A stretch of DNA of 64,000 bases. Origin: Geobacter sp. SVR (GTDB lineage: Bacteria > Desulfobacterota > Desulfuromonadia > Geobacterales > Pseudopelobacteraceae). Made by a program: the position numbers and the translations under genes. The stretch is from assembly GCF_016865365.1 (NCBI RefSeq), contig NZ_AP024469.1, positions 797,001-861,000 of the forward strand. The letters are read 5' to 3'. The notes under the pieces were generated by a model. That model saw only the letters and a list, made by a program, of their open reading frames with translations, searched no databases and was not told the DNA's origin. Below, in pieces: positions 1 through 64,000 of this stretch (position 1 is the stretch's first letter; every line of letters begins with the position of its first letter).

Positions 1-726
1 GGGGTCCTCGCGCTCCAGGATCTGATGCCCGTGCTCCAACAGGGTGACCCGGCTGCCGAAACGGGCAAATGCCTGCGCCATTTCACAGCCGAGCGGGCCG
101 GCGCCGATTACCGCCAGCCGTGCCGGCAGCTCGGTCAGCGAAAAGATGCTCTCATTGGTGAAATAGCCGGCTTCGGCCAAGCCGGGGATCGGTGGGGCAG
201 CGGCCCGGGCGCCAGTGCAGATGGCTGCCTTTCTGAAAAGGAGGCTTTTTCCGTCCACCTCTACACAATCGGGGCCGGTAAAGCGTCCTTCGCCGATATA
301 AACATCCACCCCCAGTTCGTCCCGGAACCGTGCAGCCGAGTCATGTCGGCTGATATCTGCCCGCAGGCGGCGCATGCGCTGCATGACCGCCGGGAAGTCG
401 ATCGCTGCTTCTTCGTTGCCGACAATCCCGAAACCTGCACCGGAACGGGCATCCCACAACGCCCTGGCAGCGCGGATGAGCGCCTTGGAGGGAACGCAGC
501 CAACATTGAGACAGTCGCCCCCCATCAGGTGTTTCTCGATCAGGGCCACTCGGGCCCCCAGGCCGGCGGCCCCGGCGGCGCAGACCAATCCGGCGGTGCC
601 GGCGCCGATCACCACCAGATTGTAGCGCCCGGCCGGCTGCGGATTGACCCAGTCGGGCGGATGGACGTTCCGGGCCAGTTCTCTGTTTTCGGCGGAATCG
701 GGGAGGACGGTGACCGGTTTGGTCAT
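1..726 (-). CDS. FAD-dependent pyridine nucleotide-disulfide oxidoreductase (mercuric reductase-like), C-terminus beyond window
   Basis: This is a partial gene: the frame stays open to the left edge, so only about 242 N-terminal residues are visible. After a leader of about 30 residues comes the FAD-binding fold with a GxGxxG-type VVIGAGTAG. It is followed by the redox-active disulfide motif GGDCLNVGCVPSKAL, diagnostic of the mercuric reductase/dihydrolipoamide dehydrogenase family. A second Rossmann motif, AVIGAGPLGCEMAQAFARFG, begins the NAD(P) domain. The start codon overlaps the stop of the upstream msrB gene in an ATGA arrangement, so the two are translationally coupled. Many such proteins beside oxidative-stress genes are not true MerA, and the C-terminal residues needed to decide are outside the window. 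The substrate is unknown. Confidence 0.85.
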   Translation of the reverse strand, partial: MTKPVTVLPDSAENRELARNVHPPDWVNPQPAGRYNLVVIGAGTAGLVCAAGAAGLGARVALIEKHLMGGDCLNVGCVPSKALIRAARALWDARSGAGFGIVGNEEAAIDFPAVMQRMRRLRADISRHDSAARFRDELGVDVYIGEGRFTGPDCVEVDGKSLLFRKAAICTGARAAAPPIPGLAEAGYFTNESIFSLTELPARLAVIGAGPLGCEMAQAFARFGSRVTLLEHGHQILEREDP

Positions 727-1277
727 GGAGACGTGATGAACGTCATGGCGGCCGAATTCATGCAGTAGCGCAGTCCGGTCGGCTTGGGACCATCCTCGAA
801 GACGTGTCCCAGGTGCGCGTCGCAACGGCTGCAGACCACCTCGGTACGCTTCATGAACAGGCTGTTGTCGGGGCGTGTAGTGACGTTCTCCGGAGCGATC
901 GGCTGCCAGAAACTGGGCCAGCCGGTGCCGGACTCGTATTTGTGTTCCGAGCTGTACAGGTCGTTGCCGCAGCAGACGCATCGGTAGATGCCTTTTTCGT
1001 GGTTGTTCCAGGTGGCGCCGCTATAGGCGGGCTCGGTCCCCTTTTCCCGGGTCACGTGATACTGCTCGGGCGTCAGCTGCTGGCGCCATTCCGCCTCGCT
1101 CTTGATCACTCTCTCGCTCATGACGTATCCTTTCGCGGCAGCCGAATACAATCTGATGGAGGCAGGCTGCTTGCCGGCCGCGCTGTGATCACCAGCCGGT
1201 GTTGTGGCCTGTCCGTCACAGGCTGCGAAAAATGCCGTGCCTATCAGCAGGACAACTGCTCGAAATATGGCTTTCAT
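723..1277 (-). CDS. msrB: peptide-methionine (R)-S-oxide reductase, predicted lipoprotein
   Basis: This 184-residue protein reduces methionine-R-sulfoxide in proteins. The start at 1277 was chosen because an AGGAGG-type ribosome site lies just upstream. From it the protein begins with a hydrophobic signal ending in a FAAC lipobox, predicting a lipid-anchored periplasmic enzyme. Two zinc-binding CxxC pairs (CVCC and CSRC), the GTGWPSFW signature and the C-terminal RYCMNS with the catalytic cysteine are all present. The gene lies between a QueG-like Fe-S protein (19 bp upstream) and a flavin disulfide reductase (4-bp overlap), suggesting an operon for repair of oxidised envelope proteins. The family is certain; the lipoprotein location is inferred from the N-terminus. 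Confidence 0.93.
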   Translation of the reverse strand: MKAIFRAVVLLIGTAFFAACDGQATTPAGDHSAAGKQPASIRLYSAAAKGYVMSERVIKSEAEWRQQLTPEQYHVTREKGTEPAYSGATWNNHEKGIYRCVCCGNDLYSSEHKYESGTGWPSFWQPIAPENVTTRPDNSLFMKRTEVVCSRCDAHLGHVFEDGPKPTGLRYCMNSAAMTFITSP

Positions 1278-1296
1278 GGAGACCTCCTCGTGCCAG

Positions 1297-2145
1297 TCAG
1301 GCGGACAGGGTGCTTCTGCCGGGAGGAATGCGGTCTTCGCAGGGTACTTTGGTCTGGCACAGGCCGCAGCCGGCAGCGCTAACGCCGTAGGTTCCGGCAA
1401 CGGCTTCCGTGACAGTGTCGTAGACGTAGGCGCGGCACAGCCGCTTGTCGTGCCCCTGGCTGGACAGGGCCTTCACCGGACAGCGCCCGATGCAGGCGCC
1501 GCAGGTTCCTTCCCGGTAAAACAGGCAGTTGGCGCGCCGGTCGGCATAGGTCTGCAGGGAGGGCTGCAGCCCAAGATCGGTGATGACGCTTCCCAGGCGG
1601 TGGGCGATTCCCACCGGGGTGATCAGGGCATCGTTCAGGCTGAAGGTGCCCAGCCCGGCGGCATAGGCGGCATGGCGTTCCGACCAGGTGGAAGCCACCC
1701 CTGCCGGCGAATCGCCCACCTCCCGCCAAGCCGGCATCAGTTGCGGGGGGGCAGCGCGATGTCCCTTCAGTTCCAGCCAAGCGGTGATGTGCCTGCGCAG
1801 GGCGACATTGACCTGCTCACCGAAAAATCTGGTAAGAGCCCATTGCCGGGAAGGAAATGTGGATTGTTGGCGGTTGCTGGCGCGTGTGGAAGCGGTGATC
1901 GGCAACACCCAGCAGATGACGGTGGCCGGTTGCCAGGGGGCCTCCGGAAAGGAAGCGGCGACCAGTTCGGCCGGGGTGAGGTGAAACTGCCCGATCACGG
2001 TTTTGTATTCGGTGAAGAGGGGGTTGTCGGCGCGGGCAAATGCGACCAGTGGTTCATCGAAGTAAGGTTGATCGCTGTCCGGAAAACGATTGGCAGGGGT
2101 TTCGCGAATAAATCTGCTGATCTCGTCCCGAATGATCTGTTCCAT
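1297..2145 (-). CDS. epoxyqueuosine reductase-like 4Fe-4S protein
   Basis: The 282-residue protein has a C-terminal ferredoxin-like cluster region (CGACIGRCPVKAL, then CGLCQTKVPCEDRIP) resembling the Fe-S tail of the QueG family. The N-terminal half is more divergent than in true epoxyqueuosine reductase, and the protein is shorter than the usual 350 or so residues. A queuosine role is therefore not assured. The start has a strong GGAGG site six bases upstream. It is the first gene of a likely operon with msrB and the flavin disulfide reductase. That context would also fit a redox partner for these enzymes, which is inference only. Confidence 0.75.
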   Translation of the reverse strand: MEQIIRDEISRFIRETPANRFPDSDQPYFDEPLVAFARADNPLFTEYKTVIGQFHLTPAELVAASFPEAPWQPATVICWVLPITASTRASNRQQSTFPSRQWALTRFFGEQVNVALRRHITAWLELKGHRAAPPQLMPAWREVGDSPAGVASTWSERHAAYAAGLGTFSLNDALITPVGIAHRLGSVITDLGLQPSLQTYADRRANCLFYREGTCGACIGRCPVKALSSQGHDKRLCRAYVYDTVTEAVAGTYGVSAAGCGLCQTKVPCEDRIPPGRSTLSA

Positions 2146-2247
2146 GGCTGCCTCCGGGGGTCGGCCCGCATGCGCGCCGGATGGGAAATCCGTATGATGA
2201 TGGGTATGGCGCGGGGCGACCGGTAGGGTATGCCCCGCGTCAGGGAT

Positions 2248-2721
2248 CTAGTTCTCCGTCATGAAGTGCCGTTCGTACAGATCCTCCAGTGCCTGGAGGT
2301 GACGGCTCTCCTCCTTGAGGAGCTGACCAAAGAGGTTCCCCATGGGCGCGCCGGCACAACCGTTAGCCACCTTGCCGTAGAAATCCACCGCCCCCTTTTC
2401 CAGGTGGATCGCATAAATCAGTGCTTCGCGCACGCCGGATTCGGGACCCAACTCCTGTTTCTTGAGGGTGTAGTCCAAATGCATGGTGGGAATGGTCTGG
2501 CTGAAGGCGGCTTCGCCTTCCATGCGCCCCTCCAGGAGTGCCTTTTCCAGCTGGTGCTTGTGCTCCAGTTCGTCAAGGGCGTTCTCCCTCAGTATCTCGC
2601 GTGCCCCCTTGTTGGTTACTTTACGAATAGCGGCAAGATAGTTGCGGAAACCTTCCTCTTCCATCTCGATCGCTTTTTCCACGGCAGCGTCGAACGTATA
2701 ACAGACCTGGTTTTCTTCCAT
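2248..2721 (-). CDS. rubrerythrin/ferritin-like diiron protein
   Basis: The 157-residue protein looks like a four-helix ferritin-like domain. Helix 1 carries EMEEEGFRNYL, helix 2 DELEHKHQLE, helix 3 LEKGAVDFY and helix 4 KEESRHLQALE, giving the paired glutamates and ExxH motifs of a diiron site. There is no C-terminal rubredoxin domain, so it is a rubrerythrin-like or 'ferritin-like AB' protein, probably handling peroxide or iron. The start at 2721 was preferred because an AGGAGG site lies nine bases upstream; the upstream ATG at 2730 abuts that site directly. The gene is monocistronic as far as can be seen. Confidence 0.8.
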   Translation of the reverse strand: MEENQVCYTFDAAVEKAIEMEEEGFRNYLAAIRKVTNKGAREILRENALDELEHKHQLEKALLEGRMEGEAAFSQTIPTMHLDYTLKKQELGPESGVREALIYAIHLEKGAVDFYGKVANGCAGAPMGNLFGQLLKEESRHLQALEDLYERHFMTEN

Positions 2722-2924
2722 TGGTGACATCCTCCTGGGCATGGTACTTGGATCCTGAACCGATAACGCCATAATGCCGGAGCCCTGGAAGGGCTCGGAC
2801 GCCACCGATTCAGATTAAAGAGCAATCTGCGGGAATGTTTTAGTTTAACGTAAACACACCTGCGTTTCAACAGCCATTTCCCGCTTGATGGCAGGTATGG
2901 CGCGGCTCAGGTCCGCCTAAAAAG

Positions 2925-2954
2925 ACGCCCCGTCTCCGGAAGGAAGCGGGGCGT
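2925..2954 (-). terminator. intrinsic terminator of ppiB
   Basis: Read on the minus strand, an 8-bp perfect stem (ACGCCCCG / CGGGGCGT) with a 14-base loop is followed by CTTTTTA. It lies about 25 bases after the ppiB stop codon. Confidence 0.8.
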
Positions 2955-2977
2955 TGTGCATGGGAAGTCAGCGGCCG

Positions 2978-3493
2978 TTATGGCTCTATCAGGCGCGCGC
3001 TCTTGATGAAAACAGGTTCAACGGGCACATCGCCATGTCCTCCCTTGGTGCCGGTCTTGACCGCTCTGATCTGGTCGACCACCTCCATGCCGTCCACAAC
3101 CTGGCCGAAGACGCAATAGCCGAAGCGGTCGGCCTGCTTGCTCTGGTGGTTGAGAAACGCATTGTCGACCACATTGATGAAAAATTGTGAGGTGGCCGAG
3201 TCGACTACTGCAGTACGGGCCATGGCCACGGTGCCGCGCGTATTGGACAAGCCGTTGGTTGCCTCGTTCTTGATGGCGAACTTGGGCTTCTTCTGTTCCA
3301 GGGCCTCGTTCAAGCCCCCTCCCTGGATCATGAAGTCCTTGATGACGCGATGGAATATCAGGTTGTCATAGAAGCCATCCTTGACATAACCGAGAAAATT
3401 CTTAACCGTGATAGGGGCTTTCTCTTTAAAGAGTTCAATGGTGATATCCCCCATTGACGTTTCAATCAGGACCTTCGGGTTCTGCTCGGACAT
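2978..3493 (-). CDS. ppiB: cyclophilin-type peptidyl-prolyl cis-trans isomerase
   Basis: The protein is 171 residues with the complete cyclophilin core: [28 protein letters not shown]-type active-site strand, TRGTVAMAR and SQFFINV. It catalyses proline isomerisation. No signal peptide is seen, so it is cytoplasmic. The start at 3493 has a GGGAGG site seven bases upstream, whereas the longer frame lacks one. A clear intrinsic terminator follows, so the gene is probably a single unit. Confidence 0.92.
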
Positions 3494-3780
3494 CTGAAAC
3501 CTCCCGTTAATTCGCAACCTTGTGCTCGATGCACGACGCGACTGTATACCACATTATACCGCGAAATTAAACTCCTTTTTCGTTTGTTCTGAAACGGCGG
3601 CAACGGGAATGCCTGCCCGGTCGCGTACGGATGGTTCCGCTTGCCGGTACGCACGTGTGTCCATCCCGCTCCGACAGGCGAAGAAACGGCGATCTCACCG
3701 ATTCGGCGTTGCCAAAACAGGGGCGCTGGAGTATGGTTTGCTAAAACGTACATAACTGATGCTGTAATGGGGAGGAATTC

Positions 3781-4437
3781 ATGAAAACTTCCGTTATGTG
3801 TGTGACACAGCTGTTGTTGGCAGCCTGTCTTTGGGCAGGGACGGCCTCGGCCATGCCGGACGGGCCCGGCTGCGAAAATGGAAAGCCGGCCATGCACCGG
3901 CATGCCTGCGGCGGGGTGGAGATCGGCGCGCCGGCGCCCCCGTTTACCCTGGAGGGGGTGGCGAATCTGGAGTTCAAAAACGTCAGCCTGAGTGATTTCC
4001 GGGGCAAGTGGGTGGTGCTGTTTTTCTATCCCGGCGATTTTACCCTGGTCTGTCATTCTGAAATCAAGGGGCTCGGCGGAGCAGTGGCCGAATTTACCCA
4101 AGCGAATGCCCAGGTGCTGGCCGTATCGGCTGACAGCAAATTTTCTCATCTGGCCTGGATCAAGAGTGGTGCTCTGGACACTCCGCAGTTCCCGCTTCTG
4201 TCTGATTTCAACAAACGTACCGCCCGGGCTTACGGCGTGCTGGACGAGAACAGTGGCCGTGCCCGGCGCGGTCTTTTCATCATCGATCCCAACGGGGTGG
4301 TACAGTACCAGGTCGTGCACAGCGACAAGATCGGTCGCAGCGTCGAGGAAACCCTGCGTGTGCTCAGGGCGCTGCAGACCGAAGAACTCTGTCCGCTCAA
4401 CTGGAAGCCCGGTGAAAAACCCCTGGGGAAACCCTGA
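3781..4437 (+). CDS. exported 2-Cys peroxiredoxin (AhpC/TSA family)
   Basis: The 218-residue protein belongs to the typical 2-Cys peroxiredoxins. The peroxidatic cysteine C91 sits in GDFTLVCHSE and the resolving cysteine C204 in EELCPLNW. The usual FVCPTE is altered to LVCHSE, changing the Pro and Thr next to the catalytic Cys. The N-terminus is a hydrophobic signal ending in TASA; an LAAC sequence at residues 13-16 also resembles a lipobox. Either way the enzyme should act outside the cytoplasm, unlike most AhpC-type enzymes. A short Cys/His-containing stretch separates the signal from the thioredoxin fold. GGAGG lies upstream of the ATG. prmC follows after 23 bp. Confidence 0.88.
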   Translation: MKTSVMCVTQLLLAACLWAGTASAMPDGPGCENGKPAMHRHACGGVEIGAPAPPFTLEGVANLEFKNVSLSDFRGKWVVLFFYPGDFTLVCHSEIKGLGGAVAEFTQANAQVLAVSADSKFSHLAWIKSGALDTPQFPLLSDFNKRTARAYGVLDENSGRARRGLFIIDPNGVVQYQVVHSDKIGRSVEETLRVLRALQTEELCPLNWKPGEKPLGKP

Positions 4438-4460
4438 TCTCGCAGCGGGAATAGTTCGTC

Positions 4461-5321
4461 ATGGCACATACTGAAATCTGGACAACTCTCAAGGTCCTCA
4501 ATTGGACCAGGGATTATCTGACCGAAAAAGGGGTAGAAAACGCCCGCCGGGAGGCTGAATGGCTGCTGTGTGCAGCCACCGGGCTGGATCGGGTCGGCCT
4601 GTACCTGAACTTCGAGCGGCCGCTCAACGAGGCGGAATTGGCCTCCTACCGCGGAATGGTGGCCCGGCGGAGCCGGCGTGAGCCGCTGCAGCACATTCTC
4701 GGGACCCAGGAATTCTGCGGACTGGAATTCGAGGTTTGCCCGGATGTGCTGATTCCCCGTCACGATACGGAGACCCTGGTAACGGAGGCGCTGGCACGGG
4801 CGCCGGGCGCCCGCAGCGTCCTGGACATCGGCACCGGCAGCGGTTGCATAGCGATTGCCCTGGCACGGCAGTTGAGTTCCGCGGCAATCACGGCCAGCGA
4901 TATTTCCGGGGAGGCGCTGGCAGTGGCGCGCCGCAACGCCGAACGCAACGGAGCGACAGTGGAGTTTGTCCAAGGGTCCCTGTTCGAACCGCTGGTGGGA
5001 AGGCGTTTCGATCTGATCGTCTCCAATCCCCCTTACATTCCCAGCGCGGATATTGCGGGACTGGAGCCCGAGGTGCGCGAATGGGACCCCCGTGGGGCAC
5101 TGGACGGCGGCCTGGACGGCCTGGATCTGTACCGCATCCTGATTCCGGCGGCGGTGGAACATCTGAATCCCTCAGGATGGCTGCTGGTCGAACTGGGGGC
5201 CGGCCAGGCGCCGGAGGTTGCGCGGATATTCCGTGAGTGCGGCAAGTATCGGGAGCCGATTATTGCTTCCGATCCGGCCAGCATCGAGCGGGTGGTGGGC
5301 GCGCAAAGTACCGCTCTCTGA
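4461..5321 (+). CDS. prmC: peptide chain release factor N5-glutamine methyltransferase
   Basis: The 286-residue SAM-dependent methyltransferase modifies the GGQ glutamine of release factors. An N-terminal helical domain (about 1-85) precedes a Rossmann fold with the SAM motif VLDIGTGSGCIAIALA and the hallmark NPPYIP that binds the target glutamine. Length matches the family. The usual neighbour prfA is absent. The gene lies 23 bp after the peroxiredoxin and has only a weak ribosome site. Confidence 0.93.
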   Translation: MAHTEIWTTLKVLNWTRDYLTEKGVENARREAEWLLCAATGLDRVGLYLNFERPLNEAELASYRGMVARRSRREPLQHILGTQEFCGLEFEVCPDVLIPRHDTETLVTEALARAPGARSVLDIGTGSGCIAIALARQLSSAAITASDISGEALAVARRNAERNGATVEFVQGSLFEPLVGRRFDLIVSNPPYIPSADIAGLEPEVREWDPRGALDGGLDGLDLYRILIPAAVEHLNPSGWLLVELGAGQAPEVARIFRECGKYREPIIASDPASIERVVGAQSTAL

Positions 5322-5475
5322 GTCCTTTGGAAAACTATGACAGACTGTGCGGCGGCTGCCAGAACACCGGCGTGGTCCCTGTGCGTCGGAGACGCCGGTT
5401 CCCGTTTTTCGGGCGGATGGGGATGAGGCATGAAATCAGGAGATCCGATCACGGCAGCGCAAAGGGGATGGGACA

Positions 5476-6027
5476 ATGACCGTCGATGAAATCAACCAGG
5501 TGCTGGCCGAGGCGGACCTTTTGGCCGGCGAAGCCGAGGTTTCGGCCGCCGTCGTGCGATTGGGCGCCGAGATCACGGCACGCCTGAAAGATGCCAATCC
5601 GGTAGTGATGTGCGTCATGAACGGCGGCCTGATCTTTGCCGGCCAGTTGTTGACCCGGCTGGTCTTTCCGCTGGAGGTGGATTATGTCCATGCCACCCGG
5701 TACGGGCACAAGACCAGCGGCGCCCGGCTGAACTGGACCGTCAGGCCGCAGCTCGACCTGCAGGACAGGACGGTGCTGCTGTTGGACGATATTCTGGACG
5801 AGGGCATCACTCTGGCTGCAATCGCCGAGCACTGCTGTCGGCAGGGGGCCTCCCGGGTGCTGACGGCGGTATTGGTGGAAAAGCTGCATCTGCGCAAGGT
5901 CACGCCGGGCATGCGGGCCGATTTTTCCGGAATAGAAGTGGGGGATCGCTTTCTGTTCGGCTACGGGCTCGATTACAAGGGGTACTGGCGCAATGCCCCG
6001 GGAATCTATGCCGTCAAGGGACTGTAG
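5476..6027 (+). CDS. hpt: hypoxanthine/guanine phosphoribosyltransferase
   Basis: The 183-residue protein matches the type-I phosphoribosyltransferases of purine salvage. The PRPP-binding loop reads VLLLDDILDEGITL, where two acidic residues and the Gly/Thr pair are expected. VDYVHATRYG and VGDRFLFGYGLDYKGYWRN are typical of HGPRT. The second 'TG' of the loop is 'EG', a slight departure, so the base preference is uncertain. The gene is convergent with the large GGDEF protein, with about 20 bp between stops. Confidence 0.82.
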   Translation: MTVDEINQVLAEADLLAGEAEVSAAVVRLGAEITARLKDANPVVMCVMNGGLIFAGQLLTRLVFPLEVDYVHATRYGHKTSGARLNWTVRPQLDLQDRTVLLLDDILDEGITLAAIAEHCCRQGASRVLTAVLVEKLHLRKVTPGMRADFSGIEVGDRFLFGYGLDYKGYWRNAPGIYAVKGL

Positions 6028-6046
6028 CCGCCGTTTCCGCCATTCA

Positions 6047-8917
6047 TCAGGAGAGAACCACTGAAGTCTTCTTGGAAAATTTCTCGCGGTACATCCGCCT
6101 GTCGCTCGTTTTCAGGGCGAGCGGGAGTTCCGGTCCTGCATGCGCCGTAGCAACGCCAATCGATACGTTCAGGTTCAAGTGCAGGTCCGTAGCGTTCGCC
6201 TCATCACGGTATCTGCGTATCCTCTCGACCGTCGCTTCCGCTTCCCGCTCGTCCGTTCTCGGCAGCAGGATTGAAAACTCATCCCCCCCGATGCGGGCCA
6301 CAATGTCTTCGGTACGAAAGGCCTGGAGGAGGACCAGGGCCGCCATCCGGATCAATCGGTCCCCTGCCTCGTGTCCCAGAGCGTCGTTGACTCCCTTGAG
6401 CCCATCCATATCGACCGTGATGATGCTTATCGGAAACTCCCTGCCTCGGGCCAGTCTCTTCAACTCCGCCTCGAAAAAGGCCCGATTGTAAAGATCCGTA
6501 AGAGGATCGTGGGTGCTCCTGTAGACCAGTTCCGCTTCAGCCTTTTTCCGCTCCGAGATGTCCTCTCCGATACTCGCCACCCCGCTTACCCTCCCGTCCG
6601 AGCCGTACAGGATGGTCCGGTTCCACGAGATGAGGCGCCGCACGCCGCTGCGGGTGGAGATCTCGTACTCGCCATGGCTGGGCAGGGACCCGTCCGCGAT
6701 CTCCACCATGAACCTCTCTGTCAGGCCCCGGTGGCCGGGATTGAAGATCTCGAACCACCTGCGTCCCAGGACCTCTTCCCTGGGCCATCCGGTCAGCCTG
6801 AGAAGAAAGTCGTTGCAGAAGACGATGCGGCTGTCGAGATCGAGCTCTACTGCCAGGAGTTGGATGTTCTCCAGCGTTTCCCTGAAGCGCCGTTCCGATT
6901 CACGCAGGGATTGTTCGACCCATTTGCGTTCGAACAGTTGTCCGATCTGGCTGCCGAGCGGAGCTATCGCGTCGAGCAGGCCGGGATCGGGCTCCCGGGC
7001 GTCACGGCTGAAGAACTCCATCACCCCCGCTACGGTCCCACCCAGCACAATGGGAAAGGCAAAGGCCCCGCGCAGGCCGCTTTTCTCCGCAGCGGAGCGG
7101 CGGGGGAAATTCTCTTCCATCAGCACATCCGACACCCAGGCCGGGCTGCCGGCCGACCACACCCGCCCCGGCAGCCCCTCCTCGGGGTAGAAGGACATGA
7201 TGCGGTTCAGCGCCTCAAACGAGGCGATATCCAGGTCCGGCCGATGCCACATGTCCAACAGCAGCAGCGTTTCCTTCTTTTGATCCATCCACCAGACGGT
7301 GCCCACTTCCCAGCCGATTGCCTCGCAGATCGTCTTCAGCACCCGCGGAATCGCTTCGCCGACCGTTGTCGACTCGGCCAGAATGCTGTTCACCGCGTGT
7401 TGCGAGGCGAGGCGCCATTCGGTCAGTTTGCGTTTCGAGATGTCCCGTACCAACTCGACCGCGGCTACGATCCTGCCCGTGGAGTCCCGTACCGGCGATA
7501 CGGCGAACTCCAGTTGGCGGCGGGAGCCATCGGCAAAGAGCATCTCCCGCTCACCGCAGTGCACCTCTCCGTCCCGCAGCGCTTCGACCACGAGACATCC
7601 CTCACAATGGGACTCCCTGCCGTGATAGGCCCTGAAGCAGAGTTCTCCCGCATGGTCTCCCAGTAGTTCCGAAACGAACAGGTTCTGATAAAGAATGCGG
7701 AGATCCAGATCAACTACGGTGACCATGTCGGCAATGGCAGCGATGAACGCCTCGGTCCTGGCTCGTGCTTCCTGCGCCTCTGCCAGGGCGGCCGCGACCT
7801 CCTGGGCGAACTCCCGGGATATCCTGTGCATCTCATCCTGCTTGTCGTGGAGATCCTTGATCATGGTGTTGAAGGCGACGGCCAGTTCCTCGATCTCATC
7901 TCCGCTCTTGATCCGGATTTCCTTCTCCCCCCCTTCGAGGCCGGACAGACTCCTGATGTGGCCGGTCAGCGTGCGAAGCGGTGCGGTGAGGGCCCTCATG
8001 CTCAGCCAGACGATCGCCAGGGACACCAGTACGCCGACGATCACCGCCATGATCGCGAAACGGGTGGCCTCCCGAACCGGCGCATAGGCTTCCTCCAGGG
8101 GGTAATTGGCTGCCAGGATCCAATTGGTGGTTTTCAGTCCCAGGACGGAGGTCAGGGCCCGTAATCCCCTTGAATTCACGGTTTCCTCAGTCCCGTTGAA
8201 TCCGGTGATCCCCTTGTCGAAGACACGATTGACCCCCGGCGGTACGTCCTGTTTCAGGATCCTGCTCCGGTCGGGATGCATGATCATGGTCCGTCGGGTG
8301 TCGTAGATGTAGATGTAACCGGTCGTGCCTATCCTTGTGCGGGCGTGTTCTCCCAGGAGGTTGTCCTTTGTCAGGTCGATGCTCCCCCCCAGCACGGCGA
8401 TGATCGTGCCGTCAGGGCCGAAGACGGGGGCGGTGAACATCATGGTCGGATGGTGGTGGGTCTGCGACGAGAGAAAAGGGGCGGATATGACCGGTTTGCC
8501 CGACTCGATCGTTCTGCGGAAGTACTCGCGAAAGGCGTAACTTTGCCCCTGACGCCTCAGATCGGGAGATTCGGCGATCAGCCTGCCCTGTGAAGAGAAA
8601 AGGTAGATGCCGTTGTCGAAGAGCGTCAGCAGACCGGAGTCGCTACTTAGCAGGCGCTGTGCCAGGGAGTGGTCGGTGACGGCCCTGCCGGGAATGGTGG
8701 CCGCCTTGGCGATGATGGCATCCTGCGTGCGCTTGATGGTGTTGTCGAGGTCCCGTGCGATCTCGGTGATGAGGGCGTACTGCTGGGCAGCGATGGTGTC
8801 GCGGAAGCGCTTTTCGAAATAGGAGATGATCGGGAACGCGGATGCGACCATCAGCGCCGTTACCAGCAGGGAGACGACCAGGGACATCTTGGTTTTCAGG
8901 CTGACGAATCTTCGCAC
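6047..8917 (-). CDS. membrane sensor diguanylate cyclase (Cache-HAMP-PAS-GAF-PAS-GGDEF)
   Basis: The protein has 956 residues. A first membrane segment lies near 11-31, a periplasmic double-Cache-like domain at about 35-280 and a second membrane segment near 285-307. These are followed by HAMP (308-362), a short coiled coil, a PAS (390-500), a GAF (about 515-665), a second PAS (675-800) and a C-terminal GGDEF domain. The catalytic motif is intact, and RTED exactly five residues upstream gives a product-inhibition I-site, so it should make c-di-GMP under feedback control. The first PAS contains CFRAY...CEGC, a set of cysteines that could serve redox sensing. No EAL domain is seen. The ligand is unknown. 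Confidence 0.9.
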   Translation of the reverse strand: MRRFVSLKTKMSLVVSLLVTALMVASAFPIISYFEKRFRDTIAAQQYALITEIARDLDNTIKRTQDAIIAKAATIPGRAVTDHSLAQRLLSSDSGLLTLFDNGIYLFSSQGRLIAESPDLRRQGQSYAFREYFRRTIESGKPVISAPFLSSQTHHHPTMMFTAPVFGPDGTIIAVLGGSIDLTKDNLLGEHARTRIGTTGYIYIYDTRRTMIMHPDRSRILKQDVPPGVNRVFDKGITGFNGTEETVNSRGLRALTSVLGLKTTNWILAANYPLEEAYAPVREATRFAIMAVIVGVLVSLAIVWLSMRALTAPLRTLTGHIRSLSGLEGGEKEIRIKSGDEIEELAVAFNTMIKDLHDKQDEMHRISREFAQEVAAALAEAQEARARTEAFIAAIADMVTVVDLDLRILYQNLFVSELLGDHAGELCFRAYHGRESHCEGCLVVEALRDGEVHCGEREMLFADGSRRQLEFAVSPVRDSTGRIVAAVELVRDISKRKLTEWRLASQHAVNSILAESTTVGEAIPRVLKTICEAIGWEVGTVWWMDQKKETLLLLDMWHRPDLDIASFEALNRIMSFYPEEGLPGRVWSAGSPAWVSDVLMEENFPRRSAAEKSGLRGAFAFPIVLGGTVAGVMEFFSRDAREPDPGLLDAIAPLGSQIGQLFERKWVEQSLRESERRFRETLENIQLLAVELDLDSRIVFCNDFLLRLTGWPREEVLGRRWFEIFNPGHRGLTERFMVEIADGSLPSHGEYEISTRSGVRRLISWNRTILYGSDGRVSGVASIGEDISERKKAEAELVYRSTHDPLTDLYNRAFFEAELKRLARGREFPISIITVDMDGLKGVNDALGHEAGDRLIRMAALVLLQAFRTEDIVARIGGDEFSILLPRTDEREAEATVERIRRYRDEANATDLHLNLNVSIGVATAHAGPELPLALKTSDRRMYREKFSKKTSVVLS

Positions 8918-9031
8918 GAGTGCTCCATTATCGGTGGGCGCTGGACTGGCCTGCCAAACAGGGGAGAGACCGGGAGAAGGTTCCCGGCAGCCGCTACTGG
9001 CCGCGTGGTCGCCGTAGCTCCCGGTGCGGGA

Positions 9032-9502
9032 TCATGATCGGACCGTTTTCAGATACTCCAGTACCTGTGCGGGATGCTGCTCGGCTTTCGCCACGGTGGG
9101 CCAATGTTTGCGGACAACTCCGTCCGGTCCGATTATTACGGTGGAGCGGATCGTGCCCATGGTCTTTTTGCCGTAGCTTACCTTCTCCCCATAGGCGCCA
9201 TAGGCCTGCATCATGGAGGCATCAGGGTCCGACAGCAGTACGAAGGGCAGGTTGAAGGCCTCGATGAACCTGCCGTGGCTCGCCAGGCTGTCTTTACTGA
9301 CACCCAGCAGCACTATGCCGCTGTCGTTCAGTGTTTGATGGCTATCCCGAAAGGCGCACGCCTCTTTGGTGCAGCCGGGGGTGTTGTCCTTGGGGTAGAA
9401 ATAGATCACTACGGTCCGGCCGGCATACTGTTTCAAGTCATGTTGTTGCCCGTCGCTGCCGGGCAGCGAAAAATCGGGTGCCTGCTTTCCTTCCAATGCC
9501 AT
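9032..9502 (-). CDS. bcp: thioredoxin-dependent thiol peroxidase
   Basis: The 156-residue atypical peroxiredoxin has the Bcp/PrxQ signature: peroxidatic C44 and resolving C49 in PGCTKEAC, preceded by FYPKDNT. It reduces hydroperoxides in the cytoplasm. An AGGAGG site lies upstream of the ATG. It is divergent from the nar operon, sharing an intergenic region of about 200 bp that carries the FNR-type palindrome, and sits 114 bp upstream of the GGDEF gene on the same strand. Confidence 0.93.
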   Translation of the reverse strand: MALEGKQAPDFSLPGSDGQQHDLKQYAGRTVVIYFYPKDNTPGCTKEACAFRDSHQTLNDSGIVLLGVSKDSLASHGRFIEAFNLPFVLLSDPDASMMQAYGAYGEKVSYGKKTMGTIRSTVIIGPDGVVRKHWPTVAKAEQHPAQVLEYLKTVRS

Positions 9503-9614
9503 ATCGCTTCCTCCTGAGATTATCCGTCGATTAGAGACGAGTCAATTTGTTCATTGTAATTGCAAAAAGGGCAAGATCAATCCTTTTTGAAGGCCGCAGA
9601 TAAAAATGTTCGTC

Positions 9615-9632
9615 TTTTGACTTGGGTCAAAA
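9615..9632 (+). promoter_or_regulatory. CRP/FNR-family operator upstream of the nar operon
   Basis: A perfect palindrome, TTTTGAC-N4-GTCAAAA, has 7-bp arms. Its core TTGAC-N4-GTCAA fits FNR/DNR/HcpR-type regulators. An AATAAT/TAATAA stretch about 20 bases downstream could be the -10, placing the site near -41 as expected for class II activation. The first nar gene starts about 77 bases downstream. Confidence 0.75.
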
Positions 9633-9708
9633 CATTTGCCCAGAGAAATAATAAAAAGGTGTTACACAAATCATAGGGCTTGCGGTTTCCATGAAAGGAG
9701 GCTGAAAC

Positions 9709-10509
9709 ATGTTTACGCGTCGCCAGTATCTCTGCGGGTTCATCCTGCTGCTTTCTCTATTGGCAAATGGCGTTTTTGCCCAGGGTGATCAGGGCAAAGA
9801 GCTGTTTGAAAAACACTGCGCCAGTTGTCACACCATCGGTGGCGGCGACTCCGGGGGACCTGATCTGAAAGGTGTCACTGCCAGGCGTCCGACCGATTGG
9901 CTGGAGCGGGTGATTGCCGAGCCCGACAAGCTGACCGCCGGAAAGGACGCCACCCAGGCCGAACTGGTCAAGAAGTACGGTTTCGAGATGCCGAATCTGG
10001 GGATCAGCAGGGACGACGCCAGGAAAATCATCGCCTTCCTCGGTGCCGAGGCATCGTCCGCCGCCAGTGGGGCTGCTACACCGGCCGCGGCGCCCCCTGC
10101 CGCAGAGAAGGCCATCACGGTCACGCCCGAACTGATCGCCACCGGCAAACAGCTCTTCACCGGGGAAAAGCGATTCAGCAAGGGAGGGGCCCCCTGCGGC
10201 GCCTGCCACGCCTTTACCTATCCGGGCGTACGGGGTGCCAACCTGGCATCCGACCTGACCCAGCTCTACGAGGGTATGGGAGAACAGGGCATGCGCGGGG
10301 TGCTCACCTCGCTCAAGTTTCCGATCATGAGATGGGTTTACGCCGACCGGCCGCTGAGTGACGAGGAAATCGCTGCCCTGATCGCTTTCAGCAAGGATGC
10401 CGGCGAGCAAAAGGGGGGACAGCCCGGTAAGGGGGTGGCTGCATCGGGAGCGGCCCTGTTCCTGTGCATCATCGTTGGGTTGACTCTTTACAAGAGGAGG
10501 ATCGGATAA
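9709..10509 (+). CDS. membrane-anchored diheme cytochrome c of the nar operon (NarC-like)
   Basis: The 266-residue protein has an N-terminal signal ending in VFAQ. Two class-I cytochrome c domains carry CASCH (37-41) and CGACH (163-167), separated by an Ala/Pro-rich linker (about 112-137). A C-terminal membrane helix (about 244-261) ends in KRR, so both hemes should face the periplasm. Its stop overlaps the narG start by one base (TAATG), so it is the first gene of the nar operon. Diheme cytochromes called NarC are known at this position in Thermus. A role in passing electrons to or from NarI, or onward to periplasmic reductases, is inferred. The AAGGAGG site is excellent. Confidence 0.88.
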   Translation: MFTRRQYLCGFILLLSLLANGVFAQGDQGKELFEKHCASCHTIGGGDSGGPDLKGVTARRPTDWLERVIAEPDKLTAGKDATQAELVKKYGFEMPNLGISRDDARKIIAFLGAEASSAASGAATPAAAPPAAEKAITVTPELIATGKQLFTGEKRFSKGGAPCGACHAFTYPGVRGANLASDLTQLYEGMGEQGMRGVLTSLKFPIMRWVYADRPLSDEEIAALIAFSKDAGEQKGGQPGKGVAASGAALFLCIIVGLTLYKRRIG

Positions 10510-13500
10510 TGTCGAACGATCGCATCAGGGACGAACATAGCCCGGAAGCCAGGGAATGGGAGCAGTTTTACCGGAACCGCTGGCAGTACGACAAGGTGGT
10601 GCGCAGCACCCACGGCGTCAACTGTACCGGCGGCTGCAGTTGGATGGTGCACGTCAAGGACGGCGTGGTGGGCTGGGAGCTGCAGGCCAACGATTATCCG
10701 CAGTTCAACGCTGATATTCCCAACCACGAACCGCGCGGCTGTCCTCGCGGGATCAGCTTTTCGTGGTACCTCTACAGTCCGCTGCGGGTGAAATACCCCT
10801 ACCTGCGCGGCGTGCTGCTGGATCTCTGGAAAGAGGCCCGGGCGCGGCACGACGACCCGGTGGAGGCCTGGGCCAGCATCGTTGAGAACGAGGAGACCCG
10901 CAAGGCCTACACCAGCAAGCGCGGCATGGGCGGTTTCCGGCGCGGTACCTGGGAAGAGGTGCTGGAGATCATCGCCGCCTCCACCATCTACACCGCCAAG
11001 AAGGACGGACCGGACCGGATCATCGGCTTCAGCCCGATTCCGGCCATGTCCATGATCAGCTATGCGGCCGGCACACGCTTCCTGCAGCTCCTGGGGGGGG
11101 TGGCCATGAGCTTTTACGACTGGTACTGCGACCTGCCTCCAGCCTCGCCCCAAATCTGGGGCGAACAGACCGATGTGTGCGAGTCGGCCGACTGGTACAA
11201 CTGCAGCTATTTCGTGCTGTGCGGTTCCAACGTCCCCATGACCCGCACCCCGGACGCCCACTTCCTGAGCGAGGCACGCTATCGCGGGGCCAAGGTGGTG
11301 GTCATGTCTCCCGACTACAACATGGCCACCAAGTTCGCCGACAGCTGGCTGCCGGTGGAGCAGGGGCATGACGGCGCCTTCTGGATGGCGGTCAACCACA
11401 TCCTGATGAAGGAGTTCTATCTCGATCGTCAGACCCCCTACTTTCAGGAGTATGTCTCCAAATATACCGACATGCCCTTCCTGGTGAAGCTGAAACGAGA
11501 GGGAGCGAGCTGGTGGCTGCCGGGGGATTTCCTGCGGGCCGGCGAGATCGGGCGCGGACAAGCGGTGGACCTGCCGGAATGGACCCTGTGCGTACTGGAC
11601 CAGGCGGGCCAGGTGCGCATCCCCAAGGGGAGCATGGGCAGCCGCTGGGGCAAGACCGAGGGGCACTGGAACCTGGATATGGTCGACTTGGTGGACGGTG
11701 AGCCGATCGACAGCCGCCTGACCCAGATCGGCGGCAAGAGCTGCATGGTCCGTTTCACCTTCGAAGGCTGTGGCAATGTGCTGCGCGAGGTGCCGGTTTC
11801 GCGCGTGGTGACCGCCTCTGGCGAAGAGGAACTGGTGGTGACGGTCTTCGACCTGCTGGCAGCGCAGCTAGGGGTATCGCGCGGCCTGGGAGGGGACTAT
11901 CCGCAGGATTACAAGGACGACAAACCCTTTACTCCGGCCTGGCAGGAGAAATATACCGGTATCAGCCCTGAAACTGTGCTGCAGATCGCCCGCGAATGGG
12001 GCGAAAACGGCGAGAAGACCCAAGGGCGCAACATGATCATCGTCGGCGCCGGCATCAATCACTGGTACCACAACGACCTGATCTACCGCGCCGCCATTAC
12101 CGCCCTGATCCTGACCGGCAGCGTCGGTAAGCAGGGGGGCGGGCTAGGGCATTACGTCGGCCAGGAAAAGGTCGTGCCCCTGGCCCCTTGGACCTCCGTT
12201 GCCATGGCCCAGGACTGGATCAAGCCGTCGCGCCTGCAGAACACCCCCAGCTTCTGGTACATGCACTCGGACCAGTGGCGTTACGACCGCAGCTTCGTGG
12301 ATTACTTCAAGCCCGAGACCGGCGAGCCGATGCCGCTGCATGCCGCCGATTTCAACGCCAAGGCGGTGCGGCTCGGCTGGCTCCCCTTTGCCCCGCATTT
12401 CAACGACAGCCCGGTGCGGATCGTCGCGGAGGCGGCCAAGGCAGGGGCTCAGAACGACGACGAGGTGAGAAAGAATATTGTCGAGCGCCTGAAGAGCGGC
12501 TCGCTGCGCTTTGCCATCGAGGACATCGATGCCAAAGAGAATTCTCCCAAGGTCTGGTTTATCTGGCGCGGCAATGCCATCTCCTCCAGCGCCAAGGGGC
12601 ACGAATATTTCCTCAAGCACGTGGTGGGGGCCCCCAACAGCGCCGTAACGGCCAAGGAATGCGCCAAGGGGCAGGTCAAGGATATCGTCTGGCATGACAA
12701 GGCGCCGGAAGGGAAGGTGGACCTGATCGTGGACCTGAACTTCCGCATGGACACCTCCACCCTCTACTCCGACATCGTCCTGCCGGCCGCCACCTGGTAC
12801 GAGAAGCAGGATATGAACACCACCGACATGCACTCCTTCATCAACTGCATGGATGCGGCCGTGCCGCCGGCCTGGGAATCAAAGTCGGATTGGGAGACCT
12901 TTGCTGCTATCGCCAAGAAGGTCAGTGAACTGGCCCCTAAGCACTTCCCGACCCCGTTCAAGGAGGTCGTGGCCGCGCCGCTCCTGCACGACACCCCCGG
13001 CGAGATCGCCCAGCGCAGCGTCAAGGACTGGAAACTGGGCGAATGCGAAGCGATCCCCGGCAAGACCATGCCCAACCTGGCCATTGTGGAACGGGACTAC
13101 GTCAACCTCTATAACCGCTTCATGTCCCTGGGGCCGGCCATCGGGCACCTGGGCGCCCACGGCGTGAATTGGGAGGCGGACGACGTTCATGAGAAGCTGC
13201 TCCGGGAGATGCCGACCCGTCAGTGGGGGGGCAAGCGTTTCATTGACCTGGAGAACGCGCAGAACGTGGCTGATGTGCTTCTGGCCCTGGCCCCTGAATC
13301 CAACGGCGAACTGGCCTATCGCGGCTATCAGAACCTGGAAAAGCGGGTCGGCAAGCCGCTGACTGCGCTGGCGGAAGGGAACCGCGGCTTCCGGCTCGAC
13401 TACGACGCCCTCAAGGGACAGCCTCGCCGCTACATCAACTCCCCCATCTGGAGCGGCATCGTCAGCGACGAGCGCCCCTATGCGGCCTACACGCTCAACG

Positions 13501-14090
13501 TGGAGTACGGCGTGCCCTGGCGCACCCTCTCGGGCCGGCAGTCGCTCTACCTGGATCATCCCTACTACCGCGCCTTCAGCGAGGGGCTGCCGACCTTCAA
13601 AGGCAGGATCAATCCCGCCTGCCTGGACGACATGGACCAGCCCGACGGGCTGGTGCTGAACTTCATGACCCCCCACGGCAAGTGGAGCATCCATTCCACC
13701 TACAGCGACAACCTGCGCATGCTGACCCTCTCCCGGGGCGGCCAGGCGGTCTGGATCAACGACAAGGACGCCGAGGAGGCCGGGATCGCGGACAACGAGT
13801 GGGTGGAACTCTACAACAACAACGGCGTGGTGGTCTGCCGCACCATTGTCAGCTCCCGCATTCCCCAAGGAGCCGCGATCATGTACCACGCCCCGGAGCG
13901 GACCCTGGCGATTCCCAAGTCCCGCAAGAGCGGCAAGCGGGGCGGGGTCCACAACAGCCTCTCCCGCGTGCGGCTGAAGCCGACCCTGATGCTGGGGGGC
14001 TACGCCCAGTTCAGCTATTACTTCAATTACTGGGGGCCGACCGGCGTAAACCGCGACTGCTACATCATCGTCAGAAAGTTGAGGGGGTGA
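10509..14090 (+). CDS. narG: respiratory nitrate reductase alpha subunit
   Basis: This 1193-residue Mo-bisMGD subunit reduces nitrate to nitrite. The 4Fe-4S ligands H35, C39, C43 and C78 keep the NarG spacing, and the Mo ligand Asp is D208 in YCDLPPASP, aligned with D222 of E. coli NarG. The DMSO-reductase-family core and the C-terminal nucleotide-binding domain are complete. No twin-arginine signal is present, so the active site should face the cytoplasm. The start at 10509 overlaps the cytochrome stop by one base; an in-frame upstream ATG lies inside that gene. narH follows after 3 bp. Confidence 0.97.
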   Translation: MSNDRIRDEHSPEAREWEQFYRNRWQYDKVVRSTHGVNCTGGCSWMVHVKDGVVGWELQANDYPQFNADIPNHEPRGCPRGISFSWYLYSPLRVKYPYLRGVLLDLWKEARARHDDPVEAWASIVENEETRKAYTSKRGMGGFRRGTWEEVLEIIAASTIYTAKKDGPDRIIGFSPIPAMSMISYAAGTRFLQLLGGVAMSFYDWYCDLPPASPQIWGEQTDVCESADWYNCSYFVLCGSNVPMTRTPDAHFLSEARYRGAKVVVMSPDYNMATKFADSWLPVEQGHDGAFWMAVNHILMKEFYLDRQTPYFQEYVSKYTDMPFLVKLKREGASWWLPGDFLRAGEIGRGQAVDLPEWTLCVLDQAGQVRIPKGSMGSRWGKTEGHWNLDMVDLVDGEPIDSRLTQIGGKSCMVRFTFEGCGNVLREVPVSRVVTASGEEELVVTVFDLLAAQLGVSRGLGGDYPQDYKDDKPFTPAWQEKYTGISPETVLQIAREWGENGEKTQGRNMIIVGAGINHWYHNDLIYRAAITALILTGSVGKQGGGLGHYVGQEKVVPLAPWTSVAMAQDWIKPSRLQNTPSFWYMHSDQWRYDRSFVDYFKPETGEPMPLHAADFNAKAVRLGWLPFAPHFNDSPVRIVAEAAKAGAQNDDEVRKNIVERLKSGSLRFAIEDIDAKENSPKVWFIWRGNAISSSAKGHEYFLKHVVGAPNSAVTAKECAKGQVKDIVWHDKAPEGKVDLIVDLNFRMDTSTLYSDIVLPAATWYEKQDMNTTDMHSFINCMDAAVPPAWESKSDWETFAAIAKKVSELAPKHFPTPFKEVVAAPLLHDTPGEIAQRSVKDWKLGECEAIPGKTMPNLAIVERDYVNLYNRFMSLGPAIGHLGAHGVNWEADDVHEKLLREMPTRQWGGKRFIDLENAQNVADVLLALAPESNGELAYRGYQNLEKRVGKPLTALAEGNRGFRLDYDALKGQPRRYINSPIWSGIVSDERPYAAYTLNVEYGVPWRTLSGRQSLYLDHPYYRAFSEGLPTFKGRINPACLDDMDQPDGLVLNFMTPHGKWSIHSTYSDNLRMLTLSRGGQAVWINDKDAEEAGIADNEWVELYNNNGVVVCRTIVSSRIPQGAAIMYHAPERTLAIPKSRKSGKRGGVHNSLSRVRLKPTLMLGGYAQFSYYFNYWGPTGVNRDCYIIVRKLRG

Positions 14091-14093
14091 GCC

Positions 14094-15545
14094 ATGGACG
14101 TCAGAGCACAACTGGTAATGGTTCTCAATCTGGACAAGTGCATCGGCTGCCACACCTGCAGTCTTTCCTGCAAGAACATCTGGACCGACCGGCAGGGTGC
14201 CGAATACATGTGGTGGAACAACCTGGAGACCAAACCGGGGGCCGGCTATCCGAAACAGTGGGAGGACCAGGGTAAATTCAAGGGGGGCTGGGTCAGGGAA
14301 AACGGTACGCTCAAACTGCGGGCGCTGGGCAAGCTGCCGACCCTGCTGAACATCTTCTTTCAGCCCAACATGCCCCGGCTGGATGATTACTACGAGCCCT
14401 TCACCCATGACTACGCCAATCTTTACAGGGCGGCCGAAGACAATGACCAGCCGGTGGCTGACACCATCTCCCTGGTGACCGGCAAAAAGATCGACACCAT
14501 CAAGGGGGGACCCAACTGGGACGACGATCTTTCCGGCTCCTCCCTCTATGCCGCCAAGGATGTGAACCTGGAGGACCGGAAGATCCTGGAGGAGTACGAC
14601 CGGCTGTTCATGTTCTACATTCCCCGGCTCTGCAACCACTGCCTCAATCCGGCCTGCGTGGCGGCCTGTCCCTCGCGGGCCATCTACAAACGGGGCGAGG
14701 ACGGCGTGGTACTGGTGGACCAGGAGGTCTGCAAGGGATGGCGCTTCTGCACCAGCGCCTGCCCCTACAAGAAGGTCTACTACAACTGGACCAGCGGCAA
14801 GGCTGAGAAGTGCATCTTCTGCTATCCCCGCACCGAAACCGGCCAATGCAATGCCTGCGCCCACAGCTGCACCGGCAGGATCCGCTATCTGGGGGTGATC
14901 CTTTACGACGCCGAGCAGGTGGAAGCCGGGCTGAACGTGGAGGACCGTGACCTGATCGCGGCCCATCGCAGCCTGATTCTCGATCCGCTTGATCCGCGGG
15001 TGCTGACCAGTGCCCGAGCCAACGGTATTCCCGAGGCATGGCTGACAGCGGCCGCCAAATCGCCAGCCTATACCCTGATCAAGGAGACCGGTATGGCCCT
15101 GCCGCTCCACCCCGAGTTCCGCACCATGCCGATGGCCTACTACATCCCGCCGCTCTCGCCGGTGCTTTCCTCCAAGACCGTTTCTCACGAGCTGATGGCC
15201 TATGAGGGCATCCCGAGCTTGGAGACCCTGCGGGCGCCGATCGGGTATCTGGCCAACCTCTTTTCCGGTGGCAACCAGGAAGTGGTGGCCGAGGTGATCA
15301 GCAAGCTGATCGTGCTACGCAAGGAGATGCGCCGCCGCACTCTGGGCGGGGAACCGGACGAGTCGGTACTGGGGGGGGTAGGGCTGGAACCCGCCCTGGT
15401 GGAGCGCCTCTGCCGGCTTTTCACCAATGCCAGGTACAACGAACGCAACGTCATTCCTCCCCAGCAGCGAGAAGCGCTGGAGCCGGAACGGCGCAAAGGG
15501 GGCAGGGGCTTTGGCCTTGCCCATACTGCGCGAGGTGGTCTATGA
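14094..15545 (+). CDS. narH: respiratory nitrate reductase beta subunit
   Basis: The 483-residue electron-transfer subunit has four cysteine clusters. The first is at C16, C19, C22 and C26 (CIGCHTCSLSC). CNHCLNPACVAACP and CKGWRFCTSACP follow, where Trp replaces a Cys to make the 3Fe-4S centre as in E. coli NarH. The last is KCIFCYPR...CNACAHSC. It passes electrons from the NarI hemes to NarG on the cytoplasmic face. It starts 3 bp after narG and overlaps narJ by 4 bp. Confidence 0.97.
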   Translation: MDVRAQLVMVLNLDKCIGCHTCSLSCKNIWTDRQGAEYMWWNNLETKPGAGYPKQWEDQGKFKGGWVRENGTLKLRALGKLPTLLNIFFQPNMPRLDDYYEPFTHDYANLYRAAEDNDQPVADTISLVTGKKIDTIKGGPNWDDDLSGSSLYAAKDVNLEDRKILEEYDRLFMFYIPRLCNHCLNPACVAACPSRAIYKRGEDGVVLVDQEVCKGWRFCTSACPYKKVYYNWTSGKAEKCIFCYPRTETGQCNACAHSCTGRIRYLGVILYDAEQVEAGLNVEDRDLIAAHRSLILDPLDPRVLTSARANGIPEAWLTAAAKSPAYTLIKETGMALPLHPEFRTMPMAYYIPPLSPVLSSKTVSHELMAYEGIPSLETLRAPIGYLANLFSGGNQEVVAEVISKLIVLRKEMRRRTLGGEPDESVLGGVGLEPALVERLCRLFTNARYNERNVIPPQQREALEPERRKGGRGFGLAHTARGGL

Positions 15546-16087
15546 AGCCAGGAGAATCGTATCGTCATCTGACCATCCTGTTCGACTATCCGCAGGACAA
15601 AGTCGGCCTCCTGGCTTCGGCCGAAGCACTGGCCGGCTGCCTGGCGGCCAATCATCCGCAGGCGGACATTGCTCCCTTTGTGGAGTACCTGCGGGCCAGC
15701 GAGCTGGGGGAGCTGCAGGAGGAATACGTCCGCACCTTTGACTTCAACCCGCTCTGCGCCCCGTATCTGAGCCATCACCTCTACGGCGACAACAACAAGA
15801 AGGGGGCTTTCATGATCCGGCTCAAGGAGTTGTATCGGCAGCACGCCTTTACCCCCCGCACCTGCGAACTGCCCGATCATGTGGCGATCCTGTTCGACTG
15901 CGCCGCCCATCTGGTTGCCAAGGGGGAGATCGACATGTGCCGGGACCTGGTCAAAACCTTCGTGTCCGAGGGGCTCGGCACAATGCACACCGCCGCAGCC
16001 GATAAGGATGATCTGCACTGGAGATATCCGATTGCCGCCGCCGTGATCCTGAGCGAGGCCGAGTGCCGGGAGGTTCATCATGCTTGA
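15542..16087 (+). CDS. narJ: nitrate reductase maturation chaperone
   Basis: The 181-residue protein is a TorD/NarJ-family chaperone that assists Mo-cofactor insertion and membrane attachment of NarGH. It is all-helical with the family hallmark LGELQEEYVRTFDF and a following LSHHLYGDN. It overlaps narH by 4 bp (ATGA) and narI by 8 bp, so the three are translationally coupled. Confidence 0.93.
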   Translation: MKPGESYRHLTILFDYPQDKVGLLASAEALAGCLAANHPQADIAPFVEYLRASELGELQEEYVRTFDFNPLCAPYLSHHLYGDNNKKGAFMIRLKELYRQHAFTPRTCELPDHVAILFDCAAHLVAKGEIDMCRDLVKTFVSEGLGTMHTAAADKDDLHWRYPIAAAVILSEAECREVHHA

Positions 16088-16763
16088 TACGTTTATCTTC
16101 GTATTTCTGCCGTACACCGCCCTGGCCCTGCTGATCGGGGTCACTCCCTACCGCTACCTGACCAACCGCCTGACCTGGACCACCTATTCCACCCAGTTCC
16201 TGGAGCGGGACACGCTCTACTGGGGGATCACCTCCTGGCATCACGGCATCATCCTGATCCTGCTGGCCCATCTGGCCGGCATTGTCTGGCCGCAGGGCAT
16301 GCAGCGGCTGTTAGGCAATCAGCAGACCCTGGTCGTGCTGGAGAGCATCGGCCTGGGACTGGGGCTGCTGGCGCTGTTCGGCTGCCTGGTGCTGCTGCTG
16401 CGCCGGGTCAACAGCGGCATGCTCGGGCGCGTCACCTTTGCCGCCGATTGGGTTTTGCTCTACCTGTTGATCTTCCAGGCCGCTTCCGGGATCTATGTAG
16501 CCATCTTTATGCGCTGGGGCTCGGTCTGGTACCTGCACACCGCGGTGCCGTATCTCCATTCGCTGTTGCTGTTCAGGCCGCAGATCGAGTATGTGGCCGA
16601 CTTCCCGCTGGTCTTCAAGCTGCATGCGGCCCTGGCCTTCCTGATCGTGGCCCTGCTGCCCTTTACCAAGCTGGTGCACCTGCTGTTCCTGCCGTGCCGT
16701 TTCCTGGCCGACCCGCCGATCCTGTACCGCTGGCTCGGCAAGGGAGGTGTGGGCCGGGATTGA
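16080..16763 (+). CDS. narI: respiratory nitrate reductase gamma subunit (cytochrome b)
   Basis: The 227-residue membrane protein has five predicted helices and holds two b hemes that oxidise quinol at the periplasmic side. Histidines suitable as heme ligands appear in TSWHHGIILILLAHLAG and in the helix around YLHTAVPYLHSLLLF. Length matches E. coli NarI. It is the last gene of the narGHJI run, and a hairpin-rich repeat separates it from narK1. Confidence 0.95.
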   Translation: MLDTFIFVFLPYTALALLIGVTPYRYLTNRLTWTTYSTQFLERDTLYWGITSWHHGIILILLAHLAGIVWPQGMQRLLGNQQTLVVLESIGLGLGLLALFGCLVLLLRRVNSGMLGRVTFAADWVLLYLLIFQAASGIYVAIFMRWGSVWYLHTAVPYLHSLLLFRPQIEYVADFPLVFKLHAALAFLIVALLPFTKLVHLLFLPCRFLADPPILYRWLGKGGVGRD

Positions 16764-16833
16764 TGTGGAGCTGAAAAACCTTGCTATGGAGGGCACAGAG
16801 GGCCTGATGGGCACTGATGTCCCGCGAAGAGTT

Positions 16834-16937
16834 CCCCCCTTTGAAAAAGGGGGGACAGGGGGGATTTGATGTATGAAGGCGACGGCAAATCCCCCTAAAT
16901 CCCCTTTAGGCCCTTTGGGTCCTTTGTTAAAGGGGGA
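16834..16937. repeat. G/C-run hairpin repeat between narI and narK1
   Basis: Three overlapping inverted repeats lie in about 100 bases. A 9-bp perfect stem CCCCCCTTT/AAAGGGGGG is at 16834-16854. GGGGGATTT/AAATCCCCC is at 16859-16895. CCCCTTT/AAAGGGG is at 16901-16935. Such C-run/G-run elements are dispersed in many bacterial genomes. Here it could cut expression between narI and narK1 or stabilise the narGHJI mRNA end. Confidence 0.6.
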
Positions 16938-16996
16938 CTTTGCTCCCTGTGGCAAACGCCGTGCGGTTTCATGATTTCTTCTGGGAGGATCTGACG

Positions 16997-18517
16997 ATGC
17001 TGGAAGTCGCCACATGGAAATCGCATAAGAACCTCTTCCTCAACACCCTGGCCTTTACGGTCTGCTTTGCGGCCTGGATGTTCAACGGCGTGCTGGTGAC
17101 CTATCTGGTTGACAACCAGGTTTTCACCTGGGGGCCGGTCCAGATCGGCTGGCTGTTCGGGATTCCGGTCCTGACCGGCTCGATTTTCCGTTTGCCGGCC
17201 GGCATGCTGACCGACAGGTTCGGCGGCAAGCCGGTGTACGGAACGCTTCTCATCCTCTGCGCCATTCCGATGTATCTGCTCTCCAAGGCCGACAGCTTTA
17301 CCTCATTTGCCCTGTGCAGCTTCGGTTTCGGCATGGCCGGGGTAAGCTTTTCGATCGGTATTGCCTTCACCTCGGTCTGGTATCCGCGCGAGCGGCAGGG
17401 CACGGCGCTGGGAATCTTCGGTGCCGGGAACGCCGGGGCGGCCCTGACCACGCTGCTGGCCCCGACCATGCTCAACCGGCTGACCGACAATGGCGCCAAC
17501 CTGGAAGGCTGGCGCGCGCTGCCGGTCTATTACGCCCTGATCCTGGCGGTCATGGGGGTAATTTTCTTCGTCTTCAGTGACAACAGAAAACCGGCCGGGT
17601 CCGGCAAGCCCTTCTTCGCCATGCTGACACCGCTCAAACATGTCCGGGTCTGGCGTTTCGGTCTGTACTACTTTCTGGTGTTCGGCTGTTTCGTGGCCTT
17701 TTCCCAATGGCTGGTGCCCTACTTCGTGAATGTCTATTACCTGCCGCTGGTGACCGCCGGCCTGTTCGCCTCGATGTTCAGCCTCCCATCGGGGGTGATC
17801 CGCGCCCTGGGGGGCTGGATGTCCGACAGGTTCGGCGGCCGCCGGATCATGTACTGGGTGCTGGGCGCCTCCACGGTCATCAGCCTGATGGTGACGATAC
17901 CGAGGATGGAGATCCAGTCCCCCGGACGAGGGGTGATGGCCAAGCGGGCCGGCACGGTCCAGGCGGTGACCGGCGAATCCATCGTAGTAAGGGAACTGAA
18001 AAGCAGCTTGGCCGTGCTGGGGGACCAATCCTACGCGTTGAAGGCCAAGCCGGTGGTACTGCAGGGTTTCGACGACCGGATGCTGATACTGCCTGGGAAG
18101 CAGACCTGGCAGGAGCCGGTGGTCACGGTCGGGCAGACGGTCAAGAAAAAGGAGCTGCTTGCCAAAGGGGTGACGCGGATATTCTTTCAGGCCAATGTCT
18201 GGATCTTTGCCGTGCTGGTGCTGGCACTCGGTGCGATCTGGGGCATCGGCAAGGCGGCGGTCTACAAGCTGATCCCGGATTACTTTCCGGACGAGGTCGG
18301 CGTGGTGGGGGGGATGGTGGGAGTGCTCGGCGGCCTGGGCGGTTTCGTCTGCCCGATCGTGTTCGGGTATCTGCTGGAATGGACCGGGCTGTGGACCAGT
18401 TGCTGGATGTTCATGTTGGCCCTGTCGGTGGTCTGCCTGGTTTCACTGCACCATGTCGCCCAGAAGATGATGAAGCAGAAGCATCCTGACGATATGCGTA
18501 CGTTCGAGCAGCATTAA
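16997..18517 (+). CDS. narK: NarK-type nitrate/nitrite transporter with inserted soluble domain
   Basis: The 506-residue major facilitator protein belongs to the nitrate/nitrite porter family. It shows the NNP signature (AGVSFSIGIAFTSVWYP...GIFGAGNAGAA) and two MFS loop motifs (GMLTDRFGGK, GWMSDRFGGRR). An extra segment of about 90 residues (roughly 302-395) interrupts the second six-helix half. It is polar, rich in beta-type sequence and contains GTVQAV and VVTVGQTVKKKELLAKG, reminiscent of a barrel-sandwich (lipoyl/RNAP-hybrid-like) fold. By sequence it looks like a NarK1-type H+/nitrate symporter, an inference. The start at 16997 follows a GGGAGG site; the longer upstream reading lacks one. 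It lies between narI and the second narK. Confidence 0.9.
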   Translation: MLEVATWKSHKNLFLNTLAFTVCFAAWMFNGVLVTYLVDNQVFTWGPVQIGWLFGIPVLTGSIFRLPAGMLTDRFGGKPVYGTLLILCAIPMYLLSKADSFTSFALCSFGFGMAGVSFSIGIAFTSVWYPRERQGTALGIFGAGNAGAALTTLLAPTMLNRLTDNGANLEGWRALPVYYALILAVMGVIFFVFSDNRKPAGSGKPFFAMLTPLKHVRVWRFGLYYFLVFGCFVAFSQWLVPYFVNVYYLPLVTAGLFASMFSLPSGVIRALGGWMSDRFGGRRIMYWVLGASTVISLMVTIPRMEIQSPGRGVMAKRAGTVQAVTGESIVVRELKSSLAVLGDQSYALKAKPVVLQGFDDRMLILPGKQTWQEPVVTVGQTVKKKELLAKGVTRIFFQANVWIFAVLVLALGAIWGIGKAAVYKLIPDYFPDEVGVVGGMVGVLGGLGGFVCPIVFGYLLEWTGLWTSCWMFMLALSVVCLVSLHHVAQKMMKQKHPDDMRTFEQH

Positions 18518-18519
18518 GT

Positions 18520-18639
18520 GGTTGTTGAAAAACGGGCATCTCGCCGCCGTCCTCGTCAGCCCTCTTGTGCGGCGTAGCGCTGCTACGCCTCCGCGGGGCT
18601 TCCTGCGGGTGCGACGATCTGCCCATTTTTGAACAACCT
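18520..18639. repeat. 120-bp dispersed hairpin element with 19-bp terminal inverted repeats
   Basis: The ends GGTTGTTGAAAAACGGGCA and its opposite arm match at 17 of 19 positions. The interior contains the perfect palindrome CGTAGC-GCT-GCTACG and the flanking GCGGGG run. Related, more decayed copies in the opposite orientation occur at 54934-55110 and 57072-57233. No coding capacity is seen. It resembles the MITE-like repeats common in Geobacter genomes and separates the two narK genes. Confidence 0.7.
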
Positions 18640-18700
18640 GAGAATTTCAACAGCCTGTTTTTTAAAACAGCACGGCAAACTACCGGGCAAGGAGAAGGCT

Positions 18701-20086
18701 ATGTCATCACGTGTGTTAACCGAATGGAATCCTGAAAACGGACAGTTCTGGGAAAACAGGGGCAAGGCGGTCGCCAGCCGCAACCTGTGGATATCGATTC
18801 CGGCGCTGTTCCTGTCGTTTGCGGTCTGGATGGTCTGGAGCGTGGTGGTCGTCAACCTGCCCTCCATCGGATTTCCGTACGACCCGAACAAGCTCTTCTG
18901 GCTGGCGGCCCTGCCGGGACTCTCCGGCGCCACGCTGAGGATCTTCTACTCGTTTATGGTGCCGATCTTCGGCGGCCGTACCTGGACCACCATCAGCACC
19001 GCCTCGCTGCTCATCCCGGCCGTGGGGATCGGATTTGCCGTGCGCGATCCGCAGACCAGCTACAGCACCATGCTGATCCTGGCGCTCTTGTGCGGCTTCG
19101 GAGGGGGCAATTTCGCCTCCAGCATGGCCAACATCAGCTTCTTTTTCCCCAAAGCCCAGAAGGGTACCGCCCTGGGGCTGAATGCCGGACTCGGCAATCT
19201 GGGGGTAAGCGCCATGCAGTTCATCGTGCCGCTGATTATCACCACCGGGGTGTTCGGCGCCCTGTGCGGAGATCCCCAGATGTGCATCATCAAGGGGGTG
19301 AGCAGGCCCATGTGGCTGCAGAATGCCGGCTTCGTGTGGGTGCCCTTCATTCTCGTTTCGGCCATTGCCGCCTGGTTCGGGATGAACGCCATTGCCAGCG
19401 CCAAGGCCTCCTTCAGCGAGCAGGCCGTCATCTTCCGCCGCAAGCACAACTGGCTGATGTGCTGGCTGTACCTCGGCACCTTCGGCTCCTTCATCGGCTA
19501 CTCGGCCGGGCTGCCGCTGTTGACCAAGTCCCAGTTCCCCGGCATCAATCCGACCCAGTACGCCTTCCTCGGTCCGCTGGTTGGGGCTCTGCTCCGTCCG
19601 GTGGGGGGCTGGTTGGCAGACAAGCTCGGCGGCGCCCGGGTCACCTTCTGGAATTTCATCGTCATGGCGGCGGCCGCGTGCGGGGTGATCTTCTTCCTCC
19701 CCAGCCATGGCAGCGGCGGCAATTTCTGGGGCTTTCTGGCCATGTTCATGCTGCTGTTCGCCACCACCGGCATCGGTAACGGCTCCACCTTCCGCATGAT
19801 CCCGGTCATCTTCCTCACCGAACGGCAGCGGGAAGCGGCCGGCAAGGGGCAGGCAGCCCAGGAGCAGGCCGTCAGAGACGCCAACAAGGAGGCAGCGGCA
19901 GTGCTCGGTTTCACTTCGGCCTTTGCCGCCTACGGCGCCTTCTTCATCCCCAAGAGCTTCGGCACGTCGATCACATTGACCGGTGGACCGGAAGGAGCAC
20001 TTTACGGTTTCATCGCCTTCTACGCCACCTGCATCGTCATGACCTGGTGGTTTTATTCGCGTAAAAACGCCGCCATGCCCTGTTGA
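18701..20086 (+). CDS. narK: second NarK-type nitrate/nitrite transporter
   Basis: The 461-residue MFS protein has about 12 helices. It has NNP-family motifs in GFGGGNFASSMANISFFFP and LNAGLGNLGVSAMQF and the MFS loop motif GWLADKLGGAR. It lacks the soluble insertion of its neighbour. Its sequence type is closer to NarK2 nitrate/nitrite antiporters, so the pair may provide nitrate uptake and nitrite export; this assignment is inference. The start at 18701 follows AAGGAG; an in-frame ATG 72 bases upstream lies at the edge of the repeat and has no such site. Confidence 0.9.
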   Translation: MSSRVLTEWNPENGQFWENRGKAVASRNLWISIPALFLSFAVWMVWSVVVVNLPSIGFPYDPNKLFWLAALPGLSGATLRIFYSFMVPIFGGRTWTTISTASLLIPAVGIGFAVRDPQTSYSTMLILALLCGFGGGNFASSMANISFFFPKAQKGTALGLNAGLGNLGVSAMQFIVPLIITTGVFGALCGDPQMCIIKGVSRPMWLQNAGFVWVPFILVSAIAAWFGMNAIASAKASFSEQAVIFRRKHNWLMCWLYLGTFGSFIGYSAGLPLLTKSQFPGINPTQYAFLGPLVGALLRPVGGWLADKLGGARVTFWNFIVMAAAACGVIFFLPSHGSGGNFWGFLAMFMLLFATTGIGNGSTFRMIPVIFLTERQREAAGKGQAAQEQAVRDANKEAAAVLGFTSAFAAYGAFFIPKSFGTSITLTGGPEGALYGFIAFYATCIVMTWWFYSRKNAAMPC

Positions 20087-20233
20087 CCGTAATGGGCACG
20101 AACCAGTCCACGGGTAACACGTCAGAGGAGGATTCATACCATTTTCAGGCAATTCCCGGTTCGGGCGTGAATGTGTCCCGGAGGTTGCCGGCGTGCAAGG
20201 ATACGTTTTTGCGTGCAGATGCAGGAACGTTGT

Positions 20234-20249
20234 GTTACCGTTTGGTAAC
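20234..20249. promoter_or_regulatory. palindrome GTTACC-N4-GGTAAC upstream of the sigma-54 activator gene
   Basis: A 6-bp perfect inverted repeat with a 4-base spacer ends 19 bases before the activator start. The same arms and spacing recur at 21675-21690 before the nap promoter. It is a likely autoregulatory site of the adjacent Fis-type DNA-binding protein. Confidence 0.65.
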
Positions 20250-20268
20250 CTTTGCGGGTCCGGGGAGA

Positions 20269-21657
20269 ATGGTGAGTAACTGTATCGATATACCGAACAT
20301 TTATCAGGCAATCCTGGAAAGCATGGGGGAAGGGATCATCGTTGCCGATGCCGAGGGCACGCTGATTTTCATCAATCGCACCGCTGAACGTCTCCGAGGT
20401 ATCAAGGCCGCCAACTTCATCGGTCGCAGCATCCTGTCCATCCATTCACCCCATTCGGCGGAACGCATCGCAAAACTCCTGGAGGCCCTTAAAGACGGCT
20501 CCATCAACACATCGCGGCGGGTGATCGATGTCAGGGGCAGATACTTCGAGAACAGCTACTATCCCATCCGGCATCCGGACGGCGGCCTCTATCGGGGAAC
20601 CCTCATGATAAGCAGGGACATCACCGAAAAGCGGCGCCTCAAGGAAGAGAACCTGCTGCTGAGGGAGAAAATGTCCCTGGGCAGTGCCTTCGAAGGCTTC
20701 GTGGGGACCAGCCAGGCCATTCTGCAGGTATTCCGGACCATCTCAACCATCGCCTCCCTCGATTCCACCATCCTGATCACCGGTGAAAGCGGCACCGGCA
20801 AGGAGTTGGTGGCCACAGCCATCCAGCAGCACAGCAAGCGCCGCCATAAACCGATGATCACGGTGAACTGCGCCGCCCTGCCGGAACACCTAGTGGAGTC
20901 GGAGCTGTTCGGCCACGAGCGGGGAGCCTTCACCGGGGCCGTTTCCAACCGCCGCGGCAAGTTCGAGCAGGCCAACGGCGGTACCATCCTGCTGGACGAG
21001 ATCGGCGATCTTCCGGCCAGTGCCCAGGCCAAGCTGTTGCGCGTCATCCAGGAGAAGACCGTGGCCCGCCTGGGGGGGGAGCGCGACATCCGGGTGGACG
21101 TGCGCATCATTGCCGCCACGAACCGGGATCTGCAGACGCTGGTGGAGTTGGACCTATTTCGCCAGGATCTCTACTACCGCCTCAATGTGATCACCATCCA
21201 CGCCCCCCCCCTGCGTGAGCGGCGCGAGGATATCGTCCCGCTGGCCGAGCATTTCGTCCGCCTGTTTGCCGAAAAGATGGAACGTCCGGTCAAAGGGCTC
21301 AGTGAACCTGCCGTCCGAATTCTGGCCGCCTATGATTACCCCGGCAATGTCCGCGAACTTGAACACGCCATGGAGCGCGGCGTGGCGCTGTGCTGCGGCG
21401 ACTTGCTGGAGCCGCAGGACCTGCCGCCCCATTTTCTGGCGGCCCGCAGCGCGAACAGCTCCGCCATCGGACAGGAGGATGAACAGAATGCGTTACGCCC
21501 CCTGTCGCATTCCGTCGGCGATTTCGAGCGGCAACTGGTTCTGGATGCCCTGCTCAAAGCCGGCGGCCGCAAGGCCGATGCGGCCCGGTTGCTCAACATC
21601 TCCCGCAAGACCCTCTGGAAGAAACTGAAGCAGATCGAAGCAGTGGAAACCAGGTAA
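20269..21657 (+). CDS. PAS-domain sigma-54-dependent transcriptional activator
   Basis: The 462-residue enhancer-binding protein has an N-terminal PAS domain (about 8-115), a central AAA+ domain and a C-terminal Fis helix-turn-helix. The AAA+ domain shows Walker A GESGTGKE, the sigma-54 contact loop GAFTGA, and Walker B ILLDEIGDL. The helix-turn-helix reads RKADAARLLNISRKTLWKKL. There is no receiver domain, so it should sense a signal directly through PAS rather than by phosphorylation. The start at 20269 was chosen because GGGGAG precedes it and the PAS begins there; the longer reading from 20083 would put the upstream palindrome inside the coding region. It lies between narK and napD and probably controls the nap promoter. 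Confidence 0.9.
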   Translation: MVSNCIDIPNIYQAILESMGEGIIVADAEGTLIFINRTAERLRGIKAANFIGRSILSIHSPHSAERIAKLLEALKDGSINTSRRVIDVRGRYFENSYYPIRHPDGGLYRGTLMISRDITEKRRLKEENLLLREKMSLGSAFEGFVGTSQAILQVFRTISTIASLDSTILITGESGTGKELVATAIQQHSKRRHKPMITVNCAALPEHLVESELFGHERGAFTGAVSNRRGKFEQANGGTILLDEIGDLPASAQAKLLRVIQEKTVARLGGERDIRVDVRIIAATNRDLQTLVELDLFRQDLYYRLNVITIHAPPLRERREDIVPLAEHFVRLFAEKMERPVKGLSEPAVRILAAYDYPGNVRELEHAMERGVALCCGDLLEPQDLPPHFLAARSANSSAIGQEDEQNALRPLSHSVGDFERQLVLDALLKAGGRKADAARLLNISRKTLWKKLKQIEAVETR

Positions 21658-21671
21658 CATTCCCGTACATC

Positions 21672-21693
21672 GACGTTACCGACTGGTAACGTC
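21672..21693. promoter_or_regulatory. upstream activator palindrome for the nap operon
   Basis: GACGTTACC-GACT-GGTAACGTC is a perfect inverted repeat with 9-bp arms. It shares the GTTACC-N4-GGTAAC core with 20234-20249. It sits about 90 bases upstream of the -24 element, a normal distance for a sigma-54 enhancer. A further half-site GGTAAC is at 21653-21658. Confidence 0.75.
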
Positions 21694-21778
21694 AACGTGC
21701 GCCTCTTTTCTCCCCCGCCTATCCGGCCTTCAACTCAACCACTCGAAATGTATACACATAAAGGCCGTGTCGCCCGTA

Positions 21779-21794
21779 TGGCACGTTCCCTGCT
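21779..21794 (+). promoter_or_regulatory. sigma-54 (-24/-12) promoter of the nap operon
   Basis: TGGCACGTTCCCTGCT matches the consensus TGGCACG-N4-TTGCW with one mismatch. The invariant GG and GC are separated by exactly 10 bases. It lies 40 bases upstream of napD, downstream of the paired palindrome and directly after the sigma-54 activator gene. Confidence 0.85.
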
Positions 21795-21833
21795 AAACGT
21801 CCCGGTTGTAGAACGCACAGCAAGGGGAAAACC

Positions 21834-22082
21834 ATGCCCGTTTCGGGAATTGTGATTATCTGCAGGGACGGTCGCGCCGATACCGTTGCGGCGCAGCTTA
21901 CGGCGCTCGAGGGGGTCGAGGTACACGGGGTATTGCCCGGCAACCGGGTGGTAGCGGTGGTGGAGGCTGATACCGTTGACAGAGAGGTTTCCCTGGTCTC
22001 TGGCCTCCATGAATGTGACGGGGTGGTCTCGGTCCAGGTTGCCTATCATAACTTCGAGGACATTCAGTGGCGTGCAGTGTGA
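21834..22082 (+). CDS. napD: NapD-like chaperone for NapA
   Basis: The 82-residue protein has the ferredoxin-like fold pattern of NapD: an N-terminal VSGIVIICRDG strand, LEGVEVHGVLPGNRVVAVVE and a C-terminal DGVVSVQVAYHNFE. NapD binds the twin-arginine signal of NapA and holds back export until cofactor insertion is complete. The gene starts 40 bases after the sigma-54 promoter and 30 bp before napA, which fits. Confidence 0.88.
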   Translation: MPVSGIVIICRDGRADTVAAQLTALEGVEVHGVLPGNRVVAVVEADTVDREVSLVSGLHECDGVVSVQVAYHNFEDIQWRAV

Positions 22083-22112
22083 TGCGTTTTTATTTCGGGT
22101 ACGGGAGGACGT

Positions 22113-24443
22113 ATGGGACTGAGCAGACGTGATTTTTTGAAGACCAGCGCCGCAGCCGCCGCATTGGCGGCAGCCGGAGCATCGATGAGGAATCCGCTGG
22201 GGGTGCAGGAAGCTGAAGCCGCCGACAGCTCCGGCATTACGTGGGGCAAGGCCCCCTGCCGTTACTGCGGTGTCGGCTGCGGCGTGCTGGTGGGGGTCAA
22301 GGGGGGCAGGATCGTGGCCACCAAGGGTGACCCGCAGGCACCAGTCAACAAGGGTCTCAACTGCATCAAGGGCTACCTCCTCTCCAAGGCGCTGTACGGC
22401 AGGGACCGCCTCACCACGCCGCTGATCCGCAAAGGCGACAGGATGGTCGAGGCCTCCTGGGACGAAGCCCTGGACCTGATCGCCTCCAAATTCAGGGAGT
22501 CGATTGCCAAAAACGGGCCGGACTCGGTGGCCATGTTCGGTTCAGGACAGTGGACTGTGTTCGAGGGCTATACCGCTTCCAAACTCTTCAAGGGGGGCAT
22601 CGGCACCAACAACCTGGAACCCAATGCGCGCTTCTGCATGGCCTCTGCGGTCGTGGCCTTCATGAATACCTTCGGATCCGACGAGCCGATGGGCTGCTAC
22701 GATGACCTGGACTTGGGAGACACCTATATCTTGTGGGGCGCCAACATGGCCGAGGCGCATCCGGTGCTGTTCTCCCGCCTGATCGACAACAAGCTCAAAA
22801 ATCCCAAGGTCAAAATCATCGACCTGGGTACCCGTCGTACCCGCACCACCCAGATGGCGGACCAGTACATCCCTTTCAAGCCGCAGGGCGATCTGGCGCT
22901 GGCCAATGCCCTGGCCCATGTGATCGTCCGCGACGGCCTCTATGACGAGGCCTTCATCAAGAAACACTGCGTCTTCAAGCGGGGCAAGGAAAATGCTCCC
23001 TACGGCCTGACTGACAAGGAAAACTTCAACGAGGGACCCAATGACGTCAAGGTCCTGACCTTCGAGGAATACCGGGAGTACCTCAAACCCTTCACCCCGG
23101 AGTGGGGCGAGAAACTTTCGGGGGTCCCCGCCAAGACGATAGTCGAACTGGCCCACCTCTACGGCGACAAATCCCGTAAGGTCAACTCGCTCTGGACCAT
23201 GGGGGTCAACCAGCATGTGCGCGGCACCTGGGTCAACAACCTGATTTACAGCCTGCACCTGCTGACCGGCAAGATCTGCCGTCCCGGGGAGAACCCGCTC
23301 TCCCTGACCGGTCAACCCTCTGCCTGCGGCACGGCCCGCGAGGTGGGCACCTTTTCCCATCGCCTGCCGGCCGACATGGTGGTCATGAACGAGGATCACC
23401 GCAAAAAGGCCGCCAAAATATGGGGCATCGATCCGGCCAGGATTCCGGCCAAGCCGGGGCCGCATGCCATCGAAATGTTCCGTGCCGTTGACCGGGGGGA
23501 GATCAAATGCATGTGGGTGCAGTGCACCAACCCCTTCCAGTCGACCCCCAATCTGGCCCGTTACCGCAAGGGAGCCCGCAAGGATGGCCGCTTCATTGTG
23601 GTTTCCGACATCTACCCAACCCGCTCGACAGAGCTGGCTGACGTGGTGCTCCCCTCCGCCTCCTGGGTGGAAAAGGAGGGGGTCTTCGGCAACACCGAAC
23701 GCCGGACTCAGCAATGGTTCAAGATGATCGATCCCCCCGGCCAGGCCAAACCGGATGCCTGGCAGATGATCGAGGTTGCCAAACGCCTTGGTCTTGGCCA
23801 CCTGTTTCCCTACAGCGAGCAGAACTTCCATAAGGAAATGTGGGAGGAATATCGCCAGTTCACCATCGGTACCGGCAAGGACCTGGCCCCCTATGAAACC
23901 TATTTTACGGTGCGCGGCCTGCGCTGGCCGATAAAAGCGGATGGCAAGGAGACCAGGTACCGGTATGTGGAAGGGGATGATCCCAAGGTTGGAATGGGCG
24001 AGGGGATCAAGTTCCATAAAGCCCCCAACTACAAGGCCACCATCTGGGCCCGCCCCTACGAGCCGGCTGCGGAGGTGCCGGACGGGCAGTACCCGTTCTG
24101 GCTCAGCACCGGCCGTTTGCTGGAGCATTGGCACACCGCCACCATGACCGGGCGCATACCGGAATTGAAACGCGCCATGCCCGGCGCCACCCTTGAGATG
24201 CATCCCGAGGACGCCGGCCGCCTCGGCATCAGGAATCGCCAGAAGGTAAAGATCAGCTCCCGACGCGGATCGATTGTCCTGCCGGTGGAACTGAACGGTC
24301 GGGGCAAGCCCGAGAAGGGCAATGTCTTCACCACATTCTTCGACGAAGCCAAGCTGATCAACGACCTGTGCATCGACGCCTTTGATCCGCTTTCCAAGGA
24401 ACCGGATTTCAAGAAATGTGCGGTAAAGATCGAGAAGGCGTAG
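22113..24443 (+). CDS. napA: periplasmic nitrate reductase catalytic subunit
   Basis: The 776-residue Mo-bisMGD enzyme begins with a twin-arginine signal (SRRDFLK, then an Ala-rich core ending near AEA). The 4Fe-4S cluster ligands are C49, C52, C56 and C84. The Mo ligand is C175 in NARFCMASAV, the NapA/formate dehydrogenase-type Cys rather than the NarG Asp. Length is close to monomeric Desulfovibrio NapA and shorter than E. coli NapA. The nap context (napD before, a NapB-like cytochrome after) supports nitrate reductase over assimilatory NasA or formate dehydrogenase. A GGGAGG site precedes the ATG. Confidence 0.93.
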   Translation: MGLSRRDFLKTSAAAAALAAAGASMRNPLGVQEAEAADSSGITWGKAPCRYCGVGCGVLVGVKGGRIVATKGDPQAPVNKGLNCIKGYLLSKALYGRDRLTTPLIRKGDRMVEASWDEALDLIASKFRESIAKNGPDSVAMFGSGQWTVFEGYTASKLFKGGIGTNNLEPNARFCMASAVVAFMNTFGSDEPMGCYDDLDLGDTYILWGANMAEAHPVLFSRLIDNKLKNPKVKIIDLGTRRTRTTQMADQYIPFKPQGDLALANALAHVIVRDGLYDEAFIKKHCVFKRGKENAPYGLTDKENFNEGPNDVKVLTFEEYREYLKPFTPEWGEKLSGVPAKTIVELAHLYGDKSRKVNSLWTMGVNQHVRGTWVNNLIYSLHLLTGKICRPGENPLSLTGQPSACGTAREVGTFSHRLPADMVVMNEDHRKKAAKIWGIDPARIPAKPGPHAIEMFRAVDRGEIKCMWVQCTNPFQSTPNLARYRKGARKDGRFIVVSDIYPTRSTELADVVLPSASWVEKEGVFGNTERRTQQWFKMIDPPGQAKPDAWQMIEVAKRLGLGHLFPYSEQNFHKEMWEEYRQFTIGTGKDLAPYETYFTVRGLRWPIKADGKETRYRYVEGDDPKVGMGEGIKFHKAPNYKATIWARPYEPAAEVPDGQYPFWLSTGRLLEHWHTATMTGRIPELKRAMPGATLEMHPEDAGRLGIRNRQKVKISSRRGSIVLPVELNGRGKPEKGNVFTTFFDEAKLINDLCIDAFDPLSKEPDFKKCAVKIEKA

Positions 24444-24544
24444 CGATGTCAAAGCCGAAAGAGCGACCGGATATCGGCAGCACACTGCCTCCGGTTCTCG
24501 CGATTATATCTTCATATGAAGCAGTCCCCAGGAGGTCGGTTGCC

Positions 24545-24850
24545 ATGAAGACTCTGTCCCGCTGTCTTATCCCGCTTGCTTGCCTGTGTGCGCTGGCTCT
24601 TCCCGCAGGAGCCGCAGAAAAGGGGGGCGATTATGCCAAGGATGCCGCGTCTGCCGAAGGGACACCAGCCACGGTCCCGCATCGCATGGATGACAAGGCC
24701 CACGCGGATTGTCTGGCCTGCCATCTCACGGGGGTGCGCGGTGCCCCGGTAACACCGCATCCTGAACGCCGCGACTGTGCCCAGTGTCACGTGCAGGGTG
24801 AGATAAAGCGAAATACGCCGGAAAAGAAAAAAGACGGAAAGAAACGTTAG
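24545..24850 (+). CDS. napB: short NapB-like diheme cytochrome c
   Basis: The 101-residue protein has a signal peptide (to about AGAA, residue 24). Its central part reads VPHRMDDKAHADCLACH and APVTPHPERRDCAQCHV, with hemes at 56-60 and 78-82. The spacing of the paired histidines, both CxxCH motifs and the CHV ending match the NapB family. Full NapB proteins are about 150 residues, so this is a stripped-down form. A Lys-rich tail follows the last heme. The start at 24545 has AGGAGG nine bases upstream; longer in-frame starts overlap the end of napA. It should pass electrons to NapA in the periplasm. Confidence 0.8.
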   Translation: MKTLSRCLIPLACLCALALPAGAAEKGGDYAKDAASAEGTPATVPHRMDDKAHADCLACHLTGVRGAPVTPHPERRDCAQCHVQGEIKRNTPEKKKDGKKR

Positions 24851-24861
24851 AAGGATCCCGC

Positions 24862-25218
24862 ATGGGCATCTCCCGCAAGGATTTTTTTCGCCAGAGTCTG
24901 CTGTCCCTGGGGCAAACCGCCCTGGATCTGGCCGGCGCGCTCAAGGCCCCGGCCGATGCATCGGCTCCCGTGCCGGAAGTGCCGTATCCGCCGCAGCCGC
25001 GTGAGGACATGATGGCGACCTCGTTCAACGAGCGCTGTCTGGCGCGGGAATGCGGCTGCTTCATCTGTTCCGAGCGTTGCGAATCCGGGGCCCTCATGGT
25101 GGTGCCGGGGCAGGGGGTGCGGATCGATGGGGCGCGCTGCATCGGATGCGGCACCTGTGAGTACATCTGTCCGGTTACCCCCAAGGCGGTGGCCCTGGTA
25201 CCGCGGGAAGGAACATAG
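24862..25218 (+). CDS. napF: NapF-like ferredoxin protein
   Basis: The 118-residue protein starts with SRKDFFRQSLLSLG, which resembles a weak twin-arginine motif with Lys in the second place and is followed by only a mild hydrophobic stretch. Two Fe-S regions follow. The C-terminal one is canonical (C93, C96, C99, C103; CIGCGTCEYICP). The first has an irregular order C59-x4-C64-x-C66-x2-C69-x3-C73. It is half the size of E. coli NapF and may correspond to a fragment of NapF/NapG. Whether it is exported is unclear. It lies 11 bp after the napB-like gene. Confidence 0.7.
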   Translation: MGISRKDFFRQSLLSLGQTALDLAGALKAPADASAPVPEVPYPPQPREDMMATSFNERCLARECGCFICSERCESGALMVVPGQGVRIDGARCIGCGTCEYICPVTPKAVALVPREGT

Positions 25219-25224
25219 TTTTTT

Positions 25225-25238
25225 TTGACTCACATCAA
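25225..25238 (+). promoter_or_regulatory. FNR-type operator before the octaheme nitrite reductase gene
   Basis: TTGAC-TCAC-ATCAA fits the FNR/DNR consensus TTGAY-N4-RTCAA and resembles the site before the nar operon. It lies 87 bases upstream of the reductase start, right after the NapF-like gene. The reductase could thus have its own anaerobic promoter in addition to read-through from nap. Confidence 0.6.
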
Positions 25239-25324
25239 GGTTTTTATCGGAGAACGCGTGCAGAGTTCCTCCGGAAAAGATTCAATGCAGCACATGATAT
25301 CCACCACATGAGAGGAGAGAAACA

Positions 25325-26938
25325 ATGCAGAAAAAGAAACTGGCCCTGTCTGCAGCAGTAGCCGGTGCGATCGCCATGCTGGCGCTGCCCGCGCTGACTG
25401 TCGCAGTCAACAAGCCGGCCACCAAGGTGGCCAACGACGGCCGTGCCACGTGCTACGAGTGCCATGATGAGGTCAAGGTCATGAAAGAGGGCTCCAAGCA
25501 TGCCAAACTGGCCTGTACCGTTTGCCACGACAAACTGGATGCCCACGCCAAGGACCCGGAAAAGAACAAGCCCGGCACGGTCATCGACCAGGCTCTGTGC
25601 GGCAAGTGTCACAAGAACCAGATGGAGAGCTTCTACACCCTGAACCGCGATGGCGGTGCACGCAAGGAAAAGGGGGTGCCGACCGGTCGTTCACCCATGC
25701 AGGACAAGCTCCTGGCAGGTCACGGTTTCACCTTTGAGCACGACGAACCGCGCGCCCATGCCTTCATGGTAATCGATCAGTTTGCGGTGGACCGCTTCCA
25801 GGGGGGGCGCTACCAGTTCAAAGGGGGCTGGAAGAACATCGACAAGATGGGCAAGACCTGGGATGTGCTGGAGGACAAGGGTAAAGGGACCAAGCTGACC
25901 GAAACTGCCATGGCCGGCAATCCGACCTGCATCCAGTGCAAGACCTCCGACCATATACTCACCTGGAAGTTCATGGGTGACAAGGGGGGCAAATTCGACC
26001 GCACCTCCGATGTCAACGACGTGGCCAAGGCGACCAACAATCCGCTGGGCTGCATTCACTGCCACGATCCCCACGGCACGCAGCCCCGCGTGGTGAGGGA
26101 CGCACTGATCCAGGCCATCCAGAAGGATCCCAAGGGCAATATCTTCTCCAAGAACGGCGCCACTGACCTGAAGGTGGTCGATTTCCGCGGTTTCCGCAAG
26201 ATCGGTGTGATGAGCAAGACCGATTCGCGCATGATGTGCGCCCAGTGCCATGTGGAGTACAACTGCAATGCCGGCAGCCAGTGGAGCGACGGCAAGCCGG
26301 TCAAGTACGACGACCAGCGCACCAATCACTTCCCGCTCAAGAACTCTCTGCAACTGCTCAAGCACTACAAGGAGCTGGACTTCTTCGATTTCAAGCATGC
26401 AGTCACCGGTGCCCGCCTGATCAAATTTCAGCACCCCGAGGCCGAGACCTATGCCGGCAGTGTGCACGACAAGGCCGGCGTGCAGTGCCACCAGTGCCAC
26501 ATGCCCAAGATGAAGGGCAAGGATGGCAAGAGGTTCTCGACCCACGGCGTGGTCAAGCCCAAGCTGGCGGTCAAGGCCTCCTGCCTGGGGTGCCATACCG
26601 ACAGCACGGTCGAGAAAAAACTGTATGAAATCGAAACGATCGTCAACTATACCAAAGGTAAGATGCGCAAGGCGGAATACTGGCTGGGCCAGTTGATCGA
26701 CACCTATGCCGCGGCACAGCGTCTGGGCGTGGCTGAAAGCGTCCTGGCCCAGGCCCGCGAGAAGCATGAAGAGGCCCATGCCCTGTGGGAATACTGGACC
26801 GCCGAGAATTCCGACGGGTTCCACAACCCCTCGCTGGCCCGCGAGAGCCTGACCGGCTCCATTGCCGCCTCCAAGGCAGGCGTGAAGATCCTCAACGACG
26901 CCATGGCCGTGGCCAAGAAGGATGAGCCGAAGAAGTAG
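25325..26938 (+). CDS. octaheme ammonia-forming cytochrome c nitrite reductase (ONR)
   Basis: The 537-residue protein has a signal peptide and eight heme sites: CxxCH at 43, 64, 92, 243, 305, 388 and 420, and a catalytic CIQCK at 202-206. A lysine-ligated fourth heme after three N-terminal hemes is the pattern of Thioalkalivibrio octaheme nitrite reductase, not pentaheme NrfA. Downstream of heme 6, EYNC (Y312, C314) matches the Tyr-x-Cys pair that is cross-linked in that enzyme; NrfA has Tyr without the Cys. R143 (EPRAHA) and H370 (FQHPEAE) correspond to the other active-site residues. It should reduce nitrite to ammonium in the periplasm. No nrfH follows; a terminator does. Confidence 0.93.
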   Translation: MQKKKLALSAAVAGAIAMLALPALTVAVNKPATKVANDGRATCYECHDEVKVMKEGSKHAKLACTVCHDKLDAHAKDPEKNKPGTVIDQALCGKCHKNQMESFYTLNRDGGARKEKGVPTGRSPMQDKLLAGHGFTFEHDEPRAHAFMVIDQFAVDRFQGGRYQFKGGWKNIDKMGKTWDVLEDKGKGTKLTETAMAGNPTCIQCKTSDHILTWKFMGDKGGKFDRTSDVNDVAKATNNPLGCIHCHDPHGTQPRVVRDALIQAIQKDPKGNIFSKNGATDLKVVDFRGFRKIGVMSKTDSRMMCAQCHVEYNCNAGSQWSDGKPVKYDDQRTNHFPLKNSLQLLKHYKELDFFDFKHAVTGARLIKFQHPEAETYAGSVHDKAGVQCHQCHMPKMKGKDGKRFSTHGVVKPKLAVKASCLGCHTDSTVEKKLYEIETIVNYTKGKMRKAEYWLGQLIDTYAAAQRLGVAESVLAQAREKHEEAHALWEYWTAENSDGFHNPSLARESLTGSIAASKAGVKILNDAMAVAKKDEPKK

Positions 26939-26966
26939 GTTTCTGCGCCTTCGGATTCAACACGGA

Positions 26967-26995
26967 GTGCCCCGTTTCCTCGCGAGACGGGGCAC
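26967..26995 (+). terminator. intrinsic terminator after the octaheme reductase
   Basis: A 9-bp perfect stem GTGCCCCGT/ACGGGGCAC is followed directly by TTTTT, 28 bases after the stop codon. It closes the 17-kb nitrate block. Confidence 0.9.
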
Positions 26996-27024
26996 TTTTT
27001 GCGTGTATGGGTGCCGGAATACCA

Positions 27025-27052
27025 CTGACAAAAGATAAGGATATTTTATCAT
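27025..27052 (+). promoter_or_regulatory. possible sigma-70 promoter for the single-domain receiver
   Basis: CTGACA and TATCAT are spaced by 16 bases, about 50 bases before the ATG. The -10 region overlaps an inverted GATAA/TTATC pair that could be an operator. Confidence 0.4.
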
Positions 27053-27100
27053 CCTGTGGTAAGGTACGCGGGAAGCATACAACGGCGTAAGGGGACTGCC

Positions 27101-27499
27101 ATGAAGTGTCTGATAGTAGATGATGACGAGCTGAGCCGTCAGTTGATTGCAGAGGTTCTGCGGGAGGTGGCGACGAGTGAAATGGCTCCGAACGGAACGG
27201 AGGCGGTAAAGAAGTTCCGGGCGGCCATGCGGGCGGGAGATCCCTACGACCTGATCATTCTGGATATCATAATGCCGGGTATGGACGGACACGAAGCGGC
27301 CAAGGCCATTCGAGGCATCGAGCAGGAGCAGGGCCTGACGCCCGACAAGGGGGTCAGCATCATCGTGCTTTCCTGCCTGAACACCCCCAAGGATGTGATC
27401 GAATCCTACGTTTCGGCCCAATCAGCGGCTCACCTGGTCAAGCCGGTTTCCCACCAAAAATTGATGAAGTCCCTCAGAACACTGGAATTGGTGCCATAG
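27101..27499 (+). CDS. single-domain response regulator
   Basis: The 132-residue CheY-like receiver has acidic residues at the N-terminus (IVDDDE), the phosphoacceptor D55 in LIILDIIMPG and the conserved lysine in LVKP. No output domain is attached, so it acts through protein contact or phosphotransfer. An AAGGGG site precedes the ATG. It stands alone between the nitrate block and the convergent minus-strand operon; no link to nitrate control can be read from the sequence. Confidence 0.88.
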   Translation: MKCLIVDDDELSRQLIAEVLREVATSEMAPNGTEAVKKFRAAMRAGDPYDLIILDIIMPGMDGHEAAKAIRGIEQEQGLTPDKGVSIIVLSCLNTPKDVIESYVSAQSAAHLVKPVSHQKLMKSLRTLELVP

Positions 27500-27542
27500 T
27501 CTTCAGTTTTTTACACAGTGGCCCGAGGCGTGCAGGGATACC

Positions 27543-28718
27543 TCATGAATCGGGACTCTCCTCATCCGGCAATGCCCCGAACAGTATGATGAATTCGCTC
27601 CCTTTGCCCGGACTGCTTTCCACCCAGATGCTCCCTCCGAATGATTCGACCGCCAGCTTGCAGTAAGCCAGGCCGAGGCCTGCGCCGACCTGTGGTTGGC
27701 CGTTCCGACGCGATTGTACGAACCTCTCGAAAATATGTTCCTGGTCCTCTTCGGGAATGCCCGGACCGGTGTCTCTGACGCTTAGGCGCACCAAGTGGCG
27801 GTGCTCCGTCAGTGTCTGAAGATGGGCGGCCGCGTAGCGGGGGACTTCCGGCAGCTGCTGGCCGTCGGTTGGGAGCGCATGGCAGGAAATGGTGATCTCA
27901 CCGTCAGGGGGGGTGAATTTCAGTGCATTTCCGACCAGATTGGCAATGATCCTGGAAAACGCGCTGCGGTCGACTTCGATCATCGGCAGCTCCTGGTCCA
28001 GGTCAACGTTCAGTGTGACCGATTCCTGCTGGGCCAGGGCGGCGAATCTTCCGGAAGCCGCCAGGATCGTTTCCTGCGGACTGCAGGGGCGGATGTTCAT
28101 GCTGGTCCGCCCTGCTTCGAAGCGATGGATGTCGAGCAGGTTGTCGATCATCCCGACCACTTCGTTGCAGCTGTCGATGGCTGACTGAAGATATTCGACC
28201 TGTTCGGAATTGACCGGTCCCAGGCGCCCCTCGCGAATGATGTCGATGGACCCGATCACCGCTGTAATCGGGTTCTTCAGATCATGGGAGAGCATCGAGA
28301 CGAAGTCGTCCTTTTCCCGCTCCAGCCGTTGTTTTTCAATGAGCGTCCGGCGGAAGTCAATGGCCCGCTCCACCCGCTGGAGCACATCGCTCAGATCAAA
28401 GGGCTTGGCAACGTAGTCCAGGGCTCCGCTGCGCATGCACTCCACGGCCAGGCTTTCGCTGCCATGGGCCGTCATCATCATCACCGCCACATCGCTGCCC
28501 GAGGAGCGGATCAGCTCGAGCACCTGGATGCCGCTGATGCCCGGCATCCTGATGTCCAGCAGCACCAGCGAAAACTGACCCTCCGGCAGCATTGCCATAC
28601 AGGTCTCCCCGTCCATTGCCCAGTCGGTAACATATCCGGCTTCCTCCAGGTGCAGCTTGAGGATCTGGGCGATATCCGGCTCATCGTCGACGATCAGGAT
28701 ACGGGCTGGTTTCAGCAT
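27543..28718 (-). CDS. receiver-histidine kinase protein
   Basis: The 391-residue protein carries an N-terminal receiver (D55 in LVLLDIRMPG), a coiled linker (about 115-138), HisKA with H145 in SMLSHDLKNP, and a complete HATPase_c (DTGPGIPEEDQ, GAGLGLAYCK). There are no membrane segments, so it is a cytoplasmic kinase driven by an upstream phosphodonor, a layout common in Geobacter. It starts 4 bp after ispD and is the last gene of gntR-selA-ispD-kinase. Its output partner is not evident. Confidence 0.9.
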   Translation of the reverse strand: MLKPARILIVDDEPDIAQILKLHLEEAGYVTDWAMDGETCMAMLPEGQFSLVLLDIRMPGISGIQVLELIRSSGSDVAVMMMTAHGSESLAVECMRSGALDYVAKPFDLSDVLQRVERAIDFRRTLIEKQRLEREKDDFVSMLSHDLKNPITAVIGSIDIIREGRLGPVNSEQVEYLQSAIDSCNEVVGMIDNLLDIHRFEAGRTSMNIRPCSPQETILAASGRFAALAQQESVTLNVDLDQELPMIEVDRSAFSRIIANLVGNALKFTPPDGEITISCHALPTDGQQLPEVPRYAAAHLQTLTEHRHLVRLSVRDTGPGIPEEDQEHIFERFVQSRRNGQPQVGAGLGLAYCKLAVESFGGSIWVESSPGKGSEFIILFGALPDEESPDS

Positions 28719-28722
28719 GATT

Positions 28723-29439
28723 TTACGCTCCGGATGATTGATAGGCGGCCAGGAAGGCTTCCGCCAGAACCAGATCTTCAGGCGTGGTGATCTTGATGTT
28801 GCGGTAATCCCCCGGCACGATCCTGATGGGGCTCCCCTGGCGTTCGATCAGGGAGGCGTCGTCGGTGCCGATGAAACCCTCTTGTTCGGCCCGGCAATGG
28901 GCCTGATAGATCAGGTCGAAACGGAAGGACTGCGGGGTCTGGGCCTGCCAGAGTGTTTCCCGGGCAGGGGTTTCCACCACCAGGCCATCCCGGACGATCT
29001 TGACCGTGTCCTTGGCCGGAACCGCCACCAGCGCCCCTTCGCCGGTGCGGGCCACCTCAATGGAGGCCTGCAGCAGCCCGGCGGGAATGAGCGGCCTGAC
29101 CCCGTCGTGAATCAGCACCACATCCTCCCCGGCAGCATGGCGTTCGAGATACCTGAGGCCGTTCATGACCGAATGCTGACGTTCCTTGCCACCGGCCACA
29201 ATGTCCATCACCTTGCGGAATCCGCACGCTTCCACTACCTGCTCGCGGCAGTAGGAGATCTCGTCGGCCGGAATCACCAGGCAGATGCCATCGATCAGTG
29301 GCGACTGCTCGAAAACGGCAATGGTGCGGGCGATGATCGGCAGGCCATTCAGTTGCAGGTATTGCTTGTTGATCGATGCACCCATGCGTTTTCCCATGCC
29401 TGCAGCGGGAATCAGGGCGAACGACTTGGCTGATGTCAT
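28723..29439 (-). CDS. ispD: 2-C-methyl-D-erythritol 4-phosphate cytidylyltransferase
   Basis: The 238-residue nucleotidyltransferase of the MEP isoprenoid pathway has the CTP-binding signature [17 protein letters not shown] and WQAQTPQSF, then GTDDASLIE. It overlaps selA by 4 bp (ATGA). The common partner ispF is not visible; the next gene downstream is a kinase instead. Confidence 0.95.
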
Positions 29440-30857
29440 CGTTTCTCCTGTGTCAGAAAATCTGCCGCTTCAGCCAGGGAAGCGCCTAGGGAAACGATAT
29501 CACGATCAAGAATGGTACGCACGTCCAAAAGAAAACGGTCGCGGTGGATCCGGCCGATGACAGGGGTGCCGGCCCGGCGCAGGGCTGCCTCGATCCGTTG
29601 GGGCGCAGCCGAAGCAATCTGCACTTCGATCAGGGTGGTGGGCAATTGCAGCAGCGGAAAGGAGCCGCCACCGGCGCTGGACTCTCCCTGCTGTTTGCGG
29701 AGTTCGACAACAGGAGGCAACCCGCGCCGGAGCCTGCGGATGATCTGGGTGGCCCGCGCAGACAGTTCCCCGGCCGGCATGGTCAGCATCCTCAGGGTGG
29801 GAATCTCCCGCAGGGCGCGCTGTTCGTCGCGGTAGAGCCGGAGGGTCGCCTCCAGTGCGGCCAGAGAGAGCTTGTCCATGCGGATGGCGCGCAGCAGGGG
29901 ATGCCGCTTCATCGGTTCCACCAGGCTGCGTTTGCCGGCAATGATACCGGCCTGAGGGCCCCCTAGGAGCTTGTCGCCGCTGAAGGTGACCACATCGGCG
30001 CCAGTCTCCAGATAACGGGCGATGGTCGGTTCGCCGGCAATGCCGTAGGGAGCCAGGTCCACCAGGCAGCCGCTGCCGGCGTCCAGCATGACCGGTATGC
30101 CCTTTTCCCTGCCCAGTACTGCCAGCTCTTCGATCGAGGTGTCTGCTGTGAAACCGACCACGGCGAAATTGCTGGTATGCACTTTGAGAAAGAGGGCGGT
30201 TGCCTCGGAGGCGGCTGCCTGAAAGTCACGGAGGTGGGTACGGTTGGTGGTGCCTACCTCCACCAGCGCTGCGCCGCTCTGGCGCATGACATCGGGGATG
30301 CGGAAGGAACCGCCGATTTCCACCAGCTCTCCCCGGGAGAGGACCACCTCGCGGCCGATAGCCAGCGTGGAGAGGGCCAGGATTACGGCGGCAGCGTTGT
30401 TGTTCACCACCAGGGCCGCTTCTGCGCCGGTCAGCTCGCAGATCAACCCTTCCACGTGCGCGTTGCGTTTGCCCCGTGCGCCGTCCTGCAGATCGTATTC
30501 CAGGTTGCAGTAGCCACCGGAAATCTCCAGCATCGCCTTTTCGGCCTGAACCGCCAGAGGGGCGCGCCCCAGGTTGGTATGCACCACCACGCCGGTGCCG
30601 TTGATAACGGAGCGCAGGCTGTGGGTGCTGCGCCGGGCAAGGCCGGATTCGATGGATGCGATCAGGGCGGATCGGTCATCCGGAGCGCCGGCCCGGCCGG
30701 AGCGGACCTCTTCCCTCAGTTCGGCCAGGGCCAGCCGCACAGCCGCGATCACCTCGGCACGGGGATGCGCCGCCAGCAGAGGGGCCATCTCGGGCCATGC
30801 CAGCAATCGGTCGACCTTGGGGATCGCCTTCAGTATCTCCTGGATTCGGGCGGACAT
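29436..30857 (-). CDS. selA: L-seryl-tRNA(Sec) selenium transferase
   Basis: The 473-residue PLP enzyme converts Ser-tRNA(Sec) to Sec-tRNA(Sec). The PLP lysine is K296 in [14 protein letters not shown], and [16 protein letters not shown] near residues 86-100 is characteristic. The start at 30857 is the first Met of the SelA family and lies one base after the gntR stop. selB, selD and tRNA(Sec) are not in the window, so selenoprotein synthesis is implied but not completed here. Confidence 0.95.
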
Positions 30858-30858
30858 G

Positions 30859-31593
30859 CTAGAGGTCGATCTGCGGCGCCGAGGCCATGGCCGGGAGGCC
30901 TTCGCTGCCGCCAACGGCAAGTCCCTTGCCGGATATCACGATGTTTTTTCCATCCATCAGCACCTTGCCGCCATATTCGGCATTTTTGCGCACCAACGAT
31001 TCGGCGGCCTCGGCGTCCCGCTTCCGAAAGGCTTCGATGATCTTTTCATGTTCCATGACCGAAATCTTCATCCTGCCGGGCAGGCTGAGCGACATCAGGC
31101 GCAGGCGCTGGAAGCGGGTCACCACACTGGTGATCAGTTCGCGCAGCTTGTCGTTGTCGGCGGCTTTGATGAACAGGTCGTGAAAATCGCTGTGGATTTT
31201 GAAGAAGGTCTTGATGTCGTTCTGTTCGGCCAATTCCGAGAGCCGGACGTTGATGGCCTGGAGCCGGTCAAGTTCCTTGCCGGTCAGCTTTTCGCAGGCC
31301 CGCCGGGCAGCATAGCCTTCCAGAATGCTCTTGATGGCATAAAATTCCTCCACATCCTTCTGGCTGAATTCGCTCACCACTGCACCCCGGCGTGGGATGA
31401 CCGTCAGGTACCCTTCCGATTCGAGCTGGCGGAAGGCCTCCCGAATGGGAGTGCGGCTGATGCCGTACCGCTCGGCGAGTTCGGGTTCGGAAACCCTGCT
31501 GCCTGCCTTGAGCGAGCCGGAAATGATTGCATCCCGAATATTTTCAAGGATCTTTTCACGCAAGGTAAGATGTTTTTCCATGGGCTTTTTCAT
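30859..31593 (-). CDS. GntR-family (FadR/FCD) transcriptional regulator
   Basis: The 244-residue protein has a winged helix-turn-helix (about 10-75; LAERYGISRTPIREAFRQLESEGYL) and an all-helical FCD ligand domain. HSDFHDLF and MEHEKIIEAF may hold metal-binding acidic and His residues. The FCD subfamily usually senses organic acids. It heads the operon with selA and ispD, an odd pairing, and probably represses its own promoter. Confidence 0.88.
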   Translation of the reverse strand: MKKPMEKHLTLREKILENIRDAIISGSLKAGSRVSEPELAERYGISRTPIREAFRQLESEGYLTVIPRRGAVVSEFSQKDVEEFYAIKSILEGYAARRACEKLTGKELDRLQAINVRLSELAEQNDIKTFFKIHSDFHDLFIKAADNDKLRELITSVVTRFQRLRLMSLSLPGRMKISVMEHEKIIEAFRKRDAEAAESLVRKNAEYGGKVLMDGKNIVISGKGLAVGGSEGLPAMASAPQIDL

Positions 31594-31624
31594 GCGCAGG
31601 CTGCTCCTGGATAAATTTTTCGCA

Positions 31625-31640
31625 TTGTATACTGTATGCA
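31625..31640. promoter_or_regulatory. candidate operator/promoter of the gntR-selA operon
   Basis: TTGTATACTGTATGCA, 32 bases upstream of the gntR start, combines a GTATAC palindrome with a second TGTATGC half. GntR-family operators often centre on such GTATAC-type palindromes, so autoregulation is plausible. The call rests on similarity only. Confidence 0.35.
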
Positions 31641-31817
31641 GGGATTGTCAACTCTAAGCTCATGGTTTTACGGAAGTATCATGTTGGCTATCGCATACTG
31701 ATCATGCGTTTTGCGGCCCTTTGGGCGTGCGGTTTACGCCGGTGTGTGAGCCGGTGCCAATCATCCCTTGAATTTTGACGTTTCAGCGGGTAATCTGCAC
31801 CGCATTCGAGGAGAGAC

Positions 31818-32870
31818 ATGGACCCGGTACGGCACCTTAAAATCTCAATGCTGGTCCTGTTGCTGCTGGTTTCGACCGGTATCTTCGGCTATATGACCAT
31901 CGAACATTGGCGCTTTCTGGATGCCCTTTATATGACCGTCATCACGCTGGGCACGGTGGGGTTCCGGGAGGTGCACGACCTGTCGGACAGCGGCAAGGTC
32001 TTCACCATGGTGCTGGTGGTCGTCGGCGTCAGCGTGATCGGCTATATCGTGGGCAGCCTGGCGCAGATCATGTTCGAGGGGCAGATCCAGCGGGTGATGG
32101 GGAGGAACAAGGTGGAAAAGATGATCAAGAACCTGAAGGGGCACTACATCATCTGCGGCTTCGGTCGGATCGGCTCCCTGATCTGCAAGGAATTCAAGGC
32201 CAACAAGGTCGATTTCGTGGTGGTGGAAAAGGATGCCGAAACAGCGGAAAAGCTGCATGAGGAGGGCTACCTCTACATGCGGGGCGACGCCACCATGGAC
32301 GAGGCGCTGCTCAAGGCCGGCATCAGGAACGCCAGGGGATTGATCTCCGTGGTGACCTCGGATACCGAAAATGTCTATATCACCCTGACCGCCCGTGGAT
32401 TGAATCCCGATCTCTACATCCTGGCCCGTTCCGGCGAAGAGGGCTCTGACATCAAGCTCAAACGGGCCGGCGCCAACAAGGTGGTGTCCCCCTACATCAT
32501 CGGCGGCACCAGGATGGCCCAGTCCATCCTGCGCCCCAATGTGGTAGATTTCATCGAAATAGCTACCGGCAGCGAGCATCTGGACCTGCAGATGGAAGAA
32601 ATCACCATCCCGGAACACTCGGCCTTTGCGGGCGAAACGCTGGTGAGTTCGGGATTCAGAAGGGAAACCGGTGTGATCATCATCGGTATCAAGAAAGATC
32701 ACGGAAAAATGGTATTCAATCCTCATTCGCAGGCCAGGATCGAGGCCGGCGATACCCTGATTGTTTTGGGGGAGCCATCGGCAGTCGTCAAACTGGAAGA
32801 ACTGGTGGCATGCCCGGCCTCGGACGGCCTGATCATGCAACACCAAAAGGAGAATACCAGCCATGCATGA
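31818..32870 (+). CDS. two-helix potassium channel with RCK domains (GsuK/MthK-like)
   Basis: The 350-residue protein has two membrane helices (about 8-27 and 61-84) around a pore loop with filter TLGTVGF (43-49), a variant of TVGYG. An RCK N-domain (HYIICGFGRIG at 106-116, Rossmann type) and a C-terminal RCK-C/TrkA-C domain (about 250-340) follow. This is the layout of the Geobacter channel GsuK, gated by ligands at the RCK ring. Its stop overlaps the next gene by 8 bp. A second K+ system, kdp, lies 5 kb away. Confidence 0.9.
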   Translation: MDPVRHLKISMLVLLLLVSTGIFGYMTIEHWRFLDALYMTVITLGTVGFREVHDLSDSGKVFTMVLVVVGVSVIGYIVGSLAQIMFEGQIQRVMGRNKVEKMIKNLKGHYIICGFGRIGSLICKEFKANKVDFVVVEKDAETAEKLHEEGYLYMRGDATMDEALLKAGIRNARGLISVVTSDTENVYITLTARGLNPDLYILARSGEEGSDIKLKRAGANKVVSPYIIGGTRMAQSILRPNVVDFIEIATGSEHLDLQMEEITIPEHSAFAGETLVSSGFRRETGVIIIGIKKDHGKMVFNPHSQARIEAGDTLIVLGEPSAVVKLEELVACPASDGLIMQHQKENTSHA

Positions 32871-33630
32871 ACGCGTCCATGCCCACGTCCCCTATCTGCG
32901 CCTGTCCGACCAGCTGGAACATATCATCCGGCAGCGCATCAACCCCGAAATAGCCTTTTCGGCCGAAGGCCTGGACCTCCTGGCAGGGGAGGAGCTAACG
33001 GCACAGGCCCGCCTGCTGCACACCGCCGGGCTGGCAACCACCATCCACGCGCCGTTTCTGGACCTGAATCCGGGCGCGCTGGATCACACCATTCGTGAGG
33101 CAACCCGCCTGCGCTTCCGGCAGACGTTCCAGGCCGCCAGGATACTGCAGCCGCGTGCGATCGTGTTTCATCCCGGCTACGACGACCTGCGGTACGGGGA
33201 CAAGCGCATGGCCTGGCTGGAGAACAGCGTCGATTTCTGGCGCGAGTTCATCCCGATTGCCCGGGAGATCGGCTGTACGATTGCCGTGGAAAACATCTTC
33301 GAGAAGGAACCTTCGACCCTGCACGCCCTGCTGGAGACGGTCGACGATCCCTGTTTCCGCCACTGCTTCGATGTGGGCCACTGGAACATGTTCACCACCG
33401 TTACCATGGAAGACTGGTTTGCCGAGCTTGGCCCGTTTCTGGCCGAGGTGCATGTGCACGATAATCACGGCCAGGCCGACGAGCATCTGCCGCTGGGAGA
33501 GGGGGAGATCGATTTCGACCTGCTGTTCGGCCTGGTCGGTCACTACGCCCCCCATGCTATCCTGACCATCGAGGCCCATACTCCTGAGCGCCTCGAACGG
33601 GCGCTCAGGAATATCCGTACATACGTATGA
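32863..33630 (+). CDS. sugar-phosphate isomerase/epimerase-family TIM barrel
   Basis: The 255-residue protein belongs to the xylose isomerase-like/AP-endonuclease-2 family. Likely metal ligands are in FHPGYDD, IAVENIFE, CFDVGHWN and VHVHDNHGQADEHLPLGEGEIDF. The substrate cannot be named. It overlaps the potassium channel gene by 8 bp, so the two are cotranscribed, although no functional link is known. Confidence 0.8.
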   Translation: MHERVHAHVPYLRLSDQLEHIIRQRINPEIAFSAEGLDLLAGEELTAQARLLHTAGLATTIHAPFLDLNPGALDHTIREATRLRFRQTFQAARILQPRAIVFHPGYDDLRYGDKRMAWLENSVDFWREFIPIAREIGCTIAVENIFEKEPSTLHALLETVDDPCFRHCFDVGHWNMFTTVTMEDWFAELGPFLAEVHVHDNHGQADEHLPLGEGEIDFDLLFGLVGHYAPHAILTIEAHTPERLERALRNIRTYV

Positions 33631-33801
33631 ATTGATTCCAGACCAAAAGTATTCGAACAGGGATACACAGGATAAAAACCGGGAGTGATCGCCAAAATTA
33701 TTTAGCGGCCACGATCGTACCGATGAGATTTTCATCCCGCACATTCTGTCCATCTCTGTAAATTATCTCGGCAGCAATTTCATTCCCAGTAAGGAGTATC
33801 G

Positions 33802-34794
33802 ATGTCAGAAACTATTCTTGTCACCGGCGGCTGCGGCTATATCGGCAGTCACGTCATTCGTCAACTCAGTGAGGCAGGGCGCAGGGTGGTGGTATTCGAC
33901 AACCTCTCCACCGGTTTTCGCGATGCCCTGGTCCACGGCGAGGAACTGATCGAGGGGGACCTGTCCGACCGGGACGTCCTGGAGGCCGCCTTTCAGCGGC
34001 ATAGCTTCGACACGGTGCTGCACTTTGCCGCTGCCATCATCGCCCCGGAGTCGGTCTCGTTGCCGCTGAAATACTACGGCAACAATACCCGTAACACCCT
34101 CGGACTGCTGGAAACCTGCATAAAGCACGGCGTCAAGCGCTTCATCTTCTCCAGCACCGCTGCGGTCTACGGCATTCCCGAGGGGGGCGTGGCAGCGGAG
34201 GAGAGCCCGCTGGCACCGATCAACCCTTACGGCACTTCCAAGCTGATGAGCGAGTGGATGCTGCGGGACGTATCGGCGGCCCACGACATGAAGTACGTGG
34301 CCCTGCGCTACTTCAACGTGGCCGGCGCCGATCCGCAGGCACGCATGGGGCAGCGTACCCCCGAGGCGACCCACCTGATCAAAGTGGCCTGTCAGGCCGC
34401 GCTGGGGATGCGGGAAAGCGTCGGCATCTACGGCACCGACTACCCCACCCCTGACGGCACCGGCATCCGCGATTATATCCATGTTGAGGATCTGGCTTCA
34501 GCCCACCTGCATGCCCTGGAATACCTGGAGCGGGGCGGGGAGCCGACCGTCATGAATGTGGGCTATGGCCGCGGCAGCAGCGTGCGGGAGGTGCTGGAGG
34601 TGGTCAGGGAGGTCAGCGGTGTAAACTTCCCGATAATAGAGGCCGAACGCCGGCCGGGCGATCCCGCCTCGCTGGTGGCGCGGGCCGAACGGATCGGGCG
34701 CCTGACCGGATGGCAGCCGCGTTACGACGATCTCCGCACCATCGTGGCCGATGCCTGGAGATGGGAACGCACCCTTGCCGGACAGGGACGGTAG
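33802..34794 (+). CDS. galE: UDP-glucose 4-epimerase
   Basis: The 330-residue short-chain dehydrogenase has NAD-binding GGCGYIGS at the N-terminus, the catalytic Ser-Ser-Thr region FSSTAAVYG, the YxxxK pair in NPYGTSK, and GTGIRDYIHVEDLA. It interconverts UDP-glucose and UDP-galactose for surface polysaccharide. A GGAG site precedes the start. The LysR gene begins 11 bp after its stop. Confidence 0.92.
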   Translation: MSETILVTGGCGYIGSHVIRQLSEAGRRVVVFDNLSTGFRDALVHGEELIEGDLSDRDVLEAAFQRHSFDTVLHFAAAIIAPESVSLPLKYYGNNTRNTLGLLETCIKHGVKRFIFSSTAAVYGIPEGGVAAEESPLAPINPYGTSKLMSEWMLRDVSAAHDMKYVALRYFNVAGADPQARMGQRTPEATHLIKVACQAALGMRESVGIYGTDYPTPDGTGIRDYIHVEDLASAHLHALEYLERGGEPTVMNVGYGRGSSVREVLEVVREVSGVNFPIIEAERRPGDPASLVARAERIGRLTGWQPRYDDLRTIVADAWRWERTLAGQGR

Positions 34795-34805
34795 GGAGAT
34801 CGCCG

Positions 34806-35693
34806 GTGTCTCTGCGCAGCCTCCGCATTCTGAACGAGATTGCCCGCAAAGGAAGTTTTGCGGCAGCGGCCGAATCGCTCGGCCTGACCCAATCGGCGGT
34901 GAGCCTGCAGATCAAGAAGCTGGAAGAGGAATTCGGTGAGCAGTTGTTCGAGCGAACCGGTCGCAGCCCGCGGCTCAACCCGAATGGCAGGCTGGCGGTC
35001 GAACGGGCCCGTGAGATTCTGGCCATCTACGACGGCATCAGAGATGAACTGGCCTCCCAGTCCGGGATCAGAGGCGAGCTGGCCCTGGGGGTCGTGCCGA
35101 CCGTGATCACCGGTCCCTTGCCCCCGGTGCTGGCCCGGCTGCGGGAACAGTACCAGGAGCTGCACGTCAGGCTCCAGTGCAGCCTGTCGGCCGAGTTGGT
35201 CAGCCAGGTGAACGAGGGGGGGCTGGATGCGGCCCTGACAACCGAACCCCCCTTTGCCGTTGCCCCGGGATACGAGTGGCGGACCTACGACATCGAGCCG
35301 TTCTTCGTAGCTGCTCCCGCGGGAAGCCGGGCAAGCGGCACCGAGTCCCTGTTCGAGCGTTTTCCCTTTGTACGCTTCGACCGGACCGCTTGGGCCGGGG
35401 CCATTGTCGACGGATATCTGATGGCCCAGGGCATCCATCCCCGGGAGGTTGTGGAGCTGGACTCGCTGGAGGCCGCGCTCGGCTTGGTGGACCAGGGGCT
35501 GGGCATCGCCGTGGTACCGCTCAACAGGCGCCGCCTGGCGGAGGCGCGCAGGCGGTTCTCGCTGCAGCCTTTCGGTTCTCCACACTTGACCCGGCGCGTC
35601 GGCATGTATCAGAGATGCCGGCATCCCCGCCGGGTCCTGACTGATGTGATCTTCAAGGAACTGTGCCGTGAATGCGGACTGCCCGAATCGTGA
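34806..35693 (+). CDS. LysR-family transcriptional regulator
   Basis: The 295-residue protein begins with a winged helix-turn-helix (LRILNEIARKGSFAAAAESLGLTQSAVSLQI) and continues with a periplasmic-binding-like effector domain from about residue 85. The GTG at 34806 is taken as start because GGGAG lies eight bases upstream and it begins exactly at the family N-terminus; the longer ATG reading lies inside galE. It may control the AEC transporter that follows in the same direction. Confidence 0.88.
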   Translation: MSLRSLRILNEIARKGSFAAAAESLGLTQSAVSLQIKKLEEEFGEQLFERTGRSPRLNPNGRLAVERAREILAIYDGIRDELASQSGIRGELALGVVPTVITGPLPPVLARLREQYQELHVRLQCSLSAELVSQVNEGGLDAALTTEPPFAVAPGYEWRTYDIEPFFVAAPAGSRASGTESLFERFPFVRFDRTAWAGAIVDGYLMAQGIHPREVVELDSLEAALGLVDQGLGIAVVPLNRRRLAEARRRFSLQPFGSPHLTRRVGMYQRCRHPRRVLTDVIFKELCRECGLPES

Positions 35694-35708
35694 AGCGACT
35701 TAAATAAA

Positions 35709-35723
35709 ACTTGAGTATCAAGT
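35709..35723. promoter_or_regulatory. palindrome before the AEC transporter
   Basis: ACTTGA-GTA-TCAAGT is a perfect inverted repeat in an AT-rich stretch, 74 bases before the transporter start and directly after lysR. It is a candidate LysR-type site; the contact sequence of this regulator is unknown. Confidence 0.4.
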
Positions 35724-35796
35724 AAATTTTATCAATTTTTATTTGTATGATCCCTGTGCTATCCTTTCTCTACCTGTAGGGAAAGGATGCTCCCCC

Positions 35797-36714
35797 ATGA
35801 CCTCCATAACCGATGCCCTGATCCCGGTGCTGGCCCTGATCCTGACCGGTTTCCTGATCCAGCGCACGAACTTCCTGCCCCCCTCCTTCTGGCCTGCGGC
35901 TGAAAAACTGACCTACTTCCTGCTCATGCCCGCCACTCTGATCAATAGTCTGGCGGGTAAGCGGATCGGCTCGCTCCCCTGGCTGAAAATCCTGATGACG
36001 GTAGAAGGCACTATCCTTTTGAGCGCCGTGCTGGTGACGCTGTGGTGGCTGCTCAATCGGCGCATGGATGGCCCGGCCTTTACCTCGCTCTTTCAAGGGG
36101 GGGTACGCTTCAATACCTTTGTGGCGCTTGCTCTGGCGGAAAGCCTGTTCGGCAAGGAGGGGCTGTTTGTTGCCGCACTGGGGGCCGGATTCATGATCAT
36201 GCTGGTCAACCTGCTGTGCGTCACTGTTTTCTCGCTCACGGTCAACCATGGTGGGATCGATCTGAAACGCCTGCTGGGCGACCTGGCCCGCAATCCGCTC
36301 ATCATCGCCTGCCTGATCGGGGTCGGACTCAACGCTTCCGGCCTCGTGTTGCCTGCGGCGTTGAGCGGTACCCTGGCTCTGGGGGGCAAAGCGGCCTTTC
36401 CGGTGGGGCTGATGGCGGTGGGGGCCGCCTACCGGGCCAGCCATCTGGAACGGTATTGGCAACCGCTGCTGGTAAGCTGTCTGGTGCAGTTCCTCTGTAA
36501 ACCGATGACTGCCTGGTGGCTGGCAAAGACGATGGGGCTGTCCGGCGTGGCGATCGGCGTGGCCGTGCTGCTGTTCAGCGTGCCGACCGCGCCCACGGCG
36601 TACATTCTCTCGCGGCAGATGGGTGGGGACCACGAGGGCATGGCCTCGATCATCACCGTCCAGACCTGCCTCTCGTTCTTTACCCTGCCGGTCACGATCT
36701 GGCTGTTGATGTGA
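35797..36714 (+). CDS. AEC-family (auxin efflux carrier) transporter
   Basis: The 305-residue membrane protein has about ten predicted helices in two five-helix halves, with family features such as FLIQRTNFLPPSFW at the N-terminus and FSVPTAPTAYILSRQMGGD near the C-terminus. Bacterial members carry small dicarboxylates, often malate, but the substrate cannot be read here. The start at 35797 fits the family N-terminus and has AAAGGA upstream. Confidence 0.85.
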   Translation: MTSITDALIPVLALILTGFLIQRTNFLPPSFWPAAEKLTYFLLMPATLINSLAGKRIGSLPWLKILMTVEGTILLSAVLVTLWWLLNRRMDGPAFTSLFQGGVRFNTFVALALAESLFGKEGLFVAALGAGFMIMLVNLLCVTVFSLTVNHGGIDLKRLLGDLARNPLIIACLIGVGLNASGLVLPAALSGTLALGGKAAFPVGLMAVGAAYRASHLERYWQPLLVSCLVQFLCKPMTAWWLAKTMGLSGVAIGVAVLLFSVPTAPTAYILSRQMGGDHEGMASIITVQTCLSFFTLPVTIWLLM

Positions 36715-36908
36715 CCATATCCCTGAATCCGTGAATCCTTCCAGACTTCACTCGCTACCTATACCTTGCTCTTGCATTTCCGGCATGAGAAGCATGTCGG
36801 CGTAGGTGAGCCGGCAGTGCCGACATGAAACGGAGCCGGCGACGATCGAGCTCCGGCATGACGCGCGCTTCGGCTTCCCGGCTTTATGGATTCAGAATAC
36901 GTACAACA

Positions 36909-37613
36909 CTACTCGCTCTTCAAACGGTAGCCTACCCCCGGTTCGGTGACGATATGGCGCGGCCGGGACGGATCGGCCTCGATCTTGCGGCGCAGGTTGC
37001 TTATGTTGACCCGCAGGAGGTGGGGCTGCTCCAGGTAGGCCAGGCCCCAGATCTGTTTGAGGATCTGGCTGTGGGTCAAAACCTTGCCGGCATGGGTCAC
37101 CAGTAGCCGCAGCAGGTCGTACTCGGTCGGCGTAAGCTGCGCCTCTTCACCCCGCACGCATACCCGGCGGCGGGTCAGGTCCACTTCCAGATCGCCGCTG
37201 GCGAACACCGGCTCGGGCGCATCCTGCAGCGCGCGCCGCAAGGTTACCCGTATGCGGGCCAGCAGTTCCCCCACCCCGAAGGGCTTGGTGAGATAGTCAT
37301 CGGCCCCGGCATCCAGGGCCGCCACCTTGTCATCTTCCCGCTCCCGCACCGACAGCACGATGATCGGCACCTGCGACCACTCCCGGATGCGCCGGATCAC
37401 CTCGATCCCGTCCAGGTCAGGCAGTCCCAGGTCAAGCAGAATCACGTCCGGCCGGGAGGCAGCCGCGGCAGCCAGACCGGCATGGCCGTTCTCCGCCTCC
37501 AGCAGCGCAAATTCGTTGCCGCTCAGCACCGTGTGCAGAAAGCGGCGGATGGCCGGTTCGTCATCGATGATCAGGATGCGCGGGGGATTGTCTGCGTTGC
37601 GTTCGGCTACCAT
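36909..37613 (-). CDS. kdpE: KdpE response regulator
   Basis: The 234-residue OmpR-type regulator has a receiver with phosphoacceptor Asp in VILLDLGLPDLDG and a winged helix C-terminal domain (LTPTEYDLLRLLVTHAGKVLTH). It activates kdp transcription with KdpD under K+ limitation. It is the last gene of the minus-strand kdp cluster, separated from kdpD by 194 bp that hold an inverted-repeat element. Confidence 0.93.
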   Translation of the reverse strand: MVAERNADNPPRILIIDDEPAIRRFLHTVLSGNEFALLEAENGHAGLAAAAASRPDVILLDLGLPDLDGIEVIRRIREWSQVPIIVLSVREREDDKVAALDAGADDYLTKPFGVGELLARIRVTLRRALQDAPEPVFASGDLEVDLTRRRVCVRGEEAQLTPTEYDLLRLLVTHAGKVLTHSQILKQIWGLAYLEQPHLLRVNISNLRRKIEADPSRPRHIVTEPGVGYRLKSE

Positions 37614-37641
37614 GGTACCTCGCTTTTACGACGTAACATCT

Positions 37642-37788
37642 GCCACAGAGACACGGAGAAATACCGAAAGGCATGGCACACGGAAAAAGCGGAAACGTCA
37701 GGATTTAACTGAAAAGTTATCCGCCGTGATCCGTTTGTACCGTCTTTTCCGCGTTCTATGTCTTTGAATTTCTCTGTGCCTCTGTGGC
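37642..37788. repeat. 147-bp inverted-repeat element between kdpD and kdpE
   Basis: The ends (GCCACAGAGACACGGAGAAAT and the opposite arm) match at 19 of 21 positions. The interior keeps CGGAAAAAGCGG/CCGTCTTTTCCGCG-type pairing, so the whole element can fold into one long hairpin. CACAGAG-type repeats of this sort are dispersed in deltaproteobacterial genomes. Confidence 0.65.
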
Positions 37789-37807
37789 CGATTTGTTGAT
37801 TTTGCTC

Positions 37808-40480
37808 TTATCGTGCCGGCGTTTCCAGCGGCAGGCGTATTACGATCCTCAACCCGCCCCCCTCCCGGTTCTCGGCGCTGATCGCGCCTCCGTGCGCCTC
37901 CACGATGCCCTTGCAGATCGAAAGTCCCAGCCCGGTGCCGCCGGCCCCTTCCGGTACGGGGATGCGGTAGAACTTGTCGAAGATCCGCTTCAGGTCGTGC
38001 TCTGGCACGCCCGGGCCCCGGTCTGCCACCTCCAGCAGCAGTTTTCCGCTATCGATCGTGGCAACGATTTCGACGGGACTGCCGGCCGGCGAATATTTGA
38101 GCGTGTTCTCCAGCAGATTGACCAGTACCTGGGTCATCAGCACCAGATCCATCGGCACCAGCGGCATGCCCGGTTGCATCCTGAAGGTCACTTCGCGCTC
38201 GTTGATGCGCGGCTCAAGGGCGGCCATGGCGCATCCGACCAGATCCTGCACGTCGCACGGCTCCAGGTTCAGCCTGACCGCTCCTGCCTCGATGCGGCTC
38301 ATGTCCAGCAGATTGCCGACAAAGCGGTTCAATCGCTCCGCTTCTCCGCAGGCATTGTCCAACAGTTCGCGGCGGGTTTGCTCATCGAGCCGGGTCCCGT
38401 TGTCGCGCAGGGTGGAAAGCACGCCCGTGACCGAGACCAGCGGCGTGCGCAGATCGTGGGAGATGGAATTCAGCAGGGCCCGCTCCAGGTTTTCCCGCGC
38501 CTGGAGAATCTGGGCCTGTTCCGCCTGGTGCGAGAACCTGATCCGTTCCATGGCCATGGCGGCCTGCATCGTGAATGCCTCCAGCAGGCGCCGGTTGTCC
38601 TGGGAGTGATAGGCCTGTTCATTCTCCAGCCTGACTCCCATGACACCCAGCACACTGGCGGGGGTTTGCAGCGGCAGGTAGATCAGGTCGGCGGAAACGA
38701 GCGTATCGGTGGCCCGCCCGGCCGGATGGTTGTTACGGAAGGACCAGTCGGCCACAGCCTGTTCCTTCATGCCAAGCGTCAACCCTCCGCTGGCCGCCTG
38801 AATATCGAGCCGTTCCCCTTCCGGCAGCAGGATCGCCACCCGGGCATTCAAGGCTTCCTCCACATTCCTGACCACTCCCCCCAGTACGGCTTCGATGTCA
38901 ACGGCAGCGGCCAGGTCACGGCTCAGGTAGTACAGGCTGGCGGTCTGCAATTCCCGGGCACGTATCACTTCGGCCCGTTCGCGTGCACGCGCCACCAGCG
39001 TGCTGATCACCACCCCCACCACGAACAGCCCCAGAAAGGTGAGCAGGTACTGGGTGTCGGCCACGGCAAAGGTCATATGGGGGGGGACGAAGAAGAAGTC
39101 GAATGCCAGCACGCCGATAAAGGCGGTGGCAATGGCCGGCTTGCGCCCCAGGCGCACTGCCGCCACCACCACGGCCAGCAGGTAGAACATGACCATGTTG
39201 GTCGGTGCCAGAAAAGGACGCAGCAGTTCGCACAGCAGCGTTGCGGCGGCTATCAGTATCAGGCCGAAGGCGTAACCGTGCAGCTTCAACGGGCGGCGGT
39301 GCTTCCGTGCTGCGGTTTTGACCTGCTGTTCCGGTTCGAAGCTGACCACCACCACATCGATCATCCCGCTTCCGCGGATGACGCGGTCCACGATCGGCGG
39401 CTGCATGATCTCCCGCCAGCGTGCCTTGTTCGGTTTGCCCATCACAATCTTGGTGATGTTGTGCCGAGCCGCGTACTCCAGCACCGCCTCGGTGATGTCG
39501 GTAGCGGCGAGAGTCGCCACCTGGGCCCCCAGGCTTTCGGCCAGACGCAGATCGCGCCAGATGCGCTCACGATTTTCCTGAACCTGCCGTCCGCCAGCGG
39601 GGAGCTCGATATATACGGTCAGCCACTCCGCCTTCAATTCCTCAGCCAGGCGACAGGTGGCGCGGATCAGCTTTTCGCTGTAAGGACTGCCGCTGACGCA
39701 GACCAGCAGCCGTTCGGCCGTGGGCCAGGGACCGGGGATGGACTGGGTCTCCATGTAGGCCCGCATCTGGTCGTCCACCCGGGCGGCGGTCCTGCGCAGC
39801 GACAACTCCCGCAGAGCCATCAGATTGCCGGGACGGAAGAACTTCTCAATCGCCTGGGCAGCCTGATCGGGTATGTACACCTTGCCCTCGTGCAGTCGCT
39901 GCAGCAGATCTTCAGGGGAGATGTCGATCAGCTTGATCTCGAAGGCCAGGTCCAGCAGACGGTCCGGCACCGTCTCGCGCACCTTGACACCGGTAATCTG
40001 GGCCACGACGTCGTTGAGGCTCTCGAAATGCTGGACATTGACCGTGGTATAGACATCGATGCCGGCTGAAAGGATCTCTTCCACATCCTGCCAACGTTTT
40101 TCGTGGCGGGAACCGGGGGCGTTGGTGTGAGCCAGTTCGTCCACCAGCACTATCTGAGGCCTGCGGGCCAGGATGGCGTCCAGGTCCATCTCCGGGAGCG
40201 CGACACCCAGATACGGGACCTGTCTGCGCGGCAGAACTTCCAGTCCCTTCAGGAGGGCATCGGTTTCTGTGCGGCCATGGGATTCCACGTATCCCACCAC
40301 CACGTCGCGGCCGTCCCGCTTGCGCTGTTGTGCCGCTTCCAGCATGGCAAAGGTCTTGCCGACACCGGCCGCATAACCGAGGAAGATCTTGAGCTTGCCC
40401 AGTTCGGCCGTGACCTCCTCGGCCTGGGCCAGCTTGAGCATCGCCTCGGGCGAGGGGCGTATGTCATCCCTGCGGTTCAT
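37808..40480 (-). CDS. kdpD: KdpD osmosensitive K+ sensor histidine kinase
   Basis: The 890-residue protein has the N-terminal KdpD domain (Walker A GYAAGVGKT, Walker B VLVDELAHTN), a Usp-like domain (about 245-365), four membrane helices (about 395-500), a GAF region, HisKA (SHDLRTPLVSV) and HATPase_c (DRGPGVPEHDL, GTGLGLSICKG). The full length agrees with E. coli KdpD. It lies 12 bp after a small secreted protein gene and belongs to the kdp operon. Confidence 0.95.
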   Translation of the reverse strand: MNRRDDIRPSPEAMLKLAQAEEVTAELGKLKIFLGYAAGVGKTFAMLEAAQQRKRDGRDVVVGYVESHGRTETDALLKGLEVLPRRQVPYLGVALPEMDLDAILARRPQIVLVDELAHTNAPGSRHEKRWQDVEEILSAGIDVYTTVNVQHFESLNDVVAQITGVKVRETVPDRLLDLAFEIKLIDISPEDLLQRLHEGKVYIPDQAAQAIEKFFRPGNLMALRELSLRRTAARVDDQMRAYMETQSIPGPWPTAERLLVCVSGSPYSEKLIRATCRLAEELKAEWLTVYIELPAGGRQVQENRERIWRDLRLAESLGAQVATLAATDITEAVLEYAARHNITKIVMGKPNKARWREIMQPPIVDRVIRGSGMIDVVVVSFEPEQQVKTAARKHRRPLKLHGYAFGLILIAAATLLCELLRPFLAPTNMVMFYLLAVVVAAVRLGRKPAIATAFIGVLAFDFFFVPPHMTFAVADTQYLLTFLGLFVVGVVISTLVARARERAEVIRARELQTASLYYLSRDLAAAVDIEAVLGGVVRNVEEALNARVAILLPEGERLDIQAASGGLTLGMKEQAVADWSFRNNHPAGRATDTLVSADLIYLPLQTPASVLGVMGVRLENEQAYHSQDNRRLLEAFTMQAAMAMERIRFSHQAEQAQILQARENLERALLNSISHDLRTPLVSVTGVLSTLRDNGTRLDEQTRRELLDNACGEAERLNRFVGNLLDMSRIEAGAVRLNLEPCDVQDLVGCAMAALEPRINEREVTFRMQPGMPLVPMDLVLMTQVLVNLLENTLKYSPAGSPVEIVATIDSGKLLLEVADRGPGVPEHDLKRIFDKFYRIPVPEGAGGTGLGLSICKGIVEAHGGAISAENREGGGLRIVIRLPLETPAR

Positions 40481-40492
40481 AGGCTTTCCGGC

Positions 40493-40816
40493 TTATCGGA
40501 CGGGAATCGTGTGAACAGTTTCATTGATGACCAATTTATTCTGCGTGAACACGCCTTGCAATAGATAAATCGAGCCGTTGACGTCCTGAAACCACAGGTT
40601 GCAGGTATTCGCCCTGTCCCCGCTGGTTACGCTGATCAGCTTCCATGACCGTGGGATTGACGGCGGTATGTGTGCTGTCATCAGGTCGTGAAGTTTCAAG
40701 GTTTCCATTGCGGTACGCTCATCGACCACGGGCGGGGGAACAGGGGGCGGGAAGGATACGCCGCGGGCCATGGGAACAAGCACCAGGCACGCCAGGATAA
40801 TGATCATGATTTTCAT
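40493..40816 (-). CDS. small exported protein of unknown function in the kdp operon
   Basis: The 107-residue protein starts with a clear signal peptide (MKIMIIILACLVLVPMARG). A Pro-rich stretch (PPPVPPPVV) and a domain of about 75 residues with WKLISVTSG and NLWFQDVNGSIYLLQG follow. The latter suggests a small beta-rich secreted fold. No family is recognised. GGAGG lies upstream of the start. It is placed 58 bp after kdpC and 12 bp before kdpD, inside the operon, so a role with the K+ pump or its sensor is plausible but untested. Confidence 0.75.
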   Translation of the reverse strand: MKIMIIILACLVLVPMARGVSFPPPVPPPVVDERTAMETLKLHDLMTAHIPPSIPRSWKLISVTSGDRANTCNLWFQDVNGSIYLLQGVFTQNKLVINETVHTIPVR

Positions 40817-40874
40817 GTCGTTCCTCCGTCTTGGTCGCATTGTCGAATCGGGGACATGGCACGATACTGCCGGG

Positions 40875-41450
40875 TCACTGTTTCGGGTTCAGGCGGTCCA
40901 GTTCCAGATTCAATGACAGCACATTTACGCGCGGCTCTCCCAGAAAACCGAGCTGCCGGTTTTCGGTGCCCTGATTGACCAACCTGACCAGTGCTGCCGG
41001 ATCCATCCCACGCGCTTTGGCCACCCGCGGGACCTGAAGCATGGCCGCCTCCGGCGAGATGTGCGGGTCGAGCCCGCTGGCCGAGGCCTGGACCAACTCG
41101 GCCGGGATCGGTCCGGTCACTCCGGTGTCGCGAAGCGCCTTGACCCGCTCTCCCACGGTCTTGAGGTAGTCCGGGTTGGTGGGGCCTGCATTCGAGCCGC
41201 CAGAAGCCATGGGGTTGTAGCCGAAATCGGTGGTGGCCGACGGTCGGGGCCAGAAGTACTTCGGATCAGAGAATGGCTGTCCGATCAGGCGTGAGCCGAT
41301 CTCTTTGCCCTCCTCGCCGACGATGAAGCTGCCGTTGGCCTGCCGCGGAAACACGACCTGGGCAATGGCCGTGACCACGGCGGGGTAGATTGCGCCGCAG
41401 ATGACGGTGAAGGTCACTAACATGAGGATTGCCGGTTTTATGTCTTTCAT
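40875..41450 (-). CDS. kdpC: K+-transporting ATPase subunit C
   Basis: The 191-residue protein has one N-terminal membrane helix and a periplasmic domain with the family motifs IGQPFSDPKYFWPRPSAT and SGLDPHISPEAA. It helps couple KdpB hydrolysis to KdpA transport. The start at 41450 was chosen for the AGGAGA site and family N-terminus; the longer reading runs through a hairpin repeat. Confidence 0.95.
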   Translation of the reverse strand: MKDIKPAILMLVTFTVICGAIYPAVVTAIAQVVFPRQANGSFIVGEEGKEIGSRLIGQPFSDPKYFWPRPSATTDFGYNPMASGGSNAGPTNPDYLKTVGERVKALRDTGVTGPIPAELVQASASGLDPHISPEAAMLQVPRVAKARGMDPAALVRLVNQGTENRQLGFLGEPRVNVLSLNLELDRLNPKQ

Positions 41451-41499
41451 GATTTGTCTCCTGGTGGGGTAACTTCCCCCCTCACCCGGCCTTTGGCCA

Positions 41500-41520
41500 C
41501 CTTCTCCCTCCGGGAGAAGG
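41500..41520. repeat. short hairpin repeat between kdpB and kdpC
   Basis: CCTTCTCCC-TCC-GGGAGAAGG is a perfect 9-bp stem flanked by CCCTCACCC and ATGAGGG, the pattern of a very common dispersed repeat. It sits in the 105-bp kdpB-kdpC gap and may protect or attenuate the transcript. Confidence 0.6.
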
Positions 41521-41555
41521 ATAGGATGAGGGAAGGTGGAATGCATGGTCGAGAT

Positions 41556-43625
41556 TTACAGCAGTGCCCCCACTACCATGTCGATAGCCTTGATCCCGGC
41601 AAACGGCGCGATGATTCCGCCCACCCCGTAGAGCAGCAGGTTGTGGATCAGGAGTTTCTCGGCCGGCAGGGGACGGAACTTCGTGCCCTTCAGCGCCAGC
41701 GGCACCAGCAGCGGGATGATCAGCGCATTGAAAATAACCGCCGACAGAATGGCGCTCAGGGGTGTCGCCAGGTGCATGACGTTCAGCACTCCGAGCTGCG
41801 GGTAGAGGGAGATCATCATGGCCGGGATGATGGCAAAGTATTTGGCCACGTCGTTGGAAATGCTGAAGGTGGTCAGGTTGCCGCGGGTCATCAGGATCTG
41901 CTTGCCCACCTCGACGATGTCCAGCAGCTTGGTGGGGTTCGAGTCCAGGTCGATGATGTTGGCTGCCTCACGTGCCGGCTGGGTGCCGGTGTTCATGGCC
42001 ACCGCCACGTCAGCCTGTGCCAGGGCCGGGGCATCGTTGGTACCGTCGCCGGTCATGGCCACCATGAAACCCGCCTCCTGGCTCTCCTTGATCAGGCGCA
42101 GCTTGTCTTCCGGTTTTGCCTGGGCCAGGAAGTCGTCCACCTGGGCCTCGGCAGCGATGGCGGCAGCGGTCAGCGGATTGTCGCCGGTGATCATGACAGT
42201 CTTGATTCCCATGCTGCGCAGTTGCAGAAAGCGCTCCTGAATGCCGGTCTTGACGATATCCTTGAGGTCAACCACCCCGAAGATTTCACTATCCCGGCAA
42301 ACCACCAGCGGGGTGGAGCCGGCCCGGGCGATCCTGTCCACCACATCGTCCAGATCGCCGGGGATGGTCGTGGCACCCCGCTTTTTGACAAAGGCGATGG
42401 TAGAGTCGGAGGCACCCTTGCGGTACTGTTTGCCGCCGGTGTTGAGCCCGGAGAGACGGGTATTGGCGCTGAAGGCGATGGCCTCGGCGTCCGGTGGGAG
42501 CGCATCAGCCTTCAGGTTGTACTTCTGCCTGGCCAGTGCCACCACGCTGCGCCCCTCCGGTGTCTCGTCGGCCAGCGAGGCCATCAGTGCCGCCTCTGCC
42601 AGTTCCTTTTCCGAATGTCTTCCGACGGGGACGAAGGCTACTGCCTCGCGGCTGCCCAGGGTGATGGTGCCGGTCTTGTCCAGAAGCAGCACGTTCACGT
42701 CTCCGGCCGCCTCGATGGCCCGGCCGGACAGGGCGATGACGTTCTTTTGGAAGAGCCGGTCCATGCCGGCGATGCCAATGGCCGGCAGCAGCGCCGCGAT
42801 GGTGGTCGGTGCCAGGCAGACGAACAGCGCCGTCAAGACAGTGAGGGAGACCGGGGACCCCTGTCCTGCGGCCTTGACACTATAGATTGAGAGCGGGCTG
42901 ATGTTGGCGCATACCAGCAGGAACACCAGGGTCAGGGCGATGAGGAGCACCTCCAGGGCGATCTCGTTGGGGGTCTTGCGCCGCTTGGCCCCCTCGATCA
43001 GGGAGATCATCCGGTCCAGGAAGGTTTCGCCCGGATTGGCGGTGATTCTGACGATGATGCTGTTGGCAATGACCGTGGTGCCACCGGTCACGGCGCTCCG
43101 GTCGCCGCCCGACTCGCGCACCACCGGCGCCGATTCGCCGGTCACGGCCGCCTCGTTCACCAGCGCTGCTCCTGCCACCACATCACCGTCGCCGGCAATC
43201 GTCTCGTTCGCCTCTACCAGAATCAAATCCCCTTTACGCAGCTGGCAGGCACCGACCGTGGTGCAGGGGGCGTCGAATTTCGGCCTTTCCAGACGCTTGG
43301 CAGTCACATCGGTGCGGGTTCGGCGCAGGCTGGCGGCGCGGGCCTTGCCGCGCCCTTCGGCCAGGGCCTCGGAAAAGGTGGCGAAGATGACCGTCAGCCA
43401 GAGCCATGCCGACACCATGCCGGTGAACCAGGCGGGCTCCTTGTTGGCGCCGATGAGGGACATGACGAAGGTCACCAAGGTGATGACGCTGGCAATCTCC
43501 ACGCAGAGCATGACCGGGTTACGCCACAATTCAATCGGGTTCAGTTTTCGAAATGATTCAACCAGCGCCAAGCGCATGATTCGGGCATCAAACATGGATA
43601 CCGGTTCCGGTTTGTGCGTGGACAT
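41556..43625 (-). CDS. kdpB: K+-transporting P-type ATPase subunit B
   Basis: The 689-residue catalytic subunit has the phosphorylation motif DKTGTIT, the actuator TGES, the hinge [10 protein letters not shown] and seven or so membrane helices. Its length matches E. coli KdpB. It starts 3 bp after kdpA. Confidence 0.97.
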
Positions 43626-43628
43626 TGC

Positions 43629-45413
43629 TCAGTTACCTCCCAGCATGATCAGATGTTCTACGATCGGTCCCAGCGACAGGGCCGGGAAAAAGGTCAGGGC
43701 ACCGATGATCAGGACCACCAGGGTCAGCCACAGGGCGAACGGTACCTTGTCGGTCGGCAGGGTTCCCAAGCTGGGTGGCACATATTTCTTCTCCGCCAGT
43801 GAGCCGGCCATGGCCAGCATCGCCACTGCCGGCGCATAGCGGCCCACCAGCATGGCCAGCGCCCCGAGGATGTTGTAGAAGTTCGTGTTGGCGCTCAGGC
43901 CCGCAAAGGCGCTGCCGTTGTTGTTGGCCATGGAGGCAAAGGCATAGAACACCTCGGAAAGGCCATGGGCACCCGGATTGGCCATGGACGACAGGGCCTG
44001 CGGAGTGATCATGGCGATCCCCGACAAGATCAGCACCGTGACCCCGGCGGCCAGGACGGTGACCATTGACAGCCACATCTCCCGCACCTCGACCTTCTTA
44101 CCCAGGTATTCAGGGGTGCGGCCGATCATGAGTCCCGAGACGAACACGGCGATCACCGCAAAGGCGAGCATGGTGTACAGCCCCGAGCCGACGCCACCGG
44201 GAACCAGTTCTCCCAGGAGCATCAGGCACATGGGGATCATGCCGCCGATGGGGGTCAGAGAGTCGTGCATGGTATTGACCGCACCGGTGGAGGTGCCGGT
44301 GGTGGATACGGTGAACAGGGAGCTACCGATCAGGCCGTTACGAATCTCTTTTCCCTCCATATTAACTCCCTGCACGCCCAGCGTGGCCACAAGCGGATTG
44401 CCGGATGTTTCGACCCCCTGCAGCACGGCAAAGGAGACCAGCAGGATCAGGAGCATTACACCCATGAGCATCCGCCCCTGCCGCGGGTTCCCCACCATGA
44501 CGCCGAAGGTATGGGTAAGGGCGAACGGTATCAGGAGGATCAGCAGGATCTCCACCATGTTGGTGAGCGGGGTGGGGTTTTCATAGGGATGGGCCGAGTT
44601 GGCATTGAAAAAGCCGCCGCCGTTGGTGCCCAGCTCCTTGATTGCCTCCTGGGATGCGACCGGCCCCATGGGGACCGTGACCTCTTTCACGGTGATGGTC
44701 TCGGTCACGGGATTACCTCTGGCATCCTTGATCGGATTCCCCCGGTCGTCTTTTTTAGGCGCATCATAGGTAGTCGCCTGGACCAGGGGGACGGTCCGAT
44801 AGGCGCCGAAGTTCTGGATCGCCCCCTGGGAAACCAGCAGCAGGGCGGCCACCAAGGAGATCGGTACCAGGACATAGAGGGTGCAACGGGTCATATCCAC
44901 CCAGAAGTTGCCGAGCAGGGAGGTGGTGCGTCGGGAAAAGCCGCGGATCACGGCGATGGCCACGGCAATGCCGGTGGCGGCGGAGACGAAGTTGTGTACC
45001 GCCAGCCCCACCATCTGGGTGAAGTAGCTGGCTGCCTGTTCTCCGCTGTAGGCCTGCCAGTTGGTGTTGGTGACGAAGCTTACGGCGGTGTTGAGCGCCA
45101 GTTGCCAGGTAAAGGCCGGGAACTTTTGCGGGTTGAGCGGTAAAAGATGCTGGGTCATCAGGATGGCGAAGAGCGATACGAACAGTGCCAGGTTGAAGAG
45201 GATCACGGACCAGGAGTAGCGCTTCCATCCCATCTCATCGTCGCGGTTTACCCCGCAGATGCGGTAGATGAGGCTCTCGCACGGGGCAAGAACCGGGGAC
45301 AGGAAGGTCCGCTCTCCTCGAAATACCTGGGCCATGAAGGCGCCCACGGGCCGGACAAGGAACAGCAGGATGACGAAAAAGAGGATCGCTTGCAGCCATT
45401 CGTAGGTGTTCAT
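43629..45413 (-). CDS. kdpA: K+-transporting ATPase subunit A
   Basis: The 594-residue channel-like subunit has about ten helices and four pore-loop repeats (for example [14 protein letters not shown] and [19 protein letters not shown]). It selects and translocates K+. The start at 45413 has GGAGGAAC upstream and overlaps the stop of the preceding small gene by 4 bp (ATGA). Confidence 0.96.
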
Positions 45414-45625
45414 TTCGGTTCCTCCAGATTGAGCAACTGCCGGGCTATGGCAATCGGTATCACTTCCCATACCTGCCGCCGGCGGTCGAACACCGGGACC
45501 TGACCATGTCGGTAAGCAGGGGGCGGCACTGTGGTGATGCCCTCTTCATATCTAAGGATATCAGGTTCCTCGAAGCTCTCTCCCTCGTAGAGGCCGTTGT
45601 CGGTATTGAACAGATAGGTCTTCAT
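45410..45625 (-). CDS. small soluble protein preceding kdpA, unknown function
   Basis: The 71-residue protein ([20 protein letters not shown]...) is hydrophilic and acidic, with a Pro-rich middle and [13 protein letters not shown] near the end. It occupies the usual place of kdpF, but KdpF is a roughly 29-residue membrane peptide, and this has no membrane helix. It overlaps kdpA by 4 bp and is clearly in the operon. No family is recognised; the sequence loosely recalls short tail-fibre-assembly-like or regulatory proteins. An ATG two codons upstream is also possible. Confidence 0.75.
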
Positions 45626-45839
45626 GGTCATGCTCCCTGCGCATCGGATTATCGTCCATGATTCGATGCTAGCAGGGGAAGCATAAAGGCGGGGTCAAAA
45701 TGGGGCGGAAGAAGGTCAAGAAAACATCAAGAAAAGGTTCCGGGGAAGGGGATTGGAATGTTACCGGGAGCGGCTGCCGATCGGCTCCTGGTCGCGGCGG
45801 GAGAGCGGGAAAGATTTTGTTACTGGCGATCGATCACGA

Positions 45840-48248
45840 TTAAGAATCCTGGAGCAGGGCCTGTTGGACACGCTTGAGAAAACTCTCTGCGGTAAAAGGT
45901 TTCTGCAGGAAATCGATCCCCTCTTTGAGCGTGCCGTTTGCGAACAGTTCGTGGGCGTAGCCGGATATGTAGAGCGCCCTGAGATGAGGCAGCGAGTGGT
46001 GCAGGCGTTCGTACAGTTCCTGGCCGTTTATTTCCGGCATGACTACATCGCTTACCAGGAGGTCGATGGCACCACGATGGTCACGGACCAGTTCCTGAGC
46101 CGCCGAGGGGAGTGCGGCCACCAGTACCCGGTAACCGCAGGATTCCAGCAGGTCAACGACCATTTCCCGGACCATGTCGTTATCCTCGACCACCAGGATG
46201 GTCCTTCCGCCGGCATTTTCGAGGTGGGGAGCGGCCGCTGCGGCGGTCTCCGCCGGAGCGGCCGCAGACTCCGCGCACGGCGGAAGAAAGATCCTGAAAG
46301 CGGTTCCCTCACCCACTCGGCTGTTGACGGCAACATAGCCATCGTGCTGTTTGACGATACCGTAGACCGTGGCCAGCCCCAGTCCGGTGCCGTGCCCGAT
46401 CTGCTTGGTGGTGAAAAAAGGCTCGAAGATGTGTCCGAGGGTGTGGTCGTCCATGCCGCAGCCGCTGTCGGAAAAGGCGAGCAGGGCATAACGCCCCGTC
46501 GCCAGGCCCGGATGCAGCCGGGCGTACTCGTTGTCTACCATCACGTGGCCGCTTTCGATCACGATCGAACCGTTGCCCTCGATCGCATCCTGGGCATTGA
46601 CCGCCAGGTTCAGGAGGATCTGCTCCACCTGCATGCGGTCGGCCAGGATCGTTACCTCTCCCGGGGACGGCCGGATGTCGATGGCGATATTGGCCCGTAT
46701 CGTTCTGCGCAGGATGTCGTGGAAACTGCCGACCACCTCGTTCAGGTCGACCGGGTGTAATTGCAGAACCTGTTTGCGGCCGAAGCTGAGCAGCTGTTTG
46801 GTCAGATCCCGTGCCTTGCCGGCCGCGTTGATGATGCCCTGGGTCTTGTCGGACAGCGGATCCCCGTCGGGCAGTTTGCGCCGGATCATCTCGGCATAGC
46901 CGATGATCGGAGTCAGCAGATTGTTGAAGTCGTGGGCAATCCCTCCCGCCAGTTGGCCGACAGCCTCGATCTTCTGAATATGGTGCAATTGGGATTCGAG
47001 GTGCTTTCTCTGCTTGTCGGCTTTATGACGGTCGATGGCGATGCTGGCCAGGTGGGCGGCGGATTCGATCAGCTGGATTTCGAAGCGGTCCGGTGAGCGC
47101 GGTTCGCGGTGGTAAATGGCGAAGGTACCCAGCAGGGCGCCCCCGGCCGATATCACCGGTTCCGACCAGCAGGCCCGCAGCCCCGCCTCACGCGCCGGAG
47201 TGAAACCTTTCCAGTAGGGATGCCCCTCGATGTCCTCCACAATCACACGTGTGCGGGTATGGGCGGCGGTTCCGCAGGACCCCATGCCCTGACCAACCCG
47301 CAGACCATCCACGGCCTGGTTGTAAGAGTCCGGAAGGCTCGGTGCGGCGCCGTGGCGCAGCCGGGTGCCGGAATCGTCCAGCAGCAGCACCGAGCAGAGC
47401 GCCCCTTCGTACTCCTGCTCCACGAACCGGACGATATGCAGCAGCAATTCCGGCAGATCCACACCGGTTGCCAGTTTTTCCAGGATGAGGGATTTGGTAG
47501 TTTCCCGGCGCTCGCTCCGTTTGCGTTCGCTGATGTCCCTGACGATGCTGAGAATCAGCGGCTGAGCATGTCCGCTCATGATACGGGCGCTCACCTCGAC
47601 CGGCAGGATCTTGCCCGCTTTCGTCAGATGGGCCGATTCAAAGGTGGCCTGCCCTTTCTCCTGGATGGTCCGGATGTTGGCAGCGATGCGGGCGGCATAT
47701 TCCGGTGGTTCGATGTCGTTCAGGCGGATGCCCAGCAGCTCTTCCTGCGCATAGCCGGTCATCCGGCAGAGGGCGTTGTTGACCTGCAGCAGCCGCCCCT
47801 CCAGGTCGAGCAGCAGGATGGCCTCATGGGCGGCGTCGATCTGCTCCGCCTTGATCCGCAGCTGTTCCTGCTGATCCTGCAGGGTGGTCCGTGCCATCTG
47901 CAGCCGTTCGAGATGCCGCGTCAAAAGCTGCATGAGCAGGATGACCGACAGGCACAACGCTGCCGTCAGGCAGGTCTGCAGAATGACACTGCGCACACCC
48001 GGCGCTGCAAGCAGCGACACCGGACCTGAGGCGGTGATCAGCTCACTCCGTTCGGCGATGATGCCCCAGGCCGAGATGCAGACCACCGCGGCCAGCAGCA
48101 GGCCCACTGCCGCCCTGATGCGGGTTTTCAGTTGCGCTATGGTGGGTTTGCCCTGTGGCATGACTGGGTGCTGTTTCCCGGGGATGTTCCCCTGGTTCGT
48201 CCCGAAGGACGGATCGTCACGAAGTGGCAGTATTCGGCAACTCTTCAT
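45840..48248 (-). CDS. hybrid sensor histidine kinase (PAS-GAF-HisKA-HATPase-REC)
   Basis: The protein has up to 802 residues. Two membrane helices (about 43-64 and 87-109) are followed by a PAS (about 133-245), a GAF (260-415), HisKA with GGIAHDFNNLL, HATPase_c and a C-terminal receiver (LLVSDVVMPEING). The HisKA type without a DNA-binding partner is common in Geobacter. The start is uncertain: the longest reading overlaps the upstream GGDEF gene by 32 bp, and the next Met is at 48161; neither has a good ribosome site. It may pass phosphate on to a separate regulator. Confidence 0.88.
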   Translation of the reverse strand: MKSCRILPLRDDPSFGTNQGNIPGKQHPVMPQGKPTIAQLKTRIRAAVGLLLAAVVCISAWGIIAERSELITASGPVSLLAAPGVRSVILQTCLTAALCLSVILLMQLLTRHLERLQMARTTLQDQQEQLRIKAEQIDAAHEAILLLDLEGRLLQVNNALCRMTGYAQEELLGIRLNDIEPPEYAARIAANIRTIQEKGQATFESAHLTKAGKILPVEVSARIMSGHAQPLILSIVRDISERKRSERRETTKSLILEKLATGVDLPELLLHIVRFVEQEYEGALCSVLLLDDSGTRLRHGAAPSLPDSYNQAVDGLRVGQGMGSCGTAAHTRTRVIVEDIEGHPYWKGFTPAREAGLRACWSEPVISAGGALLGTFAIYHREPRSPDRFEIQLIESAAHLASIAIDRHKADKQRKHLESQLHHIQKIEAVGQLAGGIAHDFNNLLTPIIGYAEMIRRKLPDGDPLSDKTQGIINAAGKARDLTKQLLSFGRKQVLQLHPVDLNEVVGSFHDILRRTIRANIAIDIRPSPGEVTILADRMQVEQILLNLAVNAQDAIEGNGSIVIESGHVMVDNEYARLHPGLATGRYALLAFSDSGCGMDDHTLGHIFEPFFTTKQIGHGTGLGLATVYGIVKQHDGYVAVNSRVGEGTAFRIFLPPCAESAAAPAETAAAAAPHLENAGGRTILVVEDNDMVREMVVDLLESCGYRVLVAALPSAAQELVRDHRGAIDLLVSDVVMPEINGQELYERLHHSLPHLRALYISGYAHELFANGTLKEGIDFLQKPFTAESFLKRVQQALLQDS

Positions 48249-49632
48249 ACACTACGCGGTTTTTGCCCTGTCTCTTGGCTGAATAGGTACAGTTGTCGGC
48301 CCGATGAATGAAACCCTTGGCATCGTCTTCGGGGCGCAGGCAGCTGATACCGATGCTGACGGTCATGGAGACCTGTTTTTCCGCCACCGGTATAAATACG
48401 GTTTTTGCGAACGCCAGCCGCAGCCGTTCCGCGACCCGGAGCGCTTCCTCACCATCGGTTTCCGGCAGGATGGCGACAAACTCCTCGCCACCGTAACGGT
48501 AGGCCGAATCGGTGTGGCGGATGCTTTCCCGGATAACCTGGGCCAGCCCTGCCAGGACGCGGTCCCCCTCCAGGTGGCCGTAGGCATCGTTGAAGCGTTT
48601 GAAGTCATCCACATCCAGAAGCAGCAGCGACAGCGGATGCCGATAGCGCTCGGCCCGTTCCATTTCGATCTGGAGTTGGCTGTGAAAGTGGCGGGAGTTG
48701 TAGAGGCCGGTCAGGGCATCGGTGATGCTCAGCTCGTAGTAGCGGTGTTCGCTCTCCCGCAGCGCCTGCTCGGCTTGCTTGCGTTCGGTGATGTCCTGGA
48801 GCGTCTCGATGGCGCCGATAATCTTGCCATCCCTGTCCCTGATCGGAGCAGCCGTGAAAAAGAGCCATTTGCCCCCGCTGCCGAAATGGGGGAAGTAGTC
48901 CTCAGCCTCGTAGGCACCCTCGATGATGGTGGAGCGTCGGCATTCCCTGGCGTAATTCCTGATCAGGAATTCCTCCGAGATGCCATCCACGATCAGGTCG
49001 GCCATTACCGGCCTTTCGGTAGAATAGAAGGCCCGCCAATGGTGTCGGGTCCCGATCATCTCTTCGGCGGAAACGCCGGTAATGTTGGCGCAGGCGCGGT
49101 TCCAGTGGGTGATGGTGTGACGGGCATCGATGACAAAGGTTGCCACCGCAAAACCTTCCACGATCTGTGCAAGCCGTTTCCGGCTCTCCCTCAGATCTTC
49201 TTCGATCTGTTTCCGCAGCAGGCGCTCGGCATATTTGTGGACAACCTTGGAAATCAGTGCCGGCACTATCGCCAGATAATTGTTGTCCCGATCCTTGATG
49301 ACGTATTCGTAGGCTCCCGCCTGCAGTGCGTCCGCCGCTACATCTTCGGAACCGTGGTCGGTGAGGATCACCAGCGGGATCTTGACATCCCGTCCGATCA
49401 GCATCCGGCACAATTCCAGTCCGCATATCCCGGGCAGGTGGTGATGGATCACCACCACGTCGCAGGGGAGCGGTTCGAAGCCCAGGATCTCCAAGGCTGC
49501 CGCTGAACTGGTACAATTCAGAATGTTGCACGGAATGCCGCTCGTGTGGAATGCCTGCCTGAATGTCAGCTGATCGTGCTCGTCGTCATCCACCAGAAGG
49601 ATGCGCAACGGAATGGCTCTCTGTGTTGTCAT
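48217..49632 (-). CDS. receiver-PAS-diguanylate cyclase with degenerate receiver
   Basis: The 471-residue protein has a receiver-like domain (1-125), a PAS (about 150-270) and a C-terminal GGDEF domain. GGEEF is intact, and RHTD five residues upstream is the inhibitory I-site, so c-di-GMP synthesis is expected. In the receiver the acidic pocket (LLVDDDEHD) and the Lys (YVIKD) are kept. The phosphoacceptor Asp is replaced: the strand reads VVVIHHHLPG, with His63 where Asp belongs. It overlaps the hybrid kinase, so they are probably coexpressed. Confidence 0.9.
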   Translation of the reverse strand: MTTQRAIPLRILLVDDDEHDQLTFRQAFHTSGIPCNILNCTSSAAALEILGFEPLPCDVVVIHHHLPGICGLELCRMLIGRDVKIPLVILTDHGSEDVAADALQAGAYEYVIKDRDNNYLAIVPALISKVVHKYAERLLRKQIEEDLRESRKRLAQIVEGFAVATFVIDARHTITHWNRACANITGVSAEEMIGTRHHWRAFYSTERPVMADLIVDGISEEFLIRNYARECRRSTIIEGAYEAEDYFPHFGSGGKWLFFTAAPIRDRDGKIIGAIETLQDITERKQAEQALRESEHRYYELSITDALTGLYNSRHFHSQLQIEMERAERYRHPLSLLLLDVDDFKRFNDAYGHLEGDRVLAGLAQVIRESIRHTDSAYRYGGEEFVAILPETDGEEALRVAERLRLAFAKTVFIPVAEKQVSMTVSIGISCLRPEDDAKGFIHRADNCTYSAKRQGKNRVVYEELPNTATS

Positions 49633-49828
49633 GACTCACCCTCCGGAAACAGTCGGTCAACCGTCGGAAAAGCGGGAACACTCAGGATCACAGCGATCCG
49701 CAGCCTTCTTCCCGGAACGGTCTTTCTCAGTGTGTCACGTGTTTTAAAACATTGTTTAATCGTTGCACAGTGTCTTTGCGCTGTCAACGCAAATGTGGGC
49801 CCGATCCGCGTCTGCCGGGGAACCCGGC

Positions 49829-51148
49829 TCACAGCGGCCAACCGGTTTCCAGGTCCGGGGGATAGAAATTCTCACGCGTCCGGTTGTAGTATCCGAACTG
49901 GAGGCGGGGGAATTCGCTCTTCAGGCGCTGCAGCAGGCGGTACATGCCGATGCCCTTTCCGTTGACCGCCATGGCGCGGTTGTAGTAGTCAGGATCGATG
50001 GAGAGGTTGCGCATCTGGATCATATCCACCCCGGTGTCGGCTACGAAGCGCAGTAGCGCTTCCACCTCCTCCGGCGCGTCGGAGACGCCGGGGGAAACAA
50101 GGTAGTTGATCATCGTAAAGCGTCCCGCCTCCCGGGCGGTCCGTACGGAGCGCAGTACATCGCCGAAGCTGTAGCCCTTGGGGCGATAGTAGCGGTTGTA
50201 GGTGTCCTCGCGCACCGAGTTCATCGAGAAGCGGAACGAGTCCATGCCGGCATCGCACAGCATGGCGATGCGGTCGGGCAGGGAGCCGTTGGAGTTGAAG
50301 TTGACCGTACCCCGCGCGGTAGCCTGTTTCAGCCGGCGGGTGGCCTCGGCGATCGTGTCGGCCTGAAGGATCGGGTCCCCTTCGCAGCCCTGGCCATAGG
50401 AGACGATGGCCTGATCGGCCTCCTGCAGGTGGGGCAGAGCGATTTCGCAGATCTCCTCCGGCGTGGGAACAAAGCCGATCCGCTCGTGGTTGGATGGGCA
50501 GCATTCCGCGGCCTGCAGGCTGATGCAGCCCAGGCAGGCCGAATTGCAGACCGGCGAGGTCGGCAGCGGCGCCTCCCAGCGGCGATAGAAGAGGTTCTTG
50601 GCCGCAAAGCAGTGGTAATCCACGGCGCAGCGGGCCAGTTGTTCGAGCAGGCGATTGCCGGGCATCTCCTTCAGCATGCGGCGCACCAGCGGGTCCAGCG
50701 TGCGGTCGTCGTAGTTGGCCGGGTTCCAGTTGCTGTTGGCATCGACCCTCGTGGCAGCCACCACAAAGCAGTCGCGCTCCTCATCCCAGCCCACGGCGGT
50801 GTACGACCACAACGGCAGATGGGTCTGCTTTCCGGAATAATCGCAGGCAGGCAGCAGGGTACGGACATAGCCGGGCGCCATGAAGGCGGCCACCGCCTGG
50901 ACCCGCTGATCTCTGCGCCCCTCCCGGACCGTCTCCACGGTGACGAAGCGCTTCCGTGCGGCATCCCAGGCAATGGGGGGCATGGAAGGCATGGTGAAGA
51001 GTCTGCTGTCCTCGGGGAGCGGTATCAGTTCGATCTCTTCGGGCAGCACCGCTTCGGTGCCGTTCATTCCGGCCATGCAGAGATCGGGATGGTCGTAGAT
51101 TGTGCCTTTGGCGTCGGCATAGAGGAGTTTGGGGAGGCGTTTCGACAT
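49829..51148 (-). CDS. radical SAM protein
   Basis: The 439-residue protein has a variable N-terminal half of about 195 residues and a radical SAM core with cluster cysteines C201, C205 and C208 (CNSACLGC). GEGDP-like GCEGDP and NFNSNGS strands follow. The N-terminal domain has many aromatic and Cys residues but no recognised family, so the substrate is unknown. The start at 51148 has AGGACC upstream; longer readings add an implausible tail. Confidence 0.82.
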   Translation of the reverse strand: MSKRLPKLLYADAKGTIYDHPDLCMAGMNGTEAVLPEEIELIPLPEDSRLFTMPSMPPIAWDAARKRFVTVETVREGRRDQRVQAVAAFMAPGYVRTLLPACDYSGKQTHLPLWSYTAVGWDEERDCFVVAATRVDANSNWNPANYDDRTLDPLVRRMLKEMPGNRLLEQLARCAVDYHCFAAKNLFYRRWEAPLPTSPVCNSACLGCISLQAAECCPSNHERIGFVPTPEEICEIALPHLQEADQAIVSYGQGCEGDPILQADTIAEATRRLKQATARGTVNFNSNGSLPDRIAMLCDAGMDSFRFSMNSVREDTYNRYYRPKGYSFGDVLRSVRTAREAGRFTMINYLVSPGVSDAPEEVEALLRFVADTGVDMIQMRNLSIDPDYYNRAMAVNGKGIGMYRLLQRLKSEFPRLQFGYYNRTRENFYPPDLETGWPL

Positions 51149-51371
51149 GGCATGGGTCCTTTTACGGGCGCGTATAATGGTGCAATTGTTCATTATGCAT
51201 GGCCGAATAATCATTGGCAAGGATAAGCGGGTTGCCCATGCCGGCAAGAGCAGGGCACATTTGTCTTGCGATCAGATACCGCCTTTGCTATCTCCGAATG
51301 AACTGCATTGGCCGGCACCATCTGTTTACGGTCAGAGGAAGATTCCGGCACTCATCATGTAACTCCGGGGG

Positions 51372-51737
51372 ATGAAAGGAATGGACAAGGCATTTGCTGA
51401 ACACTTCGCCGCAGAATGGATTGACTCGTGGAACTCGCACGATCTTAAAAGAATTCTCTCGCACTACGAGGAAGACTTTGAAATGTCGTCGCCGGTAATC
51501 ATTCAGGTGGCCGGGGAGGCGTCCGGCACGCTTCGAGGAAAGGCTGCCGTCGGAGCGTATTGGAAAAAGGCTCTGGAACTTATTCCTGACTTGAAGTTTG
51601 AGCTGCTGTCAGTTCTGGTCGGAGTAAACAGCATCACGCTTCATTACAAAGGGGCGCACGGCCGTCTGGTAGCCGAAGTCTTCCACTTTGGCTCGAATCA
51701 GAAGGTGACCCGCGCATGTGCGCACTATGCCATGTGA
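51372..51737 (+). CDS. SnoaL/NTF2-like protein
   Basis: The 121-residue protein has the NTF2-like alpha+beta fold pattern: FAAEWIDSWNSHDLKRILSHYEEDFEMSSP at the start, then a GTLRGKAAVGAYWKKAL helix and later beta strands. Such small domains bind or isomerise small molecules; no function is assigned. A start at 51381 is equally possible. It is isolated. Confidence 0.75.
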   Translation: MKGMDKAFAEHFAAEWIDSWNSHDLKRILSHYEEDFEMSSPVIIQVAGEASGTLRGKAAVGAYWKKALELIPDLKFELLSVLVGVNSITLHYKGAHGRLVAEVFHFGSNQKVTRACAHYAM

Positions 51738-51873
51738 CCTGTGTCCCAACCTCGGCCGCACGGGGCGCTGTACCGGAACCATTGCGCACTCAGGGCCTCT
51801 CCACAGAGTGACACCCGCAGCCGGGAACAGAAGTTTCTTGCCACACGCAGCAGCTTTACTATAAGGTTGCCCG

Positions 51874-52218
51874 ATGCGAGTGTGGAAAATCCGTCATAAG
51901 GAGCGGAACTATCTGCTGCCGTTGATTCTGGCGGTAGTGGTCTTTTTTATCGCTCATGGGATCTGCGTCCCACAGCTCTTCGCCCCTCAGGAGGCGCAGT
52001 TTTCCAAACCCCGGGAGGCCAAGCGGCAGGCCGTTGTCAACGGTCAGGCCAAGTCTCCGCAGTCCAGAATCCTGAAATCCTCCCAGACCTTTACCCTCTG
52101 CACCGGTGTCAGCGTATCCGATGTACCGGTATACCGTTTGCTGACCTTCAGTTGTCCCCCGTATTCTTCCATCGCCGTATTCGATTCCGCCAGCCCTTCC
52201 CGGGCACCTCCCGCGTAG
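51874..52218 (+). CDS. hypothetical small membrane protein
   Basis: The 114-residue frame begins with a basic stretch and one hydrophobic helix (about 13-30), then a polar, Ser/Pro-rich remainder with no recognised domain. It has AAGG upstream. The opposite strand is also open here, but its translation looks like a shadow. Real coding is likely but not certain. Confidence 0.4.
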   Translation: MRVWKIRHKERNYLLPLILAVVVFFIAHGICVPQLFAPQEAQFSKPREAKRQAVVNGQAKSPQSRILKSSQTFTLCTGVSVSDVPVYRLLTFSCPPYSSIAVFDSASPSRAPPA

Positions 52219-52375
52219 AGCCCATCGTTCCGTTGTACTGACTAAAATTTCAGCACCCGCTTCGTGGTGCACAATCTTCTCTCAGCCTCTGTCCGCCCCT
52301 GGTCCCGGTCCCGTCTACGTGTGCCCGAAGACTTGTGGTGCATGGAGCGCTTTGGAAACCGGAACAGGAGAAAAA

Positions 52376-53299
52376 ATGGAACTCATTCGCCGGACAAAGA
52401 TCGACTTCATCGGCAAGCGCAAGATTACCTTCGTCATTTCGGGCTTTATCGCCATTATGGGAATCATCGGCATTGTTCAGATCGGCAGAAACGCGGCCAA
52501 TATGGGCATAGATTTTTCAGGGGGTACGTCGCTTCAGCTCAGTTTCGCGCAGCCCGTCTCGCTGGAGCAAGCCCGGGCAGCCCTGGCCAATCACAATCTC
52601 AAAGAAGTAAACCTGCAGGAGATAAAAGATGGCAACAAGCTCCTGATCAAGGTCGGCAAAAGCGGTACCGAGAAGGGGGCCGACACCATCACGGACCTGT
52701 TGAAAAGGGCGTTTCCCGAAAATGCATTTGTTGTCGAACACTCCTCCGAAATAGGTCCTTCGATCGGCGACAAGCTTAAAAGGGATACCCTGAAAGCGGT
52801 GGGTATTTCCATGCTTGGAATAGCGGTGTACATAGCCTGGCGCTTCGATCCCCGCTTCGGCATCGGCGCCATAGTCTCCACCCTGCATGACGTACTGGCA
52901 ATGGTGGCCCTGTTTTATGTCATGGGCAAGGAAATCAACCTGCTGTTCGTCACGGCGGTGCTGACGATCGCCGGCTATTCCCTTACCGACACGGTGGTGG
53001 TCTTTGACAGGATCAGGGAGAACCTGCACAGGAATCCGTCGGGGTCCATGGAGGCCACCTTCAATACGAGCATCAACGAAGTGCTGTCGCGGACCGTGGT
53101 TACCTCTCTGACCACCTTTCTGGCGGCGGTGTCGCTGCTTGTCTTCGGCGGTGAGGTCATTCACGATTTCGCCCTGGCCCTGGTCGCGGGTGTCGTCATT
53201 GCCACCTACTCATCGATATTCATCGCCAGTCCGATAGTTGCGGAACTGGAAATCAGACGGGCACGGAAGCAGCGTGGTCCGATGCCGGAAGGAGCGTGA
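52376..53299 (+). CDS. secF: protein translocase subunit SecF
   Basis: The 307-residue RND-type membrane protein has the SecF signature GIDFSGGTSLQL after the first helix, a periplasmic P4-like domain (about 55-135) and five further helices. VVVFDRIRENLH and SLTTFLAAVSLLVFGG are characteristic. The start at 52376 has AGGAGA upstream. secD, normally directly upstream, is absent here. YitT follows 2 bp downstream. If secD lies elsewhere, this could be the second copy of a pair. Confidence 0.9.
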   Translation: MELIRRTKIDFIGKRKITFVISGFIAIMGIIGIVQIGRNAANMGIDFSGGTSLQLSFAQPVSLEQARAALANHNLKEVNLQEIKDGNKLLIKVGKSGTEKGADTITDLLKRAFPENAFVVEHSSEIGPSIGDKLKRDTLKAVGISMLGIAVYIAWRFDPRFGIGAIVSTLHDVLAMVALFYVMGKEINLLFVTAVLTIAGYSLTDTVVVFDRIRENLHRNPSGSMEATFNTSINEVLSRTVVTSLTTFLAAVSLLVFGGEVIHDFALALVAGVVIATYSSIFIASPIVAELEIRRARKQRGPMPEGA

Positions 53300-53301
53300 A
53301 C

Positions 53302-54213
53302 ATGTCGCAGTCTCATGATATACCGGGGGGCAGGAGTCTTCCGGGTCTGTTGCAGGGGGTGTCGGTGAAAGCGCTCAAGCGCGAAGCTATCAATGCGTGT
53401 CTCATCATCATGGGGATCTTTTCAGCCGGAATGGGCTTGAAAGGATTCCTCATGTCCAGCCACTTTATCGACGGTGGAGTAACCGGCGTTTCTATGCTTC
53501 TGGCAAATGTGCTCGGTATCCCGTTGCCCTTTCTGATCCTGTTGTTCAATCTCCCTTTCGTTGTTCTCGGATACCGCCAGTTTGGTGGAATATTTGCATT
53601 CAAGAGCACAGCAGCGATCGCCGGTCTGTCGATATGCCTCGCGTGTGTCAATTTTCCGGATGTGACCCCCGACAAGCTGTTGACGGCCGTTTTCGGGGGG
53701 TGTTTTCTGGGAGCGGGCATCGGGCTTGCGATACGCGGCGGGGGAGTCCTGGACGGGACTGAAATTGCGGCCGTATTGATCAGCAGGAGTTCGCACCTGC
53801 TGAAAGTCGGGGATGTGATTCTCATCATGAACATCGTGATCTTTGCGGCCGCCGCATTCGTGCTGGGGCTCGAATCCGCCCTCTATTCCATTCTGACCTA
53901 CCTGGCGGCTTCAAAGACGGTTGATTTTCTGATTCACGGCATCGAGGAATACACGGCTGTCATCATAATCTCGAAACAGAGTGAGGAGATACGGCAGGCG
54001 ATCGTCACTGAACTCAATCATGGCGTGACGATCTACAAGGGGCGCCGCGGGTTTTCAGGGGAGGCGCAGGATATTCTGCACTGCGTCGTCACCCGGCTGA
54101 AAATCGGAACCGTCAAGGATGCCGCCCTGGAGATCGATGAGGCGGCATTCATCCTGACCCATCCTCTGGGCGATGTCGCCGGCGGTATCGTAAAACGGTC
54201 CATCCTGAAGTGA
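53302..54213 (+). CDS. YitT-family membrane protein
   Basis: The 303-residue protein has about five or six membrane helices (YitT/DUF161 region, about 30-215) and a C-terminal soluble DUF2179-type domain (about 220-300; VTELNHGVTIYKGRRGFSGE). The family is widespread and its function is unknown. The ATG at 53302 follows AAGGAG; a GTG two codons earlier overlaps the secF stop. It is cotranscribed with secF. Confidence 0.87.
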   Translation: MSQSHDIPGGRSLPGLLQGVSVKALKREAINACLIIMGIFSAGMGLKGFLMSSHFIDGGVTGVSMLLANVLGIPLPFLILLFNLPFVVLGYRQFGGIFAFKSTAAIAGLSICLACVNFPDVTPDKLLTAVFGGCFLGAGIGLAIRGGGVLDGTEIAAVLISRSSHLLKVGDVILIMNIVIFAAAAFVLGLESALYSILTYLAASKTVDFLIHGIEEYTAVIIISKQSEEIRQAIVTELNHGVTIYKGRRGFSGEAQDILHCVVTRLKIGTVKDAALEIDEAAFILTHPLGDVAGGIVKRSILK

Positions 54214-54285
54214 CGTGCCCCAGTAACCGCACGTCCGAATATGGCATATGACGGCCCGGCTGGCCGGGGGAAGGGGAGTCGCACA

Positions 54286-54984
54286 ATGATTCACATCATT
54301 CAGAACGATGCCGAAGTGCCGCCGGGATTGGTAACGGTTGAATTGGACAGGCTCGGACTGGCCTGGAGGGTTACCCACCCCTACCGGGGCGAGGCCTTGC
54401 CCAGCCCGGCCGCCGCTGAGGCGCTGATCGTGATGGGGGGCGCCATGGGAGCCAATGACGACCTGCGGCATCCGTTTCTGTCTGACCTCAAGCAGCTTGT
54501 CCGGGCGGTGGTCGGGCAGGGGCGGCCCTATCTGGGGATCTGCCTGGGAGGGCAGCTCCTGGCGGCCGCCCTGGGGGCGCGGGTGGTGTCCAACCGGTGG
54601 GAGGAACTGGGGACCCTGGACGTACATCTGACGCCGGAAGGGGGGGCGGATCCCCTCTTTAGCGGCATCGGCGGTACATTCGCCACCTTCCAGTGGCATC
54701 ACGACAGTTTCGACCTGCCGGATGGGGCGCTGCTGCTGGCCACGAGCCCGGCCTGCCCGCATCAGGCCTTCAGGGTCGGTCAGTGCGCCTGGGGTTTGCA
54801 GTTCCACCCGGAGGTGACCGAAGAGATCATCCGCGACTGGTGCGCCTGGGACCCTGAGACGCGCTCCCGGACCGACGAACTGCTGGCGGCCTGGCAGACG
54901 CAGGAAGACAGGTACCGGGCGGTAGTGCGGCAGATGATATTCAATTTCTCAGAGGTCGGCAGAATTTGGTCAGATCGGCAGTGA
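54286..54984 (+). CDS. class I glutamine amidotransferase domain protein
   Basis: The 232-residue stand-alone GATase1 has nucleophile Cys in GICLGGQ and the FHPEV histidine, resembling GMP synthase-like amidotransferases. No synthetase domain is attached, so the acceptor is unknown; gamma-glutamyl peptide hydrolysis is possible. The C-terminus (IFNFSEVGR onward) runs into a repeat that recurs after a decayed copy of this gene at 56808. The start at 54286 was preferred for matching the family N-terminus. Confidence 0.85.
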   Translation: MIHIIQNDAEVPPGLVTVELDRLGLAWRVTHPYRGEALPSPAAAEALIVMGGAMGANDDLRHPFLSDLKQLVRAVVGQGRPYLGICLGGQLLAAALGARVVSNRWEELGTLDVHLTPEGGADPLFSGIGGTFATFQWHHDSFDLPDGALLLATSPACPHQAFRVGQCAWGLQFHPEVTEEIIRDWCAWDPETRSRTDELLAAWQTQEDRYRAVVRQMIFNFSEVGRIWSDRQ

Positions 54985-55110
54985 CGTTTCGGATTCTGGC
55001 TGGGCGGGCACAGAGTCCCGCGGGGCGTAGCGCCAAGGGCATAAACAGCGCTATGTTGCACAAGAGGACTCTGCCGGCCAACGCCGCCATGTTCCGGAAA
55101 TTCGCCGCCC
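54934..55110 (+). repeat. repeat copy A, 3' end of amidotransferase gene
   Basis: This stretch aligns along its length to 57072-57233. Both begin ATGATATTCAATTTCTCAGAG, share a block around AGAGTCCCGCGG-GGCGTAGCG, then CACAAGA and CCAACGCCGCCA, and end in TCGCCGCCC. The middle also matches, in reverse, the 18520-18639 element. The first 51 bases are inside the amidotransferase gene. Confidence 0.7.
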
Positions 55111-55235
55111 GCTTAGATGCCAATAATTTCACATCCCGCCCATGGAGCAGCAGCGTAATGCAGCGGAATAAATGGCAGCGTGGCGTTTTCAACAGCACTT
55201 CTGCCACGTTTGCCTTACAAGTACCGCCCTAAATG

Positions 55236-56630
55236 CTATTCAGCAGACAACGCCTGCATGCGGATTATCCGTTCGTCGGCTGTTGTCAGTCCGCGGCGCA
55301 TGCTTTCTCTGATGTAGTCCATGCCGTTGTAGAAACATTTCAGCATTACCGACAGCAAAAAACGCCCCTTTGGGGTAATCACGGCATTTCTTCCCTTGCC
55401 CTCCACTGCGCCCAGGAGACGCAAGGCGTTATACTCCATAAAAGGCTTATGTGAAGGGCACCCCCGAAGACCGAACATCTCGACCATCATCCGGTACTGA
55501 TGTATGGCGTACTGACCGAAGGTAACGCTCTTTGTGGCGGAGGTCATACCCGCCGAAACCCTGTCGCCGTACTGTTTCAGCGAGAAAGAGTTGGCATAGA
55601 GCGTGCCGTTCAGAAAACTGAACGCCCCCGAACCAAGCCCCACATATTCCTCATGATCCACCACATATTCGTCGATGTTCGTACCCGTGCTGTGCGCGAA
55701 GGCCCATGACGTTCGCTGGACATAGGGCGAGCCCATCATCTGCGTGATAAGCCGGTAATGCGCCGCCTCGCTGTCGTATCCCGCCTTGCCGAACTTCCGC
55801 CCGAATGTATGCCCCGCAAAAGGTGCGTACATCAACGGATAGCAGGTCACCTGCCGGGGATTGAGCTTCCGCACCGTGGCAATATCCTCCGCAAGCTCGT
55901 TCGGTGTCTGCCCGGGAAAATTGAACATCATATCCACATTCACCACGGGGAAGAGCTTCAAGATCTCCTCGACCTTGGCATACTGCTCATCGCCGCTGCC
56001 GAATTTCAGTCTGCGGCCGATACGCTCCAGATATGTGTCGTTAAAGGTTTGTATTCCCACGGAAAGCCTGTTCACGCGTCCCACGGTATGCTCGAGGTTT
56101 TCAGGGTCGATGTGGTTGGGGTCCGTCTCAACGGACACCTCGTCGGCGCCGAAAAGCTCCTTTGCGAGATCGATGGTCTTTGCAAGCTCTTTGGGAATGA
56201 TGGTTGTGGTGCCGCCACCGAAACATACCGAGGTGAACCTGTAGCCCAGGTCCGCCGCCATGCGCATTTCACGTCGCAGAAGCTTGAAGTAGTTTACCGC
56301 GGTTTCCTCGTGGAATCTGAACCGGTGGAACGAACAGTAGGGACAAAGGGTTATGCAGAAGGGAATGTGCAGGTACAGCATGTACTGCCTGCCAACCAGA
56401 GGCTTCGGCAGCGACGTGATCGTGTAGTCATCGGAAAAGCGCAGGTAATGCTTCACCGCCCGTTTCATAACCTGCCGGACGAGCTTTGCCGAATAGTCCC
56501 ACTCGATGGAACCTGTATCTGCCGAAAGGTCAACATTCGGGGTACTGGGAGGATGCAGCAGAATCAGATCGTCCATGGTGAGGGCCGTTCTTGCCGTATC
56601 AGAGACAGGAAGGTTTTTATGCCGGATCAC
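55236..56630 (-). CDS. HemN-like coproporphyrinogen oxidase-family radical SAM protein
   Basis: The 464-residue protein has cluster cysteines C92, C96 and C99 in FCITLCPYCSF and the HemN-family motifs CFGGGTTT, VSVETDPNHIDPE, LSVGIQTFND and NVDMMFNFPGQT. The family includes HemN, HemW and heme-degrading ChuW/HutW types; the divergent C-terminal half does not allow a choice. The start is uncertain: GTG at 56630 or ATG at 56576. It lies between two copies of a repeat. Confidence 0.82.
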   Translation of the reverse strand: MIRHKNLPVSDTARTALTMDDLILLHPPSTPNVDLSADTGSIEWDYSAKLVRQVMKRAVKHYLRFSDDYTITSLPKPLVGRQYMLYLHIPFCITLCPYCSFHRFRFHEETAVNYFKLLRREMRMAADLGYRFTSVCFGGGTTTIIPKELAKTIDLAKELFGADEVSVETDPNHIDPENLEHTVGRVNRLSVGIQTFNDTYLERIGRRLKFGSGDEQYAKVEEILKLFPVVNVDMMFNFPGQTPNELAEDIATVRKLNPRQVTCYPLMYAPFAGHTFGRKFGKAGYDSEAAHYRLITQMMGSPYVQRTSWAFAHSTGTNIDEYVVDHEEYVGLGSGAFSFLNGTLYANSFSLKQYGDRVSAGMTSATKSVTFGQYAIHQYRMMVEMFGLRGCPSHKPFMEYNALRLLGAVEGKGRNAVITPKGRFLLSVMLKCFYNGMDYIRESMRRGLTTADERIIRMQALSAE

Positions 56631-56807
56631 TATAGCACCGGATTATCCAAACACAACTAAAAAGCTTTCACGTTGTTTGCGGATATGATTGTGATGCTCT
56701 GTTGCTTCCATTCAGGCGGCGGGAGCCTGACCCACGCCGCGTTGGAAGATGGCGTCAGAGGCTTCAGGGGTGACGTGATGGTGCCGGGACCCGGCCGCAG
56801 AAAAAGG

Positions 56808-57107
56808 GAGTGCCGCCGGCCTGGTGACCGAGGAACCGGGCCGGCTCGGACGGGTCTGAACACTGGTCCAACCCTGTCGCGGCGATTCCTTACTGGAGCT
56901 TACGGAGATGAAGGCTCTGATCGTGGTGTGGGGCACCATGGGTGCCAACGACAATCTGCGGCCTCGGTTTCTGATGCTTCTCAAGGATATCGCATCCACG
57001 AGGCGACCGGGGCGAGGCGTGCCCTGCGGGGAATCTGCCTTTGGGGCAGCTCTGACGGCCGCCCTGGGGGGATGATATTCAATTTCTCAGAGCCGGTAGA
57101 ATGCGGT
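56808..57107 (+). pseudogene. decayed, internally deleted copy of the amidotransferase gene
   Basis: The DNA resembles the amidotransferase at 54286. From 56908 it reads MKALIVVWGTMGANDNLRPRF against EALIVMGGAMGANDDLRHPF in the intact gene. After a frame change it shows RGICLWG for GICLGG. The similarity then jumps from the middle of the gene straight to the last codons (ATGATATTCAATTTC...), so about 125 codons are missing. Upstream bases from 56808 also align weakly to the intact 5' end. No functional product is expected. Confidence 0.7.
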
Positions 57108-57233
57108 GAAGTTTCGGGTTCTGCAAGGTGGCAAAGAGTCCCGCGGAGGCGTAGCGCCCGAGGGGCAGCAGCGCTACGTCTCACAAGAAGACTCAGCAGG
57201 CCAACGCCGCCAGGTTCCGGAAAATCGCCGCCC
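57072..57233 (+). repeat. repeat copy B, after the amidotransferase relic
   Basis: It aligns to 54934-55110 with small gaps and ends one base before the sppA stop codon. With the HemN-like gene in between, the two copies form a direct repeat about 2.1 kb apart. Confidence 0.7.
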
Positions 57234-57234
57234 T

Positions 57235-58200
57235 CTACGGCCGCCACAGATACATGAAGCGGCTGTTCGAGAGCAGGTCCACGCCGCCGCCGAAGACCTC
57301 GGCCAACCCTTCCTTCGCCTCGGAGCCGGCATAAATGCTCCCCTTGTAGTTGCCGGGACGGTAGTAGCTGACCACCCGAGCGTCCTGGTCGCCAATCGTT
57401 GTCTTCAGGTCGGCGATCACGTCGTCCAGGTAGCCGGTCCGGTCGATCAGCCGCGCCTCCAGCGCCTGCCGGGCAGTGTAGATGCGGCCATCCGCCAGCT
57501 TGACCAGTTCATCCCGCGACAGTTTGTTGCCGGGGCGCGCCATGATCACCTCCAGGAAGCGCCCGTAAAGCTGATCGATGATCTCCTGCCCCAGTCTGAC
57601 CTCTTCGGGGGTGGCCCGGCGGAAAGGGGACATGATATCCTTCTTGTCGCCCGATTTGACCGTTTGCTCCTCGATCCCGATCTTGCCCATCAGTCCCTCG
57701 ACGTTGAACTTCATCATGATCACGCCGATGCTGCCGACTATGGCAGTGGGGTGGGCAACAATTTCGTCGGCCGCGGCAGCGATGTAGTATCCCCCGGAAG
57801 CACCGGTGCTCATGATGCAGGCCTTGACCGGCAGATGGGTCCGTTGCCTGAAGACGCCGATATCGTGATGGATGATGTCGCTGGCAGTCACCGTGCCGCC
57901 GGGAGAGTTGATCCGCAGGATCACTCCCGCCAGATCCTTATCCTGTTCCGCCTTCTGGAGCGATTCCCGGATCATCGACACCATCGAAGGGGTCGCCCGC
58001 CCCAGCAGTCCGCCCGATTTTTCCAGTTCCGAGATCGTGCCGCTGATATCCAGCATCAGGATCTTTTTGCGCCCTTTTCCTTCCAGGACCTGTTCTTCCA
58101 ACGGCTGGGGGGGCGGGACCAGCGGCACGTTCACGAAGGCGCAACCTGCCAGCGACGTTGCCAGCACCATCCAGACGATTGCGGATACGGCCTTTCTCAT
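57235..58200 (-). CDS. sppA: signal peptide peptidase SppA (36 kDa type)
   Basis: The 321-residue serine protease has catalytic Ser135 in STGASGGYY and Lys187 in SGDKKDIMSP, the Ser/Lys dyad of the short SppA type. The N-terminus is a signal with lipobox LAGC (Cys20), predicting an outer- or inner-membrane lipoprotein instead of the usual membrane helix. It degrades cleaved signal peptides. The Nudix gene precedes it by 23 bp. Confidence 0.92.
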   Translation of the reverse strand: MRKAVSAIVWMVLATSLAGCAFVNVPLVPPPQPLEEQVLEGKGRKKILMLDISGTISELEKSGGLLGRATPSMVSMIRESLQKAEQDKDLAGVILRINSPGGTVTASDIIHHDIGVFRQRTHLPVKACIMSTGASGGYYIAAAADEIVAHPTAIVGSIGVIMMKFNVEGLMGKIGIEEQTVKSGDKKDIMSPFRRATPEEVRLGQEIIDQLYGRFLEVIMARPGNKLSRDELVKLADGRIYTARQALEARLIDRTGYLDDVIADLKTTIGDQDARVVSYYRPGNYKGSIYAGSEAKEGLAEVFGGGVDLLSNSRFMYLWRP

Positions 58201-58223
58201 AGCGACTCCTTTTTACAGTGTAA

Positions 58224-58688
58224 TCATGGAAAATCGGCGTGGTGGCAGGGCATACTCCCCGCGCATGACGGGGACAGGGAGCGCAGATACTCGGCAATGA
58301 TGGGCCCATCCGCTTCGGCCCAGTCCACGCTGTGCAGCGCTTGCGGGAGCAACCAGGCAATGGCGGCATGTTCGTGCAGGATCATTTCTCCGGCCGAGAT
58401 GGCGCAGATGAAGGGGTAGAGTGTGACGGTGAAATCGGGATAGCTGTGTGTCGTCGCTGTCAGCGGGGCCACGATTGCGACTTCGAGGCCCAGTTCCTCC
58501 CGTACTTCCCGCTCCAGGCATTCCTGTGGATTTTCGCCCGGATCGAGCTTGCCGCCGGGAAACTCCCACTTGAGCGGCATGCTCATCGTGGCGCTACGCT
58601 GGGCTGCCAGCACCAGTCCGTCGCGCTCGATGATGGCGCAGGCAACGTGGATATGCTTGTGGTGCGATTCGCTGGAAACGGTCTGCAT
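58224..58688 (-). CDS. MutT-family Nudix hydrolase
   Basis: The 154-residue protein has the complete Nudix box (GGKLDPGENPQECLEREVREELG, split here as GGKLDPGENP and REVREELG). WEFPGG upstream and the overall length match MutT/8-oxo-dGTP pyrophosphatase. The C-terminal tail is slightly longer than usual. It lies between the VKOR-DsbA gene (7 bp) and sppA. Confidence 0.88.
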   Translation of the reverse strand: MQTVSSESHHKHIHVACAIIERDGLVLAAQRSATMSMPLKWEFPGGKLDPGENPQECLEREVREELGLEVAIVAPLTATTHSYPDFTVTLYPFICAISAGEMILHEHAAIAWLLPQALHSVDWAEADGPIIAEYLRSLSPSCAGSMPCHHADFP

Positions 58689-58695
58689 GAGCCGG

Positions 58696-59724
58696 TTACT
58701 GTCCCACTTCGGCTATGGCCGCCTTGACGGACGAAAAGTTTATGTCGCGGTCTCCGACCAGCAGCTTGGTCTTCTTGGTGCGGGCATTGGTCACCACGGC
58801 CGTAGGGGTGGAGGTGACATTGTAGCCCCGGTACACCATCAGGTTGAACTGCATGCCATAGAGGGTGTCGGCGTTATTGAGCGGCTGCAGTTTTACGCCA
58901 AGCGGCGCAACTGCGGCCTGTACCTCTGCCTCGGAGGGGGCCTTTGTCCTCAGCGCCAAGTTGGCCAGGACTGCGCGCAGGCTGAGGTATTTGTCCTTTT
59001 CGTGGGCCAGGAACTGAACGTTATACGGTGTGAAATTGAGCGACTCCTTGTGGATCGGGAAATCAACAAAGCCTACCCTGACCGTTTTCGCCAGCTCCGG
59101 CACCATCTTTTCCATGGCCGGTTCGAGATTCCTGCAGGCCGGGCAGAACCAGTCGCTGACGAAATAGACCGTGGTCTGACTGGAGTTCTTGCCGAGGAAC
59201 AGGTTCAGCTCGGCGGCATCGGCCTGTTTTCCGACTCCCAGCATGGCTCCCCCCAGGCCCAGGGTGAAGCAGACAACGGCAATGAGACAGTAGACGACTT
59301 TCGATTTCATAGGCGCTCCTTGTTCGGTGTAGCTGCGGAACCGCTCCCAGGTAATGGCGCCGCAGTTCAGAAAGACAGCCGCGGCGATCCCCAGGCAGAT
59401 CGGACACCACTGCCCGATTTCATATTTCTGGATCCAGATGAAGTGCGTCTCCGCACCGGCAGAAGCAAACAGCAGCATGGCCGCCGACCAGGCACACCAC
59501 CGCCAGCGGCGCCGCAGGGCGATCGCTTCGGCCAGCACCGCGAAATAAGCGATGCCGAACCAGCCGAAATTCAGCCCGAAAATGCGATACTGGCCGGTAA
59601 GGCTGCACGCGTCGCAGATCTTGAGCAACGATACGACCGACAGCGCCAGTCCGGTCAGTGTGGCGAGCCAGATCAGCACAGTCGGCGCTTGGGGGGCATG
59701 AAGACGGTTCTGTTGTAGAGTCAT
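58696..59724 (-). CDS. vitamin K epoxide reductase-DsbA-like fusion
   Basis: The 342-residue protein joins a four-helix VKOR domain (about 15-125; C37/C40 in the loop and C107/C110 in WCPIC) to a DsbA-like thioredoxin domain (about 172-340; C194-PA-C197). A membrane segment (about 142-165) lies between. It should oxidise cysteines of exported proteins and pass electrons to quinone. Inside the gene, ATG at 59310 (residue 139) is preceded by AAGGAG six bases upstream and begins a signal-like sequence (MKSKVVYCLIAVV...), so a separate DsbA-like product is possible. Confidence 0.88.
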   Translation of the reverse strand: MTLQQNRLHAPQAPTVLIWLATLTGLALSVVSLLKICDACSLTGQYRIFGLNFGWFGIAYFAVLAEAIALRRRWRWCAWSAAMLLFASAGAETHFIWIQKYEIGQWCPICLGIAAAVFLNCGAITWERFRSYTEQGAPMKSKVVYCLIAVVCFTLGLGGAMLGVGKQADAAELNLFLGKNSSQTTVYFVSDWFCPACRNLEPAMEKMVPELAKTVRVGFVDFPIHKESLNFTPYNVQFLAHEKDKYLSLRAVLANLALRTKAPSEAEVQAAVAPLGVKLQPLNNADTLYGMQFNLMVYRGYNVTSTPTAVVTNARTKKTKLLVGDRDINFSSVKAAIAEVGQ

Positions 59725-59970
59725 CCGATTCTCACGGTGGGGCGGTTCCCGGGCTGCCTGTCGATGTGCAGCCTGTCAGACAGTATACCAGAAGTTGCCC
59801 CCGAAAATTCTAATAATAGCGTGTCTTCCTGTGCGAAAAAAGCAGAAATCCGTTGTGCCGTTTCCGCTCGCGGGAGTGTCCGAGAACATCGGGAGCAGTT
59901 GACCTGCCTGGCCCGCCGAAAGGAGTGGGCCGGGCTCCATGATGTAACGTAACGGGGGCAACTCCCGGCT

Positions 59971-61341
59971 CTATTTTTCCGGTGTGGAAATTCCGTATTT
60001 CTCCATCCGGTAGAGTAGCGTGTGCCGGGGGATACGCAGAAACCGCGCGGCTGCGGCCTGGTTCCAGTGATTGCGCTCCAGGGCCTGTACCACGGCCTCG
60101 CGCTCCAGTTGCTCAAGCGGATATCCGTCCTCCGGCAGATTGAGCACGCCGCCTGCGTCACCAGCCGGTGGCGCGGCCTGCGCGCCCTTGATCTTTTCCG
60201 GCAGGTCGTCCGTCATGATGGTGTCGTTGTTGCGCATGATCAGCAGGCGTTCCACCGTGTTTTCCAACTCGCGGACATTGCCGGGCCAGCCGTAGGTTGT
60301 CAAGAGCGCCAGGGCGGACTTGTCGAAGGCTACCTGTCCGGCGCCATGTTTCCCGCAGAAATACCTGAGCAGCAGCGGGATGTCGTCCCGACGATCCCTG
60401 AGCGGCGGCAGATGGATCGGGATCACGGCCAGGCGGTAGTAGAGGTCTTCGCGGAAGGCCCCGGAGGCCAGGGCCGTCTCCATGTCCAGGTTGGTGGCAG
60501 CCACCAGCCGTACATCGATCTTGTGCGCCTCCGCTCCTCCCACCGGTTCCACCACCCGTTCCTGCAAGGCACGCAGCAGCTTGGGCTGCAGTTCCACCGG
60601 CAAGTCCCCCACCTCGTCCAGAAAGAGCGTGCCGCCGTCGGCCATCTGGAATTTGCCGGTCTTGTCCCTGACCGCGCCGGTGAAGGCACCTTTGACATGG
60701 CCGAACAGCTCGCTCTCCAGCAGGTCCCGCGGTATGGCCGCGCAGTTGATGGCAACGAACGGTCCGGCGCTGCGGCTGCTGTGGGCGTGGAGCGAGCGGG
60801 CCACCAGTTCCTTGCCGGTGCCCGATTCACCGGTGATCAGCACCGAGGCGTCGCTGTCGGCCACTTTGCGCACCACCCGAAAGACCTTCTCCATGGCAGG
60901 GGAGGAGCCGACAATGGTGCGGAAGTCGCTTCTCTCCGTCAATTCACTTTTAAGCCGCTTGTTCTCTTCGGTCAGGCCGGTGAACTGCAGCGCCTTGGCC
61001 ACGGTCAGGCGCAACTCGTCACGGTTGAACGGTTTGGTGATGTAGTCGTAGGCCCCCAGTTTCATCGCCTCCACCGCCACGTCCACGGTGCCGAAGGCGG
61101 TGATGATGATCACCAGCGTTTCAGCAAAGCGCTCCTTGACGGCGGATAACACCTGCAGTCCACTCATGCCGGGCATCTTCATGTCGGTGATCACCAGCGC
61201 CGGCCGGAATTCTCCGCACAGGTACAGCCCCTCCTCACCGGAGGCGGCCGCCCGGACCTCGTAGCCCTCGGCCTGGAGGTTGTACTCCAGCACCCGCCTG
61301 AGCGAGGTGTCGTCGTCGATGATGAGGATCCTGGATTTCAT
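59971..61341 (-). CDS. NtrC-family sigma-54 response regulator
   Basis: The 456-residue protein has a receiver (ALVITDMKMPG), an AAA+ domain (Walker A GESGTGKE, GAFTGA loop, FLDEVGDLP) and a Fis-type helix-turn-helix (NQAAAARFLRIPRHTLLYRM). It should activate sigma-54 promoters on phosphorylation. The start at 61341 overlaps the kinase stop by 4 bp. Its targets are not evident in the window. Confidence 0.93.
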   Translation of the reverse strand: MKSRILIIDDDTSLRRVLEYNLQAEGYEVRAAASGEEGLYLCGEFRPALVITDMKMPGMSGLQVLSAVKERFAETLVIIITAFGTVDVAVEAMKLGAYDYITKPFNRDELRLTVAKALQFTGLTEENKRLKSELTERSDFRTIVGSSPAMEKVFRVVRKVADSDASVLITGESGTGKELVARSLHAHSSRSAGPFVAINCAAIPRDLLESELFGHVKGAFTGAVRDKTGKFQMADGGTLFLDEVGDLPVELQPKLLRALQERVVEPVGGAEAHKIDVRLVAATNLDMETALASGAFREDLYYRLAVIPIHLPPLRDRRDDIPLLLRYFCGKHGAGQVAFDKSALALLTTYGWPGNVRELENTVERLLIMRNNDTIMTDDLPEKIKGAQAAPPAGDAGGVLNLPEDGYPLEQLEREAVVQALERNHWNQAAAARFLRIPRHTLLYRMEKYGISTPEK

Positions 61342-62438
61342 GGCGTTTCCTCCCACACCGGCAGGCTGACCACCACCGTGGTGCCTCGCCCTGCCTCGCT
61401 TGCCACCTCCAGCGTGCCGCCGTGCCCCTCCACGATCTTTTTCGTGATCGCCAGCCCCAGACCGGTGCCGTCCGGTTTGGTGGTGAAGAAGGGCTCGAAG
61501 ATCCGTTCCCGTGCCTCGGGTGTTATGCCGGCGCCGCTGTCCCTGAAGCCGATCTCCCAGGCCGGTCCCGCCGGTTGGGCGCTGATCTCCACGCTGCCGC
61601 CGGGTGGGGTGGCCTGCAGGGCGTTGATGACGATGTTCAGGAAGGCCTGGCGCAGCTTTTCTCCGTCGCCCCTGACAGCCGCATCGGCGGGAACGGGCTG
61701 CAGATCGAGCCGGATGCCCCGCTCGCGGGCATCGGTGGCCACCAGGGCCGCAATGGTTTCCAGCTCCTCGCGCAGGGCGCAGCGCCGGATTTCTCCCGGC
61801 TGGGGCCGGGCCATGCGCAGAAAGTCCTCCACCACCCGGTTGAGCCGTTCGGTTTCCTTGATCTGGATCTCGATGAATTCGAACTTGGGGTTGCCCGGCT
61901 TGTAGTCGTCCCTGAGGATCTCGGCTGTGCCGCGGATCGAGCCGAGCGGGTTCCTGATCTCGTGGGCCAGCACCGCGGCCATTTCTCCCAGGGTAGAGAG
62001 CTTCTCAGCACGGCGCAGATGCTCTTCCACGGCAATGATCCGCTCCGATTGCCGCTGCAGGGTGCGATAGGACTCCTCCAGCCCCGCGGCGGTCCGCTCC
62101 AGTTCCCGGCTGCGCTCGCGCTCCCGCTGGGCCAGCCAGCCGGTCACGCCACCCACTATGTTGTACAGTACGATTTCGAGGTACTTCTCCATATCCACCG
62201 TCAGGAGTCCTCCCCACTGGAAGAGCACATGCGGTACATAGACCACGCTGACGAAGATCGAACAGGCCAGGCCGCCGCGAAACCCGAACCAGAAGGCGGC
62301 CAGTATGATCGGCAGGTAATAGAGCCGTTGAAAGATGTCGTGCAGGTAGTGCAGGTGCAGCGGGGTCAGGTAGTGCAGCAGGCTGATGGCGAGGATCGAG
62401 AGACCCAGAAGGGCGATGCGGATGATGGACGATTTCAT
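61338..62438 (-). CDS. membrane histidine kinase partner of the NtrC-like regulator
   Basis: The 366-residue protein has four predicted N-terminal membrane helices (about 5-110), a coiled linker, HisKA with AVLAHEIRNPLGSI and HATPase_c (FRDSGAGITPEARE, GTGLGLAITK). There is no PAS domain, so sensing is likely through the membrane helices. It overlaps the response regulator by 4 bp, forming a classic pair. ATG at 62438 was preferred over an upstream TTG. Confidence 0.92.
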   Translation of the reverse strand: MKSSIIRIALLGLSILAISLLHYLTPLHLHYLHDIFQRLYYLPIILAAFWFGFRGGLACSIFVSVVYVPHVLFQWGGLLTVDMEKYLEIVLYNIVGGVTGWLAQRERERSRELERTAAGLEESYRTLQRQSERIIAVEEHLRRAEKLSTLGEMAAVLAHEIRNPLGSIRGTAEILRDDYKPGNPKFEFIEIQIKETERLNRVVEDFLRMARPQPGEIRRCALREELETIAALVATDARERGIRLDLQPVPADAAVRGDGEKLRQAFLNIVINALQATPPGGSVEISAQPAGPAWEIGFRDSGAGITPEARERIFEPFFTTKPDGTGLGLAITKKIVEGHGGTLEVASEAGRGTTVVVSLPVWEETP

Positions 62439-62676
62439 GGGCCATTTATAACGCAATGGGATAAAGATTCAAACAGAAACTGAGAGGGACGGGGCTGCGG
62501 ACGTGAAAAATCCTTTAGGGCCAGAGAGGAGGTAGTGGTGGGATGGGGAAGGACAGGTGTCACACCCGGCACTATCTGACGGCGGAAGGCATGCCGGCTG
62601 TCGGCAGGGGGCTGCCGACGGTCGGCAGCCCCGATGGAATCGATAGACGGGATTGAAACCGCTCAGGCAGTTGATG

Positions 62677-63261
62677 TCACCCCCGCATGAGCCGGGATTC
62701 CACCACCTGCCAGTCCACGTTCCGGAAGAAGGCCTCGATGTAATCGGCCCGTTTCAGCTGATAGTCGAGCATGAAGGCGTGTTCGAAGACGTCCATCACC
62801 AGGAGGGGAATACAGCCGGCCGGGTGTCCCTTGTCATGTTCGTCTATCCAACAGTTGCCGAGCTTCCCGGTAACGTTGTCCTGGTACAGCACGGCCCAGC
62901 CGATGCCCCGCATGGCCCCCACACCTTTGAAGTCCTTCAGCCAGGCGTCGATGCTGCCGAACTCCGCGATCTTTTTCTGCGCAAGCTTGCCGCCGGTATC
63001 GACCGAACCGTTGCCCCCCAGGTTTTCGAAATAGAGTTCATGCAGACGCATGCCGTTGAACTCCCAGCCCAGGCGTCTCTTCAGCTCTGCAAACTCCGGG
63101 GTGGCGGCCTTGTCTTCCTTCAGTAGGGCGGTAAGGGCATCGCACAGCTTGTTCGTGTTGGTCACATAGCCCTGGTACAGGGTGAAGTGATTGTTCAGCA
63201 GCGCCTCGCTGAAGCCGGCCATGCCCTTCAACCGGCTGTAGTCCTTGGCCGAATAGCTCAT
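62677..63261 (-). CDS. sodB: iron/manganese superoxide dismutase
   Basis: The 194-residue enzyme has all four metal ligands: H25 (LLNNHFTLY), H74 (MRLHELYF), D157 and H161 (VMDVFEHAF). Metal preference cannot be fixed from sequence by eye. No signal peptide is present. AAGGAGG lies upstream of the ATG. A GC-rich inverted repeat (GTCGGCAG/CTGCCGAC near 62600-62620) lies about 60 bp after the stop without a T-run. Confidence 0.94.
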   Translation of the reverse strand: MSYSAKDYSRLKGMAGFSEALLNNHFTLYQGYVTNTNKLCDALTALLKEDKAATPEFAELKRRLGWEFNGMRLHELYFENLGGNGSVDTGGKLAQKKIAEFGSIDAWLKDFKGVGAMRGIGWAVLYQDNVTGKLGNCWIDEHDKGHPAGCIPLLVMDVFEHAFMLDYQLKRADYIEAFFRNVDWQVVESRLMRG

Positions 63262-63344
63262 GAAAATGCCTCCTTCGCGTCGAGTGAACTGATGATTAAA
63301 AGGCTATCACAGAGTATGCCGGTTGCAACCGGCGTCGGGCCCGC

Positions 63345-64000
63345 TTACCGCCCCTTACCCTGTCTGCGCACGCGGCGTCCGGCGCGTTTCCGCCTCAGCC
63401 ATTTTTCCGCTTCGACCGCAAGAAAGACCGTTGAGGAGAGCGCCAGGGCCAGCAGCAGGTCCGGCAGCGGCAGGGGCTGGGTTCTGAAGATCCGGTTCAG
63501 AAAGGGGGTGTAGATCAGTGCCAGTTGCAGGACCACGGTCAGCAGCACGGCACCCGCAAGCGGCCTGTTCGTCAGAAGCCCCTGCCTGAAGAGGGAATCG
63601 CGTTCTGAGCGGATGGCCAGGGAGTGGGCCATCTGGCTCAGGCACAGGACGGTAAATACCATGGTCTGCCAGTGGGGCTTGCCCTGCCTGATGGCCCAGC
63701 CCTGGGTAAGGAGCGAAAGAGAGCCCATCAGCAGTCCGGCCCAGATGATATGTGCGCCCAGCCCGTGTGCGAAAAAGCTCTCCCGGGGCGGCCTGGGGGG
63801 GCGTTCCATGATATTCCGCTCAGCCGGTTCCGTTGCGAGGGCAATGCCCGGCAAACCATCGGTCACCAGGTTTATCCACAGCAGGTGGATCGGCAGAAGC
63901 GGCAGAGGGAGTCCCAGAAACGGGGCGCACACGATGGTCCAGATCTCTCCCGAGTTGCCGCTCATTACGTATTTCACGAATTTGCGGATATTGTCGAAGA
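63345..64000 (-). CDS. P-type cation-transporting ATPase, C-terminal part (SERCA/PacL-like)
   Basis: Only the last 218 or so residues are in the window; the frame is open to the right edge. [18 protein letters not shown] begins membrane helix 5 of type-II P-ATPases. [25 protein letters not shown] is helix 6 with the cation-binding NLVTDG. A C-terminal cation ATPase domain with four more helices follows. The protein ends in a very basic tail ([16 protein letters not shown]). A Ca2+ or Na+/Mg2+-type substrate is likely; the catalytic DKTGT is outside the window. Confidence 0.88.

Follow-up and report, generated by a model that had tools for sequence, protein, structure and literature searches.

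An octaheme nitrite reductase gene very likely closes a nar-narK-nap island in Geobacter sp. SVR

The octaheme nitrite reductase TaNiR and the Nap-TaNiR module of Trichlorobacter ammonificans are reportedly those described by Sorokin et al. (2023, ISME J). An enzyme of T. ammonificans homologous to the one studied below is reported to work with Nap (PMC11972089, PMC13390470), and the in vivo nitrite-reductase function of this octaheme nitrite reductase (ONR) is called proven in a source that also gives NapAGHD for D. alkaliphilus (PMC12142623). In T. lovleyi, whose genome has Nar and a total of two NrfA and one ONR, the nap genes are directly followed by the ONR, named 'NrfA-3' (PMC11972089). 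Octaheme enzymes are described as having the heme order three CXXCH, one CXXCK and four CXXCH, a His between sites 6 and 7 and a dependence on calcium (PMC10716430), together with a Tyr-Cys link (PMC12285233).

The window, the whole 64-kb stretch of DNA analysed here, covers C1:797001-861000 of a 4.72-Mb single-contig genome. Its ONR gene lies directly downstream of nap genes, 885 nt after napA, at the end of an island with the following features:

9617..9630, no strand assigned: Crp/FNR-family box TTGACTTGGGTCAA, exact HcpR-type TTGAC-N4-GTCAA, before the nar operon (pattern scan)
9709..10509, + strand: c-type cytochrome with two CXXCH by eye, first of the nar group (ORF; PF00034)
10464..14090, + strand: NarG-like molybdopterin catalytic subunit, which we take to be narG from size and sequence (ORF; PF00384 match at genome 807785-809920); the listed GTG start overlaps the preceding gene and the true start may be downstream
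14094..15545, + strand: NarH-like 4Fe-4S subunit (ORF; named by position and Cys pattern)
15542..16087, + strand: NarJ-like chaperone (ORF; named by position only)
16080..16763, + strand: NarI, nitrate reductase gamma subunit (PF02665, 204.6 bits)
16940..18517, + strand: NarK-type nitrate/nitrite transporter 1 (PF07690; TIGR00886 186.9 bits, under cut-off); the true start may be downstream of 16940
18629..20086, + strand: NarK-type nitrate/nitrite transporter 2 (TIGR00886 342.2 bits, over cut-off)
20083..21657, + strand: sigma-54-dependent activator with PAS, AAA and Fis HTH domains (PF00158, PF08448, PF02954)
21779..21794, + strand: sigma-54-type -24/-12 sequence TGGCACGTTCCCTGCT, 39 nt before napD (pattern scan)
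21834..22082, + strand: napD, NapA chaperone (PF03927)
22113..24443, + strand: napA, periplasmic nitrate reductase with Tat signal (TIGR01706 1009 bits, over cut-off; PF10518)
24545..24850, + strand: short diheme NapB-like cytochrome, 101 aa, with two CXXCH and no Pfam or NCBIfam family at E 0.001; a similar protein follows napA in relatives; we chose the start at 24545 inside the listed ORF 24416-24850
24862..25218, + strand: small NapF-like ferredoxin, 118 aa (Fer4; TIGR00402; alignment)
25225..25238, no strand assigned: Crp/FNR-family box TTGACTCACATCAA before ONR, one half-site HcpR-like and one FNR-like (pattern scan)
25325..26938, + strand: octaheme nitrite reductase, 537 aa, ATG start (ORF, Pfam, alignment, tree)

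The order napD (21834), napA (22113), NapB-like (24545), NapF-like (24862) and ONR (25325) is the one given by an earlier sequence-only reading of this DNA, which also stated correctly that the cluster has no nrfH; among the ORFs of the island we saw none for napG, napH, napC or nrfH. The nar genes with their leading c-type cytochrome, the two narK genes and the sigma-54 activator (9709-21657) directly precede nap. These, and the other nitrite reductases of the genome (NrfHA and a second ONR), were absent from that reading.

The ONR protein carries eight C-x2-C-[HK] heme motifs, at residues 43, 64, 92, 202, 243, 305, 388 and 420, in the order three CXXCH, CXXCK and four CXXCH; the fourth is CIQCK, and Y312 and C314 sit within CAQCHVEYNC. 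All these elements, first read from the letters, are present in the 537-aa ORF. Residues 180-528 matched Pfam Cytochrom_C552 at 201.7 bits (cut-off 24.1), and the N-terminus MQKKKLALSAAVAGAIAMLALPALTVA, inspected by eye, is hydrophobic and reads as a putative signal peptide. The top PDB chain was 8rv0, an octaheme cytochrome c nitrite reductase (E 4.7e-271), followed by chains of TvNiR from Thioalkalivibrio nitratireducens (PDB 2zo5 and others; about 1e-152 to 1e-142), whereas NrfA chains matched much more weakly (3e-32 or worse). The 8rv0 stretch was identical at 494 of 494 residues to the ONR of G059, a single-contig 3.06-Mb genome from the same family as the window's organism with the gene order napD-A-G-H-B-F, then ONR; we infer that this protein is TaNiR of T. 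ammonificans. The window ONR shared 74.0% identity with the G059 protein over 535 columns, 49.8% with TvNiR over 486 columns and 27.0% with the NrfA of its own genome, and a quick tree placed it within the ONR clade. An AlphaFold model of the protein was poor (mean pLDDT 50.3, pTM 0.45) and unusable as a structural check.

Alignment with TvNiR, whose active site comprises Tyr303, Cys305, Arg131, Lys188, Gln360 and His361, paired these residues with Y312, C314, R157, K206, Q369 and H370, respectively. Every one of the six TvNiR residues has its counterpart in the window protein, which also has the same heme order as TvNiR, and the alignment puts Y312 and C314 at the active site, as had been proposed. 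R157, K206, Y312, C314 and H370 were conserved in all 89 rows of an ONR alignment (85 distinct genes, four rows repeating a gene already included), and Q369 was kept in 88, the exception being L142. Eight heme motifs were found in 89 of 90 rows, TvNiR counted; the exception, L155, is a partial match and shows seven. Pentaheme NrfA resembles ONR in its Cytochrom_C552 match, its CXXCK active-site heme and the conserved Tyr and His, but it has five hemes rather than eight, and the genome's own NrfA lacks the Cys two residues after the Tyr, with Ile in the C314 column and Arg in the Q369 column; the absence of the Tyr-Cys pair from NrfA, claimed earlier, is borne out for this NrfA. On these residues the window ONR is very likely a nitrite-to-ammonium enzyme, in which the reaction would take place at the Lys-ligated heme 4 (K206), with R157, Y312 and H370 in the distal pocket. 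Y312 is probably thioether-linked to C314, and Q369 would lie at a calcium site. An ONR would also be expected to form hexamers and to reduce nitrite with six electrons.

Because the protein is 74% identical to the 8rv0 protein and keeps both the pocket residues and the CXXCK motif, we identify the gene as ONR. The NCBIfam NrfA models scored it far below their cut-offs (NF008339, 115.5 against 595; TIGR03152, 94.4 against 692.5); the genome's real NrfA (L005:6044-7600) also stays under both cut-offs, so it is the number of hemes that decides between ONR and NrfA. With eight hemes and 27% identity to the genome's own NrfA, an NrfA identity was rejected, and the description of a Thioalkalivibrio-type octaheme enzyme stands. 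We are highly confident that the window gene encodes a predicted exported ONR of the TvNiR/TaNiR family, which would convert nitrite to ammonium and end a nitrate-respiration island.

To place the locus in its family, we surveyed 76 genomes, calling NapA at E<=1e-150 (fragments could fall below this cut) and NapF-like proteins at E<=1e-8. An ONR-type match, fragments included, was found in 51 of the 76 genomes, NapA in 27, a NapF-like protein in 48 and an NrfA-type match, picked up weakly by the ONR query, in at least 27; ONR and an NrfA-type match occurred together in 14. In 18 of the 27 NapA-bearing genomes an ONR followed NapA on the same strand at a distance of no more than 4 kb, in five others an NrfA-type match lay within 4 kb after NapA, and neither was seen there in the remaining four. 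Given the 18 of 27 genomes and the published descriptions of T. lovleyi and T. ammonificans, the Nap-ONR arrangement is known and not rare in the family, and the earlier view of it as rare does not hold. A published screen of about 1 million assemblies reported 106 onr sequences, with 12 assemblies holding both genes and one holding more than one onr (PMC10716430). Among GTDB contigs, 155 stretches encode a relative; in the best 80 of these 155, NapA stood upstream in 15 (12 with NapG/H and 3 without) and downstream in 6, and NarK stood upstream in 6. NarK and NapA were together upstream in none of these best 80 loci, within flanks of at most 6 kb, several of them cut by contig ends. As side observations, among the five genomes with an NrfA-type gene after NapA in place of ONR, the four regions read (L068, L069, L070, L071) all hold NrfHA, which looks like a swap of one nitrite reductase for another, and contig C210 of G065 carries ONR residues 1-244 (1069-1812) and 241-537 (13955-14860) about 12 kb apart, which would fit either an insert within the gene or a misassembly.

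NapA and ONR are 699 nt apart in G058, 790 in G028, 885 in the window and 1115 in G054; the remaining 14 of the 18 genomes have spacings of 2168-2329 nt. Eight of these 14 loci were read (L059, L060, L064, L065, L066, L067, L077, L176), and NapG- and NapH-like ORFs occupied the gap in each; those of L059 pass the NCBIfam cut-offs. Its spacing thus places the window in a short form, shared by a minority, that has no visible quinol dehydrogenase. Compared with the TaNiR system, the window ONR has the same heme pattern and pocket residues, shares 74% identity if the 8rv0/G059 protein is TaNiR, and likewise follows napA, a NapB-like and a NapF-like gene. The G059 locus, however, has the napG and napH that mark the Nap-TaNiR module, and neither lies between napA and ONR in the window; the window, unlike the TaNiR system, also has nar and two narK genes upstream and NrfHA and a second ONR elsewhere in the genome. 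With no NapC, NapGH or NrfH among its genes, the island shows no quinol link to ONR, and this is possibly a new point.

The whole genome gave only two PF03264 NapC/NirT-family matches at E<=0.001: the NrfH and, at 4612 kb, a presumably ImcH-like protein with seven hemes. Outside the island, NapG-like sequence was matched once (E<=1e-5) and NapH-like sequence eight times (E<=0.001). One gene, a NapH-NapG-like polyferredoxin fusion (L088:6115-7695, at 3385-3387 kb), was considered as the missing quinol link and set aside: it adjoins a preceding DUF362 gene (L088:5066-7695 together) and not nap, and any link to Nap is putative. As for the source of nitrite, Nar would work on the cytoplasmic side, served by two NarK, and NapDAB on the periplasmic side, so that nitrite from either side of the membrane could reach ONR. 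Since nar and two narK genes precede nap, nitrate reduction at the locus need not be only periplasmic, and Nar may feed ONR too. Of the earlier proposal that a non-Nrf enzyme carries nitrate to ammonium in the periplasm, the non-Nrf part is upheld and the purely periplasmic part is weakened.

The box before ONR (25225-25238) ends 86 nt before the ATG and reads TTGAC-TCAC-ATCAA, a hybrid when set against the FNR pattern TTGAT-N4-ATCAA. The 64-kb window holds the pattern TTGAYNNNNRTCAA twice, where 0.21 occurrences would be expected (two of 100 shuffles reached two), and the whole genome holds it 20 times against 5 for a control pattern. Three of its sites precede nar (9617), ONR (25225) and the nrf-side activator (C1:2898918, L005:3919), respectively, and none was found in the region of the second ONR (L006). 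An exact box was present in the 250 nt upstream of 26 of 77 ONR loci (3 more loci were too short) compared to 25 of 3150 control windows, a contrast somewhat overstated, given the relatedness of the loci and the largely coding nature of the control windows. The 26 boxes comprised 15 of the HcpR type (TTGAC..GTCAA), 8 hybrids and 3 of the FNR type (TTGAT..ATCAA). The recognition helix of a Crp/FNR-family protein (C1:3663134, L185) contains TASETVSRTLRKL and, set against CRP, presumably has Ser at 180 and keeps Glu181. The HcpR motif of Geobacter and Desulfuromonas is given as wyTTGACnnnnGTCAArw, with a predicted regulon that includes nrfHA and nar, and regulator residues 180 and 181 are said there to correlate with site positions 3 and 6 (PMC1274295). 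Based on the box counts, the Geobacter motif and this helix, the boxes of the ONR family are probably better called HcpR-type than FNR-type, with the window copy a hybrid. The FNR-type site claimed for ONR thus exists as a box of its own, and its type needs this correction. ONR would be controlled through that box; nap would be read from the sigma-54-type sequence beside the PAS-domain activator. Two sigma-54-type matches were found in the window against 0.24 expected, the other at 8649-8664.

We also examined the NapF-like ferredoxin (24862-25218), which has two putative [4Fe-4S] motifs and an N-terminal SRKDFF and scored 23 bits against TIGR00402 napF, far under the cut-off of 102.2. In the 35 relatives' rows the N-terminus, wherever present, has SRK (TRK in L137) and not RR; the second piece of L115 has no N-terminus. 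In 39 family genomes a NapF-like protein is encoded on the same strand as ONR and 33-287 nt upstream of it. NapA was not detected at E<=1e-150 in 18 of these 39, and completeness reaches 90% or more in 15 of the 18; the 18 include G021, G047 and G025. A stop codon falls inside 5 of the 52 NapF-like matches (G036, G021, G047, G044 C44, G032 C241), and the G025 match covers residues 50-115 only. In 33 of the best 80 of 155 loci no other marker came between the ferredoxin and ONR; 15 of these 33 had at least 5 kb of upstream DNA and showed no NapA. No ferredoxin was seen upstream in the other 47 (7 of the 80 had less than 1 kb of upstream DNA), nor in the 6 of the best 80 with nap downstream of ONR. 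Thirteen of the 52 matches were not followed by ONR. NrfHA or NrfA was near in four of them (L068, L070 and L172 read; G052 by coordinates only), the ferredoxin coming after NrfA, not before, in L068 and G052, and the fetched stretch held no nitrite reductase in seven (L171, L173, L174, L175, L177, L178, L179; the contigs of L174 and L178 end just downstream). In G032, where no NapA was found, the ferredoxin stands before NrfHA. Because it precedes ONR in 39 genomes, 18 of them without detected NapA, and is near NrfHA in a few, gene neighbourhood suggests that the ferredoxin goes with nitrite reduction rather than with NapA, which is possibly new. The matches not followed by ONR, the interrupted or partial matches and the ONR loci without a ferredoxin give this reading no help. 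In a paper on octaheme nitrite reductase, napF appears in the reference list only, and the original description of TaNiR may discuss the gene.

Elsewhere in the genome, an NrfH (TIGR03153, 147.3 bits, over cut-off) and a pentaheme NrfA were found at C1:2900.3-2902.6 kb, and the idea of an organism without Nrf was rejected on that ground. The surrounding region (L005:3963-8797, C1:2899.0-2903.8 kb) has a paralogous PAS/sigma-54 activator upstream and a NapH-like gene downstream. The second ONR (C1:3999.4-4001.0 kb, L006:5361-6977) is 60.1% identical to the window ONR and has the same pocket residues; no nap or nar genes were seen in the fetched region around it (L006). T. lovleyi is like this genome in having an ONR after nap beside NrfA and Nar, and differs in that the genome here has one NrfA and two ONR. 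With two further reductases of the ammonium-forming type, the window ONR may not be the main one. In the quick tree, four ONR copies of uncultured Geobacteraceae formed a group with that of the window (SH-aLRT 96), separate from the P. chapellei L138 copy, and the second ONR clustered with the P. chapellei C15 copy (SH-aLRT 92). NapA at the cut-off and the NapF-like gene were not found in the two genus-mates; together with the tree grouping, this suggests that the genus-mates lost the island or that it was acquired from a relative. Outside the window, four Crp-type HTH matches with identical scores and a spacing of about 6.95 kb (C1:212918, 219864, 226810, 233758; L187-L190) suggest a long tandem repeat or amplified unit.

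Several other readings of the locus were weighed. Multiheme cytochromes are easily misnamed, and the scores far under the NrfA cut-offs would also suit a non-catalytic or different octaheme cytochrome, such as hydroxylamine oxidoreductase, octaheme tetrathionate reductase or an electron carrier; against 74% identity to the 8rv0 protein, six of six aligned pocket residues kept, the retained CXXCK and a Cytochrom_C552 score of 201.7 bits (cut-off 24.1), we rejected this as very improbable. A catalytic ONR could instead serve mainly to detoxify nitrite (and NO or hydroxylamine) arising from Nar and Nap rather than energy-yielding respiration. The Crp/FNR-family box before ONR, mostly HcpR-type in relatives, fits this, as do the NrfHA and second ONR of the genome, the island's want of a quinol dehydrogenase and the predicted control by HcpR of nitrogen-oxide genes, Geobacter nrfHA and nar included (PMC1274295). 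The homologous Nap-ONR module of T. ammonificans, however, is reported as its sole route of nitrate ammonification (PMC11972089), and we regard detoxification as the main role as unlikely.

The history of the island allows a further reading, in which ONR is the functional partner of Nar and NarK, and nap was inserted later between the second narK and the ferredoxin-ONR pair. Among the four nearest ONRs in the tree, two (L091, L157) belong to nar-narK-narK-(F)-ONR islands whose flanks lack nap, such islands recur in L094, L100, L160 and L148, the ferredoxin-ONR pair occurs in 18 genomes without detected NapA, and ONR has its own upstream box. L093, another of the four, lies in a nap-G-H-B-F-ONR cluster, so the ancestral order cannot be told, and we give later insertion of nap somewhat less than even chances. 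The same ferredoxin-ONR pairs could mean that the ferredoxin is a relic of lost nap clusters. Somewhat improbable in our judgement, and offered tentatively, is the proposal that it serves specifically as a partner to cytochrome c nitrite reductases of the ammonium-forming type, and not as a NapA factor; in islands like this one, without NapC, NapGH or NrfH, it would then be part of an alternative route of electron delivery or maturation for ONR.

The window ONR itself is ordinary in kind, and the island joins nar, nap and ONR. The association of the ferredoxin with ONR, and sometimes with NrfHA, also where NapA was not detected, the box shared by nar, ONR and nrf, and the Nap-ONR pairing with no visible quinol link are leads that can be reused elsewhere. 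With this locus the ONR route of nitrate ammonification, by which soils and sediments retain nitrogen, gains another member; in this family the route is common, not rare.
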